This document shows, piece by piece, positions 1-64,000 of a stretch of DNA of 64,000 nucleotides. The position numbers were made by a program, and so were the translations under genes. Below the pieces are notes generated by a model. It ran no database searches and was not told the origin of the DNA. It saw nothing but the letters and a program-made list of their open reading frames with translations. Source of the stretch: Ilyonectria destructans (Eukaryota > Ascomycota > Sordariomycetes > Hypocreales > Nectriaceae); NCBI GenBank assembly GCA_020740775.1, contig JAHEWK010000015.1:1550001-1614000 (forward strand), in the 5' to 3' direction. Numbering within the stretch: position 1 is the first letter of the stretch; each line of letters opens with the position of its first letter.

Positions 1-2267
1 AATAAAAAGCTTAAAGTAACTAAAAAAAAGTAAGTTTTTTCTATATATTTCCTAGGGTTTTTAAAATATTATTTAATATTTTAAAAACTATTTTAAAACT
101 TAATATTAATTTTTTTTAAAAAGAGATACTCTATCTATTTCTAATTAAAATTTCTTTACTTCTTATACTGAAAATAGCTCCCTAAGAAGCTAATTTACCT
201 CTTTTATTAAGAAGGGAGCTAATAATAAAATTCTAAATTTTATTATTAAGAATAATCTCTTTTTTTAGATATTTTCTTTATCTTCCTTTTAAAATCTATT
301 AAGTTATTATAATAGATAAATAAAGATATCTTCTTTTTAATCTATATTTATTAATATTTTTCTTTTAGTACTGAATTTATTATTAATAAGAATAAGATTA
401 AGAAAATTCTATTTAATACCTTTAATATAAATCTAATTAATCTGAATTTCTTACTAGCAGCTAATATATTATCTTTTAGGACTTTTTCTTTTATATTTAA
501 TATTTAGACTGCTAGTAATTAAATTGCCTATTTAGAAGTTATTACTATTTTTATAGATAGCAGTTTTAACTTTATTTATAAGCTAATCGGTATATATTTT
601 ATAAACTTTTTTTATCTTTTTATAATTTATAATATTTCCTAATTTTCTTAATATAATATTCTACTCTTTATCTGAGAGTTATATAGATATATATATCTAT
701 AGTAAATTTCTAAAAGCTATTAAAATATATCCTATTATTATTCCTAGGAATATTATAAGATAAGTATTTTTTTATATTTCTATAAAGTAAACTTTTCTCT
801 TTTTCTAAGATTTTTTATACTAATTATTATTTAGTATTACTAAAGATAATATATCTAATAATAATACCTTTATAGAGTCTTTTATAGAGAACTTTAAAAA
901 TTCTTTAAATAGAGACTTTATAGGGGATATTAGGTATATAGTATATATTATTAATTTAGTTATATAAGATATCTTAAAAGCTTATATTTTAATTTCTATA
1001 GAAGAAGAAAGCTTAATTAGATATACTAATAGATTAGCTGCTAAATTAAATAGCTAGAATAAGAAGTTTTTAGATAAGGAATTTTATACCTCTTTTTTTA
1101 CTAGTAAGTTATATATATATACTTTTTATATATTTTTTACTAATTCTTTCTAGACTTTATAAGTTAAGTTTAAAAGTTAGCTATTTTAACTAAATATAAC
1201 TTTAAACCTAAAAAGCTTCTAAATTAAGCTATTAACTAGAGTATTAAAGAAGGGATTTTAAAGTTTAATAAGAGGTAAATTCCCTTAGGTATATTCTATT
1301 TTCTTTTTATTTATTTTTAATTTTCTTCCTACTAATAATTAATTTTTAGATAAATTAATCCGCTGGAATTCCACTTATATTATACTCAGTATATTTTTAG
1401 AACTAAAGAATCCACTTATATATATCTCTAAAAATACTTCTAATTTAAAGTATAAAAAGCTTCTTCTAAATCCTTTAGAATAAGCTGAAATTAAGAAATT
1501 AAAGTGGATTTTTAAGGTTTTCTTTAATCCTACTGTTAAATTATAAGACCAATCTTATATAACTCTTCCCTAAGGGCTTTTATATATATATATTATATAT
1601 AGAAGTCTAGATAAGTTATTATCTAGCTATAATTTATATAGAGGAGAAGTAAGTTATTTTTCCTTTATTTTTTTTCTATTTTTTTCTATTTCTTTCTATT
1701 TTTCTTTTTTTTTTAAAAAAATATAATTTACTTACTAATTATAAAATAGGCTTCTTATTTCTCTACTTTCTATTTAGCTATTTAATCTGAATCTATTAAA
1801 TTAGAGAAATACTTTTCTAAAAAGCTTTTTAAAAGCTTTTTAAAAGATTATAAGCCTTTTCTTATAGGTATTATTTTAAATCTAAAATTTAAAATAGTAC
1901 CTTTTAAAGAAGGAGGGATTTTATATTATTATTCTACTATAGAAAGTAATATTTTATCTCTTTTTAAGGCTGAATTTAGTTAGTAAGTTTTAATTAACTT
2001 TATTTAATATTTATTTACTAATTTATTTAAATAGAGTTAAAGGTAAAAGACTTTAAGCTTTAAATTCTTCTTATATAGAAGAATTTAAAGATATATATAG
2101 CCTTAAGCTATCTATTTCTAATTTTAAAGAGGATTTATATTTAAATTCTTAGGAAAAAAGAGAAGAAAAAATAGATATCTATTTAAGTAAGACTAAATTA
2201 AATAAAAAAATAAGTTTTTTTACTTTTTATCCTTTTTATATTTATTATTACTAATTTTCTTTATAGG

Positions 2268-2480
2268 CTAATATACTTAACTATTATAAGTTAAATTTAA
2301 TAAGATTTCCAATTTTAAATATATTAGCTAGATATTCTTTTAGCTATTCTAGCTACTTCTACAGCTATAGAAAGTCAATTTTCTATTAGTAATAATATAG
2401 GTACTAAGTCTAGAAATAGACTAGCAGGAGAATCAGTAAGAAAAACTCTTTTATTAAAGAGCTAGCTAAAGAAGAATAGA
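2268..2480 (+). pseudogene. hAT-family transposase relic (C-terminal dimerisation domain)
   Basis: Conceptual translation from 2331 gives DILLAILATSTAIESQFS, followed by SRNRLAGESVRKTLLLKS. This is the conserved hATC dimerisation region of hAT transposases (compare the family pattern LAIPATS...E..FS...R..L......LL.L..W). Just upstream, in another frame, the segment ending NLIRFPILNILAR is the usual lead-in, so about 2 nt have been lost near 2330. An in-frame TAG follows the motif. The rest of the element, probably most of 1-2530, is too decayed to delimit and no ends were found. It is a dead, RIP-mutated copy read on the + strand. Confidence 0.8.
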
Positions 2481-3185
2481 AAGAAATTAGAAGATTTTAC
2501 TTTAAAGGATTAATTAGTTATATATTTTTTATTTTTATTTTTTTAATATATATATAGAATTAAGTTTCCTTTTTCTATACTGTAAGTTTTATTAAACTCT
2601 CTATATAGCTATTATTAAAGATTTATTTAGTATTTCTTTAAAGGATTTTTTATAAAGTCCTTAAATATATATTTAAATATTAAAATTATAGAAAAGATAT
2701 ATATAGCTATAGTAACTTATAAGTATACTATATATATTTTATCTATATTTTTAATATTTTAATTCAGCTTAATCTATTAATATATATATATATATATTAA
2801 GTTAAATATATTTAAGAAATTCAAACTCTTTATTAATTATATACTATATAATATATTTATATTTAAAATATAAGATAAATCTTATATTATATATTCTTCT
2901 TGCCTCTATTTTCTAATATTAAATAAATATCTTAAAGTATAGATTTTAATTAATAGAAGATTATATTCTTTTGATTTTATAGTAAACTATTTTAAATTAA
3001 AGTGTATAAGTTAATTAATTAATAGATAAGTGCGGATAAGATATACTAACTGAAATAGGAAAGTTATTTAAATAATCTTTTAAGAAATCCTATTAAATTA
3101 TAATATAATATATAAGATAATATTTTTTATCCAGAATTTCTATTCTTTTCTCCTCTTTATAAAATATATTTCCTATAAATATTAT

Positions 3186-3540
3186 AATTTTAACTAATTA
3201 GTTAAAAATTAACTACTAGTTACTAATTAGTTATTAATTAACTACTAGTTACTAATTAGTTACTAATTAACTACTAGTTAATTTTAACTAATTAGTTAAT
3301 TAACTACTAGTTAATTAACTATTAGTTTTTTTAACTACTAGTTAAAACTTTTAACTAATTAACTAACTACTAAATTTTAACTAATTAACTAACTAAAACT
3401 AAACTAGTAGTAAATCTTTTTTAATTAACTAAAATTAGACTAGTTAAATTTTTTTCTAACTAACTACTAGTCTAGTTAAAAATTTTCCTAACTAATAACT
3501 AGAAAACTACTAGTTTTTAACTACTAGTTAAAATACTAGT
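3186..3540. repeat. Short-period ACTAGTTA/TAACTAGT repeat tract
   Basis: About 350 bp consist of irregular repetitions of the self-complementary words ACTAGT, TAACTAGTTA and CTAATTAG. Much of the tract is therefore palindromic at the 8-10 bp scale. It sits exactly between the AT-rich block and the start of the ankyrin coding sequence. Confidence 0.8.
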
Positions 3541-3642
3541 AGTTTTTTTCGCTACCCTATTTGGTTTGCCAAGATCTCGGAAAAAGGCAGCAATTTGGAG
3601 AAGGCGAAAGAAGGCTTGAAAGATTTCAAAGAAACCTGGAAG

Positions 3643-6600
3643 ATGGTGAAGGAAGCCTACCTGAGAAGGGATGACCAGAAAAAAGGTGATCCAACAGCAG
3701 GAAACTGCACAATGGAGACTGGTACTTCGGATCCGAGGAATCTCACGCCCGGAACGAGTGGTTCTAGCCAGCTTAGGAATACTGGTGAACACGAAGAAAG
3801 CCAGACAAAGTTGCAACAGTCTACGTGGGCTATCCAACCCGGCATCGATGGGAGTCTGAAAGTTCTCAATCAACAGACTACAAATGACAGAGAACGAAGT
3901 CAATCTAATCAGAAATGTCGAGAAGTTTCTGATCTGTCGAAAGCCCAGAGCATTCTTGATCTGCGACGCCACCTAGGCGAGCTGGGGAAGTGGCAAGGCC
4001 CAGCCCTAGAACAAGCTTTCGCTCTTGCAAGAGCCATCGAAAAAACAATGGCCTTTTTTATGTCTCACTCCGGAAAGACATTTAACAACGGTGAGTGTTT
4101 AACCTGGACGCTGGGAGTAAAGAATGCATGGAGACATGTATACGGCAGCGAAAATGGCAACAACGATGTCAACAACGGTGTTATCGAGGACATCGTGGTG
4201 ACTCTTCGGTACTCTTTAAAGGAGGGTTGGACAGCGCCTGTCGATGAGCTAGATGCTGCACTATCGCTATGGCTGTACTCGGTCAAGGACGACCACCTTG
4301 AGAAAGACCAGGATGCTTCATTTCCTTCCGGCAAGGACCACTGGATAAGAGGTGTACAAATTCCACAACAAAAATGTCTACATATCCTTGGACCATCAAC
4401 AGACCTCCTACTTCGAGATCTTCAATGGTGGATGCCTAACGGCCTCGATGGAGTGTTGGTAGCTGAGTTGCAACCAACGCTAGGTCCAACGCAGGAAAGT
4501 GGACAAAACGCGGGCTCTCTAAAGCAGGTCCGAGTTGAGCGGATTGGCCGTAGCGGTGAAAGATGGCCGATGTCCAGCACAAGGCAGACAACGTCGACCA
4601 CCAATGCAGGAGACACCTTGAGTAAAGAAGGTCAAAGTGGCTGGAATCAATTGCCAAGTTGCGAATCCGGTTGTCTGACATCCTGGATATGTCGCGCGGC
4701 TGCAGATGTTCGCATTGAGAATGGCAAACGTCGACAGGAGCAAGAGTCGTCAGAAAAGGAGTCGTCAGAAAAGGAGTCGTCAGAAAAGAAGTCGCCGGAA
4801 AAGGAGTCGCCGGAAAGTTACTACCATTTAGCTGTGGAATCCCAAGAGTCTCTAGAAAGGTTATACGTGAAGGACTTGTTCTCGACTTTTGTCTGGTCAC
4901 TAATGGGTTACCTCGGTCAATCCATCATCGGCGAGAAGCTGAAGGCAAACGTTCAGCCCAGCGTTGCTACAGGCCCCGAGGCTTGGAAGGACTTCTCCCT
5001 CGGAAGCCAGGACCTGTCTCGCCTCGTCCAGAATCTGGCCGAGCTAGGCCTATGGACCGAAAGGGAAGCATGGCTGAGTCTCATCCCCCCTCTCAGTGCT
5101 ACAGACGATCTCCCCGGGCTGGAGGCGGTCATTGAGCTAGCGCAAAAGAATGCCGCCGTTGCGGAGAGAGCGCTGGCCTGGACACAAGCTGGAGAAACAT
5201 ACCGATGGCTCTTCGACGAAGCCGCAGCATCCTCCCCAACAGCCCACATTTACGTGAAGTCTACCGCTATTCTGATGAGATTTCAAACCAGAATGAAAGC
5301 GTCTCCACCAAAGAAATTTGGTACCTTCCGCGACCTCACATACAATTACAGGGGGTCTGGCTTGAAGGAGGAAATGGCCAAAACGGAGGAAAAATTGAAT
5401 ACGCAAAAGTCCCAAAATGATTCCATTCAGCTCAACTTGAACGAATTCTTCGATTTTCACCAACGACTGGATAAAAACAAAGTCTCTTCCGTTCGGAACC
5501 TCGAATTTATCACGTTTGGGGATTCTACTTGGCGTACCGAACAGGTTCCCTATGGAACTCTTCAAAGTGTAGGAGACATATTTGATCGCACAGAACTTCA
5601 CCATACGATGCAGAGCAACGTCAGAGACTGGCAGACAAAATTTAGTAGACTGGGGACCTCGGAATTTTCCGACCTGTTAAAGCACGGTAGCATGCTTCAC
5701 GGAGGTCGTCTTTATCAAACGCGCGCTGTTCATGATCGCTCGGTTCTTGATGAGCTGCAAAAGTACATCAGCGAGCACGAGACGTTCTTTAAAAATATCT
5801 CCAACACCAAACAGAACCGAATGCGCTGGTCGCCGAATCTCTCTTTGGCGGTTCTTTCTCCCTCCAAAACCTGTCGATCTCTTTTGGGGAGTGGGGCAGA
5901 TCCGAATGCCAGAGACCTAGACCACTGGACTCCTCTACGCCTGCCGTGTCATCATGCCAGAGGATACACTCTACACAAACGAAGAAAGTGATGAATATGC
6001 CAGGCGCCCCCTTGGACGAAGAGCTAAAATGGAAGCTGAAATGGAAGCTAAAGAAAGAGTCGAAACCCTAATTCGGCATAAGGCAGATGTAAATGCTCAA
6101 GGCCTTGACGGTTCCACGCCTTTGCATTGCGCCGCAATGAGCGGCAGTCTGAAAATTGCCAGACTGCTGGTTGACAAAGGAGCTAACGTGGCTGTGGCCG
6201 ACTTTGAAGGACGTACACCACTTCACTTAACTGCAATGAACAAGACGACTTGCCTGAGTTGTGCACAAGGACTACAGCGTGGAATGAGCACGCCACTCAT
6301 GACTTATTTACTCGACTCCGGTTCGGATATTGACGCTCTGGACGAAATTGGGTGGACGCCACTCCACTTCGCCGCCCTTTCGGGTGACACGAAGTCCATC
6401 GAAGAATTGATGGGACGGGGAGCAAATCCAAATGCCGAAGACAGGAACGGTTCAACGCCAATTTATCTGGCCGCCTCCTGCAAGTTTGGTACCGCACTCG
6501 ATACTATTCTTGATCAATGTACAGTTGAAGGCTCCCCTTACAAGCCTGACTGGTACCTCGCGACTGAAAAAGCCATCACGTGCGATGAGGTGGAAACTGT

Positions 6601-7147
6601 CAGACTTCTCATGAGCAAGATGGAGAAAAAGTCCTGGCCTCCGACTAAACACTGGAAGACACCCTTCCATGTTGCAGCCACATGTAAGAACTCAGAAATT
6701 TTCATCGAGATGATTAAGAAAGCGAAGGAGCGCGAATTCGCACCTGAGGGGATTTTAAACCAAACAGCCTCAGGCGATACCGCCTTTCATGCAGCTATGG
6801 TTGCCAGGAACGTCGAATTTATGCAGAAGGTCATCGCGGGGGTTGCAAATCCTCCTGCCTCTATCACGAACCACGAGCGGGAGCTTTTGGAGCAATTGTT
6901 GAAAATGACGGACATCCACGGCAAAAACGTGCTGCACTGGTCGGCGGGGAGGTGGTTCTCAGACTCAGAGATGACAAGAGTTATTATCGAGGCGATGAAG
7001 GCTGCGGGCCTGGATAAGACTCTCAAGTCAATGCTCGAACAAAGGGATAGAGATGGAAAGACGCCTAGCGAAAGCGTAGCGGAGTGGCTGCAAGGAGAGA
7101 GTGGACTGTTGGACCAGGAGCTCGACCGACTTAAAGAGGAAGAGTAA
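3643..7147 (+). CDS. Large ankyrin-repeat protein, 5' end possibly truncated
   Basis: Two overlapping frames (one open from about 3547 to 5991, the next to 7147) join if a 58-nt intron at 5946-6003 (GT...CAG) is removed. The join keeps phase and gives about 1148 residues from the first in-frame ATG at 3643. The donor GTGTCA is weak, so a frameshift is an alternative. The N-terminal two thirds is a region I do not recognise, with an ESSEK/ESPEK repeat near 4743-4815 and a helical stretch with LERLYVKDLFS. The C-terminal part has ankyrin repeats (GADPNARD..WTPL, ADVNAQGLDGSTPLHCAA, GANPNAEDRNGSTPIYLAA). Fungal proteins of this layout are often accessory, NLR-associated or heterokaryon-incompatibility-like, but no NACHT or effector domain is visible here. 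The frame stays open upstream of the ATG up to the AT-rich junction. Confidence 0.7.
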
Positions 7148-8428
7148 AGGCTGCGAAAGTCCCCAATTGCTCTTCTAGGCCACAGGGCGGACAGGACCAG
7201 AGATTGAACTTGGGCCGCCGAATGGCGAAGACCGCTTGATGAGGATTTGCTGCATAATTTGTCAACTATCCCTAATTTCAAACTCATTTCATCTCAAAAT
7301 GACCATCTTAAGAAGATTCAAAGACTCTGTGTGATGACGATCAAAGAATACATGGCAAGATACAGCGCTATAATTAAGAACCTTACTGTCCAACGGTACC
7401 TAGGATTGCCCAACAAGGGCATTGTCGCCCTTTGGTTCTCTCTGACTTTGTCTGAGTTTGGGCTGCAAGCCAAGGGCCCTCCTGTTCCCGTGGACAAAGC
7501 CGGCTGTCATGGACCCTACAGCGCCATAGCAGCTGGTGCGCGCGAGGAGCGACAGAAGCGCAAAGGTCGGCGGCAATGGATGCATAACAGTGGCGACGAC
7601 AAGGCAAAGTCTAGACTGTACCAAGAGGTTAGGGGGCCCTAGTACACACATACATCAACAATACAGACCATATACCGAGTCCATTTAAAGGTCAACAGTT
7701 ACTCAAACAGACTAAGGTTTCTAGTCCAACTGATTACCTTTCCTAATACCTCAATAGACTGCAGGAACAGCTGCATCTTGAAAAAGCTAGATCTTGGAAA
7801 AGGCAAAATCATGATGGATATAAAAGCTCTGCAAGCCCTGCTTTCAACCAGTATAAAAGCCAGAAACCACTCAGCAAACTTTAAATAGATTGTGTATTGA
7901 GGGGTCAGTATTTACGGGCAAGAATGACCAAAAGTATGCGGCGATCGCTAAACATCCTTTGTTAGACATAGCCCGATAGGCTACGGATAATAGCCATGTG
8001 ATTAACCTTTAGGTATCATTGGGGCACTGTGAGAGTGACAGGTGAAATTGGGCTACGGGGTAAATTTCCGTCCAGTCGGGATATAATTCAAGGCGATGAC
8101 CTTTAAGAGGTTTCTTCACAAGTTACTAAGGAAGAATAAATAAACAAGTACCATATTCTTTAGACTAGACAAATATTATCTTGAAAAGCTTTTTAGTTTA
8201 TAGCACTCTCCTTCTAAAGCAACAATTACTAGAGAACAAAAACCAAGTGTTCAACTCGCACTAATTCACAAGCTCATTCTATATAACATACATGTCAATG
8301 ACACCCCAACTACCCCCAGATCCCAGTATAGCTATCATTCTAACCTCAGTTCCACATGTTAAGTTCCTCTTCATCCTGTTTGGCTTCCTCCATTCCCCTT
8401 GTGTTGGTGCTATGCCTTAAGCATGTGG
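7148..8428. other. Intergenic, with one dispersed-repeat fragment
   Basis: I see no convincing gene. The only recognisable item is a repeat copy at about 7622-7773, annotated separately. The open frames here (for example 7247-7642) have no family resemblance. Confidence 0.6.
7622..7773. repeat. Dispersed repeat copy 1 (shortened)
   Basis: The segment from CAAGAGGTTAGGG to CTGCAGGAACAG is nearly identical to 26711-26907. The two share the run that starts TCCATTTAAAGGTCAACAG and continues through CTAGTCCAACTG. This copy lacks about 55 bp present near 26740-26800 in the other one. Confidence 0.85.
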
Positions 8429-9430
8429 TTAACGTCGCCCGGCGGTGGTTTGCCCACCCATAGCATAGGACTCAAACTGGTTCTCTGAGTCCGAGCTTCC
8501 GATGGGTCGTCCCTTTTCGCTTTTGATGATACGAGAAGGATGAAAAATATTGAAAGCGACGGAAACAATGAGCATCAAACTCGCATCGAACAAGTAGATA
8601 AAGGCTTCCTTGGACATGAGCACTCCGTCCTCACCCATGATGTACTCGACGACTCGGAAGAGTGACCGGATCATGATCAGTCCACTTGTCCCATATAGCA
8701 CCACAAGAAGCTTATCCCATGGAGACACCATCGCGAGGCTTGCGTTTGTGGGCTTGCGGGTGATGCGACGGTGGAAGATAATAGTGGCTACCATAAAGAG
8801 CCCAAAGAAGAGAATTTGAATCACGAGACCGATAATAATAATCATCTGCCCCTTGTCTCGGGATGATTTGCTGTCGGCGCTTGCGAGCATACCACCACCT
8901 TAAAACAAGTTAGCCCTCCGCTCGATTAATTGATATTTTCACTTACCCATTCCCTGGCCAGCGATGGAAGCGATATCGCCAAGTAAGAAGAATTTTGTCA
9001 ACCACTTTGGCCTAATAATGGAATACTTTTCCGCGCCCAAGAGTCTCATGAGCCGTCCAAGAACCATGTAAATCGATGCAGCGTAGAAGGGAGGTCCGAG
9101 AAGCAGCAGGAGAGCCTGGATGATATACGGGCCCTGTGTCCATTCCCCAGAGGGTTCAGTTGCGTTGACTGCTCTCGCGCCATATCCAATTACTTCAACT
9201 GTATGCCAAATTCTGTTAGTTGCATGCTCGTAACCGTGGTTTTAAATGGGATTGGCGATGGACGATGGCTTACCAAGGCAACCGATGAAGAATGGAATGA
9301 AGTAGTATGACTTCAACTTGATGATTTGAAAGGCATGGTATAATCCCGAGATCGCGAAGCATACGACGAAAATAACCGCAGCTGCGATCGATGGGTCGTA
9401 CTTGTAGTGGTCGTTCTGTTCTTTGGCCAT
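8429..9430 (-). CDS. RTA1-like membrane protein (lipid-translocating exporter family)
   Basis: Three exons: 9430-9274, 9198-8947 and 8898-8429. The introns are 75 nt (GTAAGC...CAG) and 48 nt (GTAAGT...AAG), both phase 1, giving 292 residues. The protein starts MAKEQNDHYKYDPS and carries the family landmarks: YYFIPFFIGCLVEVIGYGAR, the GPYI segment followed by a leucine-rich helix, an AEKYS-type loop, SIAGQGMGGGM, RSLFRVVEY and FDASLML. It has about seven predicted transmembrane helices and a polar cytosolic tail. RTA1/RSB1-family proteins are associated with lipid asymmetry or with resistance to aminocholesterol-type compounds. The substrate here is unknown. The gene appears intact. Confidence 0.93.
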
Positions 9431-11381
9431 TTTCGTAGGTGCTCGGTGTATTCCACGAAGATTGGATCGGCTTGGATTGAAAGAATAAGTTGATCAATGG
9501 AGGTATGAAGTTGTCCAGTTTGGTTCTTCCGTTGATCGAGAGCGGGAATGGTGAAGATTTAATAGTTATCTGTTGGGTCTTAGGTAGCTACGCAGTTGGT
9601 CAAAGTGAAAACGAAAACGAGCATCGCAAGTCTAAGCCCCCTGAAGGGCAGTGCTTGGGGCAAGGCACTAGCTAATTTACTGAACCTCTGGGGACCAGTT
9701 AGATGGTGCCCCTTACCCGGTGATTAAGCTTATATGCTTATGCGTACTGCCGTCACAAATTGCACCCGTGTCTACCAGTGTTAGTCTGGGTCATCGTATC
9801 CTTCGCCTTATGATTGGCTGAATGAGATGTTGATACGCCGTTCATCTGCTCCACCTTTAAGGATTGACCCATGCAATGTTGATGAGGCTCAGACAATGGA
9901 CACCGTGTCGCGCTAAGTTCATGAGGCGAAGGGGGTTTTATTGGATTGTGGAGTATGAGAGACGTTGCATTTTGTGTCTCATTTGTCTCTATTTTCGTCA
10001 TCAACTTCAGTGCTGAGGGAGCGGGTAGTGGGTGGTGTCCAGGGTAGCCTTGTTTTACTCGTGTTTTATTTTCTCTTACTTGCCAAAGGCCATCGGCCAA
10101 ATGGTCATGGAGGCATGACGAATGAATTTCCTCAAGGAGCACGGAGTACTTAGAATCAGACATCCTTCTATCCCAAAGTAACTCGCTCCAGGACTTTCTG
10201 ATGATACTCATACCAAAATATTTGAAATCTTCGCGAATTTGTGCAGTAGAATGCACACTCGAACCAAAGGGGACATGAAAAATCGACCCTACTGATTTAA
10301 GTTTTGACAAATTGACTGCGCTTCGATCGCGTCATGGCAGTGACATGCAACAGGTGATATCCGAGATAAGGGCATTCTGTTCAATTAACCGCTGGACCAA
10401 AAGTATAATGTACACCACGTATTACTATAGCCAGGGTCAATTGGGTACATAATCCAACACATTCCGCCAAGACAATGTCGCCTTGTCGGAGAGGCTGTGC
10501 GAGCGGCTAGCAGATCCTTTGTACGAATTATGGGGTACTTCGTAAAGTTAATTACAAGCTCGTTCTCGCATCGATGCATGATTGGCTAGCTTATGAAGCA
10601 ACGCTGGACGCTTGGCCCACGGTCCGGTCAGATCAAACTTGACAGAGCCAATTCCATCCAAAACGCCTTGCCCTCGACGCGCTGCATCCATGCCTGACCG
10701 CGTCATGGTTTATGGCTTGTCGTTGCGCACCAGAAGCCATCCTCGGGTCATGAGTGATGCTCCGCCTCCATGCGATTCGAGAAGCTCCTCGTCAAGACGT
10801 ATAAACGAAGGACGGCAGTTTGAAGTACCGGAGCTACGAATCCTCTCGTTTTCTCCTTGTTCGAACACGTCACATAGCACTCGTCATACTCACGACGACC
10901 CGAGATGAAGCGCCTCGGGTACACCAAGTCACGCAACGGCTGTTCGCGATGCAAGCAGAGACGGGTAAAAGTAAAGCCATGCCCCCCGCCCGCCACTACC
11001 CCCATTCCCTAAGCAACTCGTCGCTGACGCTCAGCTGCTGGTACAGTGCGATGAACACGCCCCATGCCAGGCATGTTTAAGACATGGCGTGCGGTGTAGT
11101 CTTCAGTCAACCGGCTCGAAGCCCCGCCTGGATCCAACATTCTCACGATTGGCTGAGAAAGCAAGAAAGCCACTTGTTAGAAGAGCAAAGGTGAGTAATC
11201 TTGCTCAAGGCCAGTTCTGCCTTGTACTAATTGCTTCTCGCCTCAGCGGCAGACAGCGTCACGCCCTGTACCCTCTCTTATTTCCACCCATGCCGAATCG
11301 TTTCTTGAGCAGAGTCTGAGACAACGATCCGCAGCGTCAGCGCCGGCCCCGTTTACTTACTTCTCAAAGTTTTTATGTGAG
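9431..11381. other. Intergenic, nothing recognised
   Basis: The short open frames on both strands here have no recognisable domains and no consistent splice structure. There is no zinc-cluster exon upstream of the transcription-factor frame that starts at 11382. Confidence 0.55.
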
Positions 11382-12338
11382 ATGAACTCGGGTGCCCGGA
11401 CTGGCTGGATCTTAGACCTCGAGCTTATGCATCACTACACTGGTGTCGCACATTGCACAATCTACTCGTCTTGCCCCCACGTGTACCAAGTGCTTCAGCA
11501 AGATGTCATAAAAGAGGCTTTCTCCTTCCCATTTCTTCTTCAACAATTGCTCGCATTCTCGGGCTTTCACCTGGCATTCCTGCACCCGGATCGCCGCCAT
11601 CACTATCTACTTCAGGCTTCACAGCACCAGAGTCTGGCAATCGCTGGCATGAGTTCCATCCTCACGGCAGAATTGATGCCAAGCAACTGTCATGCTCTGT
11701 ATGCAAGCTCGGTGTTTGTCATCATCGGCGCTTTCGGCGCGTACCCAAGCTGCGACAAATATAACAGCTCCTTTCAGCCAATCGATAGTTTAGTCGATAT
11801 TTTCATCCTAATCCGAGGTATGAGTATGATTCTCGATTCTTCGGGTCCCGACCTTAGGAACGGGCCTTTGAAGGGGTTTTTTGGTTCGTGCTTGAGTCCC
11901 CGGGTGGACTTGATGAAACACCTTCAACCAATAGCCGACCAACTGCATCAAGTCAGGTTACACCTAACAGAGCAAAACTCCAGTCTGGATGACAATGAAA
12001 GAGACGCCTTGCTAGACGCGGTCACTTCATTCACTAGTCTTATCACTGAGGTTACCAGTAGCCATAAGATGGCCGCAACGCCTGAGTTGAGGGCCGTTTT
12101 TGCTTGGCCCATGAGAATCTCAACTACCTACCTCGACTTAATGCGGCGTCGGCATCCCTTAGCACTTGTGGTTCTTTCATATTACTGTGGTCTATTGCAC
12201 TCAAGGGAAGCCAACTATTGGTTCTTCAAAGGATGGGCTAATGCATTAATTAATCTTATTAAGAAGCAACTTGTCGATTCACCCTGGGCGGAATGGATTC
12301 AATGGGCAGTTGAAAATATTCAAAAGCCAGAGGCTTAG
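11382..12338 (+). CDS. Fungal-specific transcription factor, regulatory domain only
   Basis: A single uninterrupted 318-residue frame. It begins with the characteristic opening of the fungal transcription-factor regulatory domain (LDLELMHHYTGVAHCTIYSS). It continues with LLQQLLAFSGFHLAFLHPD and the HQSLAIAGM helix, and ends with a typical tail (WAEWIQWAVENIQ). This resembles the C-terminal part of Upc2/sterol-uptake-control-like Zn2Cys6 proteins. The N-terminal Cys6 DNA-binding cluster is absent, and I find no CX2CX6C exon within about 1 kb upstream. The gene is therefore either 5'-truncated or encodes a regulator without a DNA-binding domain. Its last codons and 3' flank occur again at 26.4 kb, showing local duplication. 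Confidence 0.75.
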   Translation: MNSGARTGWILDLELMHHYTGVAHCTIYSSCPHVYQVLQQDVIKEAFSFPFLLQQLLAFSGFHLAFLHPDRRHHYLLQASQHQSLAIAGMSSILTAELMPSNCHALYASSVFVIIGAFGAYPSCDKYNSSFQPIDSLVDIFILIRGMSMILDSSGPDLRNGPLKGFFGSCLSPRVDLMKHLQPIADQLHQVRLHLTEQNSSLDDNERDALLDAVTSFTSLITEVTSSHKMAATPELRAVFAWPMRISTTYLDLMRRRHPLALVVLSYYCGLLHSREANYWFFKGWANALINLIKKQLVDSPWAEWIQWAVENIQKPEA

Positions 12339-12590
12339 AAATAGTGCAAAAGACCAAATGTTGACTTCATAAAACCGTATTGTCAAACTCCAACGAGTCA
12401 GATTTGCCATGACAACAGGGGGCTCATTCCCTAGAGAGAGAAGGGCTCCGAATTGCCCGACTCACTCAGACCCCTTATTTCAGCGCCCATTATATTAGCT
12501 GTTTTATAAGTATCAAAGGCCGTGTTAAGATCCCTCTGATAACTAAAAAAAAAAACGACACTCTGTAATATAAATGCATCACTAAATGTA
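12285..12590. repeat. Duplicated segment, copy 1 (3' end of TF gene plus flank)
   Basis: From GGGCAGTTGAAAATATTCAA, inside the 3' coding end of the transcription factor, through TTAGCTGTTTTATAAGTATC to about 12590, the DNA matches 26390-26620. Differences are scattered and mostly transitions. Because the repeat includes coding sequence, this locus is probably the source or a sibling gene copy. Confidence 0.85.
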
Positions 12591-12929
12591 GCTCGTATTT
12601 CGGGAGTTGCAGTCATAATCAACACTTCATACACCTGTTTTGGGTTCCATGCCCATTGTGCACTTTCCATTCCTTAGCTTGTAAGTGAAATCCCCAGAAT
12701 CCGTTGAGATTATCATAACACTTTCTCAATCTCCATGCGGAAACGATAAAAAGGTTCATCTCACATGTTGACGTGGCTCCACGAGCCGCAGCGTTCCAGG
12801 GGGTCCGTGGTCGCCAATTTTCCTCTAACAGAGGATCTTTATATGGTGCTAAGCGAGGTCAGGTACTTCTTTGATGCTTTTGCGCTAAATATCGAAAACG
12901 AAACTTAAAGGGAATTTAAATTAAACCTC

Positions 12930-13875
12930 AGGCCCAATCCTACCCTTGAGGCCGAGCTTGACGTCCCGATCATCGCAGTTGACTACTCCAATGTCGAGGC
13001 CCTGACTAAGGCTCTGGAAGACAACAACGTCCACAGTCATCTCTGCGCTTACCATGCTCCCTACCCCGGACAGCGACGGAGTCAAGGAGGTTGAACTCAT
13101 CCGTTTAGCTGATGTATTAAAGACCACCAAGAGAATGATCTCAAGTGATTGGGGCCTGCCTCATACCGAAGAGTGAGTCCTTCCATCGCTCGCTCAGCCG
13201 AGCGAGATGCATGAATTAACTATTGCAGGCATGCCAAATAGCTCCCTAGTGTGCCCCCCAAGCTTGAGGCCCAGAAAGAGTTCAGAAAGACGACCGATCT
13301 GGAAACTACATGCGTCCTAAAACGGCTTTTTCATGGATTTCTGGGGCGTGCCGGCTGTCAAGACTCATATGGGTTCTCAGACCATGGTCCTCGACATTCC
13401 CAACAAAGCTGCAGCTATCCCCGGAAGCGGCAACACGCCCGTGGTCTTCATCTACACCGCTGATGTTGCTAAATTCGTGGTAGCGAGTCTGGACCTAGAG
13501 AAATGGGAACAAGTGAGCTATGTCACCGGCGACAGAGTCACCTGGAATGAATTCCTCCACTTGGCAGAGGAAGCCAAGGGTAAGCACCAAGCTAAACCAC
13601 ATTGGCAGAACAGTTGACTGAATGATATAGGAACGAAATTTGACGCGGCTTACGATAGCACTGAAAAGTTGAAGAGCGGCCGGGTCGCCGAACTGCCGGG
13701 CCATGTCTCAACCTATGATTTCGTCCCTAAAGAGGCTGTTGAGTTCTTCTCGTCTATTCTTGGTCTGTGGATTACTGAAGGTGTTTTTGACTCTAGGCCT
13801 GCTAGGACTCTGAACAATGAATTCCCAGAGATCGAAACGATGAAGGTGAAGGATATCTTGAACAAGGCTTTGTAG
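12930..13875 (+). pseudogene. NmrA-like / isoflavone-reductase-like NAD(P)-binding protein, broken
   Basis: The conceptual protein is clearly NmrA-like: DVPIIAVDYSNVEALTKALE, ISALTMLP, TKRMISSDWGLPHTEE, MDFWGVPAVKTHM, AAIPGSGNTPVVF, TADVAKFVVASLDLE, ending ETMKVKDILNKAL. It is interrupted in several ways. A 2-nt loss near 13035 shifts the frame. After an apparent intron (13172-13227, GTGAGT...CAG) there is an in-frame TAG (KLPSVPPKLEAQ preceded by a stop). A second frameshift lies near 13330. A normal intron (about 13581-13630) separates the last two coding pieces. The N-terminal Rossmann GxxGxxG is missing. The downstream frames are well preserved, so decay is recent. Confidence 0.85.
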
Positions 13876-14274
13876 AAATTTGGCTGGAATGGATAATATA
13901 TTGTACCTGGTACTTTGCTCCAGATATGTTAGCAAAGCGTTGATCTCTACGTCAGTTTACTGGATGGATTATAGGCGTTGGTACACATAGAACCATGATT
14001 TATGTATGTTAAGATCTTAAAAACCCCATGTTCCTCAGGTTGTGAAGTGAGCTACTTCGGCTTATTAATTTCGTCTTGCTGTGCGCAAGAGCTCAATGGC
14101 GTCTGTCAGCAACGAAATCATTGATGGCAGACCACCATCAAAACACCGACCCTTGGTCATAGCTTGCCGACCGCAGCAACAAGCTGGACCTCTCATGTAG
14201 CCGTCGCTACCTCTTGTCTCTCTTCACGTTGCCCGCCACGCCGCATTACAACGGCAGCGTCCCACCTCTGCACC

Positions 14275-14403
14275 GTTGAGACGGAACCCGATGAAATTAC
14301 TAACGAGATTCTCAAGTTAAGAAAGTACAGCAACAGCAACTACACCGGCTTCCTCAAGACCATCAAGAAGCATGATCGCAAGCGCGGCCTTACCGCACTC
14401 TGA
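14275..14403 (+). pseudogene. SPX-domain fragment
   Basis: About 40 codons read EPDEITNEILKLRKYSNSNY followed by TGFLKTIKKHDRKRG, then a stop. The pattern N-TGF-K-(I/T)-KKHD is the second half of an SPX domain, the inositol-pyrophosphate-binding module of VTC and phosphate-signalling proteins. There is no plausible start, and neither the rest of the SPX domain nor a catalytic module is nearby. It is a scrap left by rearrangement. Confidence 0.6.
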
Positions 14404-14491
14404 GGCACAACACTGACTTAGTCCTCCCACCAATGCTTTCCTCCTTGAAAGAATGACATGACTAGTCAAAGGCCCCGGTCCGAAACTTTAT

Positions 14492-15857
14492 CTAACCAAG
14501 GAGACCCCTCGTCTTATTCCATTCCCAGGCCTTCTCGGCGAACTCTTCAACATCGTCTAGGAACTCCTGGGGCTTTTCTAAAGCCGCAAAGTGTCCACCC
14601 TACTTTGTTAGCCGAACGCTAGATTACAATCTCGACAAGTGAATCATACCGTTAGGTGCTGCCGGTAAAATATCAGCTTACCCCTGTGCTCAACGATGTG
14701 TCTCGGGCCTGGCACGAGCTCGTACATGAACCAAGAGTATCCGAATGGCTTGTTCTTCGTTGCCAAATTTTGCAGACTGTCATACCATTCGTCACGGTAC
14801 GTGTAGATGCAGTGGGCGAAGCAGTTAGTGAACCAGTATAACGACACGTTAGTCAGGATGTCGTCCAGGCTGGGATCCTCCTCGGTCCAATCAAGCAGCT
14901 TCTCGCCGATCCTGAGGGTTCCGTTAGCGTTCGGCTGTCATAAATCAATGAATATGCGGCGTAACACCCCGACTTACCAGGCCAGTAGGGCAATAGGATT
15001 CGATGAAACGACGGCAGCAACAGTAGAACACTTCTTAATTTGCAACTGAGCTGCGCCAGCCGTCACCGAACTGCGTTTGATCGAGCTCTGCACAGCCTCC
15101 TTCTCGGTGTCGTTCAGCATGGGATCATCTGGGCTGGTATCATCCAGTGTTGGGAGCAAGTTGACTGTTCTGTTTAATTATTTGTTCACATAGAGTTGCT
15201 GGGATCACGAAGGGATATTTAGGATGACTTACGATGTACTCCAGCTACAGAATCATGATTCGTGCCCATCATTGTCGCAATGAGACTACCAACGTCTCCG
15301 CCCTGTACGATGTACCTGTCGAAGCCGAGATTTCTGACAGTTTGATCAATGGCTCGCGCTGTATCCTCGGCCAGCCATGGCCGGTTTTCAGGCACAGAAG
15401 AACTGAGTGTGTAGCCTGGCAAGGATGGTACGATGAAGTGGTACGGCTGCGTACCTGGGGTGTGCTTCTTGCGGACAAGGTCCAACATGGGCAAGAACTC
15501 AAGAAAGCTCCCGGGCCAGCCATGTAAGAGCACTATTGGGATTGCTTGACGGTTTTTGGAGAACAAAGCGACAAAGTGCATAGTCACGTCACCTTTTAGG
15601 TCGTTGACAAGCATTCGATAGTTCGGGAAAGAGTTGATATAGCTTTCTTGCGCCCGCCAGTTGAATGTCTCGAGCCAATATTCCTTGGTTGAGACAAGCC
15701 ATTTGTGCGTAACGCCGTACCGACGACCCTCGTGCTGGTTCTCCCAAGTGGTCGGCATAACGCGGGAGAGCTGCAGGAGTTGCTTCAGTTGGGAGCACTC
15801 ATCGTCCGCGACGTGCAGTGTAAAGGGTACAGCAGACGTCGGTACCGAATAATCCAT
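14492..15857 (-). CDS. Epoxide hydrolase (alpha/beta-hydrolase, EHN domain)
   Basis: Four exons: 15857-15233, 15164-14978, 14911-14650 and 14599-14492. The introns are 68, 66 and 50 nt and the product is 393 residues. The start at MDYSVPTSAVPF is preferred over an upstream in-frame ATG. The N-terminal EHN domain (about 10-110) has WLETFNWR. The hydrolase core shows LLHGWPGSFLEF (oxyanion, about 111-122), the nucleophilic Asp in QGGDVGS (D188), VHLNLLP, and the catalytic His in GGHFAALEKP (H361). An apparent GTAAGC near 14681 is coding, not a donor: using it breaks the frame, whereas reading on through KLIFYRQHLT restores the family pattern. The likely role is hydrolysis of an epoxide in detoxification or secondary metabolism. 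All catalytic landmarks are present, so it should be active. Confidence 0.93.
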
Positions 15858-16660
15858 AGTTGGGGGAAAAAAAGAACAAATGGCAAGTGAGCGAGGCAAA
15901 GAAGATGAACTAGGGATGTGGTGTGAGAGGTGAATGGCAGGAATGATTGCTCAAAGTCAATGCCGTAGAAAGTTTGGGAACATCGAGCTGCTGTCCTTGG
16001 GTTTATATGCTAGTAGACGGTTCTAGCCGGATCAGCGGCGACTATGCAACCTTGAAGAGTATTCCCCTTTACTCTGACGGGAGCAACATAAAGCCCACAA
16101 GACAAGAAGGTGCCCCATCTCCCATGCCTTCATCTTCCGGCACTTGCGGGGTAATGCATTATTCCACAATAACCTGAGTCATCCGTGTGATTTACGACGT
16201 AATCAGGGTGTGTGTGTGACTCACTAAATATTTTAACAGGGGGTACTTTTAGTAAAAAAGGAGGAATTAAGTTTAGGGGACGGGGCCGGAATGTGGGCGC
16301 CGACAAAGAGACGACCGCGATAGTCAAGAATACAGCGAAGTAATTCCGGCGGAGCGAATCATAGATACCAGAAGAAGCTCGTTTGTTATTACAGAGTACG
16401 TAGTTTTGGATGAGTTGAAGTTAGGGCCACGGTATGATCACTGCGCCCAGACCTGTGCAAGTCGTACGGATAGAATGACGCCTATCACGGCCTGACTAGT
16501 TCAGCTGTGTAATAACACCAGAGTAGCTAGCTAGCCAGCTATTTGAGGAGTAAATATGTGTCAGGATGTGGTTTACTGATGTCAGGAATTGCTTATCATC
16601 TCAGGCGTGAATCGGGACGCATCGTACTACGCGCCAAACCCATGGACCTGATCAAGCTAC
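15858..16660. other. Intergenic between epoxide hydrolase and ABC-F gene
   Basis: About 800 bp with no recognisable coding potential. It should carry the epoxide hydrolase promoter and the 3' end of the ABC-F transcript, since both genes are on the minus strand. Confidence 0.5.
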
Positions 16661-19055
16661 CTAGTGCTCAAGCAACTTCTTCACTTTCTTCTCCACGCCT
16701 TCCTCAAACTCTGTTACACCATTCTCTAGCAGCGTCATTTTCCTCGCCCTCAGCATGTAAACCACCCTCGTCCTCTGTGTCTCGTCATCCAAGTCAAGGT
16801 CCGTCTGGCTATCGGAATCGTCCACCATCCCTTCCACTACACCGCGCATAAACCATCTGTCATGGCTCACGAGCACCACGGCGCCCTCCCAATCTCTCAA
16901 GACCTCTCGCATGGCCGCTACTGTCTCGTAATCTAGATGCGTAGTGACCTCGTCGAGTACAAGGCAGTGGGGGCTATTCCAAAGTAGTCGTGCGAGTTCA
17001 CACCGGACGAGCTGTCCTCCAGAGAGCTTCCTCACCGGAATATCGGAGGCAACGCGGCCCGGTAGGCCTAGGCCGCCGAGGAGGCCGCGTAGCTGGCCCT
17101 CATCCAGAGCGCCGTCGACCTCCTTTATGAGCAGCGATAAGGCTGTTAGCGTTGGTTCTTCTTGGCCCATAGCCTGCAGTGTTTCCACGGCATGCTGAGA
17201 GTAATAAGCCAGTTTGAGTCGAGAATGGGTTGTCACCGCTCCAGAGGAAGGCTGGGACTTGCGGACAAGGAGCCTGATCAGCGTCGACTTGCCTGCACCG
17301 TTCAGACCGACGATGCCAATCCGATCGCCTACATGTACGGACAGGTTAATGTCCTGTAGCACGACAGGTGCCGGCGTCTTTCCCCTACTCTTGGTCGGAT
17401 ATTTGAACGTCGCATTTTCTACCGATATCAAGGGCCCTGGGAAGCGAAGGTCTGGCGCCTCGGGCAGAACAAAGCTTACAGGTCGCTCATCCTTTGGGAC
17501 ATCAATATCGGCCCTTCTTGTAAAATGATGTCCAGTAAGGTCGCGGTTCAGCTTAAAGCGACCTCCCTTGGCGTTAACCTCAAGACCCCAGCGTTCATCA
17601 AGCTTTTTCTGTCGGGACTTGGCTTGGCGTAGCCTTTTCTGGTCGTCGTTAGCCTTGCCTGCCTTGATACTGTTGGAAATGCTTTGCTGGATGTGGTCCT
17701 TTTGCTTGTTTTGCGCTTCTTTCATTTTAGTCAGCCAGGTCTTTCGTTCTAACTGCGAAGATTCGTACGCCGGGAGGTTTCCATGAAAGTAGGTTAACTT
17801 CTTGTCCTTCAAGATAAGGAGGTCGCTACAGAGGGTTGTAAAGTCTCGGTCGTGAGAGACGAGGATGAGAGTCGGAGCGTCATTCCTCTCATCAAGTAAC
17901 TCAAGATACCGTTGCAACCAAATGATCCCCGCGAGATCAAGAAAGTTAGTCGGTTCATCCAGAATGAGGATATCCGTCTCATGAAGCAACGCGATAGACA
18001 GGGCGGTTCGCATTTTCCAGCCACCGGACAAGCTGGTCACTGGCTTGGTCATGTATGCTTCCGAAAAACCAAGACCGGTCAGGATCCTTTTGGCTTTGGA
18101 TTCGATTTGTGAAACCTTTGCGGATTCGACTTCCAACCGAAGATCCGCAAGCATGTCGATTGCCTTCTCGGTCTCTGCCTCAAGTGTCTCGACGGAGATC
18201 TCATCCCCTGGTTGTTCGATGCTGACGCCATTGAGTGGGGGAAACGTAGATAGGGCTGAGGTTGACTTACAGAGCCTTGTACTGATCAACCTCTTTTTCG
18301 AATGCGGTCAGTGCCTTCCGGGCAGCCATGCCCCTTGCGCCACTCCTCAACCTAGCATTCTTGTCCAGCAGGAAAAGGCGCTTCTGGTTTCTTTCATGAC
18401 GGATGGTCCGGATTGCGCGCATGGGGCCAAGAGGATCAGTATCATTGACACCTGCGGACAGAGCTGTGGTCCGTTAGTTTTCCCTTGCGATGCGATACTT
18501 GCATGGTCTAGTCTGAGTGCATACCCCTGATCTCTTGCTCAATATCAGACCGGGCAGTAGCTTCCTCAATTACATGCTCTAGCACGCTGGGGCCCTGAGG
18601 GTTGCTCCCGTCTGTTTTTAATACGGCTTCGCTCAGAGGGTCGTCAGGGTTTGAATTACTGGCGTCAGTTTGCTGTAGGATGACAACGCGAGTTTCTTCC
18701 GGGATGCCGGGAATCAGCTTCTCGGCAATCGCCTTGAGCAGCGTCGACTTTCCTGACCCGTTCCGACCCACAAGGGCATATCGCTGACCAGCTTTCAGCC
18801 GCAGCTTGGAATTGGCAAGAATCTCAGTGCCCTCGCTACGGGCCTTGGACTTGCCCTTTGCCCCGGCTTTTTCGCCCGAGGTGACGGTGATGTGGAGCCC
18901 GTCAACTTCCAGCTAAGCCATCCCGTCAGTCGGTAGAACAGTGGTGAAGGGCGCCGGTTTCTCACATCACGATAGCTTGGCATCTGGATGTTGAAGCGCG
19001 TCTGCTTGCTGGTGCAAAGGATGGTCGCGACTGACTCCGAGGCTATCGACGTCAT
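16661..19055 (-). CDS. ABC-F family ATPase (tandem ABC ATPase without membrane domain)
   Basis: Exons 19055-18966, 18912-18525, 18451-18271 and 18221-16661 (introns 53, 73, 49 and 49 nt class: 18965-18913, 18524-18452, 18270-18222) give 739 residues. NBD1 has Walker A GRNGSGKST (about 79-87), signature LSGGWKMR and Walker B ILILDEPTNFLD. The linker is basic and helical (KQKDHIQQSI...KRLRQAKSRQKKLDERW), as in ABC-F proteins. NBD2 has GLNGAGKST, LSGGQLVR and CLVLDEVTTHLD, where the usual DEPT reads DEVT. There are no transmembrane segments. ABC-F proteins generally act on ribosomes in translation or antibiotic protection rather than in transport. This one resembles the uncharacterised filamentous-fungal group more than ARB1, GCN20 or New1. 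Confidence 0.92.
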
Positions 19056-20443
19056 TATTGTAGTGAAGTGGAAGGATAAACCTAACCAAGTCAAGTTCTG
19101 GGACAAGTCAAAGGGGCAGCAGCAGCAACACTGAAAGGAAGGGCAGTAGTGTTATAGATTTTGAATGGGCATACTCGTGTCACGCTAGCTTATGCCCAAT
19201 CTGCAGGACATCTTGATGATGTATGTTCGCCTCAACTCAGCGCTGACGGCTATTGAAGCTGAGTGAATATCTTTGGCAATTAGGCAGTGATTTTCGGACA
19301 TGGTGTCATCGAGGTTCAAATACTCCACTTCTCCCGCGGCGTGAGTCACGGCCGCTGCGGTTACAAAGGCGTAGAGGCAAATGCGTCCCCCCCCCTGACG
19401 CTTGTATGTCACCAGGAAGCGCGGGAGGCTGAAAATGTTGGAATGGAGCCCTGCGAAGGACGAGACGGCCGGTCTTGGTACGAAACACGGACACGCTGGT
19501 CTACACAGAGAGTTATACTCGCGTAACGGAATGACAGATACGTACCTAGATAGGGCCTGCGTCCCACACACATGCAGCTTCGGCAGGTTCAGCACCATCT
19601 GCACAGTTCGAACAATTGACGCGTAATTAGAAGTGTGGGGAATTCAATCCACTACTCTGTACAAAATCAAAAATCAGTAGATGTAAGATTCGATCCAGGC
19701 AACAAGCCGCTTGACCTAATGGCAGGGGGCTGGTTCCGACCTCCGTGCCGGAATGTGGGCGGCCTAGTATTGACTGGGACGATACTCTAGACATATATCT
19801 ATACTCCCGAGACCGAATGCTACTCGCTAACGGCGTATCCCGTTTTTCTCCGACCGGCAAAATAATAGTGACCTGCCAATTTCCCCGAAAGAAATGCGAT
19901 AGCCCGGCGGACCCTGTATAAGCAGAACCTTTCAGTGGTAGGCTTGGTGCAGACAAGGGTAAGAAGTTTCTGGGACTCTAATTAGCCCAAGTTTAAGTTG
20001 ACGATAATGACTCACAGCACAGACTCCACTGAACTCCACCCAGCTCCAATTCTCCGGAATTCACATTCCGCAGCGTTTCTTTGCACTCTGCTTTCTGCCA
20101 AATCTTAGTATCCGGGTATTGGAGAAAACCCCCTCCTGGCGTTACTAAGAACACACCATTCTAGCCATTTGATACTCCCTTGCTTGTACCCTGTACCAGG
20201 CCGGTTAAAGTTACGGGAGAATTAACTAGTGGTCTGAGTCAGGGCAAGACGCTTCGTCAACGCTGTCATCAGCCCGATACAGGTAGGGTCCATAAAACTC
20301 GGGCTTTAAGTTGATACCGTATCCCCGTCCACTAAAGCTCAGTCAGCGACTAGTACCACCGGTTTAGCTATCGTCTTGCACAACTATCGTCTTCAAAACA
20401 CCATTACTTGAATCTCTTAGTTACACCACTACAACCTGGCAAG
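19056..20443. other. Intergenic (divergent promoter region), nothing recognised
   Basis: This region lies between the divergent ABC-F (-) and carboxylesterase (+) genes. It has only short unsupported frames. A polycytosine run sits near 19387. Confidence 0.55.
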
Positions 20444-22483
20444 ATGAGCGAACCAGCAAAGGCACGACATTCTCAAAACGAGGTGGTCGTGGAATTGCCG
20501 ACGTGGACCACACCCAGCTACATTCAGACAGTAGTGGGCAAAAAGTCAACTCTATCCGACGACCTGGATGAGTTTCGGGGCATCCCATTTGGAGAAGTGA
20601 CCAAGAGATGGGAGCATGCAAAACTCCGCACTCGTCTTCCTCACGATATTTTTGACGCGACTAGGAATGGGTATGTTTCATGTGAAGCGCAGGGACAAGT
20701 GTGTTCTTCGGATTTCTCAGGTGCTGACCGCGGGTGTGCATGCCAGACCCAAATGTCCCCAACCTAGCTCGTCGAAGAACAGCGAATACTTCCAAGCGCA
20801 CGCGGCTTTTCCCAACCTTGTCGAGTCTGAATTCGAGTGTCTGAACCTTATCATCGTCCGGCCTAGTGCGATCGGATTGTCCCGCGCAGGGATTGAAGAA
20901 CCATCCAGGCTCCCTGTTATGGTTTACATCCATGGCGGCGCCGGAACTGGTGCCGGCAGCGATCCTATCTTTGGTGCGTCAAAAACTATGTTCTCATATT
21001 TCATTATAGCCAAGGGAAATGACCATTGATGACAGATAACTTGTGACTAGACCCTTCTTCTCTCGTACTTCGGTCTCTAGAGATTGGGTCTCCATTTATT
21101 GCAGTGAATCTAAACTACCGGGCCGGTGTGTTTGGGTTTGCCGGCTCGGTTGATATCCTGAACACTCAAGATCAAGTCGAGACCAGGGGCCTCAATTTCG
21201 GCCTGTATGATCAGAAAGTCGGCTTGACGTGGGTTGCTCGCAACATTGTGCAATTTGGCGGTGACGCGGACCAAATCACCTTATGCGGCAGCTCGTCCGG
21301 AGGGAGTTGCGTGTATGCACACATTCTCGACGCCGACGCGAACACCGAGAAACCTCTCTTCCGAAGAGCCCACGTACAATCGGGCGCCATGTTGACACTG
21401 CTGCCAATGCCCCTTGCCGAGGCCGAGGCCAATTGGGACAAGCTGTGCCGACACTGGGGCGTTGAGGCCGAGAGTAGCAGCCAGGGCAGGGTTGAATCAC
21501 TGCGCCACATCTCAACGGCGGCCATGCTCGAGTCTGCTCTAGAGAATCAAGTGTTCATGCTGCCGCCTATTGCTGAAGATCTGACTATGACCCTGGAGAC
21601 TGTGGCATTCCCTCACGTGGATCTGCGGCGAGAGATCAAACCCGTTGACTACAAACCCATTGAGGTCATGATAGGCGCAAGCGATACCGAGGCGAGTTAA
21701 TTTCCTTTCTCATTGCCCACGTACATCTAGCTTTTAACCCTCTCGCTATTACACTCCTGCTAAACAATGTCAATACAGTCGGCTGGGCATGCCCAAAGTG
21801 ATGTTGACCTGAAAAGGCTGCAAGAACTGTTCGCCGAGAGCTACCCTATAGCTGAGGCGGGTGCCAAGGTTCTAGAAGCCTACGACATCGTTAAAGGCTC
21901 GGAACATAATACTTTACGAGAAGGCCTCGAGCGACTCCACTCAGACGTAGTATTTGATCTGGGTATTTACCGTGCCAGGGTCATGCTAAATGCACAACGC
22001 CGCGCCGAGTACGGTGACGCTACTAGCATTCAGCCCTACCACATCGAATTTGGGAATCCGTTCCCTGGACCAAAAAGAGGGCGGGCTCATCATTGCGTCG
22101 ACCTAATTTACTTTTTTGATGCATTCCATAATATCCTTGCCGATGTGGACAAGGGTATCTTCAAGCCATACCCAGAGCGCTGCGAGGAACCCTCTGCAGG
22201 ACAAGAAACGGAGTCTGCGAAGCAAAAGATGGCTGCTCATTCCGAGACGGCCGTGGTGAGCCACCTCGATCTGGTACATAAGTTCCAGGACCATTGCATT
22301 GGATTCATTGTGGGGAAACTTGTTCCAAAGGTTGCCGAGGGTGAGATACTCGTGTGGGGCAAGGACGGATCGACGAGGGTTGAGCGACTGGCGGACACTC
22401 AGAAGTGGGTGGAGAGAATTGTCCGGTTGAAGCTGCTTGAAAAGGATATCCCGTCAATACTCAAGGTAGTTCGTGCCCTTTGA
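20444..22483 (+). CDS. Type-B carboxylesterase / cholinesterase-like hydrolase
   Basis: Proposed exons are 20444-20670, 20747-20973, 21051-21691 and 21779-22483, giving 599 residues. The landmarks are EFRGIPFG, VMVYIHGGAGTGAG (oxyanion hole), NLNYRAGVFGF, GLYDQKVGLTWVARNI, the nucleophile elbow CGSSSGGS (S233) and the catalytic His in AHHCVDLIYFF (about H470). There is no signal peptide, so it is probably cytosolic. The first two introns are ordinary GT-AG. The third does not keep frame with the GT at 21696 but does with a GC donor at 21692 (GAG|GCGAGT, 87 nt, ends ACAG). The alternative is a 1-nt frameshift that kills the C-terminal third including the His. The substrate is unknown. Confidence 0.85.
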
Positions 22484-22815
22484 GATATCACCCCAGATGA
22501 TATGTGACTAGCATGACTACCTACGAGAGCTTTCAGTGTTGGGACACCTCTCGGCGTGAGGATCGAGAAGAGAGCCGCAGCTATTGGAAATTTGATATTT
22601 CGTAGCTTTAACACTGGGTAGTCAATATCTATGATGTATGGACGGCCATAAAGAAAAGATTTCAGAGTGGGAGATGATGTTTAGTAGGGTTCATCCTGTG
22701 TATATAGTCGACATCGAAGTGTAGGAACCTCTCCTACAGGCAGGAGCCCTGTCATAAGCGCGAGTTGATCAATTAGAAAGATCTCTGGTACACTTGGCAA
22801 TTAACATCAAGTGGA

Positions 22816-22828
22816 TGTCACAGGTCTT
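22816..22828 (+). repeat. Crypton left terminal inverted repeat (13 bp)
   Basis: TGTCACAGGTCTT, the exact reverse complement of 26231-26243. It lies 333 bp downstream of the carboxylesterase stop codon. Confidence 0.85.
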
Positions 22829-22834
22829 TTTTGG

Positions 22835-22859
22835 TGCGGGGTCGCCCGCCGACCCCGCA
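22835..22859. other. GC-rich subterminal hairpin, 10-bp perfect stem
   Basis: TGCGGGGTCG, a 5-nt loop (CCCGC), then CGACCCCGCA. It starts 7 bp inside the left terminal repeat. It may be a recombinase binding site or a transcription barrier. Confidence 0.75.
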
Positions 22860-23149
22860 GATTACCGCCGTGCCCTTGACATCACCCCAAAAGTACGGAT
22901 GTCAACTCCGCAACACCGTTGCGACCGAAATACTGGATATACGAGGGTGAAAGCTATACCGTCCGATAGCGCCTATTCCGGTGATCAAATGCACGTTCTT
23001 TCATATTGTGGAGTCGCTTGGTTCAATTGTTATGGTGGTTTAAAATTTCACCCGCCTGCACCGGCCTAGCCCCAGGTCACACAAAAAACAAACATTTTGC
23101 ACCAAGTCAGTCAATAAACCCCTGATTTTCGATCTACAGTAATACCTAA

Positions 23150-25975
23150 TTACAGACTTCTATACCAATTCCTGGCCTTCCTGTCGTTCCTAATGGATTT
23201 GAACACTTTGTCAAGCGAATTAGATTTCCGTTCCGCATCCATTTGCTTCGCTACTACGTCCTCCGCGATATGCTCTGCTGCAGCCCGCCGAGTAACCTCG
23301 TCAATGATCATCTTTCTAGTAGAGAAATACTGCTTTTCAGAGGATGGTCGCCAGTGGGTTCCCCAGTCGCGTTCAAGGCTATCCACAGAGGGCATTCCGC
23401 CTAGGCCGTAGCGCCACAAACGTAGCAGATCCTGAACCGTCTTAACGGCTCGCGGGAGCTTATAGCTCGGGGGTTGAGATCTTTCTGCAACTGACTGACT
23501 GGCTTCCCCATTTCCCTGACCCTGCTTTGGCGCAGCCGCAGTTTGTGTGGGAGGAGTAGTATCAACGGGTCGGGCCAAGGGCGTGGGAGTAGTTTCCGGG
23601 GATACACGGCGCCTCTGCTGACGCGGTTCATGGCCGGCGTGCACCTCCCATTGCAAGGTAGCCTTAGACCTTCCAGGGGTCCACGTGACTGTAAAGGAAC
23701 CGCCAGTCAGGTCGTCCATCTTGGTGGCTAGGATCTGACTAGCCGCCATCAGCTCAGTGTACCTCTGTTGAGCTAGTTGCTCAGCCGCCAACTGCTGGGC
23801 GGCTACGGTTCGAAGTTGAGCTGCGACTACCGGGACTGCTTTCTGAATGGCCGTGACGTGTGATACCTCCTGCGCACGTTTGCAAGCGTCCTTGATTTGG
23901 ACCGCGAACGCTGCGAACTCCGAACAGCGAAAGACCGGCTCTTCGAAGATGGGGTGGAAAGGGTAGTGCTCGCGTAGGAAAACCGCGTCCTGCAGGACCA
24001 CTTCTCGTAGCCACTCCAGTAGTTCCAGAAAAGCACCAGCAGCCATATTGGCTTCAACGCCGAGCTTCACGGCTTCCTCTGAACTAGGGTCATCGTGTGC
24101 TGCCTTCCACTTATCTAGTTCAGGCCAGACCAGAGCTAATAGGGAGGCAGGCGGTCGCACAGTAGCACGTGGCACAAAGTAGGTTCCTGACCACTCTGGG
24201 TCAAAGTCGGCCACTGCCCGCATAAACTCGAACGGTAGGGAGGTAAGGTAACAGCCAGTCATCTGATCCCCGTTATTCCACCTGCCCGCCCGGCGAATCT
24301 GTGAGCAGTTAGTTAGAGTAGGTGTAAAAGTAGATAGGATCGTGTAATAGGCAGGGGGTTGTGTAAAGCGTGGCCACTTTACTAGGGCTGAATATGCAAT
24401 TTTGGCTGACTTTAGCCGAATTTGCAATTCCTCCATACAAATTTCCACAGTTCAGATATGCCCAGTGCTATACTGACATCCGCTATACCTAGTTGCACTA
24501 CGTACCTGACCTTCGGCCACGCCTGCAATATCTGCATTCTGCGTGCCGGCTACCCGAGGCGCGTGGCTGACTTTGCTGACCTTGATACCTGCCTTCTCAT
24601 AGAAGCGGGAGGTCCAGTCACGAGCAGTCTGATACGAGAGGGGAGCTATATAATAGTCAGGAAGTGTTGGGGACGGAGGGCGAAGTTACGCGGTGGCACA
24701 ACACAACACTAACCTTTCGGCTCCTTCGCTGACCGCCGCAGGACCTTTATCCCGTACCAGTCTTCGCTTTTTCCAAAGACTGGAAATTTCTCAGCCTTTT
24801 CCGCCTGCCAACGCCAGAAGAAGAAGAATGCTAATGCGCCGATAAGACAGGATCTCGGATCTCGGTGGCGGAGGGCAGCGCCGTATTCCATCCGCCCGTG
24901 TTGGTTCGTCTTCCCGCCGTTCATCACAACGATCAGTGCCTTCGTAGTAAATCCTTCAGTTTTGAGACCTTCGTTTGGAAGGCCGAGGCAAAAGCAGTCC
25001 GCCAGTTCCATCGGGAGCCGGTTACTCGACCGTAGCAACATGTGATTCCCGAACAGAAAGTCGACCTGGGTCCGTAAGGCGCTGCCGATAGATATCCGAT
25101 CTCGTTCAGCCCAGGCTACGGCGGTGTGGTCTGGTATCTGCGCCGGCGAGTATACATCTCTTAAGGTCCCCACGCCTCTATCGGTATACTCTTTTCGCTT
25201 CTTAGACCACGTAGTGGCTAGGATACTGCGCTTGAGAGCTTTCAACGCCACGCCTTGTGGCCGCAGCGCAGGGTTGATCCCCCTAGTTTTCTGCTCATCG
25301 TAGAGCTTTTGGATCGCTGAGACGTACCCACGTACAGAATTATACTGCAGTTTAAGCTGGGACTCGAATATTTCGAAGTCAGAGTCAGAGCTACTGCTAC
25401 TACTACCATCCTTACCACCAACATAGATGGTGTCCCCTAAAATAGATGTGAATGAGCTGGGGTCCCGAGGGCCAGACTGCTCCACGGCAGCAACTGCTTA
25501 GCTTACCTGGTGCATATTTCCGTCGTTTCGCAGCCTTTTTCGCTTCCTGTTCCTCGAGGTGATGTTTCCTTTCATGTGCGGCCCTCTTTCCCTTCCTTGG
25601 AGCCCGGGATACTACAGCCTCTTTCATAAAGAGCAGTAGTTTGCCTTCATCGACGAGATCTCCGGGCAGCTGTTGACCAGATGGAATCGGGTCCTGTGGA
25701 GGCCATCCTGCAGGTATAGCAGGCCAGTTTTGCTTACACCAGCCCTGCTTATCGTTACTAGGAAAATCCAAGGTAAAATAGAGCCTCCTCTGTGTATATA
25801 GGTGTTGCAGATGCATCTGCATCTATCTGCATGTACTAACCTGCCATTCCTTCTGCTTAGGCTTGTAATTCCTCAACGTATTCGGCGGCGTGGTACTTTC
25901 TAGATCCAGTAGGTAGTGCTCGATAGCCGCCCTAACCCTGGGATCCTTAATTGCGTTCGAATCCGTAGATTCCAT
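23150..25975 (-). CDS. Crypton tyrosine recombinase with GCR1_C-like domain
   Basis: Five exons: 25975-25841, 25744-25507, 25436-24714, 24645-24506 and 24298-23150. Introns are 96, 70, 68 and 207 nt, all GT...AG with consistent phases, giving 794 residues with no internal stop. After an N-terminal SAM-like helical region (about 1-110) and a serine/acidic linker (SSSSSSDSD), the catalytic domain shows Arg in MLLRSSNRLP (R260), then HAPR (H393, R396), GRWNN (W419) and the nucleophile Tyr in MTGCYLTSLP (Y429). This is the R..HxxR..(H/W)..Y set of tyrosine recombinases. The C-terminal part (about 690-760) has the GCR1_C-type pattern LLRLWRYGLGGMPSVDSLER, then WGTHWR and a basic helix, typical of fungal Cryptons. 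The intact frame suggests a potentially active copy. It is not a DUF3435 Starship captain by these motifs. Confidence 0.88.
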
Positions 25976-26125
25976 TGCGTTGTGGTGGCGGGTTATGGTT
26001 GGTCGGTGATGGGGATAATTGATGCTCCTGCCAAAATGATGGTGATCTGTCCAAAAATGAAGGCCCTGCACCGCCTTTGGCGGCCACGGACCCTCAATTT
26101 CGGCCTGAAACGCCGGTCATCCGAG

Positions 26126-26179
26126 CGAATCCCTATTGAATTCTGAAGGACCGGGCCTTCAGATTTGAACAGGGATTCG
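26126..26179. other. Nested hairpin inside Crypton right end
   Basis: The outer arms CGAATCCCT (26126-26134) and AGGGATTCG (26171-26179) enclose an inner perfect stem, CTGAAGG (26143-26149) with CCTTCAG (26156-26162). It lies upstream of the recombinase start, between the ORF and the right terminal repeat. Confidence 0.7.
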
Positions 26180-26209
26180 TATGGGGGCCGTGCGGTCATT
26201 CGGCGACCG

Positions 26210-26223
26210 GACGACCCGTCGTC
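26210..26223. other. Subterminal palindrome at Crypton right end
   Basis: GACGAC-CC-GTCGTC, 7 bp inside the right terminal repeat. This mirrors the position, though not the sequence, of the left subterminal hairpin. Confidence 0.6.
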
Positions 26224-26230
26224 GGGCGCG

Positions 26231-26243
26231 AAGACCTGTGACA
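26231..26243 (-). repeat. Crypton right terminal inverted repeat (13 bp)
   Basis: AAGACCTGTGACA, the exact reverse complement of 22816-22828. Confidence 0.85.
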
Positions 26244-26384
26244 CCAAGCTTTATCATAAGTCTAAACTAACTAGACAAAGGCAAAAGTTTTCAGTAAATC
26301 GGCTCAGTCCGTCTAACAGTCTAAGGGCTGAGGAAAGGTAGCTAGTTGTGCTTATATGCTCAGAATTTAAATCTCCCTACCAGG

Positions 26385-26935
26385 TGTTCATGGGCAGTTA
26401 AAAATGTTCAAAATCCAGAGGTTTAGAAATATTAATTTCATAAAACCGTATTGTCAAACTCCAATGAGTCAGATTTCCTATAATAACAGGGGCTTATTTC
26501 CCCAGAGAGAGAAGGGCTTCAAGTTGCCCGACTTACTTAATTATCTATTTCAGTGCCGATTGTATTAGCTGTTTTATAAGTATCGAACGCTGTGTTAAGA
26601 TCCTTTTGATTATTATTTAGATTTTTTAGCTTTACTTAAAATTAACAGATAGATTAAAGGTATACAGTATTGTCAACGAGTAGTTACAAACAGTAAGTGC
26701 TGTATAATATCAAGAGGTTAGGGTGCCCCAGTATACACATACCCAGAGGGGGGACTAGAAGCTTAACAGTAAACAAAAACACCAACAATAGTATCCACAA
26801 TACAGACTATATACCCAGTCCATTTAAAGGTCAACAGTTACTCAAACAGACTAAGGTTTCTAGTCCAACTGGTTACCTTTCCCAATACCTCAATAAGCTG
26901 CAGGAACAGTGCTGTATAATATAAATGCAGGAAAT
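26385..26935. repeat. Duplicated segment, copy 2, interrupted by a small insertion
   Basis: 26390-26620 repeats 12290-12530, including a decayed version of the end of the transcription-factor coding sequence (GGGCAGTTAAAAATGTTCAA). After an unrelated stretch and the insertion at 26711-26907, the text TATAATATAAATGCA resumes, matching TGTAATATAAATGCA near 12570. It is a non-functional duplicate. Confidence 0.8.
26711..26907. mobile_element. 197-bp SINE-like insertion with 15-bp target duplication
   Basis: The insertion is flanked by the direct repeat AGTGCTGTATAATAT (26696-26710 and 26908-26922). The inserted sequence, CAAGAGGTTAGGG...CTGCAGGAAC, matches the shorter copy at 7622-7773. A long target duplication and no terminal inverted repeat point to retroposition. 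No poly(A) tail or clear pol III promoter is visible. Confidence 0.65.
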
Positions 26936-27141
26936 TCAAAAATTGAGTTCCCTTATTGAGGGGTAGGAATAAATAAATTCTTTAGATTTTTAAAATATCA
27001 ACTGTAAGTATATACACTAAATTAAGTATTTTAAGTTCAGTTTATTGAAAAATAGTAAATATTTTTAAATATGTACAGCTTTTTCTAGCCTTTTTGAATT
27101 TGAATCTAACTATTTAAACCTTATCATTTGGCAGGCTTATC

Positions 27142-27420
27142 GACATTAAAATATATCTACTGGACGAGGCGGGCGTGTCCGTTAACCTGGTCGAGTACCA
27201 TTAGGACGAAGAGAATCCTGATGCATGCAAAATAATGGGTCATGGCACGCCGCTGCACTGCGCGATGTCGAACAAGCACCTCGAGAATGTCAAGTTCACG
27301 CTTGATCGAGGAGCTGATCGAAGCATAAGAGATACTCACTGAATGACGGCTGTTGAACAGCCAAGCAGAGGGGTTTCGTAGAACTAATTGACCGGCCGGA
27401 AGTTGGAGAAGAAACAAACA
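27142..27420 (+). pseudogene. Ankyrin-repeat relic
   Basis: Conceptual translation gives DIKIYLLDEAGVSVNL, then GHGTPLHCAMSNKHLENVKF, then LDRGADRSIRD. These are ankyrin repeats, interrupted by TAG and TGA codons and a 1-nt frameshift before the final QAKQRGFVELI segment. No other part of a gene is present. It is unrelated in detail to the ankyrin gene at 3.6-7.1 kb. Confidence 0.75.
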
Positions 27421-27488
27421 TCACGGGTTCGTGAACTGGAGGAATGTTTTTGTCCTATCATCTGGTATAAGACACTGTTTTATGCGCG

Positions 27489-29520
27489 TCAATAGTTGCG
27501 GACCTCGTTTCCTACCGCTTCGTTCGTTTTCGCCTCCGTCCTTGCCCTTTCAATGATATCCTCCCAAGTCGGAGGCTTGCACCGTCGATCTAGAGTCGCC
27601 GCCTCTGCATCAAAGCCAAACTTGAGCAACGCATCTTCACTACACCATTCACCAGCCGCCATTAAACCAACAGGGACCATGCCATCAGTCTCATTACTAG
27701 CAACTTCGCCAGCTTCTGGGCTGCCCTCGGGAATGACATATCCTGCCGGCACGCTCAAAGCCGGAAGGCCACAGAAGTTGGCCAGCCATACGTATTCCAT
27801 GCTCTCCAAAGTGTAATCTCCGTTGTTGAGGCCGTAAGACAATTCTGTCTGACCGCCGCGAATCGGCCATCCTGCGCATGCTGTGGTGGGCGTGATGATG
27901 AGCATACCGGGATACGTTTGCCAAAGGTAGGCCAAGTGTTGCATCAGCAGGCCACGCAGCTTCTGCGCTAGGAGATAGTCGGTAGAGGGAGTCGTGCGAC
28001 CGAGAGATATGAGGACTTTGTTGGCTGCCGTGATGCCTTCTGTGTTATCGAGGAGGGTCGCGGCATCGGTCAGAACAGTGAGCGCGTGTGCCATTTGCCC
28101 TTCGGCAGCAAACGGAATTTCAATAGGGACGACAGTGTAGTCGTACTTGGCGACCAGAGTATCTACAAGGCTGCGAACTAGGGTCTGGACCCCGGGCTGT
28201 GCTTGGGAGAACCAAGTTTCGTAGATCCCAAGGACTTTCGTCACTGGAGGTGTCGGCTGAAGGGCCAAGGGAGGGTATTTGGTTGATGGATGAGGTTCTG
28301 CGATGGCCTCGTACACAGATACTAGAGATTTCATATCAATCGCGAGAGGACCTTGAACCGCACAAGTTGAAGAGTGATTGACGCCAGGCCAGGTCGTAAA
28401 ACGAGCATGCGTGGGCTTGAGACCAAAAACAGAGCAGAACGAGGACGGAATGCGAATGCTGCCACCTCCATCGCTGCCAAGGGCGATGGGGATAATGCCA
28501 GTGCCGACAGCGTAACCCGGACCGGAGGAACTCCCGCCAGTATAGTAACCTGGGTTGAACGGGTTGGGAGGCGTGCCTTGGATGGGGTTATTTCCAGTCG
28601 TATCTGACAGAGTCAGCAATAATACACAGTAAATGAGAGTCTAAAAGGTAGACATGCCTAAGCCAAATTCATGCATGTGCAGTTTACCCAGAATTATAAC
28701 GCCTGCATCCTCAAGCTTGCGGGCCAACCAGCTCGTAGACGATGTCTCATCAGATACGACACCGGCGTGGTCTGTGGCGGAGCCGAGGGTAGTAGCATAA
28801 CCATCAAGGTCATAATCGTCCTTGATACCTGAAGGAATTCCATCTAGAGGGCCAAGAGATTGCTTGTTCTTGTAGCGTTGAGTCGAAGCCTCGGCTGCTT
28901 TCATGATCGGATCTAGCTTAATCTCAGTCCAAGCTATGGAATGCTTTCCAGGCTGGATGCCATTGGGACGGATGAGAGGTAGAATAGCTTTGACAACGTC
29001 CGTTGGGGTCAATTCTCCCGACAGGTACAGAGCACGGAAGTCAGCTACCGAGTATAGCCCAAGATCGTGAGGACGGTCATTTTCCCTCAATAAAGCCGAA
29101 AGCTGGTCCTTTCGCCCCCGGGCTTTCGCTTCTGACTCGCTAAGAGGAAGCGGAATGATTGTCGGTTCGTAATGCGGCTCGTAATCCTTAAGGTAGACCT
29201 GGATCTTGCGGAGTGAGTCAAAGCCCGCGTTGTGCCACGCCGCTTCTCGGATGATCCGGAACCATTCCATCCTGGGAGAGGTAAGCCTGGGACGGTTGAA
29301 GCGTCTACAATGACTCACAAGAAGGCAGCCACGACGAGAAAAAGCCCGCTGAGGACGGGGTTCGAGCTTCTTTTGATCGAATATGGGACACTGGGCCTGG
29401 CAAACGTGTCAGCTTAAAGTCTGTCTTAAAGTCTGTGCTGGTGTGGCACCACTCGACACCTTACCCTTTCTTCGGCACCGGATAGTTGAAGAACCTCGTT
29501 CTACTCTCTTCTTGACTCAT
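27489..29520 (-). CDS. Amidase (amidase-signature family), membrane-anchored
   Basis: Four exons: 29520-29465, 29396-29319, 29271-28658 and 28603-27489, giving 620 residues. Introns 1 and 2 are GT-AG (68 and 47 nt). Intron 3 (28657-28604, 54 nt) must start with GC (TTAG|GCATGT) and end CAG to give HEFGLDTTGNNP, the family pattern. A hydrophobic segment, NPVLSGLFLVVAAFL (about 31-45), suggests an N-terminal membrane anchor. The catalytic triad is visible: Lys in SGIKDDYD (K195), cis-Ser in TGGSSSGPG (S274) and nucleophile Ser in GSDGGGSIR (S298). It hydrolyses an amide or possibly a lactam-derived amide; the substrate is unknown. The MULE is inserted 165 bp upstream of the start codon, in what should be its promoter. 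Confidence 0.92.
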
Positions 29521-29676
29521 GTTGGCGGCTGGCTGTTGTTTGGATGAATAATATTATGATATGAATGATCAGTTGATTGGGGGACAAAGTAATTTGTTGG
29601 TGTGTGAGATTCGATTTTGGAGGTTTCAGAGCCACGGCCGCCGCGGACACCGACCAACTTACATGTTGCCAGAGGG

Positions 29677-29685
29677 ATCCGGCCA
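29677..29685. repeat. MULE target-site duplication, left copy (9 bp)
   Basis: ATCCGGCCA immediately outside the left terminal inverted repeat. It is repeated exactly at 50625-50633. Confidence 0.92.
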
Positions 29686-29777
29686 GGCGAAGAGTACCGA
29701 CACGGCTAGCCGTGCATTTACCAACACGTGACATTTGTACGGCTAGCCGTGCAATAAAGATCGGTTATATAGTAAGT
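29686..29777 (+). repeat. MULE left terminal inverted repeat (92 bp)
   Basis: The outer 31 bp (29686-29716, starting GGCGAAGAGTACCGACACGG) match the complement of 50594-50624 perfectly. The inner 61 bp align without gaps, and nearly all mismatches are C/T or G/A. Two copies of the palindromic word ACGGCTAGCCGT occur (near 29702 and 29739), plausible transposase-binding repeats. Confidence 0.93.
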
Positions 29778-30369
29778 AATTTTTAGCCCTTAATAATAAC
29801 TGCAAATTGGCCCTTAATCTAATGATTAATAGCTTCTATAGTATTAATTTAACTTACTGTACCTTTATCCTGCTATAATAAACCTAATTAATACTTCTAA
29901 TATTTATTCTGCAGCTTTTTTAGTCTTTTCTAATAATATTCTTCCCCCTAAAGGCTAATATACTTTATAAAAGAAACTTTATATTATAATTAATATTTAG
30001 GTAGTATTATAAGGTTATATCTTTATAGTCTAAAGGTCTATAGAGACTATAAATAAAAGAATTATTATTATTTATATATATAACTATAGAGGGTATTTTT
30101 ATCTCTATAAGAAAGTAAACTAGCAGTAGAATTTATACTATAGAATACTATTTTTTTATTATTATAAAGAAAAATTTATATTAGATTATATAGAGTCTAT
30201 AGTATTATTTTAATATTTTTTTTAGTTAATATAATTATAAATTAAATTAATCTTAATAGAAATATCCAGCTTATTATTAGCTATTAGATAAATAGAAAGA
30301 TACTATTTAGAAATTAGCTAGAGTTAGTATTATATCTAAATAGATTAAATTCTTTTTATATAATAATCT

Positions 30370-30800
30370 ATTTATTCTTACTATAAAATAAGATATCTAT
30401 AACTATATTATATAAGATAAAAAAAATCTTACTAAAGGTTAAAATAATATATATATTCTTATTAAAGAGCTTAAAGCTAAAAGCTTTTAAAGTTAATTTA
30501 ATTTTAATATAAGTAGTAAAATTATAGTAATACTATTTATATATCTATAGTTATTAGTATATCTTAAATTATATCTTAAAGTATTTATTTTAAACTATAT
30601 CTATAAGACTAATAAGTATAAAATACCTCTTTTTAATATAGTTAATATTAATATTTATTAATAAAGCTTCTATATAGTATTTATATTTCTTTTTAGTAAG
30701 AATAAATCTAATTATATATAGACTCTTAAAGAGCTATAGTATATATATTAAATCTATAGAGTAGCCCTTCTATTTATAATTTTTATAGATTACTATTTTA
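30370..30800 (+). pseudogene. MULE transposase relic
   Basis: Reading from 30563 gives LKLYLKVFILNYIYKTNKYK followed by IPLFNIV. This matches the MULE signature around the first catalytic Asp (LDCTYKTNKYKMPLLNI); the Asp codon now reads Asn, as expected from a G-to-A RIP change. Upstream, a DIYNYII segment followed by NLTKG and an IKELKA-type helix matches the region before the catalytic core. Downstream, TLKEL...PSIYNF matches the next conserved block. Several stops interrupt it. The rest of the gene continues toward 31.6 kb and, beyond Gypsy A, after 48.5 kb. Confidence 0.85.
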
Positions 30801-31625
30801 CTTATATAAATACTATTACCTCTTCTTTTTATTTTCTTAAGTTAACTATAATATTATATATATAGTATATTAATAGAGTAATTTTAGTTTATTATCTATT
30901 TTTATTTACTTAAAAGAATAAAATTAAAAGGAAGAAGAAGTAAAAGGAATTTTATATCTATTAGTATAAGCTTATAGACTTAGAAATTAAAAGTATTTAT
31001 AATTAAAATTTAAAAAGATTTAAAAAGTATTATATCTTTAAGTATATTAATTAAGTAGGCTATCTACTAAATATCTAGCTTAATTTTTATAAAAAGAGAT
31101 TTATTAAGATATAGATTAATTAATATCTTTACTTAAATTAATATATTATATTATAAGATAAGAATATTTACTAGCTTATTAAATTTTATATAGATAATAT
31201 AAAAATTAATCTCTTTAAGACTTAAAAGATTATTAGGTATATTCTAATTAATTAGATTTTTAAATTTAATACTATTTAAGGCAGATAGTATATTAATATA
31301 TCTATTTAACTATTTAAAATTCTATATAGTAATATATATAGTTAGATTTTATATTATATCTTATATAAGATTAAGAGTTAATAGTAATAGTTATTATAGA
31401 ATCTCTCTATATATATAGAGGTCTTTATTAAAATACTTAATCTACTTTATATTTATATTATTTAATTCTTATTAAGATAGAATTAACCTCTTTAATTATA
31501 TTATTTCTATTTATATTAATATCTCTAATAATTAGAAACTCTTTAGCTTTTTATTAAGCTATATAGTTAGTTTAATTATCTTATAGCTAATTTAATATTA
31601 CTACTAATAAATATATAATATAAGC

Positions 31626-31630
31626 TCTAT
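31626..31630. repeat. Gypsy A target-site duplication (TCTAT), left copy
   Basis: TCTAT abuts the left LTR and is repeated at 48490-48494, directly after the right LTR. Confidence 0.88.
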
Positions 31631-32062
31631 TATAACAGTCCTTCTCTTAAGTCTGCTGTATATATAGTATAGAATAGGCAGAAGAGTAATTATTAGTGAA
31701 TAAACTATAGGTTTATATTAGCAGATAGATTAAAGCGTTACTTACTGGGTAAATATTATATCTGGTAATAGTTAAGTATAATAATATATAGTAAGTTAGG
31801 GTAAGTAAGATAATCAAATTATATTAAAAGCTGGTAAGCTATCTATCTAGAAAAGTGCTAAATAAATGTAATTATATATTAAATATAGCTTATAAAGTAA
31901 GTCTTTAGATTGCAGGTAAGTCTGGCCGGCTTATATATAAGCCCGGGTGGCTTACGGATAAGTTAATTCAGTACGGCGTAAGCTGTACTGGTTGGGCTGT
32001 AATTGGGAGAAATTTATAGGGGCTATATAACGTTAAGTATTTATGCTGTATAGGCTGTAATA
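31631..32062 (-). repeat. Gypsy A LTR (3' LTR by element orientation)
   Basis: 432 bp, matching 48058-48489 along its whole length. It includes the conserved run TCTGGCCGGCTTATATATAA. Differences between the two LTRs are almost all transitions. Confidence 0.9.
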
Positions 32063-35000
32063 TGATATCTCCCCTCTGTTGGTTCTTATCCTTAAGATTC
32101 AATATTAGGCCTTATTGTGAATTTCTTTTAGTCTGTCTATACTTAGTTCTATATTCCCCTTATATAGCTAATAATATATCCTCAGTTAAATTTAAAGCTA
32201 TAATAAACTGTAAGGTATAGGCAGTTCTTATTACTACTACTGGCTTTACTATTATATCTTATTTATACTATATACCTAGAAAGTTAAAGTATATTATAAA
32301 AAAGGGTTATATAAAGTATGCTGAATATATATATTACAGTTATCTTTATAATAGTTAAGGTATATTTTTGGTAGTAAGTAAGGGTATTTTAAGGCTTTTC
32401 TTCTGGTTTTTTATACTGACTTAAGGGTGTAGCTAACTGTCTGGCGCTTGAAAAATAGCACCTAAAGGCTGCTAAGAAAGCTACTAAAGAGGAGCTGATT
32501 TAGTTATAATAGCAGCTAAATAAGTATCTTTTCTATTTAATATAATTATATTATTAGAAATAGTAACTACTTAAGAAGGATATTTAAATATTAAATTGCA
32601 GTTTTATATCTATAGATAATCTAGAGGAGGTAGAGTATATAGAATTAGAGGTAGTAGTTTTTATACAGTTTATTCTATACTTAGATCTTATTAATTAAAA
32701 TACTATAGGTTCTTTATCTAATTTCCTTTTTAATATTAGTAAAACTTCTTTATAAGATATAGTATCTAAATATAATTTCTAGAGTCTATTCTAATATATA
32801 TTTTCTAGGCTACTTTTTTATTTAAGGAAGTCTTTTAGTTTTACTTAGCAGTAAATTAGATATTTATAGAGTTTCTATATATTTTCTAAAGTATTATAAT
32901 TTTTTTATTTTACTAAATATTATATTTTATTATTATTTTATTTTATATTAATAATTCTATTAATAGTAAATTCTTAGTTATTCTTAACTTCTATTTTCTA
33001 ATTATTATTCTATATTTTAATATAAATAGTATCTGCTGCTAATTTAAATAATAAAATATAAAAGATTAAATAGAGTTTAACCTTTAGTAGTAAGTTCAGT
33101 TTATAATTATTTTTTAAGATTTTTTCTAAAATTTTATAAGATCTAATAAATTTAAAGTTTAATTTATAGTTTGGCCTTTTTATTATAATATTTTTTATTA
33201 TAAGGTAGACTATATCTTCCTTCTGGAAGATTAGTCCCTTTAATCTTTTTTAGTTATAGTATTTTTTTATTTAGTTATATATAAACTTTAGTTCTATATA
33301 TATTTCCTTATATAGCTATTATAGCTAGTTAGTAGTAAGAATTACTTTTATATTAAGTAGTCCTTCTTTTAACAGTCTATAGGTATCTAGAGTAAATTTA
33401 AAGTTTATATAAGCTGGTATAAGCTTTATTATTCCAAAAGTAGAGATATTATAGGCCAGTTATACTATAGGCAGCTTTTAAACCTAATTATTCTGCTTGT
33501 AGTTAATATAGTATTATAGATACTATTTAACTATTTAGTTAAGTCTTTCTATTTATCTATCTACTTATAGTTTTTAAGCTGTTATAAGCTTATAGTTTAA
33601 TCCCATTTAAGCTATTAGTCCTTACCAGAATTTAAATATAAAGGTTATTCCTCTATTAGATATAATCTCTATTAGTAGTCTATATATACTGATAATATTT
33701 CTCAAAAATATATAAGAAAGTTATTCTATATCAGTAGACTCTTAGTAGGGTAGAAAGTATAAAAACTTTATAAGTCTATCTATAATAATAAATATACTAT
33801 TATAGAGTACTCCAGTTATTAGGTCTTTAGATAGTAGGAGCTTAATAATATAGTCTATAGTAATAGATTCCTAAAGTTATTATACTACTAGTAGTAATTA
33901 TAACAGTCTATAAGGCTTATATTATAGTAATTTAATTTTATAGTATAGATTATATTTTTTAATAGTATCTAAAATAGCTTTTTTTATTTAGGGGAATAAG
34001 TATATTATTTTAAGCCTCTTAAGGATTCTATTAATATTCTAATATCTATATAGAGGGTATTTATAAATATTCTGTATTAATTACTATTATAGTTCTTTAG
34101 GAACCTATAATTATTCTATTTATTCTTCCTTAGGTAGTATATTATTATACTTCTAAATTCCCTTAAGCAGTAGGTTTTTTTATTCTACTATATATATTAC
34201 TGTAATTATTCTTTACTTAAGTTTATTAATAAATTATACTTTTTTTATTAGTTCTTAGGGCTATTAGGTTTCTATTTCTTATTTTTTACAGAAAGTATAT
34301 TATCTAAAATCTACTAAGTTAGTAATAAATCTCTAATAGAATTATATATATATTTATTTAAGAGTAAGTTCTTATTTCTAGTAGTTATTTATATATTTCT
34401 TATCGAACTTAGGTATATATTCCGGGGGTATAAAGGCTTATTTCTTATAGATAGGTATTCTATATTAGTAATTATACTTATAGGGGTAAATAGTATTATT
34501 ATTATTTCTAAAACGATAGTATTATTATATCTTATTTTGCTATTTCTTATTTAGGGTTTCTAATAGGCCTTTTTATATTATCCCAAGCTTCTTATTATAT
34601 TTTAAGTATACTATCTATAGGTAGTTATTATTTTTAGGTATTATATAATTACAATAGAATCTTTTATAGACTTAGCTTTTTATAAGCCCCTTAATTTAGT
34701 AGTATTTTATTCTATTCTTTAGGAAGCTAGATACTAGTTTCTAAGGTATAAATACTTATTTATAGTATATTAGTATTTTATAGTTATAGTTAAACTTATT
34801 AGAAAATACTTTATTATTATTATTATAAAATAAATATCCCTTATATATCCTTATCTGCTATTTCTTACTGGATATTTTATTTATATTATGCTATTTTTTC
34901 TTATACTTATAGAGATTAATAATATATCTCTACTTAAGATATCCTTCTGGAGTTAGCTTAAGAAGTTATTTATTTTCCTTAGTAATACTGATATTAAAGT

Positions 35001-35739
35001 TAAATTGTCAGCTAATAGTATCTACTCTGCTATTTTTTAATTCTTTCTTATAGATAATAATATAGTTAAATTCCAATAGATATTCCATATAGTAAAGTTA
35101 CCTGCTATTAAGTTCTTAAGTAGTTATAAAGTGTGAGATATTTTTATAGTTAGTATAGATTTTAATTTTATACTTACTTTCTAAGAGGTAGTATTAAAAT
35201 TCTTTAAATAAGTTAACTATAGTAAGAAATTCTTTATTATAAATAGAGTAGTTAAGCTTTACTCTATAGAGTTTATATAAGTAGAAGGCAATTAGGTGTA
35301 ACTTCCTATTAATATCTCTCTACTCTATTTAGGATTCTAGATTAAAATTAGAAGAATCTATTTCCAGCTTAACTTCTTTTTTAGAGTTAAATATAACTAA
35401 AACTAATTTACTGAAAATTGCTTTCTTAATATTATTAAAAGCCTTTTATACTTTAATATTCTATTAAAAGTCTATTTCTTTCTTTATAAGTTCTATAAGG
35501 GTATATTTAATACTTCTGAAATTATAAATAAATTTTTAGTAGTAATTAGTAAATCCTAAGAAGCTCTGGACTTCTTTAACTGTATTAGATTTTAGCTAAT
35601 CTTTAATAGCTTTAATTTTCTTTCAATCTATATAGATCTTATTTAGATGGATAGTATATTTAAGAAAGTTCACTTTATCTATATAGAATTTACTTTTTTC
35701 TAGTTTAATAAGGAGGTTTATATCTTATAGTTTTTTAAG

Positions 35740-35860
35740 TATTATATAGATATATTCTATATATTCTTCTTCTATATTAAAGAAGATAAAAATATTATTA
35801 AAGTAATATATAATAAAGATATTAAGATATTCCTATAGTATATTAGTAATTATCTATTAA
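35740..35860 (-). pseudogene. Gypsy A reverse-transcriptase core relic
   Basis: The complement reads IFIIYYFNNIFIFFN then EEEYIEYI. It corresponds to the Y(I/L)DD active-site block of Ty3/Gypsy reverse transcriptases, with both Asp codons mutated and stops nearby. Confidence 0.8.
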
Positions 35861-37663
35861 AAGGTTACCAGTATATTAGTAAGTCTAAAGGGTATAACTA
35901 AATATTTAAAAAGTCTGTATTTTATATAGAATACAGTCTTCTATTTATCTTCTGGCTTAATATAGATAAAGTTATAAGCTTCTTTAAGATTAAAAGCTAT
36001 AAATTACTTCTTACTATACAGTTAATCTTTCAGTTTGCTGATAAATAGTAATAATATTCAGTTCTTAATAGTGATATTATTAAGCTATTAGTAATCTATA
36101 ACTAATTATAGTTTTCTATTTTTCTTTAGGATAAATATAACTGGATATTCTATAGAGGACTTTAATATTCTAATAAATCCTTTTTTTAATATATCTTTAA
36201 GGTATTCTTTTAATATATAAAGTTAAATTTTATTAAGGTTATAAATCTTATAGAACTTAACTGTAATTCTATCTTTTAGTACTATTTTATAATTCTATTA
36301 ACTATATTAAAGTAGGTCTATTTCTATTTCTTCAGCAAATAGCTTTTTATAAATATAGTAAGTAAGGGGTATATTCTTAAGTCTATTATCTGCCTTTTTT
36401 GTTTTTTTTATTTCTTTTAGTTCTTTATTAAGTTTTATAAATTATACTTATATTTATATAATAGTATAGTATATCTTATATATATAGGCATTTCGGTATT
36501 TATATCTAGTACCTTATAGTAATAAAGTATCTATTATATTATTATATATTACTCTACTAGTACTATTATCAGTTAGAGTTTAAAATCTTATATTATTATT
36601 ATCTAAATCCTACTTATAGAAGGAATAATTATTAATATTATTAAAGGTTATTTAGCCAGTCCTCCAATTAATTAGTAGGTTTACTTATTATAGCTATAGG
36701 TAGCCTATAATTAAATTATATTATACTAAGGGAATAATATTAAAAGAGATACCTTTATTATATTTATTTATAAAAACCTTAAGGTAATTAATCTCTCTGG
36801 TAATATATCTATTATTATAATTAAAATTTATTTCTTTAAGGTTCTATACTTAATATAAATTTAATTTATTCTTTTATAGTAGCTTTAATTTATTTACTAC
36901 TCTTAGGTAAAGATAGTTAAGTTCTATACTGCTATCTATTAGTACGGTATATTAGTATCTCTTAATTTATATCTGGATTTCTAAGTAATTTATTCTTATA
37001 CTTCCTGTAGTATATAGAGCTCTTACTGGGAGTTTTACTTCTTCTAGCTTTAGGTCTATCTATTACTCTATTATAGAGGGTAAGAGTGGTTTTTTATCTG
37101 TGTTTAGACTACCTTATACTATTTTCAGTTTTTAGCTTATCTGCTGGTTTATTATTTAAAGTTGAATCTATCTTTATATATTCTGTATATATATCTATAG
37201 GTTTTCTTTTTCTCTTTATTATATATTAGGTATATATAAGTGCTGCAGTCTATTATAAAGTATTTCTTATAGATATTATTAGGTATAGAGATAGAAATAT
37301 ATTTTTTATTTATTCTCTATATATAGAGAGAGCTTTTTCTTATCTTATATTCCTTATAGCTATTCTACTTACTTAATATTATAGTAGTTTTATTCTATTA
37401 GTTGGGTGTAGACTTTTCTTCTCTAGTTATTCTAAGCCAGTTCTCTATTTCCCTTTATTAGATATTATTATTAGATAACTTATTATATCTGGTTTCTTCT
37501 AGTTAGAAGTATTTTTATTTTTATAGGAAATATTTTTATTCTTTCTGCACTTAATACTAAAGGTATACCTTAGTTTTTATATAGATTTAATATTTCTAAT
37601 ATTAGTAATTTTAAGAGTTCTATAATCCTTATATATATTATTATAGAAATCTAATTATTTTAG

Positions 37664-37668
37664 CTTCC
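37664..37668. repeat. Gypsy B target-site duplication (CTTCC), left copy
   Basis: CTTCC precedes the left LTR and is repeated at 46080-46084 directly after the right LTR. Confidence 0.9.
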
Positions 37669-38062
37669 TGTAACGGTTGGGTCTAACCTAGGGGTATAGG
37701 GTAGGTCCAGTGGTGTAGTGTTTATAATTAAGTGGATTAGGATGTTATAGTAAGCAATATAGGTTACAGTCTGGTAATAGTAGAATAGTAGATTTAATAT
37801 AACTAAGTGTATTAATAGCTAGTGAGGCTATCCCTATAAAAGTGCTAAATAACTATATCTATATACTAGATGCCTTATATAGTCTTAGTGATGCCTTTAT
37901 AAGGCTTATTAATAAGACTGTCAGTCTTATTAATAAGAGTTGTAAGTAGAGTACTAATACTAGTCTATTATATATAGGCCTTTAGGCCAATAGGGAGGAA
38001 AAAGTAGGTACTGTTATAATTCTGCCAGTTGTAACTGCCTGGTCTCAACCTGGGCCGTAATA
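37669..38062 (-). repeat. Gypsy B LTR (3' LTR by element orientation)
   Basis: 394 bp, from TGTAACGGTTGGGTCTAACC to GGGCCGTAATA. It matches 45686-46079. The original terminal CA has become TA here. Confidence 0.92.
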
Positions 38063-38884
38063 TAATATCTCCCCTCCAATAGTCTTATCCTTAAGATCTA
38101 TATATAAAACTGTAGCCCCTAAGGATGTTAGTTTATCTGTAACCTTATTTCTTATTCCTCTTGAAATACTAATATAATGTCCAGCCGTATTTCTAAAAAA
38201 CCGTCCGTTAAGAAGAAGAGTTCTACTGAGTCTTACTACATCTAAATCTTACTTATTAAAGAGTTTGGTTATAACAGTATATCTTGCTTATTCTGTTTGT
38301 TGAAGGGGTTTCGGTGTTATATTGCGATAATGTTAAATTGTTATTTGGAGTGTGTCTGTTGAGGTTAAGCTTGCAATATATTAGGGATTTCTGTGGTAGT
38401 TAGTAGGTATTAGGTATTATGCGTACTTCTATATCTTTAGGCTGATAGTTGGGTAGCAACTTAAATTATTGTGGAGAAGTATTATATTGAGTATAAGGAG
38501 GAGGCTACTGAGGAAGCCCTTTTAAAGTCTTATAAAGTATTTAAAATTATATAGAAGGAGATTGCAGATAGTCTGGATCGGTTAGCTTATCTGCGGAAGT
38601 AGTATAACTAAGTGATCTCTTATGGTAAGGAGCTGGTCTGTTGTGGTGCTTGCTTTTTAGATAAGTTAGATACAGTGGAGTGTATAGATTTAGAAGCTGT
38701 AATTAATATATAGTTTTTAGTTTATTCTGACCTTATTGACTGGAGTTCTTTTGATTTTAGTAATCTTTTTTTATCTGCTTTTAGTGCTATTAATAGAAGT
38801 TCTTTAGAAGGTATTATATATAGGTAAGGTTTTTAGCTGATTCCTATTAGTTGTTGCTCTTTAGGTAGTTTTTCTATTTAATAA

Positions 38885-38960
38885 GGTACTCAGTTTTATT
38901 ATTAATTCTATATATCTTAAGAATCTTCTTGACTTTATATTCCTCTAGTTCTTTAACCTC
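38885..38960 (-). pseudogene. Chromodomain relic of Gypsy B
   Basis: The complement reads EEYKVKKILKIYRINNKTEY then LIK-stop-KNY. This is the E(Y/W)xVExIL...LVKWKGY pattern of chromodomains at the C-terminus of Gypsy integrases, with the Trp codon turned into a stop. Confidence 0.75.
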
Positions 38961-41394
38961 TATTTTATATTTATTGCTATACTTAGCTATAATATTGCCT
39001 TCTATACTCTTAAGGAGTAAGATATAGAAGATAGGGTAGAGTCTGACTTTTAGTGATAAGTCTAAATAGTAGTTGTTTTCTGAGATTTTTTTGAGAATTT
39101 TATAGAGGCTAATATATTTATAGTTCAGTTTTTTATTTTATCGTTTTGTTTTGATGTTTTTTGTGGCTAGGAGGACTATATCTTTCTTCTGAAAGGATAG
39201 TCTCTTTATCTGTTTTTTATCGTAATGTTTTTTTATCTGGTTTCTAATAAATTTAAGTTCAGTCTTTATTTCTTTATATAGATTTTTTAAATTTTCTGTT
39301 ATAAGGATGGCTTTAGGGATAATTAATCTATTTTAGCTTGTTCTGTAGGTATTGGGGGTGAATCTAAAGTTAGTGTATACTGAAGTAAGCTTTATACTTT
39401 TATATATAGATATATTATAGCTTAGCTATGCAGTCGGGAGCTTCTTAACCCAGTTATTCTATTTATAGTTGATATAGTATTAAAGGTACTATTCCAGTAT
39501 TTAGTTTATTTATTCTATCTGACTGTCAGTCTGTAGTCGGAAAGCTGTTAAGAGTTGGTAGTTTAATCCTAAGTAGTCTATTAGTACTTATTAGAACTTG
39601 GAAGTAAATAGGGGTCCTCTATTGGAGAGAATCTCTAAGAGTAGTCTGTAAATACTAATAATATATCTCAGGAAGATATAGGCGAACTGCTCTATATCTA
39701 TTAACTTCTAGTAGGGTATAAAATAGGAAAATTTTATAAGTCTATCTATAATAATAAGGATGCTATTATATATAACTCCAGTTATAGAGTCTTCTGATAG
39801 GGGTAATTTAGTAATAAAATCTATAGTAATAGAGTCCTATAGTTACTTAGCGACTAGTAGGGGTTACAGTTTTCTGTATAGTTTATAGTGTCGGGCCTTA
39901 GTTTTATTGTAAAGTAGGTACTATTTAGTAACTTCTTATATAACTTTCTTTATTTTAGGAAATTAATATATCGTTCTGACTTATTTAAGGGTTTTATTAA
40001 CTTCTTAATATCTGTATAATAGGTATTTATGAATTTCTTATATAAGCTGGTACTGTAGTTCTTTAGGAATCTATTATTTATTTATGTATTCTCCTTTAGG
40101 TAGTATATTATTATACTTCTAGATTTATTTAAGCAGTGGGTTTTCTTATTCTACTGTATGTATTGCTGTAAGGGTTCAGTATGGTATTTTTATTACTTAG
40201 TTAAATTTGTAGTATTTAGGTTATCTTAGTTGGCTGGGTTTATAATCTTTATATTCTATTCCTTCTTTATATGTGTGTATGTATTTACTGAGGATATATT
40301 ATGGGTATTTCTTATATATTTCTATATGGCTTATATATATATCTATAATATTTCTGTAGAAGTACTGGTTGAGCTTTCTTACTAATAACTAGGGGTTTCT
40401 ATAGTGATTTCCTCTATAATAGTAGGATATTATATGTAACTATTATAATCCTGTGGGTATGATTTTTCTATTATGCTACTGGATTCTCTATAGTTCAGGA
40501 TTAATATTATATATCTAATTCTTAAAGCTCTATTTAGGTTATATAAGGAGCTTTATTAGTTCTTCCGGTATCTATATCTAGATTGCTATTATAATAAACT
40601 TCTATTTAAGATATTCTTTAGGCGTAAAGTGCAGAAGTTATTTGTTAATTTTGGTTTTGCCGGTATTTAAGTTGTATTATTAACTGATAGTGTCAGCCCG
40701 TCTATTTTCTGATTCTTTTCTGTAGATAATTATATAGTTAAATTTTAAGAGGTATTTGGCGTATTATAGTTATTGTCCGCTAAGTTCCTAGGTAGTTGTA
40801 AAGTATATGATGTTCTTATAGTCTGTATAGACCTTAATTTTATATTTGCTTCCTAGGAGGTAGTATTGGAATTCCTTAAATAAGTTGATAATTGCGAGGA
40901 ATTCCTTATTGTAAATAGGGTAGTTAAGTTTAGTACTGTATATTTTATAAGAAAAGAAAGCAATAGGGTGTAATAGCCTGTTATTATCTCTTTAACTAAT
41001 TTGGGCGCCTTATATAAAGTCCGATAAATCTATCTTAAGTTTGATTTCTTATTTGGGGTTAAAGATAGCTAATATAGATTTACTTAAGATAAGGTTTTTA
41101 ATAGTATTAAATACTTTCTCTATAGCAGTATTCTATTTAAAGTCTACTTCTTTTTTAGTAAGTTCAGTAAGTAGTATAGTATAGCTACTAAAGTCCTTAA
41201 GGAACCTTTAGTAGTAGTTAGTAAATTTAAGGAATAATTATACTTCTTTAATATTTATTAGTTTCAGCTATTTACTGACTGCAGTAATTTTCTTTGGATT
41301 TATCCTGATCTTGTTATGGGAGATAATATATTTAAGAAACTTTACTTCTAAGGTATAGAAGTTACTCTTCTTTAGTTTAACCAGTAGGTTTATA

Positions 41395-41530
41395 TCTTAG
41401 AGTGCTTATAGTACCTTATAGATATATTCTATATATTCTTCTTTTGAGTTTAAGAAGATTAGGATATTATCTAGATAGTATATAATAAATATATCCAGAT
41501 GCTTATATAGTATATTATTAATTATTTATT
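41395..41530 (-). pseudogene. Gypsy B reverse-transcriptase core relic
   Basis: The complement reads IFIIYYLDNILIFLNS, then a KEEYIEYIYKVL block and KKSNFYTLEVKFLKYIIS. This is the Ty3/Gypsy YLDD block and the following thumb-proximal segment (KSEF...VEFLGYIIS). The second Asp is now Asn and stops occur close by. Confidence 0.85.
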
Positions 41531-44494
41531 AAAATATGGCTGGTGTATTTATAAGTCCAAAGGGTATAATAAGATATTTATAAAGTCCGAACTTGGTTTA
41601 AAAGGCGGTTTTCTATTTATGTTCTTTCTTAATGCAGATAAGATTGTATACTCCCTTTAGATTTAGTACTGTAAATACCTTCTTACTATAGAGTTAGTCC
41701 TTAAGCTCTGTAATAAGAGGTAATAGAATTTAATCTTTAAGTGTAATATCGTTTAATTATCAGTAGTCTATAATAAGTTGGAGCTTGCTATTCTTTTTAG
41801 GAATAAATATAACTGGATATCTAGCTGATAACTTGAAGATCCTGATATATTCTTTCTGTAGTATATCTTTAATATATTCTTTAAGTATGTTAAGTTGTAT
41901 TTCATTAAGGTTGAAGATTTTGTGAAATGTGGGCGTTATTTTATCTTTCAGTATAATTTTATAGTCCTATTAACTGAATTTGGGTAGTTCTATCTTAAGT
42001 TTTTCTGTAAAGAGTTTTTTATAGATTTAGTACTATACTGGTATATTCTTAAGTTGTTCTTCTTTAGGTATCTTCTTATAATCCTTAAGGTTCTTATTTA
42101 TCTATATAAACTATTATTAAAGGTATCTAATTGTTCTTTAGAGTTATATCTTTTTGTCTTTTTGGTATTTATATTATATTCCTTTTGGTGGTGCTAAGGT
42201 ATCTGTTATATCTTTATGCAAATTCTTACTCTTGCTGTCTTTAGGAGTTGGAATTAAAGATCTTTTATCTTCTGAGTTGCTATTATCTTTATTAGAGAGT
42301 ATATTATTATAATTAATATATATCTGGCCAGTTCTCCAGTTGAATTGTAGGTTGTATTTTATTAGCTATAGATACCTAAGAATAATGTTATAATACTTTA
42401 TTAGTATGATGTTAAGAGTGACTTCTTAATTTTATCCGTTAATAAATATCTTTAGGTAATTAATCTGTTAAGTTATCTATCTGTTATTATATTTAAAGTT
42501 ATTACCTTTAAAGTTATATACTATATAGGGGTTCTTTTTATCTTTCTATAGTAGCTTTAGCCTATTAATTACTAATAGGTCAATATATACAGCTTTAGCT
42601 CTACTATCTACTAATACAGTAAGCTATACTCCCTTAACTTATACTTATAACTTAAGTATCTTTCTTTTCTTTATTAATTCTATTATATATAGAGCTTTTA
42701 TTAGAGGTAGTTCTTCCTTATAGGTATTGCCTGCCTGTTGCTCCTCTATAGGTAGTATATATCGTTTTTTATAGGGCAGCTATCAGCTGAATATTCTATC
42801 TCAGAATATTTATTATAGCTATTCCTAACCTATTAGTACCAGACTTAGTCTGCTTAATTTATTCCGGTTTAAGTTAGGAAGTTAAATCCCTTATTATATA
42901 TCTATCTGATGTGTATGTTGATTTCTTATGCCTTTATGCCGTGCTTGAGGCATCCGGGCTTATTGCAGGTTATTGTATTTCGTGCCGAGTAAGATTGGAT
43001 ATTCCAGATGGATTCTTTATTATTGTATTTAGGGGTTATCCCTCTATATTCCCAATCTTCTATCTTACTTCTCTAGGCTTAATTGAGACTGCTTGTTCCT
43101 CGGTGATTTGAGAAGTTGTAATTCCGGTAGATTAGGAATTTAATATGTCGGAACTTATTTTGGTTTTTCCAGCTGTATTTGGTGCAGTCTGGTTTATTAT
43201 ATTATAGTGCTCTTATTGTAATACACTTAGTAATATCTTCTTTTTTATATTTATACTATTCTCTTATCTTTTATTATTTATATATATAGTATTCTTTAGT
43301 TTTGCAGTTTTTAATAGTGCTATTTGGGTTTATATATTCTGGTGGGAAAAGGTCTCCTTTATCTTCCAGTTATATAATGCCTATTTCTATATACTATTTA
43401 GTAACTTAAAAGTACTTAAGTTTATTCTATAAATATAGATTCTAAATAAGAGTGTTATTAGTTTATATAGGAAAATAGTTATAATAGATTTTATCTTCTT
43501 TATATATTGGGTATTTATAGATAATATATAATACCTATAAGATTTCCTTGTAGTTGGGGTGTACTACTGCTATTCTTGGGTTATTATCTTCTTGTTCCTT
43601 TAGGGTTATATAGTGTGGGTTGCAGCCTAATAGTATATTATAGGTGCAGATATAGATAGAGTCAGTTGCAGTAGGTATTTATTATTTATTTGCGAGGTCG
43701 TTATATATTTCTGTGGGGTTCTTCTATATTTAGTTTCTGAGGTTGTTATATTTCTAGTATTCTATATAGCTGGGCCTAGAGTCTTATTTATCCTCTATTT
43801 CTGAGTATTTATCAGCAGAGGCAATAATATTCTGGTCGGCTACTATAAGTTCTAGCTTCCTCACTAGTCTTATTTCTTATTCTATATATACTTAGGGGGT
43901 ATTTTCTTCTTTAGTGTAGAAGTATTAGCAAAGCTTATCCTTTTCTTCTTATTTCTTAGATATCTTTACTCCTCTTTCCCTATTAGTTAGAGGTAGTATA
44001 ATAGGTCTGGGTTATCTGTCCGGAATTATATCTCCTCTTTATATTATAGCTATAGTATATAGCGTGTTATTAAGGGTGTTTAGGGTAGTATTATAACCTT
44101 CTGGAATTAGTCTCTAGATGGGCTTATTCCTCTGGTGACTTTATTGTTTCTTTTTCAGCCTGGTGTCTTACTTATTCTTTCTTTTAGTGTCTATTTTTCT
44201 ATGCTATATAGCTTGTTTTTATACCTTCTCTGCTGTATTGTCTTTAATTGTTTTGGTGGTTCTTTAGATGTGTGGTTTGAGGATGAGTATATTATTAAGG
44301 TATTTCTTTTTCCAGTCTACATTATTCTTATAGGCTCTATTAAACCCTCCGTTGTAACTGCTTCAGGTTATAGCAATAGTCTTAAATCAAATAGCAGTTT
44401 GAGGTTTATTATTATTATTAGAGTGCTGGTAGTTAGTAAATTGTATATACTTACCTTTCAGTATAGGCTTGTGCTTTTAGTTGGATTTTAGGGC

Positions 44495-44539
44495 GCAATA
44501 CTTACTTTCAAAGTGGCCTATCTTTCTGCAGTTCCAGCA
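44495..44539 (-). pseudogene. Gag CCHC zinc knuckle of Gypsy B
   Basis: The complement encodes CWNCRKIGHFESKYC, a complete C-x2-C-x4-H-x4-C knuckle of a retrotransposon Gag nucleocapsid. Confidence 0.85.
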
Positions 44540-44999
44540 CTTAACCTTTAAATAGTCCTTCTATATAGCTTCTAATTCTATAGGTTCTGGTGCTATTCTA
44601 TAGGAGGTATTACCTTATTGTTTCTTACTGTAGTTGGCGTTATTCCTCTTGCCTTTCCAAGATAGTATATAGATTATCCCTCCTGACTTCTCAGTCTTCT
44701 TTTCTTATTGTCTTTCAAACTGTTAGTTATTGATTTCTATAGAGAGGGTAACGAGGGTATTAAATGTAGTTGGCTTGCGCCCAACTATTGCATCTTTAAC
44801 CTCTAATTTAAGTCCTCTGTAGTAGGCTGCTATATATACTTCTTCTCCCCAGTTTAGGTATAAGGCGCTATTGCGGAATTTGGCCGTATAGCTAGATGCT
44901 GAGGCTTTCTGAGAGAGTTTCTGAAGTCGTATTTCTGCTGCTCTTTTTTCGTCAATAAGGCCAAATGCATCTTAAAGTTCTTTTTTGAATACTTTATAG

Positions 45000-45622
45000 C
45001 TGGCATAGATAGTCCTGGTTTTATCCTTTTATATATAGTAGGGATTATTAAGGTAGTCTCTTATAACTGGTTTAAACTATTAGAGTGCTTTTTCTTTAAG
45101 AAGTCCTATAGTATAATAGATTTTGGCTTCTTCTCCAGCAAACTGTATAGGATAGTAGCTTTAGAATACTCTAACTTATATAAGGAATCCTTAGAGACTG
45201 ATAGCTGCTCTATTAAATAGTTCGGGTTGTTTTGGTTTAAGGATTTCTTCTGTATCTCTTCCTTTTGCTATAAAAGAGTTAAGGTAGACGATATAGTTGC
45301 AGTAGAGTGACTCTTATCGGATAAGGTCTCTATTAAGTTGCTTATTGCAATCTATAAGCTGGTTTATTTTCTCTAGCAGTTAGTTAATCTTATTATCTTT
45401 CTTCTTATCTTTTCTATCGGTAATATCGGCAAGCTTATTAAGCTCGGCTTTAAGGCGATTATTTTGCTTTTAGAGTTTCTTAAGATCTTTCTGAATAACC
45501 TCTTTGTTATTAGAGTCGGATTCGGATTTTTCTATATTAACGTCGTCGACAGAGTCGACCTTAGATAGAGTAACAGGATTTTTTCCAGTTCCAGATAAGA
45601 TGCTTAAGGTTGCAGGAGCCAT
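45000..45622 (-). pseudogene. Gag N-terminal region of Gypsy B
   Basis: The likely gag start is the ATG at 45622 (MAPATLSILSGTGKNPVTLS), 64 bp inside the 5' LTR. The frame continues with acidic and coiled-coil-like sequence before the first stop after about 55 codons, and gag-like sequence resumes beyond it. This is the least RIP-damaged part of the nest. Confidence 0.7.
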
Positions 45623-45685
45623 CTTAGCTTATTCAAGATATTACTCAGGTCGACGTAGTAATACACTGAATAAAAGCTATTAATA

Positions 45686-46079
45686 TGTAACAGTTGGGTC
45701 TAACCTAGGGGTATAGGGTAGGTCCGGTAGCGTAGTATTTATAATCGAGTGGATTAGGACGTTATAGTAAGCAATATAGATTACAGTCTGGTAATAGTAG
45801 AATAGTAGATTCAATATAACTAAGTATATTAATAGCTAGTAAGGCTATTCCTATAAAAATGCTAAATGACTGTATCTATATACTAGATGCCTTATGTAGT
45901 CTCAGTAGTGCCTTCGTGAGGCTTATTAATAAGACTGTCAGTCTTATTAATGAGAGTTGCAAGTGGAGTACTAATACTGGTCTATTGTGTATAGGCCTTT
46001 AGGCCAATAGGGAGGAAAAAGTGGGTACTGTTATAGTTCTGCCAGTTGTAACCGCCTGGTCTCAACCTGGGCCGTAACA
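45686..46079 (-). repeat. Gypsy B LTR (5' LTR by element orientation)
   Basis: 394 bp, from TGTAACAGTTGGGTC to GGGCCGTAACA, with intact TG...CA ends. Differences from 37669-38062 are transitions. Confidence 0.92.
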
Positions 46080-48057
46080 CTTCCAGAATAATAATATAAT
46101 ACTTAGGGTATCTATTAATATTTTTATAGTACTCTATATTATATTTTATATATAGTTAGGTAATAGGGATTTCTAGCAGTCTTAGGGGGTAATAGTTATA
46201 AGTCTATTTATTCTTTAAGTAGTAGTGGTATTATAGATAGTAGTATAAGATCTATAAGATCTAGTTATATCCTTCTATACTGGGGTGGAGAATAGAGTTA
46301 TCCCTAAACTCTCCTTTTAATTCCACTATATAGTCTTTTACTTTATATCTTATTATTATATAAAGGTAAATAGGTTTATATTATTTAGCGTTCTGTTATT
46401 TTCTTATAAGTTATTAGTATATAGCTTCTTTATTTTCCTATTGTTATTTACTTTACTTATTAAGTATAGTCTTATCCTACTATAGTTTCTCTATTGCTAT
46501 CTGGCTTATTTCTTTTGGGATGCTGGGTATGTATTCTTCTGTATAGAGGTTTAGTCTTTTTTTGTCGCTAAAGTTAGGATATTTATTCCTAATATTATAA
46601 TTATCTAGCTATCTATTTGGGATATTATTCTGAGTGTCTGGTACTTTTAGTGTTTCTTTTTAATAGGTTTCTAGTTGTTTTTCTTATTGTACTATAGCTA
46701 TTATTCTTAATTTTTCTGCTGATAGTTAAGTTATTAGTAGTTCTAATATTAGTATTTATTCTATCTATTTTTCCTGTCTATTTACTCTTAAGGTAGGTTC
46801 TTTTAGGTGTAGTACTTCTACTTCTTCTTGGGATAAATATCACCTTCAGCTAGATAGATATATAGGCCAGTTCGAGCTGGAGTGCTTATATATACCTTAT
46901 ACTATAGTAATAGTTTATATTTATACTGCTATTTCTATTTCTTTCTATCTCTAGATAGTATTTAATAATTACTATTCAGTGGGTATAGGTTAGAATTATT
47001 ATTCCTTCTCAAGTTTGCAGTATTTTTATATAAAGTGTCTCTTTTTATTATAGTTATAATATATAATATCCTTTTTATCTTAGGGCTGCCTCTATATAGC
47101 TTTAAGTTCTATAGGTTTAGTGTATATTCCCTAAGAGGTATTTCTATAAAAGTTACCCTATTGGCTACCTCTCTATCCTTTACTATTCCCTTACTAGTTG
47201 GGGTAGTAGGAATTATATAGAGTATTCTGACCTCTCTGGTGTATTATAGCTTTTTTCCTGTATCTTTTATATTATTATTTATCGATTTTAATAGCTATAG
47301 TAATATACTCTATAAGGATATTAGGTCAGTTAGCTTTATAGAGTTTGTTTTTAACTTTATTCTTTAGTTTTTAGTAGAATATTTCTATAAGTATTTTATT
47401 CTTTTAGTTTAATTTAGAGGCAACTTACTAGAGTGTAATAATATAGGTAGTAGCAGAATGAATTTATTTGAGCGTATAGATTTTTATAGCTGCCTGCCTT
47501 TTTTTATTAACTATTCTAAATATATCTTTAAGGGCTACTTTAAAGTTTTCCCAATCTGCAAATAAATTAACTATATCTTAATTCTAGTCGGCCTTATTAT
47601 TATTAAGGAAATCTTTAAGAATAAATTTAAACTAATTTTTTATATTACCGGCTATTAAATTACTTATAAATAGTAATTATAATTCTATAGATACTAACTG
47701 TTATAGATATTACTGAAAGTATCCTTTTATTTTAGTAATAAAGAATATAATATTACTGAGTATTCTATTAAACTTCTCTAGTAGCAGTAGTTTTATTACT
47801 TCCTCTAGATTATATTTATTATTTCCAGTAACTAATACTAATATATTCTATACTTACTATTATAGAGTGTAGACTAAATTATACAGCTATTTTACTTTAG
47901 CAGCTATATTGGTATTACCTACTAGAGCTATATAAGCTGGTAGTATAGATATATTACTTAGGGTAATAGAAGTTTAATTAGTTCTAAATATCTTAATAGT
48001 ATAAGATATTACTTAATAGTTAATATAAGTAATCTTTCTAAATAAAAGCTTTTAATA

Positions 48058-48489
48058 TATAATAATCCTTCTTTTAAGTCTGCTATATATATAGTATAGA
48101 GTAGGCAGAAGAGTAATTACTAATAGATAAACTGTAAGTTTATATTAGCAGATAGATTAGAGTATTACTTACTAAATAAATATTATATCTAGTAATAGTT
48201 AAATATAATAATATATAGTAAGTTAGAGTAAGTAAGGTAATTAAGTTATATTAAAAGCTGGTAAGCTATCTATTTAGGAAAGTACTAAATAAATATAGTT
48301 ATATATTAAATATAGCTTATAAAGTAAGTCTTTAGATTGCAGGTAAGTCTGGCCGGCTTATATATAAGCCTAGGTAGCTTATAGGTAAGTTAATTTAGTG
48401 CGGTATAAGCTATACTGGTTGGGCTGTAATTGGGAGAAATTTGTAGGGGCTATATAATGTTAAGCGCTTATACTGTATAGGCTGTAATA
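48058..48489 (-). repeat. Gypsy A LTR (5' LTR by element orientation)
   Basis: 432 bp, matching 31631-32062. It is followed at once by the second TCTAT copy. Confidence 0.9.
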
Positions 48490-50532
48490 TCTATCTATTT
48501 AAAGCTATTAAGAAATTAATATAGATAAAATTAGTATTAATATATTTAAAATATTATTAATTAGACTATATAATAAAATTTAAAGTATACTTTTTATATT
48601 ATAATAAACTATTAAAGAGTTAGATTTAAATTTCTATTTAAACTTTTACTTTAATATTAATAGATATATTAATCTATATATATTCTTACTTTAGTATCTA
48701 CTTATTATCTTTTTTATCTTTAATAGAATACTCTATAGTATTTAAGATTATATTTAAGACTCTATTTAAGATTATATTTAAAACTGAAGTCTATATAAAA
48801 AGGCAGATAAAAATAATATATAGAATAGCTTGCTAAAAGACTTTTTTTACTGCTATATCTAAATCTCTATTATAAGCTAATAATCTCTATACTATCTTCT
48901 AATAGTATAAAGTAGCTTAAGAAATTTAATTTACTATATTACCTTAAGAAGCTATTAGAATTAATTAATAATACTATAAAGCTATAAAGCTGCTTCTATA
49001 TTATAGTAAAGCTAAATATATCTAGTATATTAACTATAAGTAAATAGAAAGTTATTATAAAGTAAGAAATCTTATTAGAAATTAAATTTAAAAGGAAATA
49101 ATAAGTTATTTTAATTAGAATAAAACTAAAAATAAATATATTAAATAGAATATTAAAATTAAGATAGTATAATAGTCTTTTTTATAGCAGTAAGAAATAT
49201 AAGATATTTAAGCTGCTACTAAAAGCAATTTAAAAATATAAATAAAAGTATATAAAGAGGAGAATACTCTCTATTAAAATCTATATAAATAATAAAAAAT
49301 ATAATTAGTATATATTATTTAAATAAAAAAGAAAAGATAGATTTCTAAATATAGATTTTATAATTTAATAGCTTAACTTAATAGAATTATTCTTAAGTTT
49401 AAATATAAAGTAAATTTAATTTAGTAGTTATTTATATTATAATAAGAAATATAGATATAATAGTATAATCTTATAATATTGAATAACTCTATAATATTAT
49501 TATATTTTCTACTATATCTATATAATATATCTATTCTAATTAATATTTTAAAGATATATTTCTAATCTTTTTACTACTTAAAGTACTAATAGATTAATAG
49601 TTATTTCTATAGTAGCTATAAGTTAGATTATACTTAAAATTATAATATTTATATTCTAATATTTATTATTAATATTTTAAAGCTAATTATAATTCTATAT
49701 AGAAATTATATCTAGAAGAGGATATTATTACCCTTAATAAAGAATATTATTAAGAAACTTAATATACTATTTTTCAGTAAGCTAATATCTAAATAGTATT
49801 ATTTCTATAATAATAAACTGCTCTTAAGAAGGATATTAAGTAGCTTAAGCTTTTATAAGTACTTAAAGGTCTATATAGAATATAGTAAGAAATATTAAGT
49901 CTATTAATAGAGTTATAATAGCTCTTTAATATTTAATTAGAAATAATATTATTATTAGATAAATAAGTTAGATTAAAGCCTATATTTATTAGTTATTAGT
50001 AATAGAATATAAAATAAATAGATTATTACTATTAACTTATAGTATTCCAGTAGGTATTATTAAATTATCTATAAATATAGAGATATTCTAAGAGTTTTAA
50101 TATTAATTTTAATTATAGTTATATATCTTAATATCTTAAGATTATTATTTAATATAAAAAGAGAGTATATTTTAAAAGAAGAAATTCTACTTTTTATACT
50201 ATATCTATTAAAGTTATTTACTTATATATAACTATATATATTAAGGTTATCTATCTATAGATAATAGCTATAAAGTTATTTACTTTCTAATAACTATATA
50301 TATTAAAGTTATTTATTTCTATATAACTATATATATTAAAGTTATTTATTTATAGATAATAGCTATAATATTATAACTAAATTATATATTATTTACAGTC
50401 TTCTACAGACTAATATATTATCTTTAGGTTAAATATAATACCTTAAATAGCTAAATATATATTAAATTATTATCTTTATTTAATAGTATTAATAAATATC
50501 CTGTAGGTATATATAAAAGAGATATCCCTTAA

Positions 50533-50624
50533 ACTTACTATATAATCGATCTTTATTATATACCTAGCCGTATAAATGTTACGTATTAGTAATTGCACGG
50601 CTAGCCGTGTCGGTACTCTTCGCC
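50533..50624 (-). repeat. MULE right terminal inverted repeat (92 bp)
   Basis: Inverse complement of 29686-29777. The outer 31 bp (50594-50624) are identical. The inner part is more AT-rich than the left copy and has lost one of the two palindromic ACGGCTAGCCGT words by C-to-T type changes. Confidence 0.93.
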
Positions 50625-50633
50625 ATCCGGCCA
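50625..50633. repeat. MULE target-site duplication, right copy (9 bp)
   Basis: ATCCGGCCA immediately outside the right terminal repeat, identical to 29677-29685. Confidence 0.92.
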
Positions 50634-51388
50634 GCCGCGATAACTAAGTGCATGGATCAACTAAAAACCTCGGCACTTCGACAAAAACAGCCACATTTTG
50701 TTATCGTTCACGCTCAGCCATGATTGATTGCGTACTGTGCGGGGAGTACATCGATTGACTTTGTCCATCTGTCATCTTTGAGCTCTTTGTCACCTTCTAA
50801 CTTACTGTATAAGTACCCTGTGCGCGACCGAAAAAGGGTAGGGATAATTTAGTTTGTTTTTGAGCTCTCATCAGCAATAGCAAGGCCGCAAAAGGTGATA
50901 CAAATTAAACCAGCCGATAGGTACAGGTTAAGAGTTACGTTATCTTGGATTCAAACGTATTGCCGCACAATGTTGCACGACTCTGTAGAACTCAATTCGT
51001 CCTACCCTTATTAGGCTTCTCACAGCCTTAGCGCAATACATTAGAGTCCCCACCTTACGCCGTTCAAGTAAAGACCTTAATGAAGTACTCTTAATACGAA
51101 ATTTCCTGGCGGGTCTCCACGGTTAGTGTCGGGGTATCTTGGAGAACTTGGAGTATTCGCCCGCTAGAAGAACTTATCTAGGCTGACGTCCTAAGTCTCA
51201 ATCCCTGACCTCCACACGAGTCGCTGACGCAGGCGGGCGTGGAGATATTCTGCTACCATATACCCCTCGGCTAATAATTTGAGTAAGTATAAAGGCTAAG
51301 AACCCAAACTTGATTGTGCAATAATCACGACAATTATCAGACTTGCTGTCATAAAAAGTCTACTTCCGCGACGCGAATACTTGTCACC
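50634..51388. other. Intergenic between MULE and glyoxalase-like gene
   Basis: Ordinary base composition and no gene recognised. Before the MULE insertion this stretch would have been continuous with 29521-29676 upstream of the amidase. A TATAAAG at 51288-51294, about 95 bp before the next start codon, is a plausible TATA box. Confidence 0.6.
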
Positions 51389-51832
51389 ATGTCCGGAGCC
51401 CGCGCCATCGTCAAGTCGCTCGACCATTTGGTCCTCACCTGCAAAAACGTGACCACCACGGTCAACTGGTACTCAAAGTACTTGGGCATGAAGCCAGAAA
51501 TATTCACTTCGCCCACTGATGTATTAGTGCAACGTCATGCGCTTAAATTCGGGCCGCATAAGATCAATCTGCATCAGCAAGGCAAGGAATTCGAGCCAAA
51601 AGCTACTCTTGCTTCTCCCGGTACCGCAGATCTTTGCTTTGTGGTCGAAGAAGGGACAAACCTCGAGGAGGTGATAAAGGGCTTCACGCAGGGCGGAATT
51701 GAGGTTCTTGAAGGTGGGACCGTCGTTAAGCGTACTGGTGCCCAAGGTCCGATCCGCAGTGTCTACGTCAGAGACCCGGACGGAAACCTGGTTGAGTACG
51801 TACCCTCTGATACTGGCACTTTCATGACTTGA
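51389..51832 (+). CDS. VOC-superfamily glyoxalase-fold protein (GLOD5-like)
   Basis: A single exon of 147 residues from MSGARAIVKSLDHLVLTCKN. The VOC half-modules are clear: SLDHLVLTCKNVTTTVNWYS near the N-terminus, KFGPHKINLHQQG in the middle, DLCFVVEEG starting the second module, and SVYVRDPDGNLVEYVPS at the end. The putative metal ligands are the His of LDHLVL, His in INLHQQ and Glu in NLVEYV. This size and layout match glyoxalase-domain-containing protein 5 and small extradiol-dioxygenase-fold proteins. Its reaction is unknown. It may isomerise or open a small intermediate of the neighbouring catabolic cluster, but this is inference from position. The ATG at 51389 is chosen because the upstream in-frame part has no family match. 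Confidence 0.9.
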   Translation: MSGARAIVKSLDHLVLTCKNVTTTVNWYSKYLGMKPEIFTSPTDVLVQRHALKFGPHKINLHQQGKEFEPKATLASPGTADLCFVVEEGTNLEEVIKGFTQGGIEVLEGGTVVKRTGAQGPIRSVYVRDPDGNLVEYVPSDTGTFMT

Positions 51833-52231
51833 GCGATTAAGAGCAGCATTTGGATGAGAATGCTAATGTATGACTGAAAGGCTTTCACATTATTGAACTA
51901 GGCGACGATGGTGTGCGAAGTTGAATGCAGCCTCAGCTGAGATATTCTTGCTATGGGGTATAGTCGCACGAATTATCGTCATCTCCAGGGATGCAATATT
52001 TGGCAGGAACCGTAGCAATGATCAGTACTCACATCGCATGGTATAGAATTCCCCCGGTCTATGTACATTTCCCATGCCCAGTTCTCGAGTATCTCAGCCA
52101 CGGAATTTTCAATCCTGAAATAATACAAGGCTCAGGCAAGGTGGCAGTCGTTCGAAATCTTCAGTACCGCGCAAATGTTGTCTCTCCGCTTCCAGCGAGT
52201 CCATCCTAAATTTCTGATCCTCGTGCTAATT

Positions 52232-53936
52232 TTAAAGAGTGTAAAGGTTGGGAATTGTGGTCGTTCCTTCGTGCTGAGCAATGATCTTCTTGTTCTCTCT
52301 GCGCAAGATGACTTTCATGAGGAAACATAAGATAGTGTTGAGAACACAAAATGCCATCAAGAGTAACATAGCTTTTGTGTATCGAGGCTCGTCCTTGTCG
52401 TTGAAGAAATAGGGGCTCCAGATATTGCCAAACTGGCCCAGAATGTTGATGATAGCCGTCGCGCAGGCCTTTTTCTCGGGCGTTTGGCTGACAGAGGTCG
52501 CCGCCCAGCTATAGACCGCTGCATTTGCGCCGAAACAACCGGACACGTAAAGAAATGCGGCGAAATACCTTGCAGGAACATTCAAAACGGAGACGTTGAT
52601 GATGTATCCGACCATGGCCACGATCATGGGAATTGAGATATGGTAGCCTCGCTCAGCCCTTCGGTCGCTAGACCATGCAATGATATACGACACGACCGCT
52701 CCAATCAAATAGGGCGGTGCGGTGCACACGAGTGTAATAGTTCGGCCCCCGAGGTTAAAACCACGCACGATGGCTGGGAAGAAGTTGTTGAATCCATATG
52801 CAGTATGGTTTGAGCACAACATGAGTGCCTAGTTGACCGTAGTTAGCTCGAAGAGGATGACGTAGCAGCCCTAGATAGAAATACTCACAAAAAGCCAGAC
52901 CTTATAATCCGTGACGGCCAGTTTCAGTCCGTATCGGATGGAGTCGTTGTTTTCTTGGTTCGACACAGCATCACTAGTCATTCGCGAAATGGATAACTCG
53001 CGCTCCTCTTCAGTGAACAGCCACTGTGTCGAGCCAGTCTTCGAGGTCGGAAAATCAGGAAGAATAAAAAACGCTGCGGCCCCGAAGAAGCAACTGCCGG
53101 CACCTTCAATGATGAACAGCCACCGCCAGGCTGCGAGACCATGCGCACCAGAAAGTCCGGCAAAGATACCAGCGGCGAGGAGGCCAGACATTGCTGTAGC
53201 GAGCACCAATCCCGAGTAAAGCACAGCATAGCGAAGCGCCAGTTCCTTCCTAGTGTACCAACATGATAGCAAGTAGAAGGCTCCGGGGAAGAACGGAGCT
53301 TCAGAGACTCCAAGAAAGAACCTCACAGCGATGAGGCCTGAAAAGTTGTGGACACTCGCCGTTGCAGCGGAGATGCAAGACCAAGCGCAAACCCAGGCCG
53401 GCAAGTATATAGAAGGTCGCACTCGCGTAAGTATCATGTTCGACGGAAGCTGCATAAGCATGTATCTGAAAAAAAAAAAGGTTTCATTAGTATTTGATGG
53501 ATGAAGATGCTAATTAACTCATGATTGTGGTGTGTTCTTACCCGACGTTTAGGATTGAAACTGCAATGTTGAAATCATTCCCAGTCAATGCCAGGTCGTC
53601 TTCAAATGAGTCCAGCTTGGCCTGACTACGAGTTTGGTACCATTAGCAGCGGCTTTGTACACTGAGGCAGTGGATTACGTACGCAATGTTGTTCCTATCG
53701 AGATAGTTGAACAAGTAGAGAATGAAGATGATAGGCATCAAGGTCATGTCAAGCTTTCGGACGAGCTTCTTCTCTCTCGCTCGGTACTCTTCGTCAATGA
53801 CATCGCTGTCGGCCATAGCAACACCTTTTTCGTGATGCATCATTCGTTCTGAGTGATCAACATGCTCAACAGAAGTCAGCATAGAATTTTGCTTATCGGC
53901 CGAAACGCTGTCGGTTCGGTCGCTTGGTTGGGTCAT
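52232..53936 (-). CDS. MFS transporter, anion:cation symporter (allantoate/nicotinate permease-like)
   Basis: Exons 53936-53683, 53625-53542, 53465-52889 and 52828-52232, with introns of 57, 76 and 60 nt, give 503 residues. A hydrophilic N-terminus is followed by the ACS-family opening LMPIIFILYLFNYLDRNNIA, then GNDFNIAVSILNVGYMLMQLPSN, a loop with RFFLGVSEAPFFPGAFYLLS, and the second half from ALMLCSNHTAYGFNNFFPAI. About 12 transmembrane helices are predicted. Relatives carry allantoate, nicotinate, pantothenate or other carboxylates across the plasma membrane. In this setting it probably imports the organic acid, lactone or amide used by the cluster. A TATAAAG (complement of 54041-54047) lies about 105 bp upstream of the start. 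Confidence 0.93.
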
Positions 53937-54663
53937 GGTGAGAACGCGAGCACGAGGCTGGGCAGAGGACTTTCGTAGAGACGACAGTAAAGATTTCTAG
54001 AAGAAAGATTGCTGAGTGATTCAAAATGTTGAAAAGGAGTCTTTATATGAATCGCTATGAGGTCTCCTAGTCACGTCTCGTTTTGAGAGCTTCATCGCCT
54101 TTATCTCCCCTCCCCATGGGGAAAACCTGGGGTACAGGCCTGGTGAACGCGCTTCAACGAGTTTTGCCCCACAAGAACCTAAATCATGTGGCGCCACACC
54201 GTTCGCCCGTAAGGTCTAATGACTAGATACACGCCGGTTGGAGAGAGGTTGCAAGGGTGAGTTTGTGGAGAAGAGGCCTGGATGTCTTCGATGTTGGAGA
54301 AGGAGTTGGAGAGCTAAGAAGCCTTGGGAATGAGTGTGGGTGGCAGGTAGCTGTAGTAGTACCAAGGCAAAGCAGGCGGGGCTCTGTGTCAGAACCTGTA
54401 TTCCAATAGCGGTCTACACATCGCGAGGTTCAGAGACAAAAAACCAAAAATGGAAATGGATTCGAGGGGCAAAGTTCCTCGCTCGAGCTTAGTTGGAAGA
54501 ACGGTTCTAACAATAGCGCAGGTATCACCACAAGCTTTAGTTTATTGGAATCACAGGCATTGCCACGTGCAGGTATAGTTCGAGGCACGACATGAAATGT
54601 AAATTCTACTAGTTCAATCTAGTCTGACGCGTAATTTCGAATCTGTACTAAGCCATCCGGCTT

Positions 54664-55786
54664 CTAGGCATCCTCTCCCTGAAGCCATCTGTAAATGATC
54701 TTCGAGTCCTTGCCTTGGTATCTAGGCTCTTCAGCTGCCGCGCGGTACGCATCCACCATCTGCTTCCCAAGTACAACTCTGGCGCCAACAGCTTGTGCTT
54801 CCTGGTACCCCAACTCAAGCACACCCAGGCAAAGCTCGAGCGAAAACCCGCCGATGTATCCATTACTTGCAGCATTCTTGGGGGTAAGCCCGGGAACTGG
54901 ATTATTTACCTTGGTATTGAAGCTCATGCCGGAACTCGCGTTGATGACTTCATTTAGTTTGTAAATATCCAAGCCACTTCGAGCACCAATGTTGATGGTC
55001 TCTGCGGTAGCCAGAGTTGTGAGAGACGATAGGTAGTTGTTCAGGACTTTGGTTCTGAGGCCGGCACCGAGCGCGCCGCAGTGGAAAATGCTGCTCTCCG
55101 TGCCCATGAGCTTGCAGATCTCAAGCACGCGCGGGAAAAGATGATCAGGGCTCCCGATCATAAAGGATAGAGCTCCCTTCTCCGCACCCATCGCGCCGCC
55201 CTAAAATGTAGGTTGTTAGTCCCCCGGAATGATGGTAGAAGTTTCAAGGTTCAACCCACCGAGCAGGGCGCATCAATGAACTCGCCGTAGCCTCCAGACT
55301 TGACCGCGTTCGCCACTTCAGTAGAAGCGGCAACTTCAATTGTGCTAACTTCAAGAAACAGCCTTCTTCTATCACCAGGCACCGCCGCCAAAAGTCCCGT
55401 TTCGGGGTGAAGAAACACTGCTTTGACATGAGCGGCTTGGGGCACAGATGTTAGGATCACATCCTACGAATAGTTTGTTAGAGCAGGGCATGTTCAGTGC
55501 ACATTATTCCTCATTTGTGTACTCACTGCAACCTCTGCTATTTCCTTCGGGGACGAAGCGGCAGTGACATTTGTTCCAGCATGTTCCTGGAGAAACATCT
55601 TAACTACTTCCTCATTAATGTCGAAGACGATCACGGAATGGTTCTCGGGAAGTTTTTGTCGGAGATTCTTGGCCATACCGTGGCCCATTTGGCCCAAGCC
55701 TTGAGCTCGTGTCAGTAAACGCTAAGATAAGCCGGCATCATCTCCGTACCAATGAATCCATATGTGGTTGTTGGGATGCTGCCCAT
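54664..55786 (-). CDS. 3-hydroxyisobutyrate dehydrogenase-like NAD(P)-dependent hydroxyacid dehydrogenase
   Basis: Exons 55786-55750, 55699-55527, 55463-55260 and 55200-54664, with introns of 50, 63 and 59 nt, give 316 residues. The Rossmann motif spans exon 1-2 (YGFIGLGQMGHGMAKNL). The substrate loop reads FIDAPCSGGAMGAEKG, where the family consensus is DAPVSGG. The catalytic Lys lies in LRTKVLNN (K189). Members oxidise beta-hydroxyacids such as 3-hydroxyisobutyrate, and some act on 4-hydroxybutyrate or reduce succinic semialdehyde. Between a transporter and an SSADH-like gene, oxidation of a hydroxyacid to its semialdehyde is the natural reading. That is inference. Confidence 0.92.
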
Positions 55787-56640
55787 GGCGGATGTGTTCC
55801 TGGGTTTCTGAGATGATGGCCGAAATTTGGAAGTGGACTGAGGCTAAGGGAAGCAAATACGTTATTTGAGGACAGTGACAGAGTTTGGAACACGTCGCAA
55901 ACCCAAGTCATAGGAGTACCGAACTCATATAGGCTCTCATAGGGCAGCCAGTACAGACCGCATGTATTTTGCCGCTTCGCCTAATCTACCATAAGAATGG
56001 CCATTACGACCTCCCGTGACGTCATTCCAGGAAAGCCTTAGAGGATCTCCAATCTCTCAGGTAGTTCAACAACTCGTCGCCGAATCTTGATTGCCCATGG
56101 GGTCTGGTGTGATTGCCACGCTGCACACATCTACCCTAAACTACCGAGCGTGCGCATATACCGTGGAGAGCGTGTGGAGACGCTGTAAGACTGTAAGGGT
56201 GTGGAGAGTGCGTTAACGCCGTAATATTGTGGAGTATGGAGATTGTGTGGAGGCATGGGGACATTGAGAAAGTGTGGAGAGTTGCGGAGAGACCTAATAC
56301 GGAAGACGATTCTCTGGTGGGTGGGCGGTATTTGTGGATTTGTGGAGTTGTAACTTGGAGTTTAGTTTCCCCTTCGGAAGCCATCGCCGTGGTTCTGATC
56401 TGAGCTACTCATGGATGCGTTTCTATCTCCGCTTTGTAGACCGTCTCTATCATCCAAATTCAGGATCGAATCGTCGCCGAAGATCTGGAACTTCTATTTA
56501 CTATATTACATACACCGCCATCAAGAGTTATTGACTTCAAACCATCCAGTACACACCATCTCCCGGAACACCCACACACCACCTACACCAAACCAACCCA
56601 AACCTAACGTAACGTTAGACACAACATCTCCATTATCAAA
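55787..56640. promoter_or_regulatory. Divergent promoter region with GTGTGGAG-type repeats
   Basis: 854 bp between the dehydrogenase (-) and carboxymuconolactone-decarboxylase-like (+) genes. At about 56155-56345 the word GTGTGGAG and close variants recur at least six times. The same word reappears at 61143-61168, upstream of the SSADH-like gene. The repeats could be binding sites for the cluster's C2H2 regulator or simple low-complexity sequence. Confidence 0.5.
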
Positions 56641-57075
56641 ATGCCTCTCAACACCCCCGCTACCCGCTCTGAGCTACAGCAGGCTCTCTACGACATTGGC
56701 ATGCCCATCCGCCGCCAGGTCTTGAGTGACGGCTACGTCGACAACGCTCTTGCGAATGGTTCTACCGAGTTCGCCAAGGCTATGCAGGAATTTACCACGG
56801 CATTCTGCTGGGGTGCTGTTTGGGACCGACCTGGCCTGGAGCGCAAACAACGATCTCTCATCAACCTTTCCATGCTTGCCGCAACTGGCAAGATCCACGA
56901 GCTTGCCGTTCACACCCGAGGCGCTGTCAACAACGGAGTTTCGGCCACTGAAATTCGAGAGGTTTTTGTGCAGGTGTGCATCTACATGGGTGTTCCGGCC
57001 GGTATGGAGGCATTCAAAGCCTCCGAGAAGGTCTTGATCGACATGGAGAAGGAAGGTGCTGAGGTCAAACCTTGA
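56641..57075 (+). CDS. Carboxymuconolactone decarboxylase-family protein
   Basis: A single exon of 144 residues starting MPLNTPATRSELQQALYDIG. It shows the PcaC-like pattern: FCWGAVWDRPGLERKQRSLI, NLSMLAATGKIHELAVHTRG, then NNGVSATEIREVFVQVCIYM and GVPAGMEAFK. The CxxC of AhpD-type peroxidase members is missing, which favours the decarboxylase or isomerase-like branch. The length is usual for gamma-carboxymuconolactone decarboxylase. In bacteria this enzyme works in protocatechuate breakdown. Fungi use another route, so its fungal relatives are poorly characterised. The start codon follows a CA-rich leader typical of a highly expressed fungal gene. Confidence 0.92.
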   Translation: MPLNTPATRSELQQALYDIGMPIRRQVLSDGYVDNALANGSTEFAKAMQEFTTAFCWGAVWDRPGLERKQRSLINLSMLAATGKIHELAVHTRGAVNNGVSATEIREVFVQVCIYMGVPAGMEAFKASEKVLIDMEKEGAEVKP

Positions 57076-57413
57076 ACGAATGGCTGCCCAAATAGGTATC
57101 GCGGTACTCCATGCCATTAGGATAAGAAAAAATCATTTATTCTAATACGCAACTTAATTCGACGCGCATCCATTCTCCTCGTCGTGCAGTTTTGTTGTTG
57201 CAAGAGATCCGTTGTCCAGAACACTTGAAACCATCTCGCTTTGCCGCTATGATGTTGAGATACATGCGCCAAGACCAATGTAGACACGTATGGTCACAAT
57301 ACTCACCTCACTGTTATCGACATACCAAAATCTCACTTTAATTTGCAGCAAAGTAGTGAGGCTAAATGAGATGTTTTCTAGCCTAATTCTCCACGAAAAA
57401 GAACGTCGTGATC

Positions 57414-59750
57414 TTACGCTGCAGGATCAGTTGTCTGCTTCAAACACGCATCTAACACGCGGGCCATTTTTGGGGAAAGTCCCCAGACTGTCAGATCTGC
57501 TGTATCTAAGAGACTGACAAACAAACGCAAAGTGCGGACTGATAGACTATGCTGAGCTTGCTCTCCATTTTGTGCCACTGTGGATGAGTCGACCAGTTGT
57601 TCTATCATGTCCTGCAACTTGATCTCATCTGCAGTCAGGTCGGTCGCACTCTTCGCCATGTTCAGCCATTGCCACAACATCAAAGCGCATTCGAAGTAAC
57701 TGAGAGCATGCTGAACACTCCAAGTCCAGAACGCTGATCGGCAAATAACCGTGAATCCTAATCGTGCCGGGACTCGCAGGGCCTGACACGCCTGCATCAC
57801 GGCTTCATGCGTATGCACATCTCGAGTCAATGGCTTCATGTGTCCGATTCCAGCTGCGATATCAGCATCCGAGATGCAGGTAACAAAACGGTTGCGAATT
57901 GGTGAGTGGTCCGTAGCCAGTCGGATGTACGCAACTCGTAGCAAAGCAGTCGAGTTGAACATCATGGGCCCACGTGGATGATCGGGCGAAACAAACGACT
58001 GCGGCTCGCTTTCCCACATCATCTGCCACCTAGCCAAGCACCGACTAAAGTAGTGACGTCCTTCATTGTATGCCTGGCTTCCGGGATGGCAAGACTTTCG
58101 AAAGAGCATGATTTTCTGACAAAGAGAAGACATGATCACATGGCAGCTGAACATACCAATCTTAGTTGGCACTGGTGAGGACGCATCAGCTAGACTCCGG
58201 ATAACAGATTCTGCTGTCAGCCATTCCTGTGGGCCTGCCTCGTATGTCGCCCTGGCCCAAGCCTCCTCGCTTGCGGCGCACCATTGCTCCTCGTGTCCTG
58301 GTAAGCTGTACTCATCTTCGAGGCGTAACTGAGATGTGATATCGTAAGCAACGGACATGAGGTTCATGACTGTGAAACAGCAATACGTTGTACTAGAGAC
58401 ACTATTAGAAATGCTGGATCAAATTGAGCTGATACTCTTGCCCATGTACCGTTTCAGTATTTCCCTCTCACGCCATCCAGCCCATGTCGTGTTGTCGAGG
58501 TTCGGAGCCGCCGCCACCTTTGTCCATTCCCGCCGTAAGTCAAGTGCCAGACACCCACGAAATTGCATGGCAATGTCAAGGTCTTCAGTATCGCCGCTCC
58601 AAGCTGCAAAAGCTATGAGAAGCATCGATAGTTGTAAGCTAGAGATCCCTTTCTTGGCGAGTTTTGACAGGTCAACTGCTGCGTGGAATAGTGCAACAGC
58701 GATCTTGCGCTCCAGGGTGTACAGAGCACCATTTGCGCAAACTGCCAACGTTAAAGGTACTGAACACTCCACTAGAACCCAGGTATAGCTGTGGAAGAGC
58801 GGTTGATGCCGGTGGAAGCAGGCTAGGTAGCGCTGAATATATTGGTTCAGCTTTGTCCGAGAGGGTAACTTGGGACCACCGATCTGGTCGAGTTGGGCTT
58901 GCATCGAGTGCCAATAGTCCTCCGTGATGGTGAGATTTTCCTCAGACTGGTAATATTCAGAAGGACTTTGAGAATCTAGCGTGATAGATGTAGCAGGACG
59001 TGCTTGGCCATGCGGGTCGAAATCGGCGCTTTGGTTTCGTAAGTGAGCAGGCCCATTGGCCAAATCAAGAGTCGACGAGTACGTAACATCAGGATTGATA
59101 GTGTAGGTCCGAGTGTGAGAGTCGTCCATTCTGTTCAGAAAGTCTAGGTTAATTTCCGAGCTAGCTTCGAGGTCTAGCCATTGGTTGCCCAACACCATGT
59201 CAATGTCCAAAGGAGGCTGAATCGTCGAAGACCCAAGCTCGTTGAGCATGCATTGGAGGGAGGATGATGTCTGATCAAACATTATTGTTAGAATAGATTC
59301 TACGTCATGACATAGAGTAAGTTGATCGGATCCAAGAGTATTCTACTAACGTCGACGGTATGTTGGGTGTCAGGAGACCCATTTGAACGTCCGTCCACCA
59401 TAAATGATTCAATGGTCTGGGACGATGGATAGATTCCGGGCATCGCAGAATTTGCATCGGGAGAGTTTCCAGAGCGCCTTCGTCGTCTCAGTCCTTCTGA
59501 AATGCCGTGTACCTTGATCTCATGCCTCCGGAGCAGGTCTCGGCGGGAAAAGACATCTGAGCAATGATGGCAAGCATAAGGCTTCTCCTTCGTATCTATA
59601 GATAGGTGAGTACTAATCAAGGCTCAATTTTGGTGTGGAGGAATCCGGACGTGTTCGTTCATGCCTCACTAGGTGCTCTGCACGCGCAAACTCGCGAAGA
59701 CAATGCCTACAACGATGAAGTGTTGTGGCAGGAAGCGGTGCGTTGGACAT
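57414..59750 (-). CDS. C2H2 zinc-finger transcription factor with fungal-specific regulatory domain
   Basis: Exons 59750-59651, 59595-59351, 59270-58450 and 58392-57414, with introns of 55, 80 and 57 nt, give 714 residues. Finger 1 uses C14, C17, H30 and H34 and is split by intron 1. Finger 2 uses C42, C45, H58 and H63, with a typical TKEKPYAC linker. A basic patch, LRRRRRSG, follows. Residues from about 240 to the end form the fungal-specific transcription-factor domain (YIQRYLACFHRHQPLFH, AWSGDTEDLDIAMQ, WREREILKRTTYCCF). Divergent from the metallo-hydrolase gene by 318 bp and embedded in the cluster, it is the likely pathway-specific regulator. The first donor (GTCCGG) is not ideal, but the spliced finger fits perfectly. 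Confidence 0.92.
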
Positions 59751-60068
59751 GGCTATGTTAATCCACGGAGGGTAAATGGTTCATAGATGGGGTGTGAGAT
59801 ATTAAACCTCTCGAAGACAGTCTAAACTGACCAATTGAGCAAATTGTGACATCTGGCCTGACAACATATGGGCTATGTCTGCGCTGAGCGGGGTGAGACG
59901 AGGAGGAGGAGACACTTCCGATCACGTGCTAGCATCGGATCAATGGTTCGGTTTCTAGGGTAGGAAATGCCAAGAGGAGATGCACACGCATAGGGAGATA
60001 TAAAAGGCCAGATCCGGAACTCACCTTGACTCTTTCTAAGGATTAGGAGCCAAAATCATCCCATCAAT
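59751..60068. promoter_or_regulatory. Divergent promoter between regulator and metallo-hydrolase
   Basis: 318 bp shared by the regulator (-) and the hydrolase (+). TATAAAAG at 59999-60006, 63 bp before the hydrolase ATG, is a good TATA box. ATCGGATC (59954-59961) and GATCCGG (60012-60018) are possible recognition sites. Confidence 0.6.
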
Positions 60069-61043
60069 ATGTCTGCCACTCAATCCCAATACGTCGAGTT
60101 ATCGCTGCTTCCCAGTGGCTTCTTGACCCTGCCCGAACATTTTTTCTGTGCCGATCAGCTTGATAAATCGCTACGCAGCACGGTACCGTCCATGTCGTTT
60201 TTTATCAAACATCCCATTACAAACACTCGCATCGTGTTCGACTTGGGACTTGGAAAGAATCTCAGCAACTATCCCTCCAATATTCACCCCCATCTGCAAA
60301 CACGGCAACCCATCACGACAATCCCTGATGCATCTGATTCCTTACGAGCGGGTGGCTTGCAGCCAGGGGATATCGACCTTGTCGTCCTGAGCCATGTGCA
60401 CTATGACCATGTCGGTACGCCAAGCGACTTCACAAACGCTCACTTTGTTGTTGGGTGTGGAGTCAGACATCTCTTACAGCACGGTATGAACTATCATTCG
60501 GCCGCCAAGTTTGAGAGGAACCTTCTCCCAGATGACCGTACAATCGAACTCCCGAGTCAGAGTACGCCGCCAAAATATCGAATACCAATCAAGAACGACA
60601 TGTCTGCTACCCATACGCTCGAGAGCGTTCTAGGTATCAAGCACCGGTGGCAACCTCTCCCCCCGTTCGATAATGCGATTGATCTATTCGGAGACGGTCT
60701 CATTTACATTGTTGACAGCCCCGGCCACCTGGTTGGACACTTGAACCTCTTGGTACGCATCGCCCGGGATCACTGGGTTTATCTCGCTGGGGATGCTTGC
60801 CATCATGGCCGTCTCCTGAGCGGCATGACTGAATTCGCCGAGTGGGAGGAGAACGGCGCAACCGTGTGCATCCACGCCGACAAGGCTCTCGCTACCGAGA
60901 CGCTAGGCAAGATTCGCCGTCTCCAAAGTGAGGGGTTTGCAGGATGTCTGCATGTGGAGGTGATCCTGGCACATGACTTGGGGTGGTATCAGGAGCATCA
61001 GGATGCCATTTTCCCTGGGCTTCTCCACGTCAATTCGGCGTAA
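60069..61043 (+). CDS. Metallo-beta-lactamase-fold hydrolase (AHL/gamma-lactonase-like)
   Basis: A single exon of 324 residues. The zinc-binding motif LSHVHYDHVG (H109, H111, D113, H114) is followed by DSPGHLVGHLNLL (third His) and LAGDACHHGR (bridging Asp), all in the order of the metallo-beta-lactamase fold. The N-terminal part (FFIKHP...RIVFDLG) and the overall length fit the N-acyl homoserine lactonase or quorum-quenching lactonase group rather than glyoxalase II or true beta-lactamases. There is no signal peptide. The reaction is probably lactone (or lactam) ring opening; the substrate is not shown. The neighbouring dehydrogenases could then oxidise the released hydroxyacid. Confidence 0.9.
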   Translation: MSATQSQYVELSLLPSGFLTLPEHFFCADQLDKSLRSTVPSMSFFIKHPITNTRIVFDLGLGKNLSNYPSNIHPHLQTRQPITTIPDASDSLRAGGLQPGDIDLVVLSHVHYDHVGTPSDFTNAHFVVGCGVRHLLQHGMNYHSAAKFERNLLPDDRTIELPSQSTPPKYRIPIKNDMSATHTLESVLGIKHRWQPLPPFDNAIDLFGDGLIYIVDSPGHLVGHLNLLVRIARDHWVYLAGDACHHGRLLSGMTEFAEWEENGATVCIHADKALATETLGKIRRLQSEGFAGCLHVEVILAHDLGWYQEHQDAIFPGLLHVNSA

Positions 61044-61405
61044 ATGGGACGGTCGCCGAAAGTCAACCCTTGCCGAGTCTTTGGCCGATTGGCCAGTGGC
61101 AGATATCACATGGGACCATGGAACGACCTGGTGGCGGAGAAGAGTGTGGAGAAGAGTGTGGAGAGGGAAATGGATGCCTTTATTCTCCATAGCAAGTAGC
61201 CGACTCCGTATTCTCGGTCACTTGAAGTTGGAGAGCTAGCCGAGCTAGCACCCCGTCTCCACAACTTTGGAGCAAAACATCATGACAAGAGTTGCAAGTC
61301 AACCTCGTTAGAAAGCAGTACGATAGACGAGTATTAAATAGAATACGCTTGAAATATTGAAATAATGATAACTAGGTCACCGCTTGATTATGGGCGGCAC
61401 CTTCA

Positions 61406-61412
61406 TATATAT
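61406..61412 (+). promoter_or_regulatory. TATA-like element of SSADH-like gene
   Basis: TATATAT lies about 50 bp upstream of the ATG at 61462. Confidence 0.4.
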
Positions 61413-61461
61413 TCATTCCTACCGTTCTTGATCTCCTCGCTACCTTACAACGGCTTCGACT

Positions 61462-63185
61462 ATGGCCCTTCATAAAAACGGCCTTCTCCAAGCAAACTGC
61501 GCTTTCATCGACGGGAAATGGCTTCAAGTGAAGGATGGCTCATCGTTTGATGTTTTAGGTACGAGACACCTTCCCCCTTGTTGTTCCAGTTCTTCTTACC
61601 ATCTTACCCGATTCCAAGATCCGGCAACATGGACACCAATCGCCGCGGTCCCGGATCTTACGCAGGCAGAGTGTATCGATGCTGTCCAGTCTGCAGACCG
61701 CGCGTTGCACAAGCTATCCTCAATGACGGGGAAAATTAGAGGACAGCTCCTGCGCGAATGGTTCCGCCTCGTTATGCAAGCAAAGAATGACCTAGCAGAT
61801 ATCATCACCGCTGAAAACGGCAAGACCATATCTGAGGCTCGAGGAGAAGTGTCATATGCAGCAGATTTTATTGACTGGTATGCTGGCGCTGCCCCTCGAG
61901 TGCAAGGCACGGTATGAACTTCATTCCCGGATTGAACTGTCTTGTCAATGCCTTACTCTTGCAATGGCGACTGAGTTTGAATATACACAACAGGTCATTG
62001 AATCCTCAGACCCTACCAAGCGGGTACTTGTCATTAAGCAACCAGTCGGTGTTGTGGGGATCATAACGCCCTGGAACTTTCCAGCTGCAATGATTACACG
62101 AAAGGTTGCAGCGGCGTTGGCTGCAGGCTGCCCTTGCGTAGTCAAGCCAGCCCCTGAAACCCCTCTCACTGCTCTTGCTCTGGCATCTCTTGCCGCTCAG
62201 GCAGGATTTCCCCCGGGCTCGCTCAACATTGTCACAACACAAGCGCATACTATTGACATCGGTCGAGTATTGACGCAACATCCCATTATACGAAAGTTCT
62301 CCTTCACAGGGTCTACTGCCGTTGGCAAGCTTCTCGCTATTCAGTGTACTACCACTATGAAGCGTGTTAGTCTAGAGCTGGGAGGCAACGCACCTTTCGT
62401 TGTCTTTAACGATGCGGATCTTGAGGCGGCGGCTGAAGCAATCATGGCCAGCAAATTCCGGCTTTCTGGGCAGACATGCGTCTGCGCAAACCGAGTCTAT
62501 GCTCAAACGGGCATCTATCAAGAATTGGCCTCCATACTTGCCACAAAGGTCCAGTCCTTGATTCTGGGTCCTGGGGCCGATGCAATGACAACTATCGGCC
62601 CCTTGATTACGAAGACTGCTATTGCCCGCGTCGAGGGTCATGTCAAGGATGCAGTCTCAAAAGGAGCCCAGGTGTTAGTAGGTGGAAAAAGAGCATCGGG
62701 CCTCGGCGGTGCATTCTTTGAGCCTACTCTTCTTGTTGATGTTCCTGCGGACGCTTTGTGCGCACAAGAAGAAACCTTTGGTCCAGTACTTCCGTTGTTC
62801 AAATTCGAAAGGGACCAAGATGCCATCAACTGGGCAAATGACACCAATTTTGGTCTGGCTGGTTATTTATTCACCGAGAACGTTCATAAGGCCTGGACAG
62901 TGGCTGAAAAGATGGAAGTCGGAATGGTATGCATTCTTCTCTCCCACTTATCGTTTCTCATGCTCACAGAGCCTTCCTCAAGGTTGGTGTAAATACAGGT
63001 CTGATAAGTGACGTTGTCTCCCCTTTTGGCGGTGTAAAAGAAAGTGGTCAAGGACGAGAGGTAAGTACTTACTCCGATTGGAAGGTAAGTGTTATGAGTC
63101 AAAGGCTGATAGATTTTAGGGGTCATATCTGGGGATTGAAGAGTTTCTGATAGTGAAGAGTATTAGTTTTGCGGTCAAGGCTTGA
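61462..63185 (+). CDS. Succinate-semialdehyde dehydrogenase-like aldehyde dehydrogenase
   Basis: Exons 61462-61558, 61619-61911, 61994-62926, 62983-63060 and 63120-63185, with introns of 60, 82, 56 and 59 nt, give 488 residues. The first intron is a multiple of three and stop-free, but splicing it gives the family sequence FDVLDPATWTPI. Landmarks are IDGKW, the cofactor segment ITPWNFPAAMITRKVAAALA, FTGSTAVGK, the general base in VSLELGG (E258), the nucleophile in SGQTCVCANR (C292), EETFGPVLPLF, and the tail SPFGGVKESGQGREGSYLGI. The SGQTCVC and GREGS motifs are typical of the SSADH/GabD group. It would oxidise succinic semialdehyde to succinate. It stands last in the cluster, consistent with the final step. 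Confidence 0.93.
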
Positions 63186-64000
63186 CAAAAGTACTTTGAC
63201 ACCTTTCCTGTTACCACAGAAATATTCTAGATGTTCTTCTACGTCGCAATATCTAGGGAGTAAAAAGAGGTTGTCAATATACAGCCCGGCTGGCCCATAG
63301 AATCATCCCATATCTCTAATGTATTCCCCTGGTATCTCGGCTACGATAGTCTAGCATAGGAGGTGCAGATCAGTTTAATTCTAGGCTCTATTAGGATCTG
63401 CCTTATTAAAAGGAGTGCAGAAGCTAGAATCTATCCTGTCAGCAACCCTGACATTATAGATATTGCTGATTAAGAATATCAAGGCTTTATCTTTAATATA
63501 TACAATATCTTTTTTAAGATCTTACTCTTGTTATTTGCCGAGGGTTTCAATCCCAATCCTATCCCTGAAGGAGAATAGGGTATTATTGCTCAGACCTTCC
63601 TTATATACTTACACAATCCCCTTATACACTACATATCACTGGCAACATGAAATCCAGTTATCTCCTACCTAAAGAATCACAATTTATTATCCCTGAAACT
63701 AAGTAGCTGCATCTCTATTTTCTTTATCTTTAAGACTGTAACTATTGGTTTAGTTTTAACTGAAATAGAGGATACATTAATTTCTGCCACTTAGCTACAC
63801 TGATAAATAAGGAAGAGTGCAGCATCTTGCAGTAGCAAATCATCTTGGGCAAGATAGATGGCTCTGCTAAGTCGTCGCTTCACATTCGCCTGCTCCATTC
63901 GTCGTGCAACAGGAATCTGATATCCAAACCGGCACTCACCGATCGCATCAACATTTTCCTCCACGTATACTTCAGCAAGGAGCATCGATTCCTTCTCGTC
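63186..64000. other. Right edge: mildly AT-rich, no firm gene
   Basis: I see no supported complete gene. A minus-strand open frame (63791 to the window edge) encodes LLAEVYVEENVDAIGECRFG and could be the end of a gene that starts outside the window, but I recognise no family. Confidence 0.4.

What the first reader, a model, noticed from the sequence alone, without database searches (positions are those of the whole stretch)
29677..50633. Three-level nested transposon resolved to exact borders: MULE > Gypsy A > Gypsy B
What looks like 21 kb of featureless AT-rich DNA has a precise structure visible in the sequence. The outer 9-bp duplication (ATCCGGCCA) flanks 92-bp inverted repeats. 432-bp LTRs with TCTAT duplication lie inside them, and 394-bp LTRs with CTTCC duplication lie inside those. 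Each pair of repeats has equal length and each duplication is exact. Order of insertion and relative age can be read directly.
Basis: seen in the sequence. Interest (0 to 1): 0.9.

Follow-up and report, generated by a model that had tools for sequence, protein, structure and literature searches.

The report
Three transposons nested in fungal DNA
A fungal DNA transposon jumped in beside a gene, two retrotransposons then landed inside it one after the other, and all three were mutated to death; the nest is real and of an ordinary kind, but its layers hint at how such dead AT-rich islands may seed and grow.

Summary
Confirmed at the stated coordinates: 9-bp duplication and 92-bp inverted repeats (81/92 identical); Gypsy A with 432-bp LTRs and TCTAT; Gypsy B with 394-bp LTRs and CTTCC. 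The window's own 71.7-Mb genome is held, so each joint was checked against copies lacking the insert. MULE relatives run through Gypsy A's site with a single 5-bp target (6 of 6 that reach it); A-type relatives do so at Gypsy B's site (23 of 23 loci, 19 places). The outer element is a MULE; A and B are chromodomain Ty3/Gypsy elements on the minus strand. The island is AT-rich because all three took heavy RIP-like C-to-T mutation, least in Gypsy B. All LTR differences are transitions, so LTR divergence is no clock: order is readable, age is not. Useful by-product: intact relatives of A sit in AT-rich DNA at 13 of 13 sites examined, MULEs at 1 of 14, suggesting that mutated MULEs can serve as landing pads. 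A well-resolved new member of a known kind.

The parts
29677..29685 (.). 9-bp target site duplication ATCCGGCCA, left copy
50625..50633 (.). 9-bp target site duplication, right copy
29686..29777 (+). MULE terminal inverted repeat, left, 92 bp
   Evidence: the left-end query has 31 matches in the own genome, two of them the window's own ends
50533..50624 (-). MULE terminal inverted repeat, right, 92 bp
29686..31630 (+). MULE left arm (1945 bp, ends with TCTAT)
   Evidence: aligns end to end to L041 163-2108, 89.7%
48490..50624 (+). MULE right arm, starting with the second TCTAT
   Evidence: aligns to L041 from 2104, in two pieces
30152..31474 (+). transposase remnant, residues 93-533 of the 852-aa relative in L049, stop-ridden
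   Evidence: tblastn E 9e-77; Pfam MULE at 30599-30826, 26.4 bits against cut-off 27.6
48705..49124 (+). transposase remnant, residues 662-802 of the same relative
   Evidence: tblastn E 3e-14
31626..31630 (.). 5-bp duplication TCTAT of Gypsy A, left
48490..48494 (.). 5-bp duplication TCTAT of Gypsy A, right
31631..48489 (-). Gypsy A (chromodomain Ty3/Gypsy), coding strand minus, interrupted by Gypsy B
31631..32062 (-). Gypsy A LTR, left copy, 432 bp
48058..48489 (-). Gypsy A LTR, right copy, 432 bp
32785..37008 (-). Gypsy A pol remnant: protease 36655-37008, RT 35650-36126, RNase H 35059-35481, integrase 33019-34131, chromodomain 32785-33021
   Evidence: tblastn of separate domains of L082
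37664..37668 (.). 5-bp duplication CTTCC of Gypsy B, left
46080..46084 (.). 5-bp duplication CTTCC of Gypsy B, right
37669..46079 (-). Gypsy B (chromodomain Ty3/Gypsy), 8411 bp, coding strand minus
37669..38062 (-). Gypsy B LTR, left copy, 394 bp
45686..46079 (-). Gypsy B LTR, right copy, 394 bp
38796..42656 (-). Gypsy B pol remnant: protease 42324-42656, RT 41322-41804, RNase H 40731-41153, integrase 38991-40070, chromodomain 38796-38990
27489..29408 (-). flanking host amidase gene (two open frames, stop to stop)
   Evidence: flank composition not RIP-like
51389..51829 (+). flanking host glyoxalase/VOC-family gene

Best explanation
A Mutator-like DNA transposon (MULE) inserted into ordinary-GC DNA upstream of an amidase gene, duplicating 9 bp. 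Gypsy A, a chromodomain Ty3/Gypsy retrotransposon, then inserted into the MULE's transposase region (5-bp duplication), and Gypsy B, a second chromodomain Ty3/Gypsy family, inserted into Gypsy A upstream of its pol domains, at a place that lies in the gag frame of the intact relative L082 (5-bp duplication). All three are multi-copy, so repeat-induced point mutation (RIP, or a RIP-like C-to-T process) mutated each of them, with no sign of it in the host DNA next to the MULE; this made the 21-kb AT-rich island and its stop codons. Shown: borders, order, empty sites in relatives, identity of all three, C-to-T spectrum, lighter load in B, sparing of the MULE's outer ends. Inferred: that the agent is canonical pre-meiotic RIP, and that AT-rich mutated DNA was the attractive target for the chromodomain elements.
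For: Borders and TSDs. Gypsy A empty site: in L039, L041, L042, L043, L044 and L048 the two MULE arms overlap by exactly 5 bases (6 of 6 relatives whose alignments come within one base of the site on both sides). Gypsy B empty site: 23 of 23 A-type loci (19 distinct places) overlap by exactly 5 bases. MULE identity: PF10551 at the homologous spot in the window and in other copies of the TIR family, tblastn E 9e-77 and 3e-14 on the two sides of Gypsy A, five full-size relatives of 3974-4268 bp against 4075 predicted. A and B: seven of seven pol-domain queries hit both and nothing else in the window, in order PR-RT-RH-INT-CHR, minus strand. RIP: against unRIPped relatives, CpA converted (two strands) 94%/90% and 94%/91% in the MULE arms, 89%/85% and 94%/74% in the two parts of A, with transversions at only 2.1-2.8% per site; CpA+TpG per 100 bp 1.08 and 0.89 (MULE arms), 2.18 and 3.50 (A), 6.07 (B), 14.0-14.4 in L082, L042 and the right host flank.
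Against: The window's genome has no relatives held, so the host empty site is untested. The Pfam MULE hit in the window itself is below the family's cut-off (26.4 against 27.6 bits). CpG is converted about as much as CpA in the heavily hit copies, unlike the strict CpA bias recalled for Neurospora; partly hit L044 and L048 do show CpA > CpG > CpC > CpT. The MULE-to-A step of the gradient is small (one A part equals the MULE on one strand). B was polarised only against a distant relative (CpA 67%/53%, 15.4% transversions), so its step rests mostly on residual dinucleotides. The domain searches ran without composition correction.
Confidence: 0.96

Rival explanations
1. Seed-and-grow extension of the best explanation: the MULE inserts in gene space, is mutated into AT-rich, probably H3K9-methylated DNA, and thereby becomes a landing pad to which chromodomain integrases of Gypsy elements are drawn; each newcomer is mutated too, so the island grows by positive feedback.
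For: Relatives of Gypsy A with an open 1443-aa RT frame (L082's pol has a Pfam chromodomain) have AT-rich outer flanks at 13 of 13 sites examined, of 16 listed (GC 0.13-0.33), while MULEs have mean flank GC below 0.35 at 1 of 14 and any flank below 0.35 at 2 of 14 (Fisher p 6e-6 for the more cautious count). Among the eight of these MULEs on contigs of 1.9 Mb or more, none has a flank below 0.35. As those Gypsy copies keep their open frames, their AT-rich flanks most likely pre-date them. Both window Gypsies carry a chromodomain remnant. Passages of PMC2832683 report that the MAGGY chromodomain binds H3 methylated at K9 and redirects integration to heterochromatin.
Against: Survivorship or a plain AT preference would look the same. 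No chromatin data. The same paper finds no strong heterochromatin preference for the plant chromovirus LORE1. By eye, against HP1 from memory, the third aromatic cage residue of the L082 chromodomain looks like cysteine, so H3K9me binding is not assured. Whether this MULE was already mutated when A arrived is unknown.
Confidence: 0.45
2. The AT-rich composition is native to the elements or due to ordinary drift and CpG decay, not RIP.
For: CpG is as depleted as CpA in the most altered copies.
Against: Relatives only 2-3% apart by transversions have GC of about 0.45 (L042) and, over the element part of L082, 0.46-0.56 per 500 bp; window MULE and L041 differ by 4 transversions but 418 transitions in 4079 aligned sites; LTR differences are 78 transitions and 0 transversions; the change is confined to the repeats.
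Confidence: 0.03
3. Assembly artefact or chance repeats.
For: AT-rich repeats are hard to assemble (general knowledge; no call).
Against: Copies on many other contigs reproduce ends, TSD length and empty sites.
Confidence: 0.01

Closest known systems
Fungal Mutator-like elements (Hop1 of Fusarium oxysporum; VdMULE of Verticillium, PMC3441728)
   Same: MULE transposase domain, TIRs up to about 90 bp, similar size; passages of PMC3441728 give VdMULE lengths of 3406-3613 bp and, in its table, TIRs of 73-86 bp.
   Different: Ends here begin GGCGA, not exactly the GGNAA given there for Hop1 and VdMULE; duplications here are 9 bp (there one 8-bp case). Some copies here are heavily RIPped, whereas that paper saw no clear RIP in its DNA transposons. 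No tree was made; the nearest proteins to the L049 transposase are from Fusarium solani (70%) and other fungi.
Fungal chromoviruses (Ty3/Gypsy with integrase chromodomain, MAGGY/Tcn1-like)
   Same: PR-RT-RH-INT-chromodomain order, 5-bp TSD; in the intact relative L082 a CCHC gag and a left LTR that starts TG and ends CA.
   Different: Both window copies are dead by mutation; the clade within the chromoviruses was not placed by a tree.
RIP-type AT-rich compartments with nested transposons in ascomycetes (for example Zymoseptoria, discussed in PMC9970103)
   Same: Nested copies in transposon-rich, gene-poor blocks (passages read).
   Different: Here each layer is resolved to the base and the two inner ones are checked against empty sites, and the innermost layer has the lightest load.

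Membership tests
MULE (outer element) | MULE-type transposase (PF10551) | tested here: met
   26.4 bits, E 4.6e-4, at 30599-30826, below the Pfam cut-off of 27.6; tblastn E 9e-77 and 3e-14 to the 852-aa relative, which itself scores 81.9 bits to PF10551
MULE (outer element) | long TIRs and 8-11 bp, typically 9-bp, target duplication (range recalled) | tested here: met
   92-bp TIRs; exact 9 bp in the window and in 11 of 14 two-ended relatives, 8 of 9 in two, none at the aligned borders of L048; three more relatives had one end only
MULE (outer element) | excision or transposition activity | not testable with these tools
   Only copies at different places with different TSDs
Ty3/Gypsy chromovirus (A) | PR-RT-RNase H-integrase-chromodomain order | tested here: met
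   all seven domain queries hit A in order; chromodomain E 3e-14 (no composition correction)
Ty3/Gypsy chromovirus (A) | LTRs and 5-bp TSD | tested here: met
Ty3/Gypsy chromovirus (B) | PR-RT-RNase H-integrase-chromodomain order | tested here: met
   all seven; chromodomain weakest, E 2e-7 (no composition correction)
Ty3/Gypsy chromovirus (B) | LTRs and 5-bp TSD | tested here: met
RIP | C-to-T on both strands limited to repeats, CpA preferred | tested here: met
   no RIP-like signature in 500 bp of host DNA on either side; CpA > CpG > CpC > CpT in partly hit L044 and L048; CpG about equal to CpA in saturated copies
RIP | acts before meiosis, needs RID-type methyltransferase | not tested
   No cross data; RID gene not searched

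The most novel reading that the evidence does not exclude
RIP does not only kill transposons but turns gene-space DNA transposons into landing pads for chromodomain retrotransposons, so this genome's AT-rich islands are nucleated by MULEs and grow by a RIP-to-heterochromatin-to-Gypsy feedback; the window would be one such island with its three growth steps still legible.
Probability: 0.35. Interest if true: 0.6.

Novelty: new member of a known kind. Interest (0 to 1): 0.36.

Why it matters
Nested transposons in RIP-type AT-rich blocks are common knowledge for fungi. What is useful here is a nest whose two inner joints are proven by empty sites, with the lightest mutation load in the innermost layer, and a direct contrast between where MULEs and chromodomain Gypsies land in one genome. 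It also shows that LTR divergence is not a clock where RIP acts; transversion-only distances are the better yardstick.

Tried and rejected
Strand asymmetry in Gypsy B (CpA 101, TpG 362) looked like a sign of few RIP rounds; rejected, because the unRIPped relative L082 has the same bias (212 CpA and 560 TpG sites in the A comparison).

Transposition of the window MULE after RIP: there is excess sharing of mutated sites with L041 and L044 (the window's and L041's control pairs with L048 show less), but ordinary substitutions on the shared branch could explain it; left open.

LTR divergence as a clock: rejected (transitions only). Rfam search of the window at gathering threshold: 0 matches. An intact relative of Gypsy B was not found: no place (40 of 111 candidates scored) coincides with a listed RT match (150 of 339 scored), so this is not an absence claim. 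Species name: not established; the neighbour gene's best matches (92%) are Dactylonectria and Fusarium oxysporum proteins, which points to Nectriaceae.

In one search the overlap at B's site was computed wrongly for minus-strand loci; corrected, which is the one cited. L048 was dropped from the flank count because its left end is uncertain; L053, L055 and L056 were dropped because only one end was seen.
Full report
OBSERVATION. All stated borders are exact. The outer 9-bp duplication ATCCGGCCA lies at 29677-29685 and 50625-50633; the inverted repeats are 92 bp each with 81 identical positions; LTR-A copies are 432 bp each (387 identical), LTR-B copies 394 bp each (361 identical), neither pair with a gap; TCTAT and CTTCC flank them exactly. 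Derived lengths are 4075 bp for the outer element, 8411 bp for B and 8443 bp for A without B and one duplicate.

GENOME CONTEXT. The window lies at C7:1550001-1614000 of a held 71.7-Mb, 74-contig assembly. The left end has 31 matches there, two of them the window's own. I fetched 17 relatives in 19 stretches. Of 14 with both ends, 11 have an exact 9-bp duplication, L041 and L051/52 have 8 of 9 bases, and L048 has none at the aligned borders; L053, L055 and L056 showed one end only. Five are full-size and uninterrupted: 4180 (L041), 4081 (L042), 4268 (L044), 4235 (L048, left end uncertain) and 3974 bp (L049), against 4075 predicted. The others are longer (L039/40, L043, L050, L051/52) or short, 983-2516 bp (L045, L046, L047, L054, L057).

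THE OUTER ELEMENT IS A MULE. Pfam PF10551 hits the window at 30599-30826 with five in-frame stops, slightly under the curated cut-off. The 852-aa transposase of L049 (PF10551, 81.9 bits) matches the window on both sides of Gypsy A: residues 93-533 at 30152-31474 (E 9e-77) and 662-802 at 48705-49124 (E 3e-14). Its relatives in the databases (264 proteins at E <= 0.001, 120 listed) are led by Fusarium solani at 70% identity.

EMPTY SITES. In L039, L041, L042, L043, L044 and L048 the left arm ends and the right arm begins with an overlap of exactly 5 bases, the single target of Gypsy A. L049, L050, L053 and L057 do not align up to the site on both sides; the rest are short or partial. For Gypsy B the flanking pieces of Gypsy A matched 38 and 40 places; in the 23 loci held, 19 distinct places, all 23 overlap by exactly 5 bases. 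In L082 the site falls at 7024-7028, inside the open gag frame 6431-8242. The order MULE, then A, then B is therefore shown, not only inferred from bracketing. The MULE's own host site could not be tested.

GYPSY A AND B. Coding strand is minus for both. Seven separate domains of an intact relative (L082; 1429-aa pol with protease, RT, RNase H, integrase and chromodomain) each match both A and B in the order PR-RT-RH-INT-CHR (no composition correction). A is close to L082 (2.8% and 2.7% transversions), B is another family (15.4%). The A-like family has 16 RT copies of equal top score in open frames of 1443 aa (150 of 339 candidates scored), so it was probably active recently.

RIP. Polarised against unRIPped relatives, the MULE arms have 94% (top) and 90-91% (bottom) of CpA converted and CpG 77-87%; A has CpA 89%/85% (left part) and 94%/74% (right part); B, against the distant L082, 67%/53%. 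Transversions of MULE and A stay at 2.1-2.8%. Partly hit relatives L044 and L048 show CpA > CpG > CpC > CpT. Residual CpA+TpG per 100 bp is 1.08 and 0.89 in the MULE arms, 2.18 and 3.50 in A, 6.07 in B, and 14.0-14.4 in L082, L042 and the right host flank. The load thus falls inward, clearly for B and weakly between MULE and A. The outermost 50 bp of the MULE are nearly spared (1 of 16 and 4 of 16 CpA/CpG sites converted), while beyond 250 bp 675 of 692 sites are converted (summed); L041 and L044 show the same kind of slope. The A LTRs are also less converted than A's interior. Host DNA 500 bp either side shows no such change. [quoted passage not shown]

AGE. LTR pairs differ by 45 and 33 transitions and by no transversion in 826 bp. 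LTR divergence here measures RIP, not time. The window MULE and L041 differ by 4 transversions but 418 transitions in 4079 aligned sites, the same lesson. Passages of PMC10787394 note that LTR dating assumes neutral evolution.

WHY A NEST. Outer flanks of A-like copies with open frames are AT-rich at 13 of 13 sites examined (12 of 67 bp, one of 120 bp; GC 0.13-0.33); three of the 16 listed copies were not examined. MULEs with both ends certain have mean flank GC under 0.35 at 1 of 14, and any flank under 0.35 at 2 of 14; on contigs of 1.9 Mb or more, none of eight. MULEs thus land mostly in ordinary DNA and these Gypsies in AT-rich DNA. The MAGGY chromodomain binds methylated H3K9 and redirects integration to heterochromatin, but LORE1 shows no strong preference (PMC2832683, passages). 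I hold the seed-and-grow reading at moderate confidence.

NOVELTY. Nested insertions that sharpen gene-poor compartments are discussed in print (PMC9970103, passages). My ten paper searches covered only an open-licence library, and I make no claim that the landing-pad model is unpublished. New member of a known kind.

Noticed in passing
L046 155-1137 and L047 178-1160 (C27 and C1): Two 983-bp foldback derivatives of the MULE family, no mismatch in 949 aligned columns (68 gap columns), with different 9-bp duplications and a RIP-like AT centre: apparently transposed after RIP.
   Followed up: partly
whole genome, table (112 matches): PF10551 matches without stops in frames of 300 aa or more: 3 of 19 on contigs of 1.9 Mb or more, 4 of 16 on C8-C11, 51 of 77 on the other contigs; two or more stops in 13, 7 and 5 (Fisher 5e-8, large against other). 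The lengths of many of the other contigs were not looked up. Looks like a compartment that escapes RIP.
   Followed up: partly
29686-29735 and 50575-50624; also L041, L044: Outer 50 bp of RIPped MULEs are nearly free of C-to-T change, with a slope up to about 250 bp inward.
   Followed up: partly
L050 2028-4504: A MULE on C13 carries an inserted stretch with a hAT dimerisation-domain frame (PF05699); the second frame there has no Pfam match. Another nest.
   Followed up: no
C11:78457-95327: By coordinates a Gypsy-B-type element appears to hold an A-like copy with an open frame, the reverse order of the window's nest.
   Followed up: no
window 1-3400: Second AT-rich RIP-like stretch (GC 0.175, TpA/ApT 1.37), not identified.
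   Followed up: no
29701-29753: Palindrome CACGGCTAGCCGTG near the MULE end, repeated in part about 40 bp inward (seen); a candidate transposase binding site.
   Followed up: no
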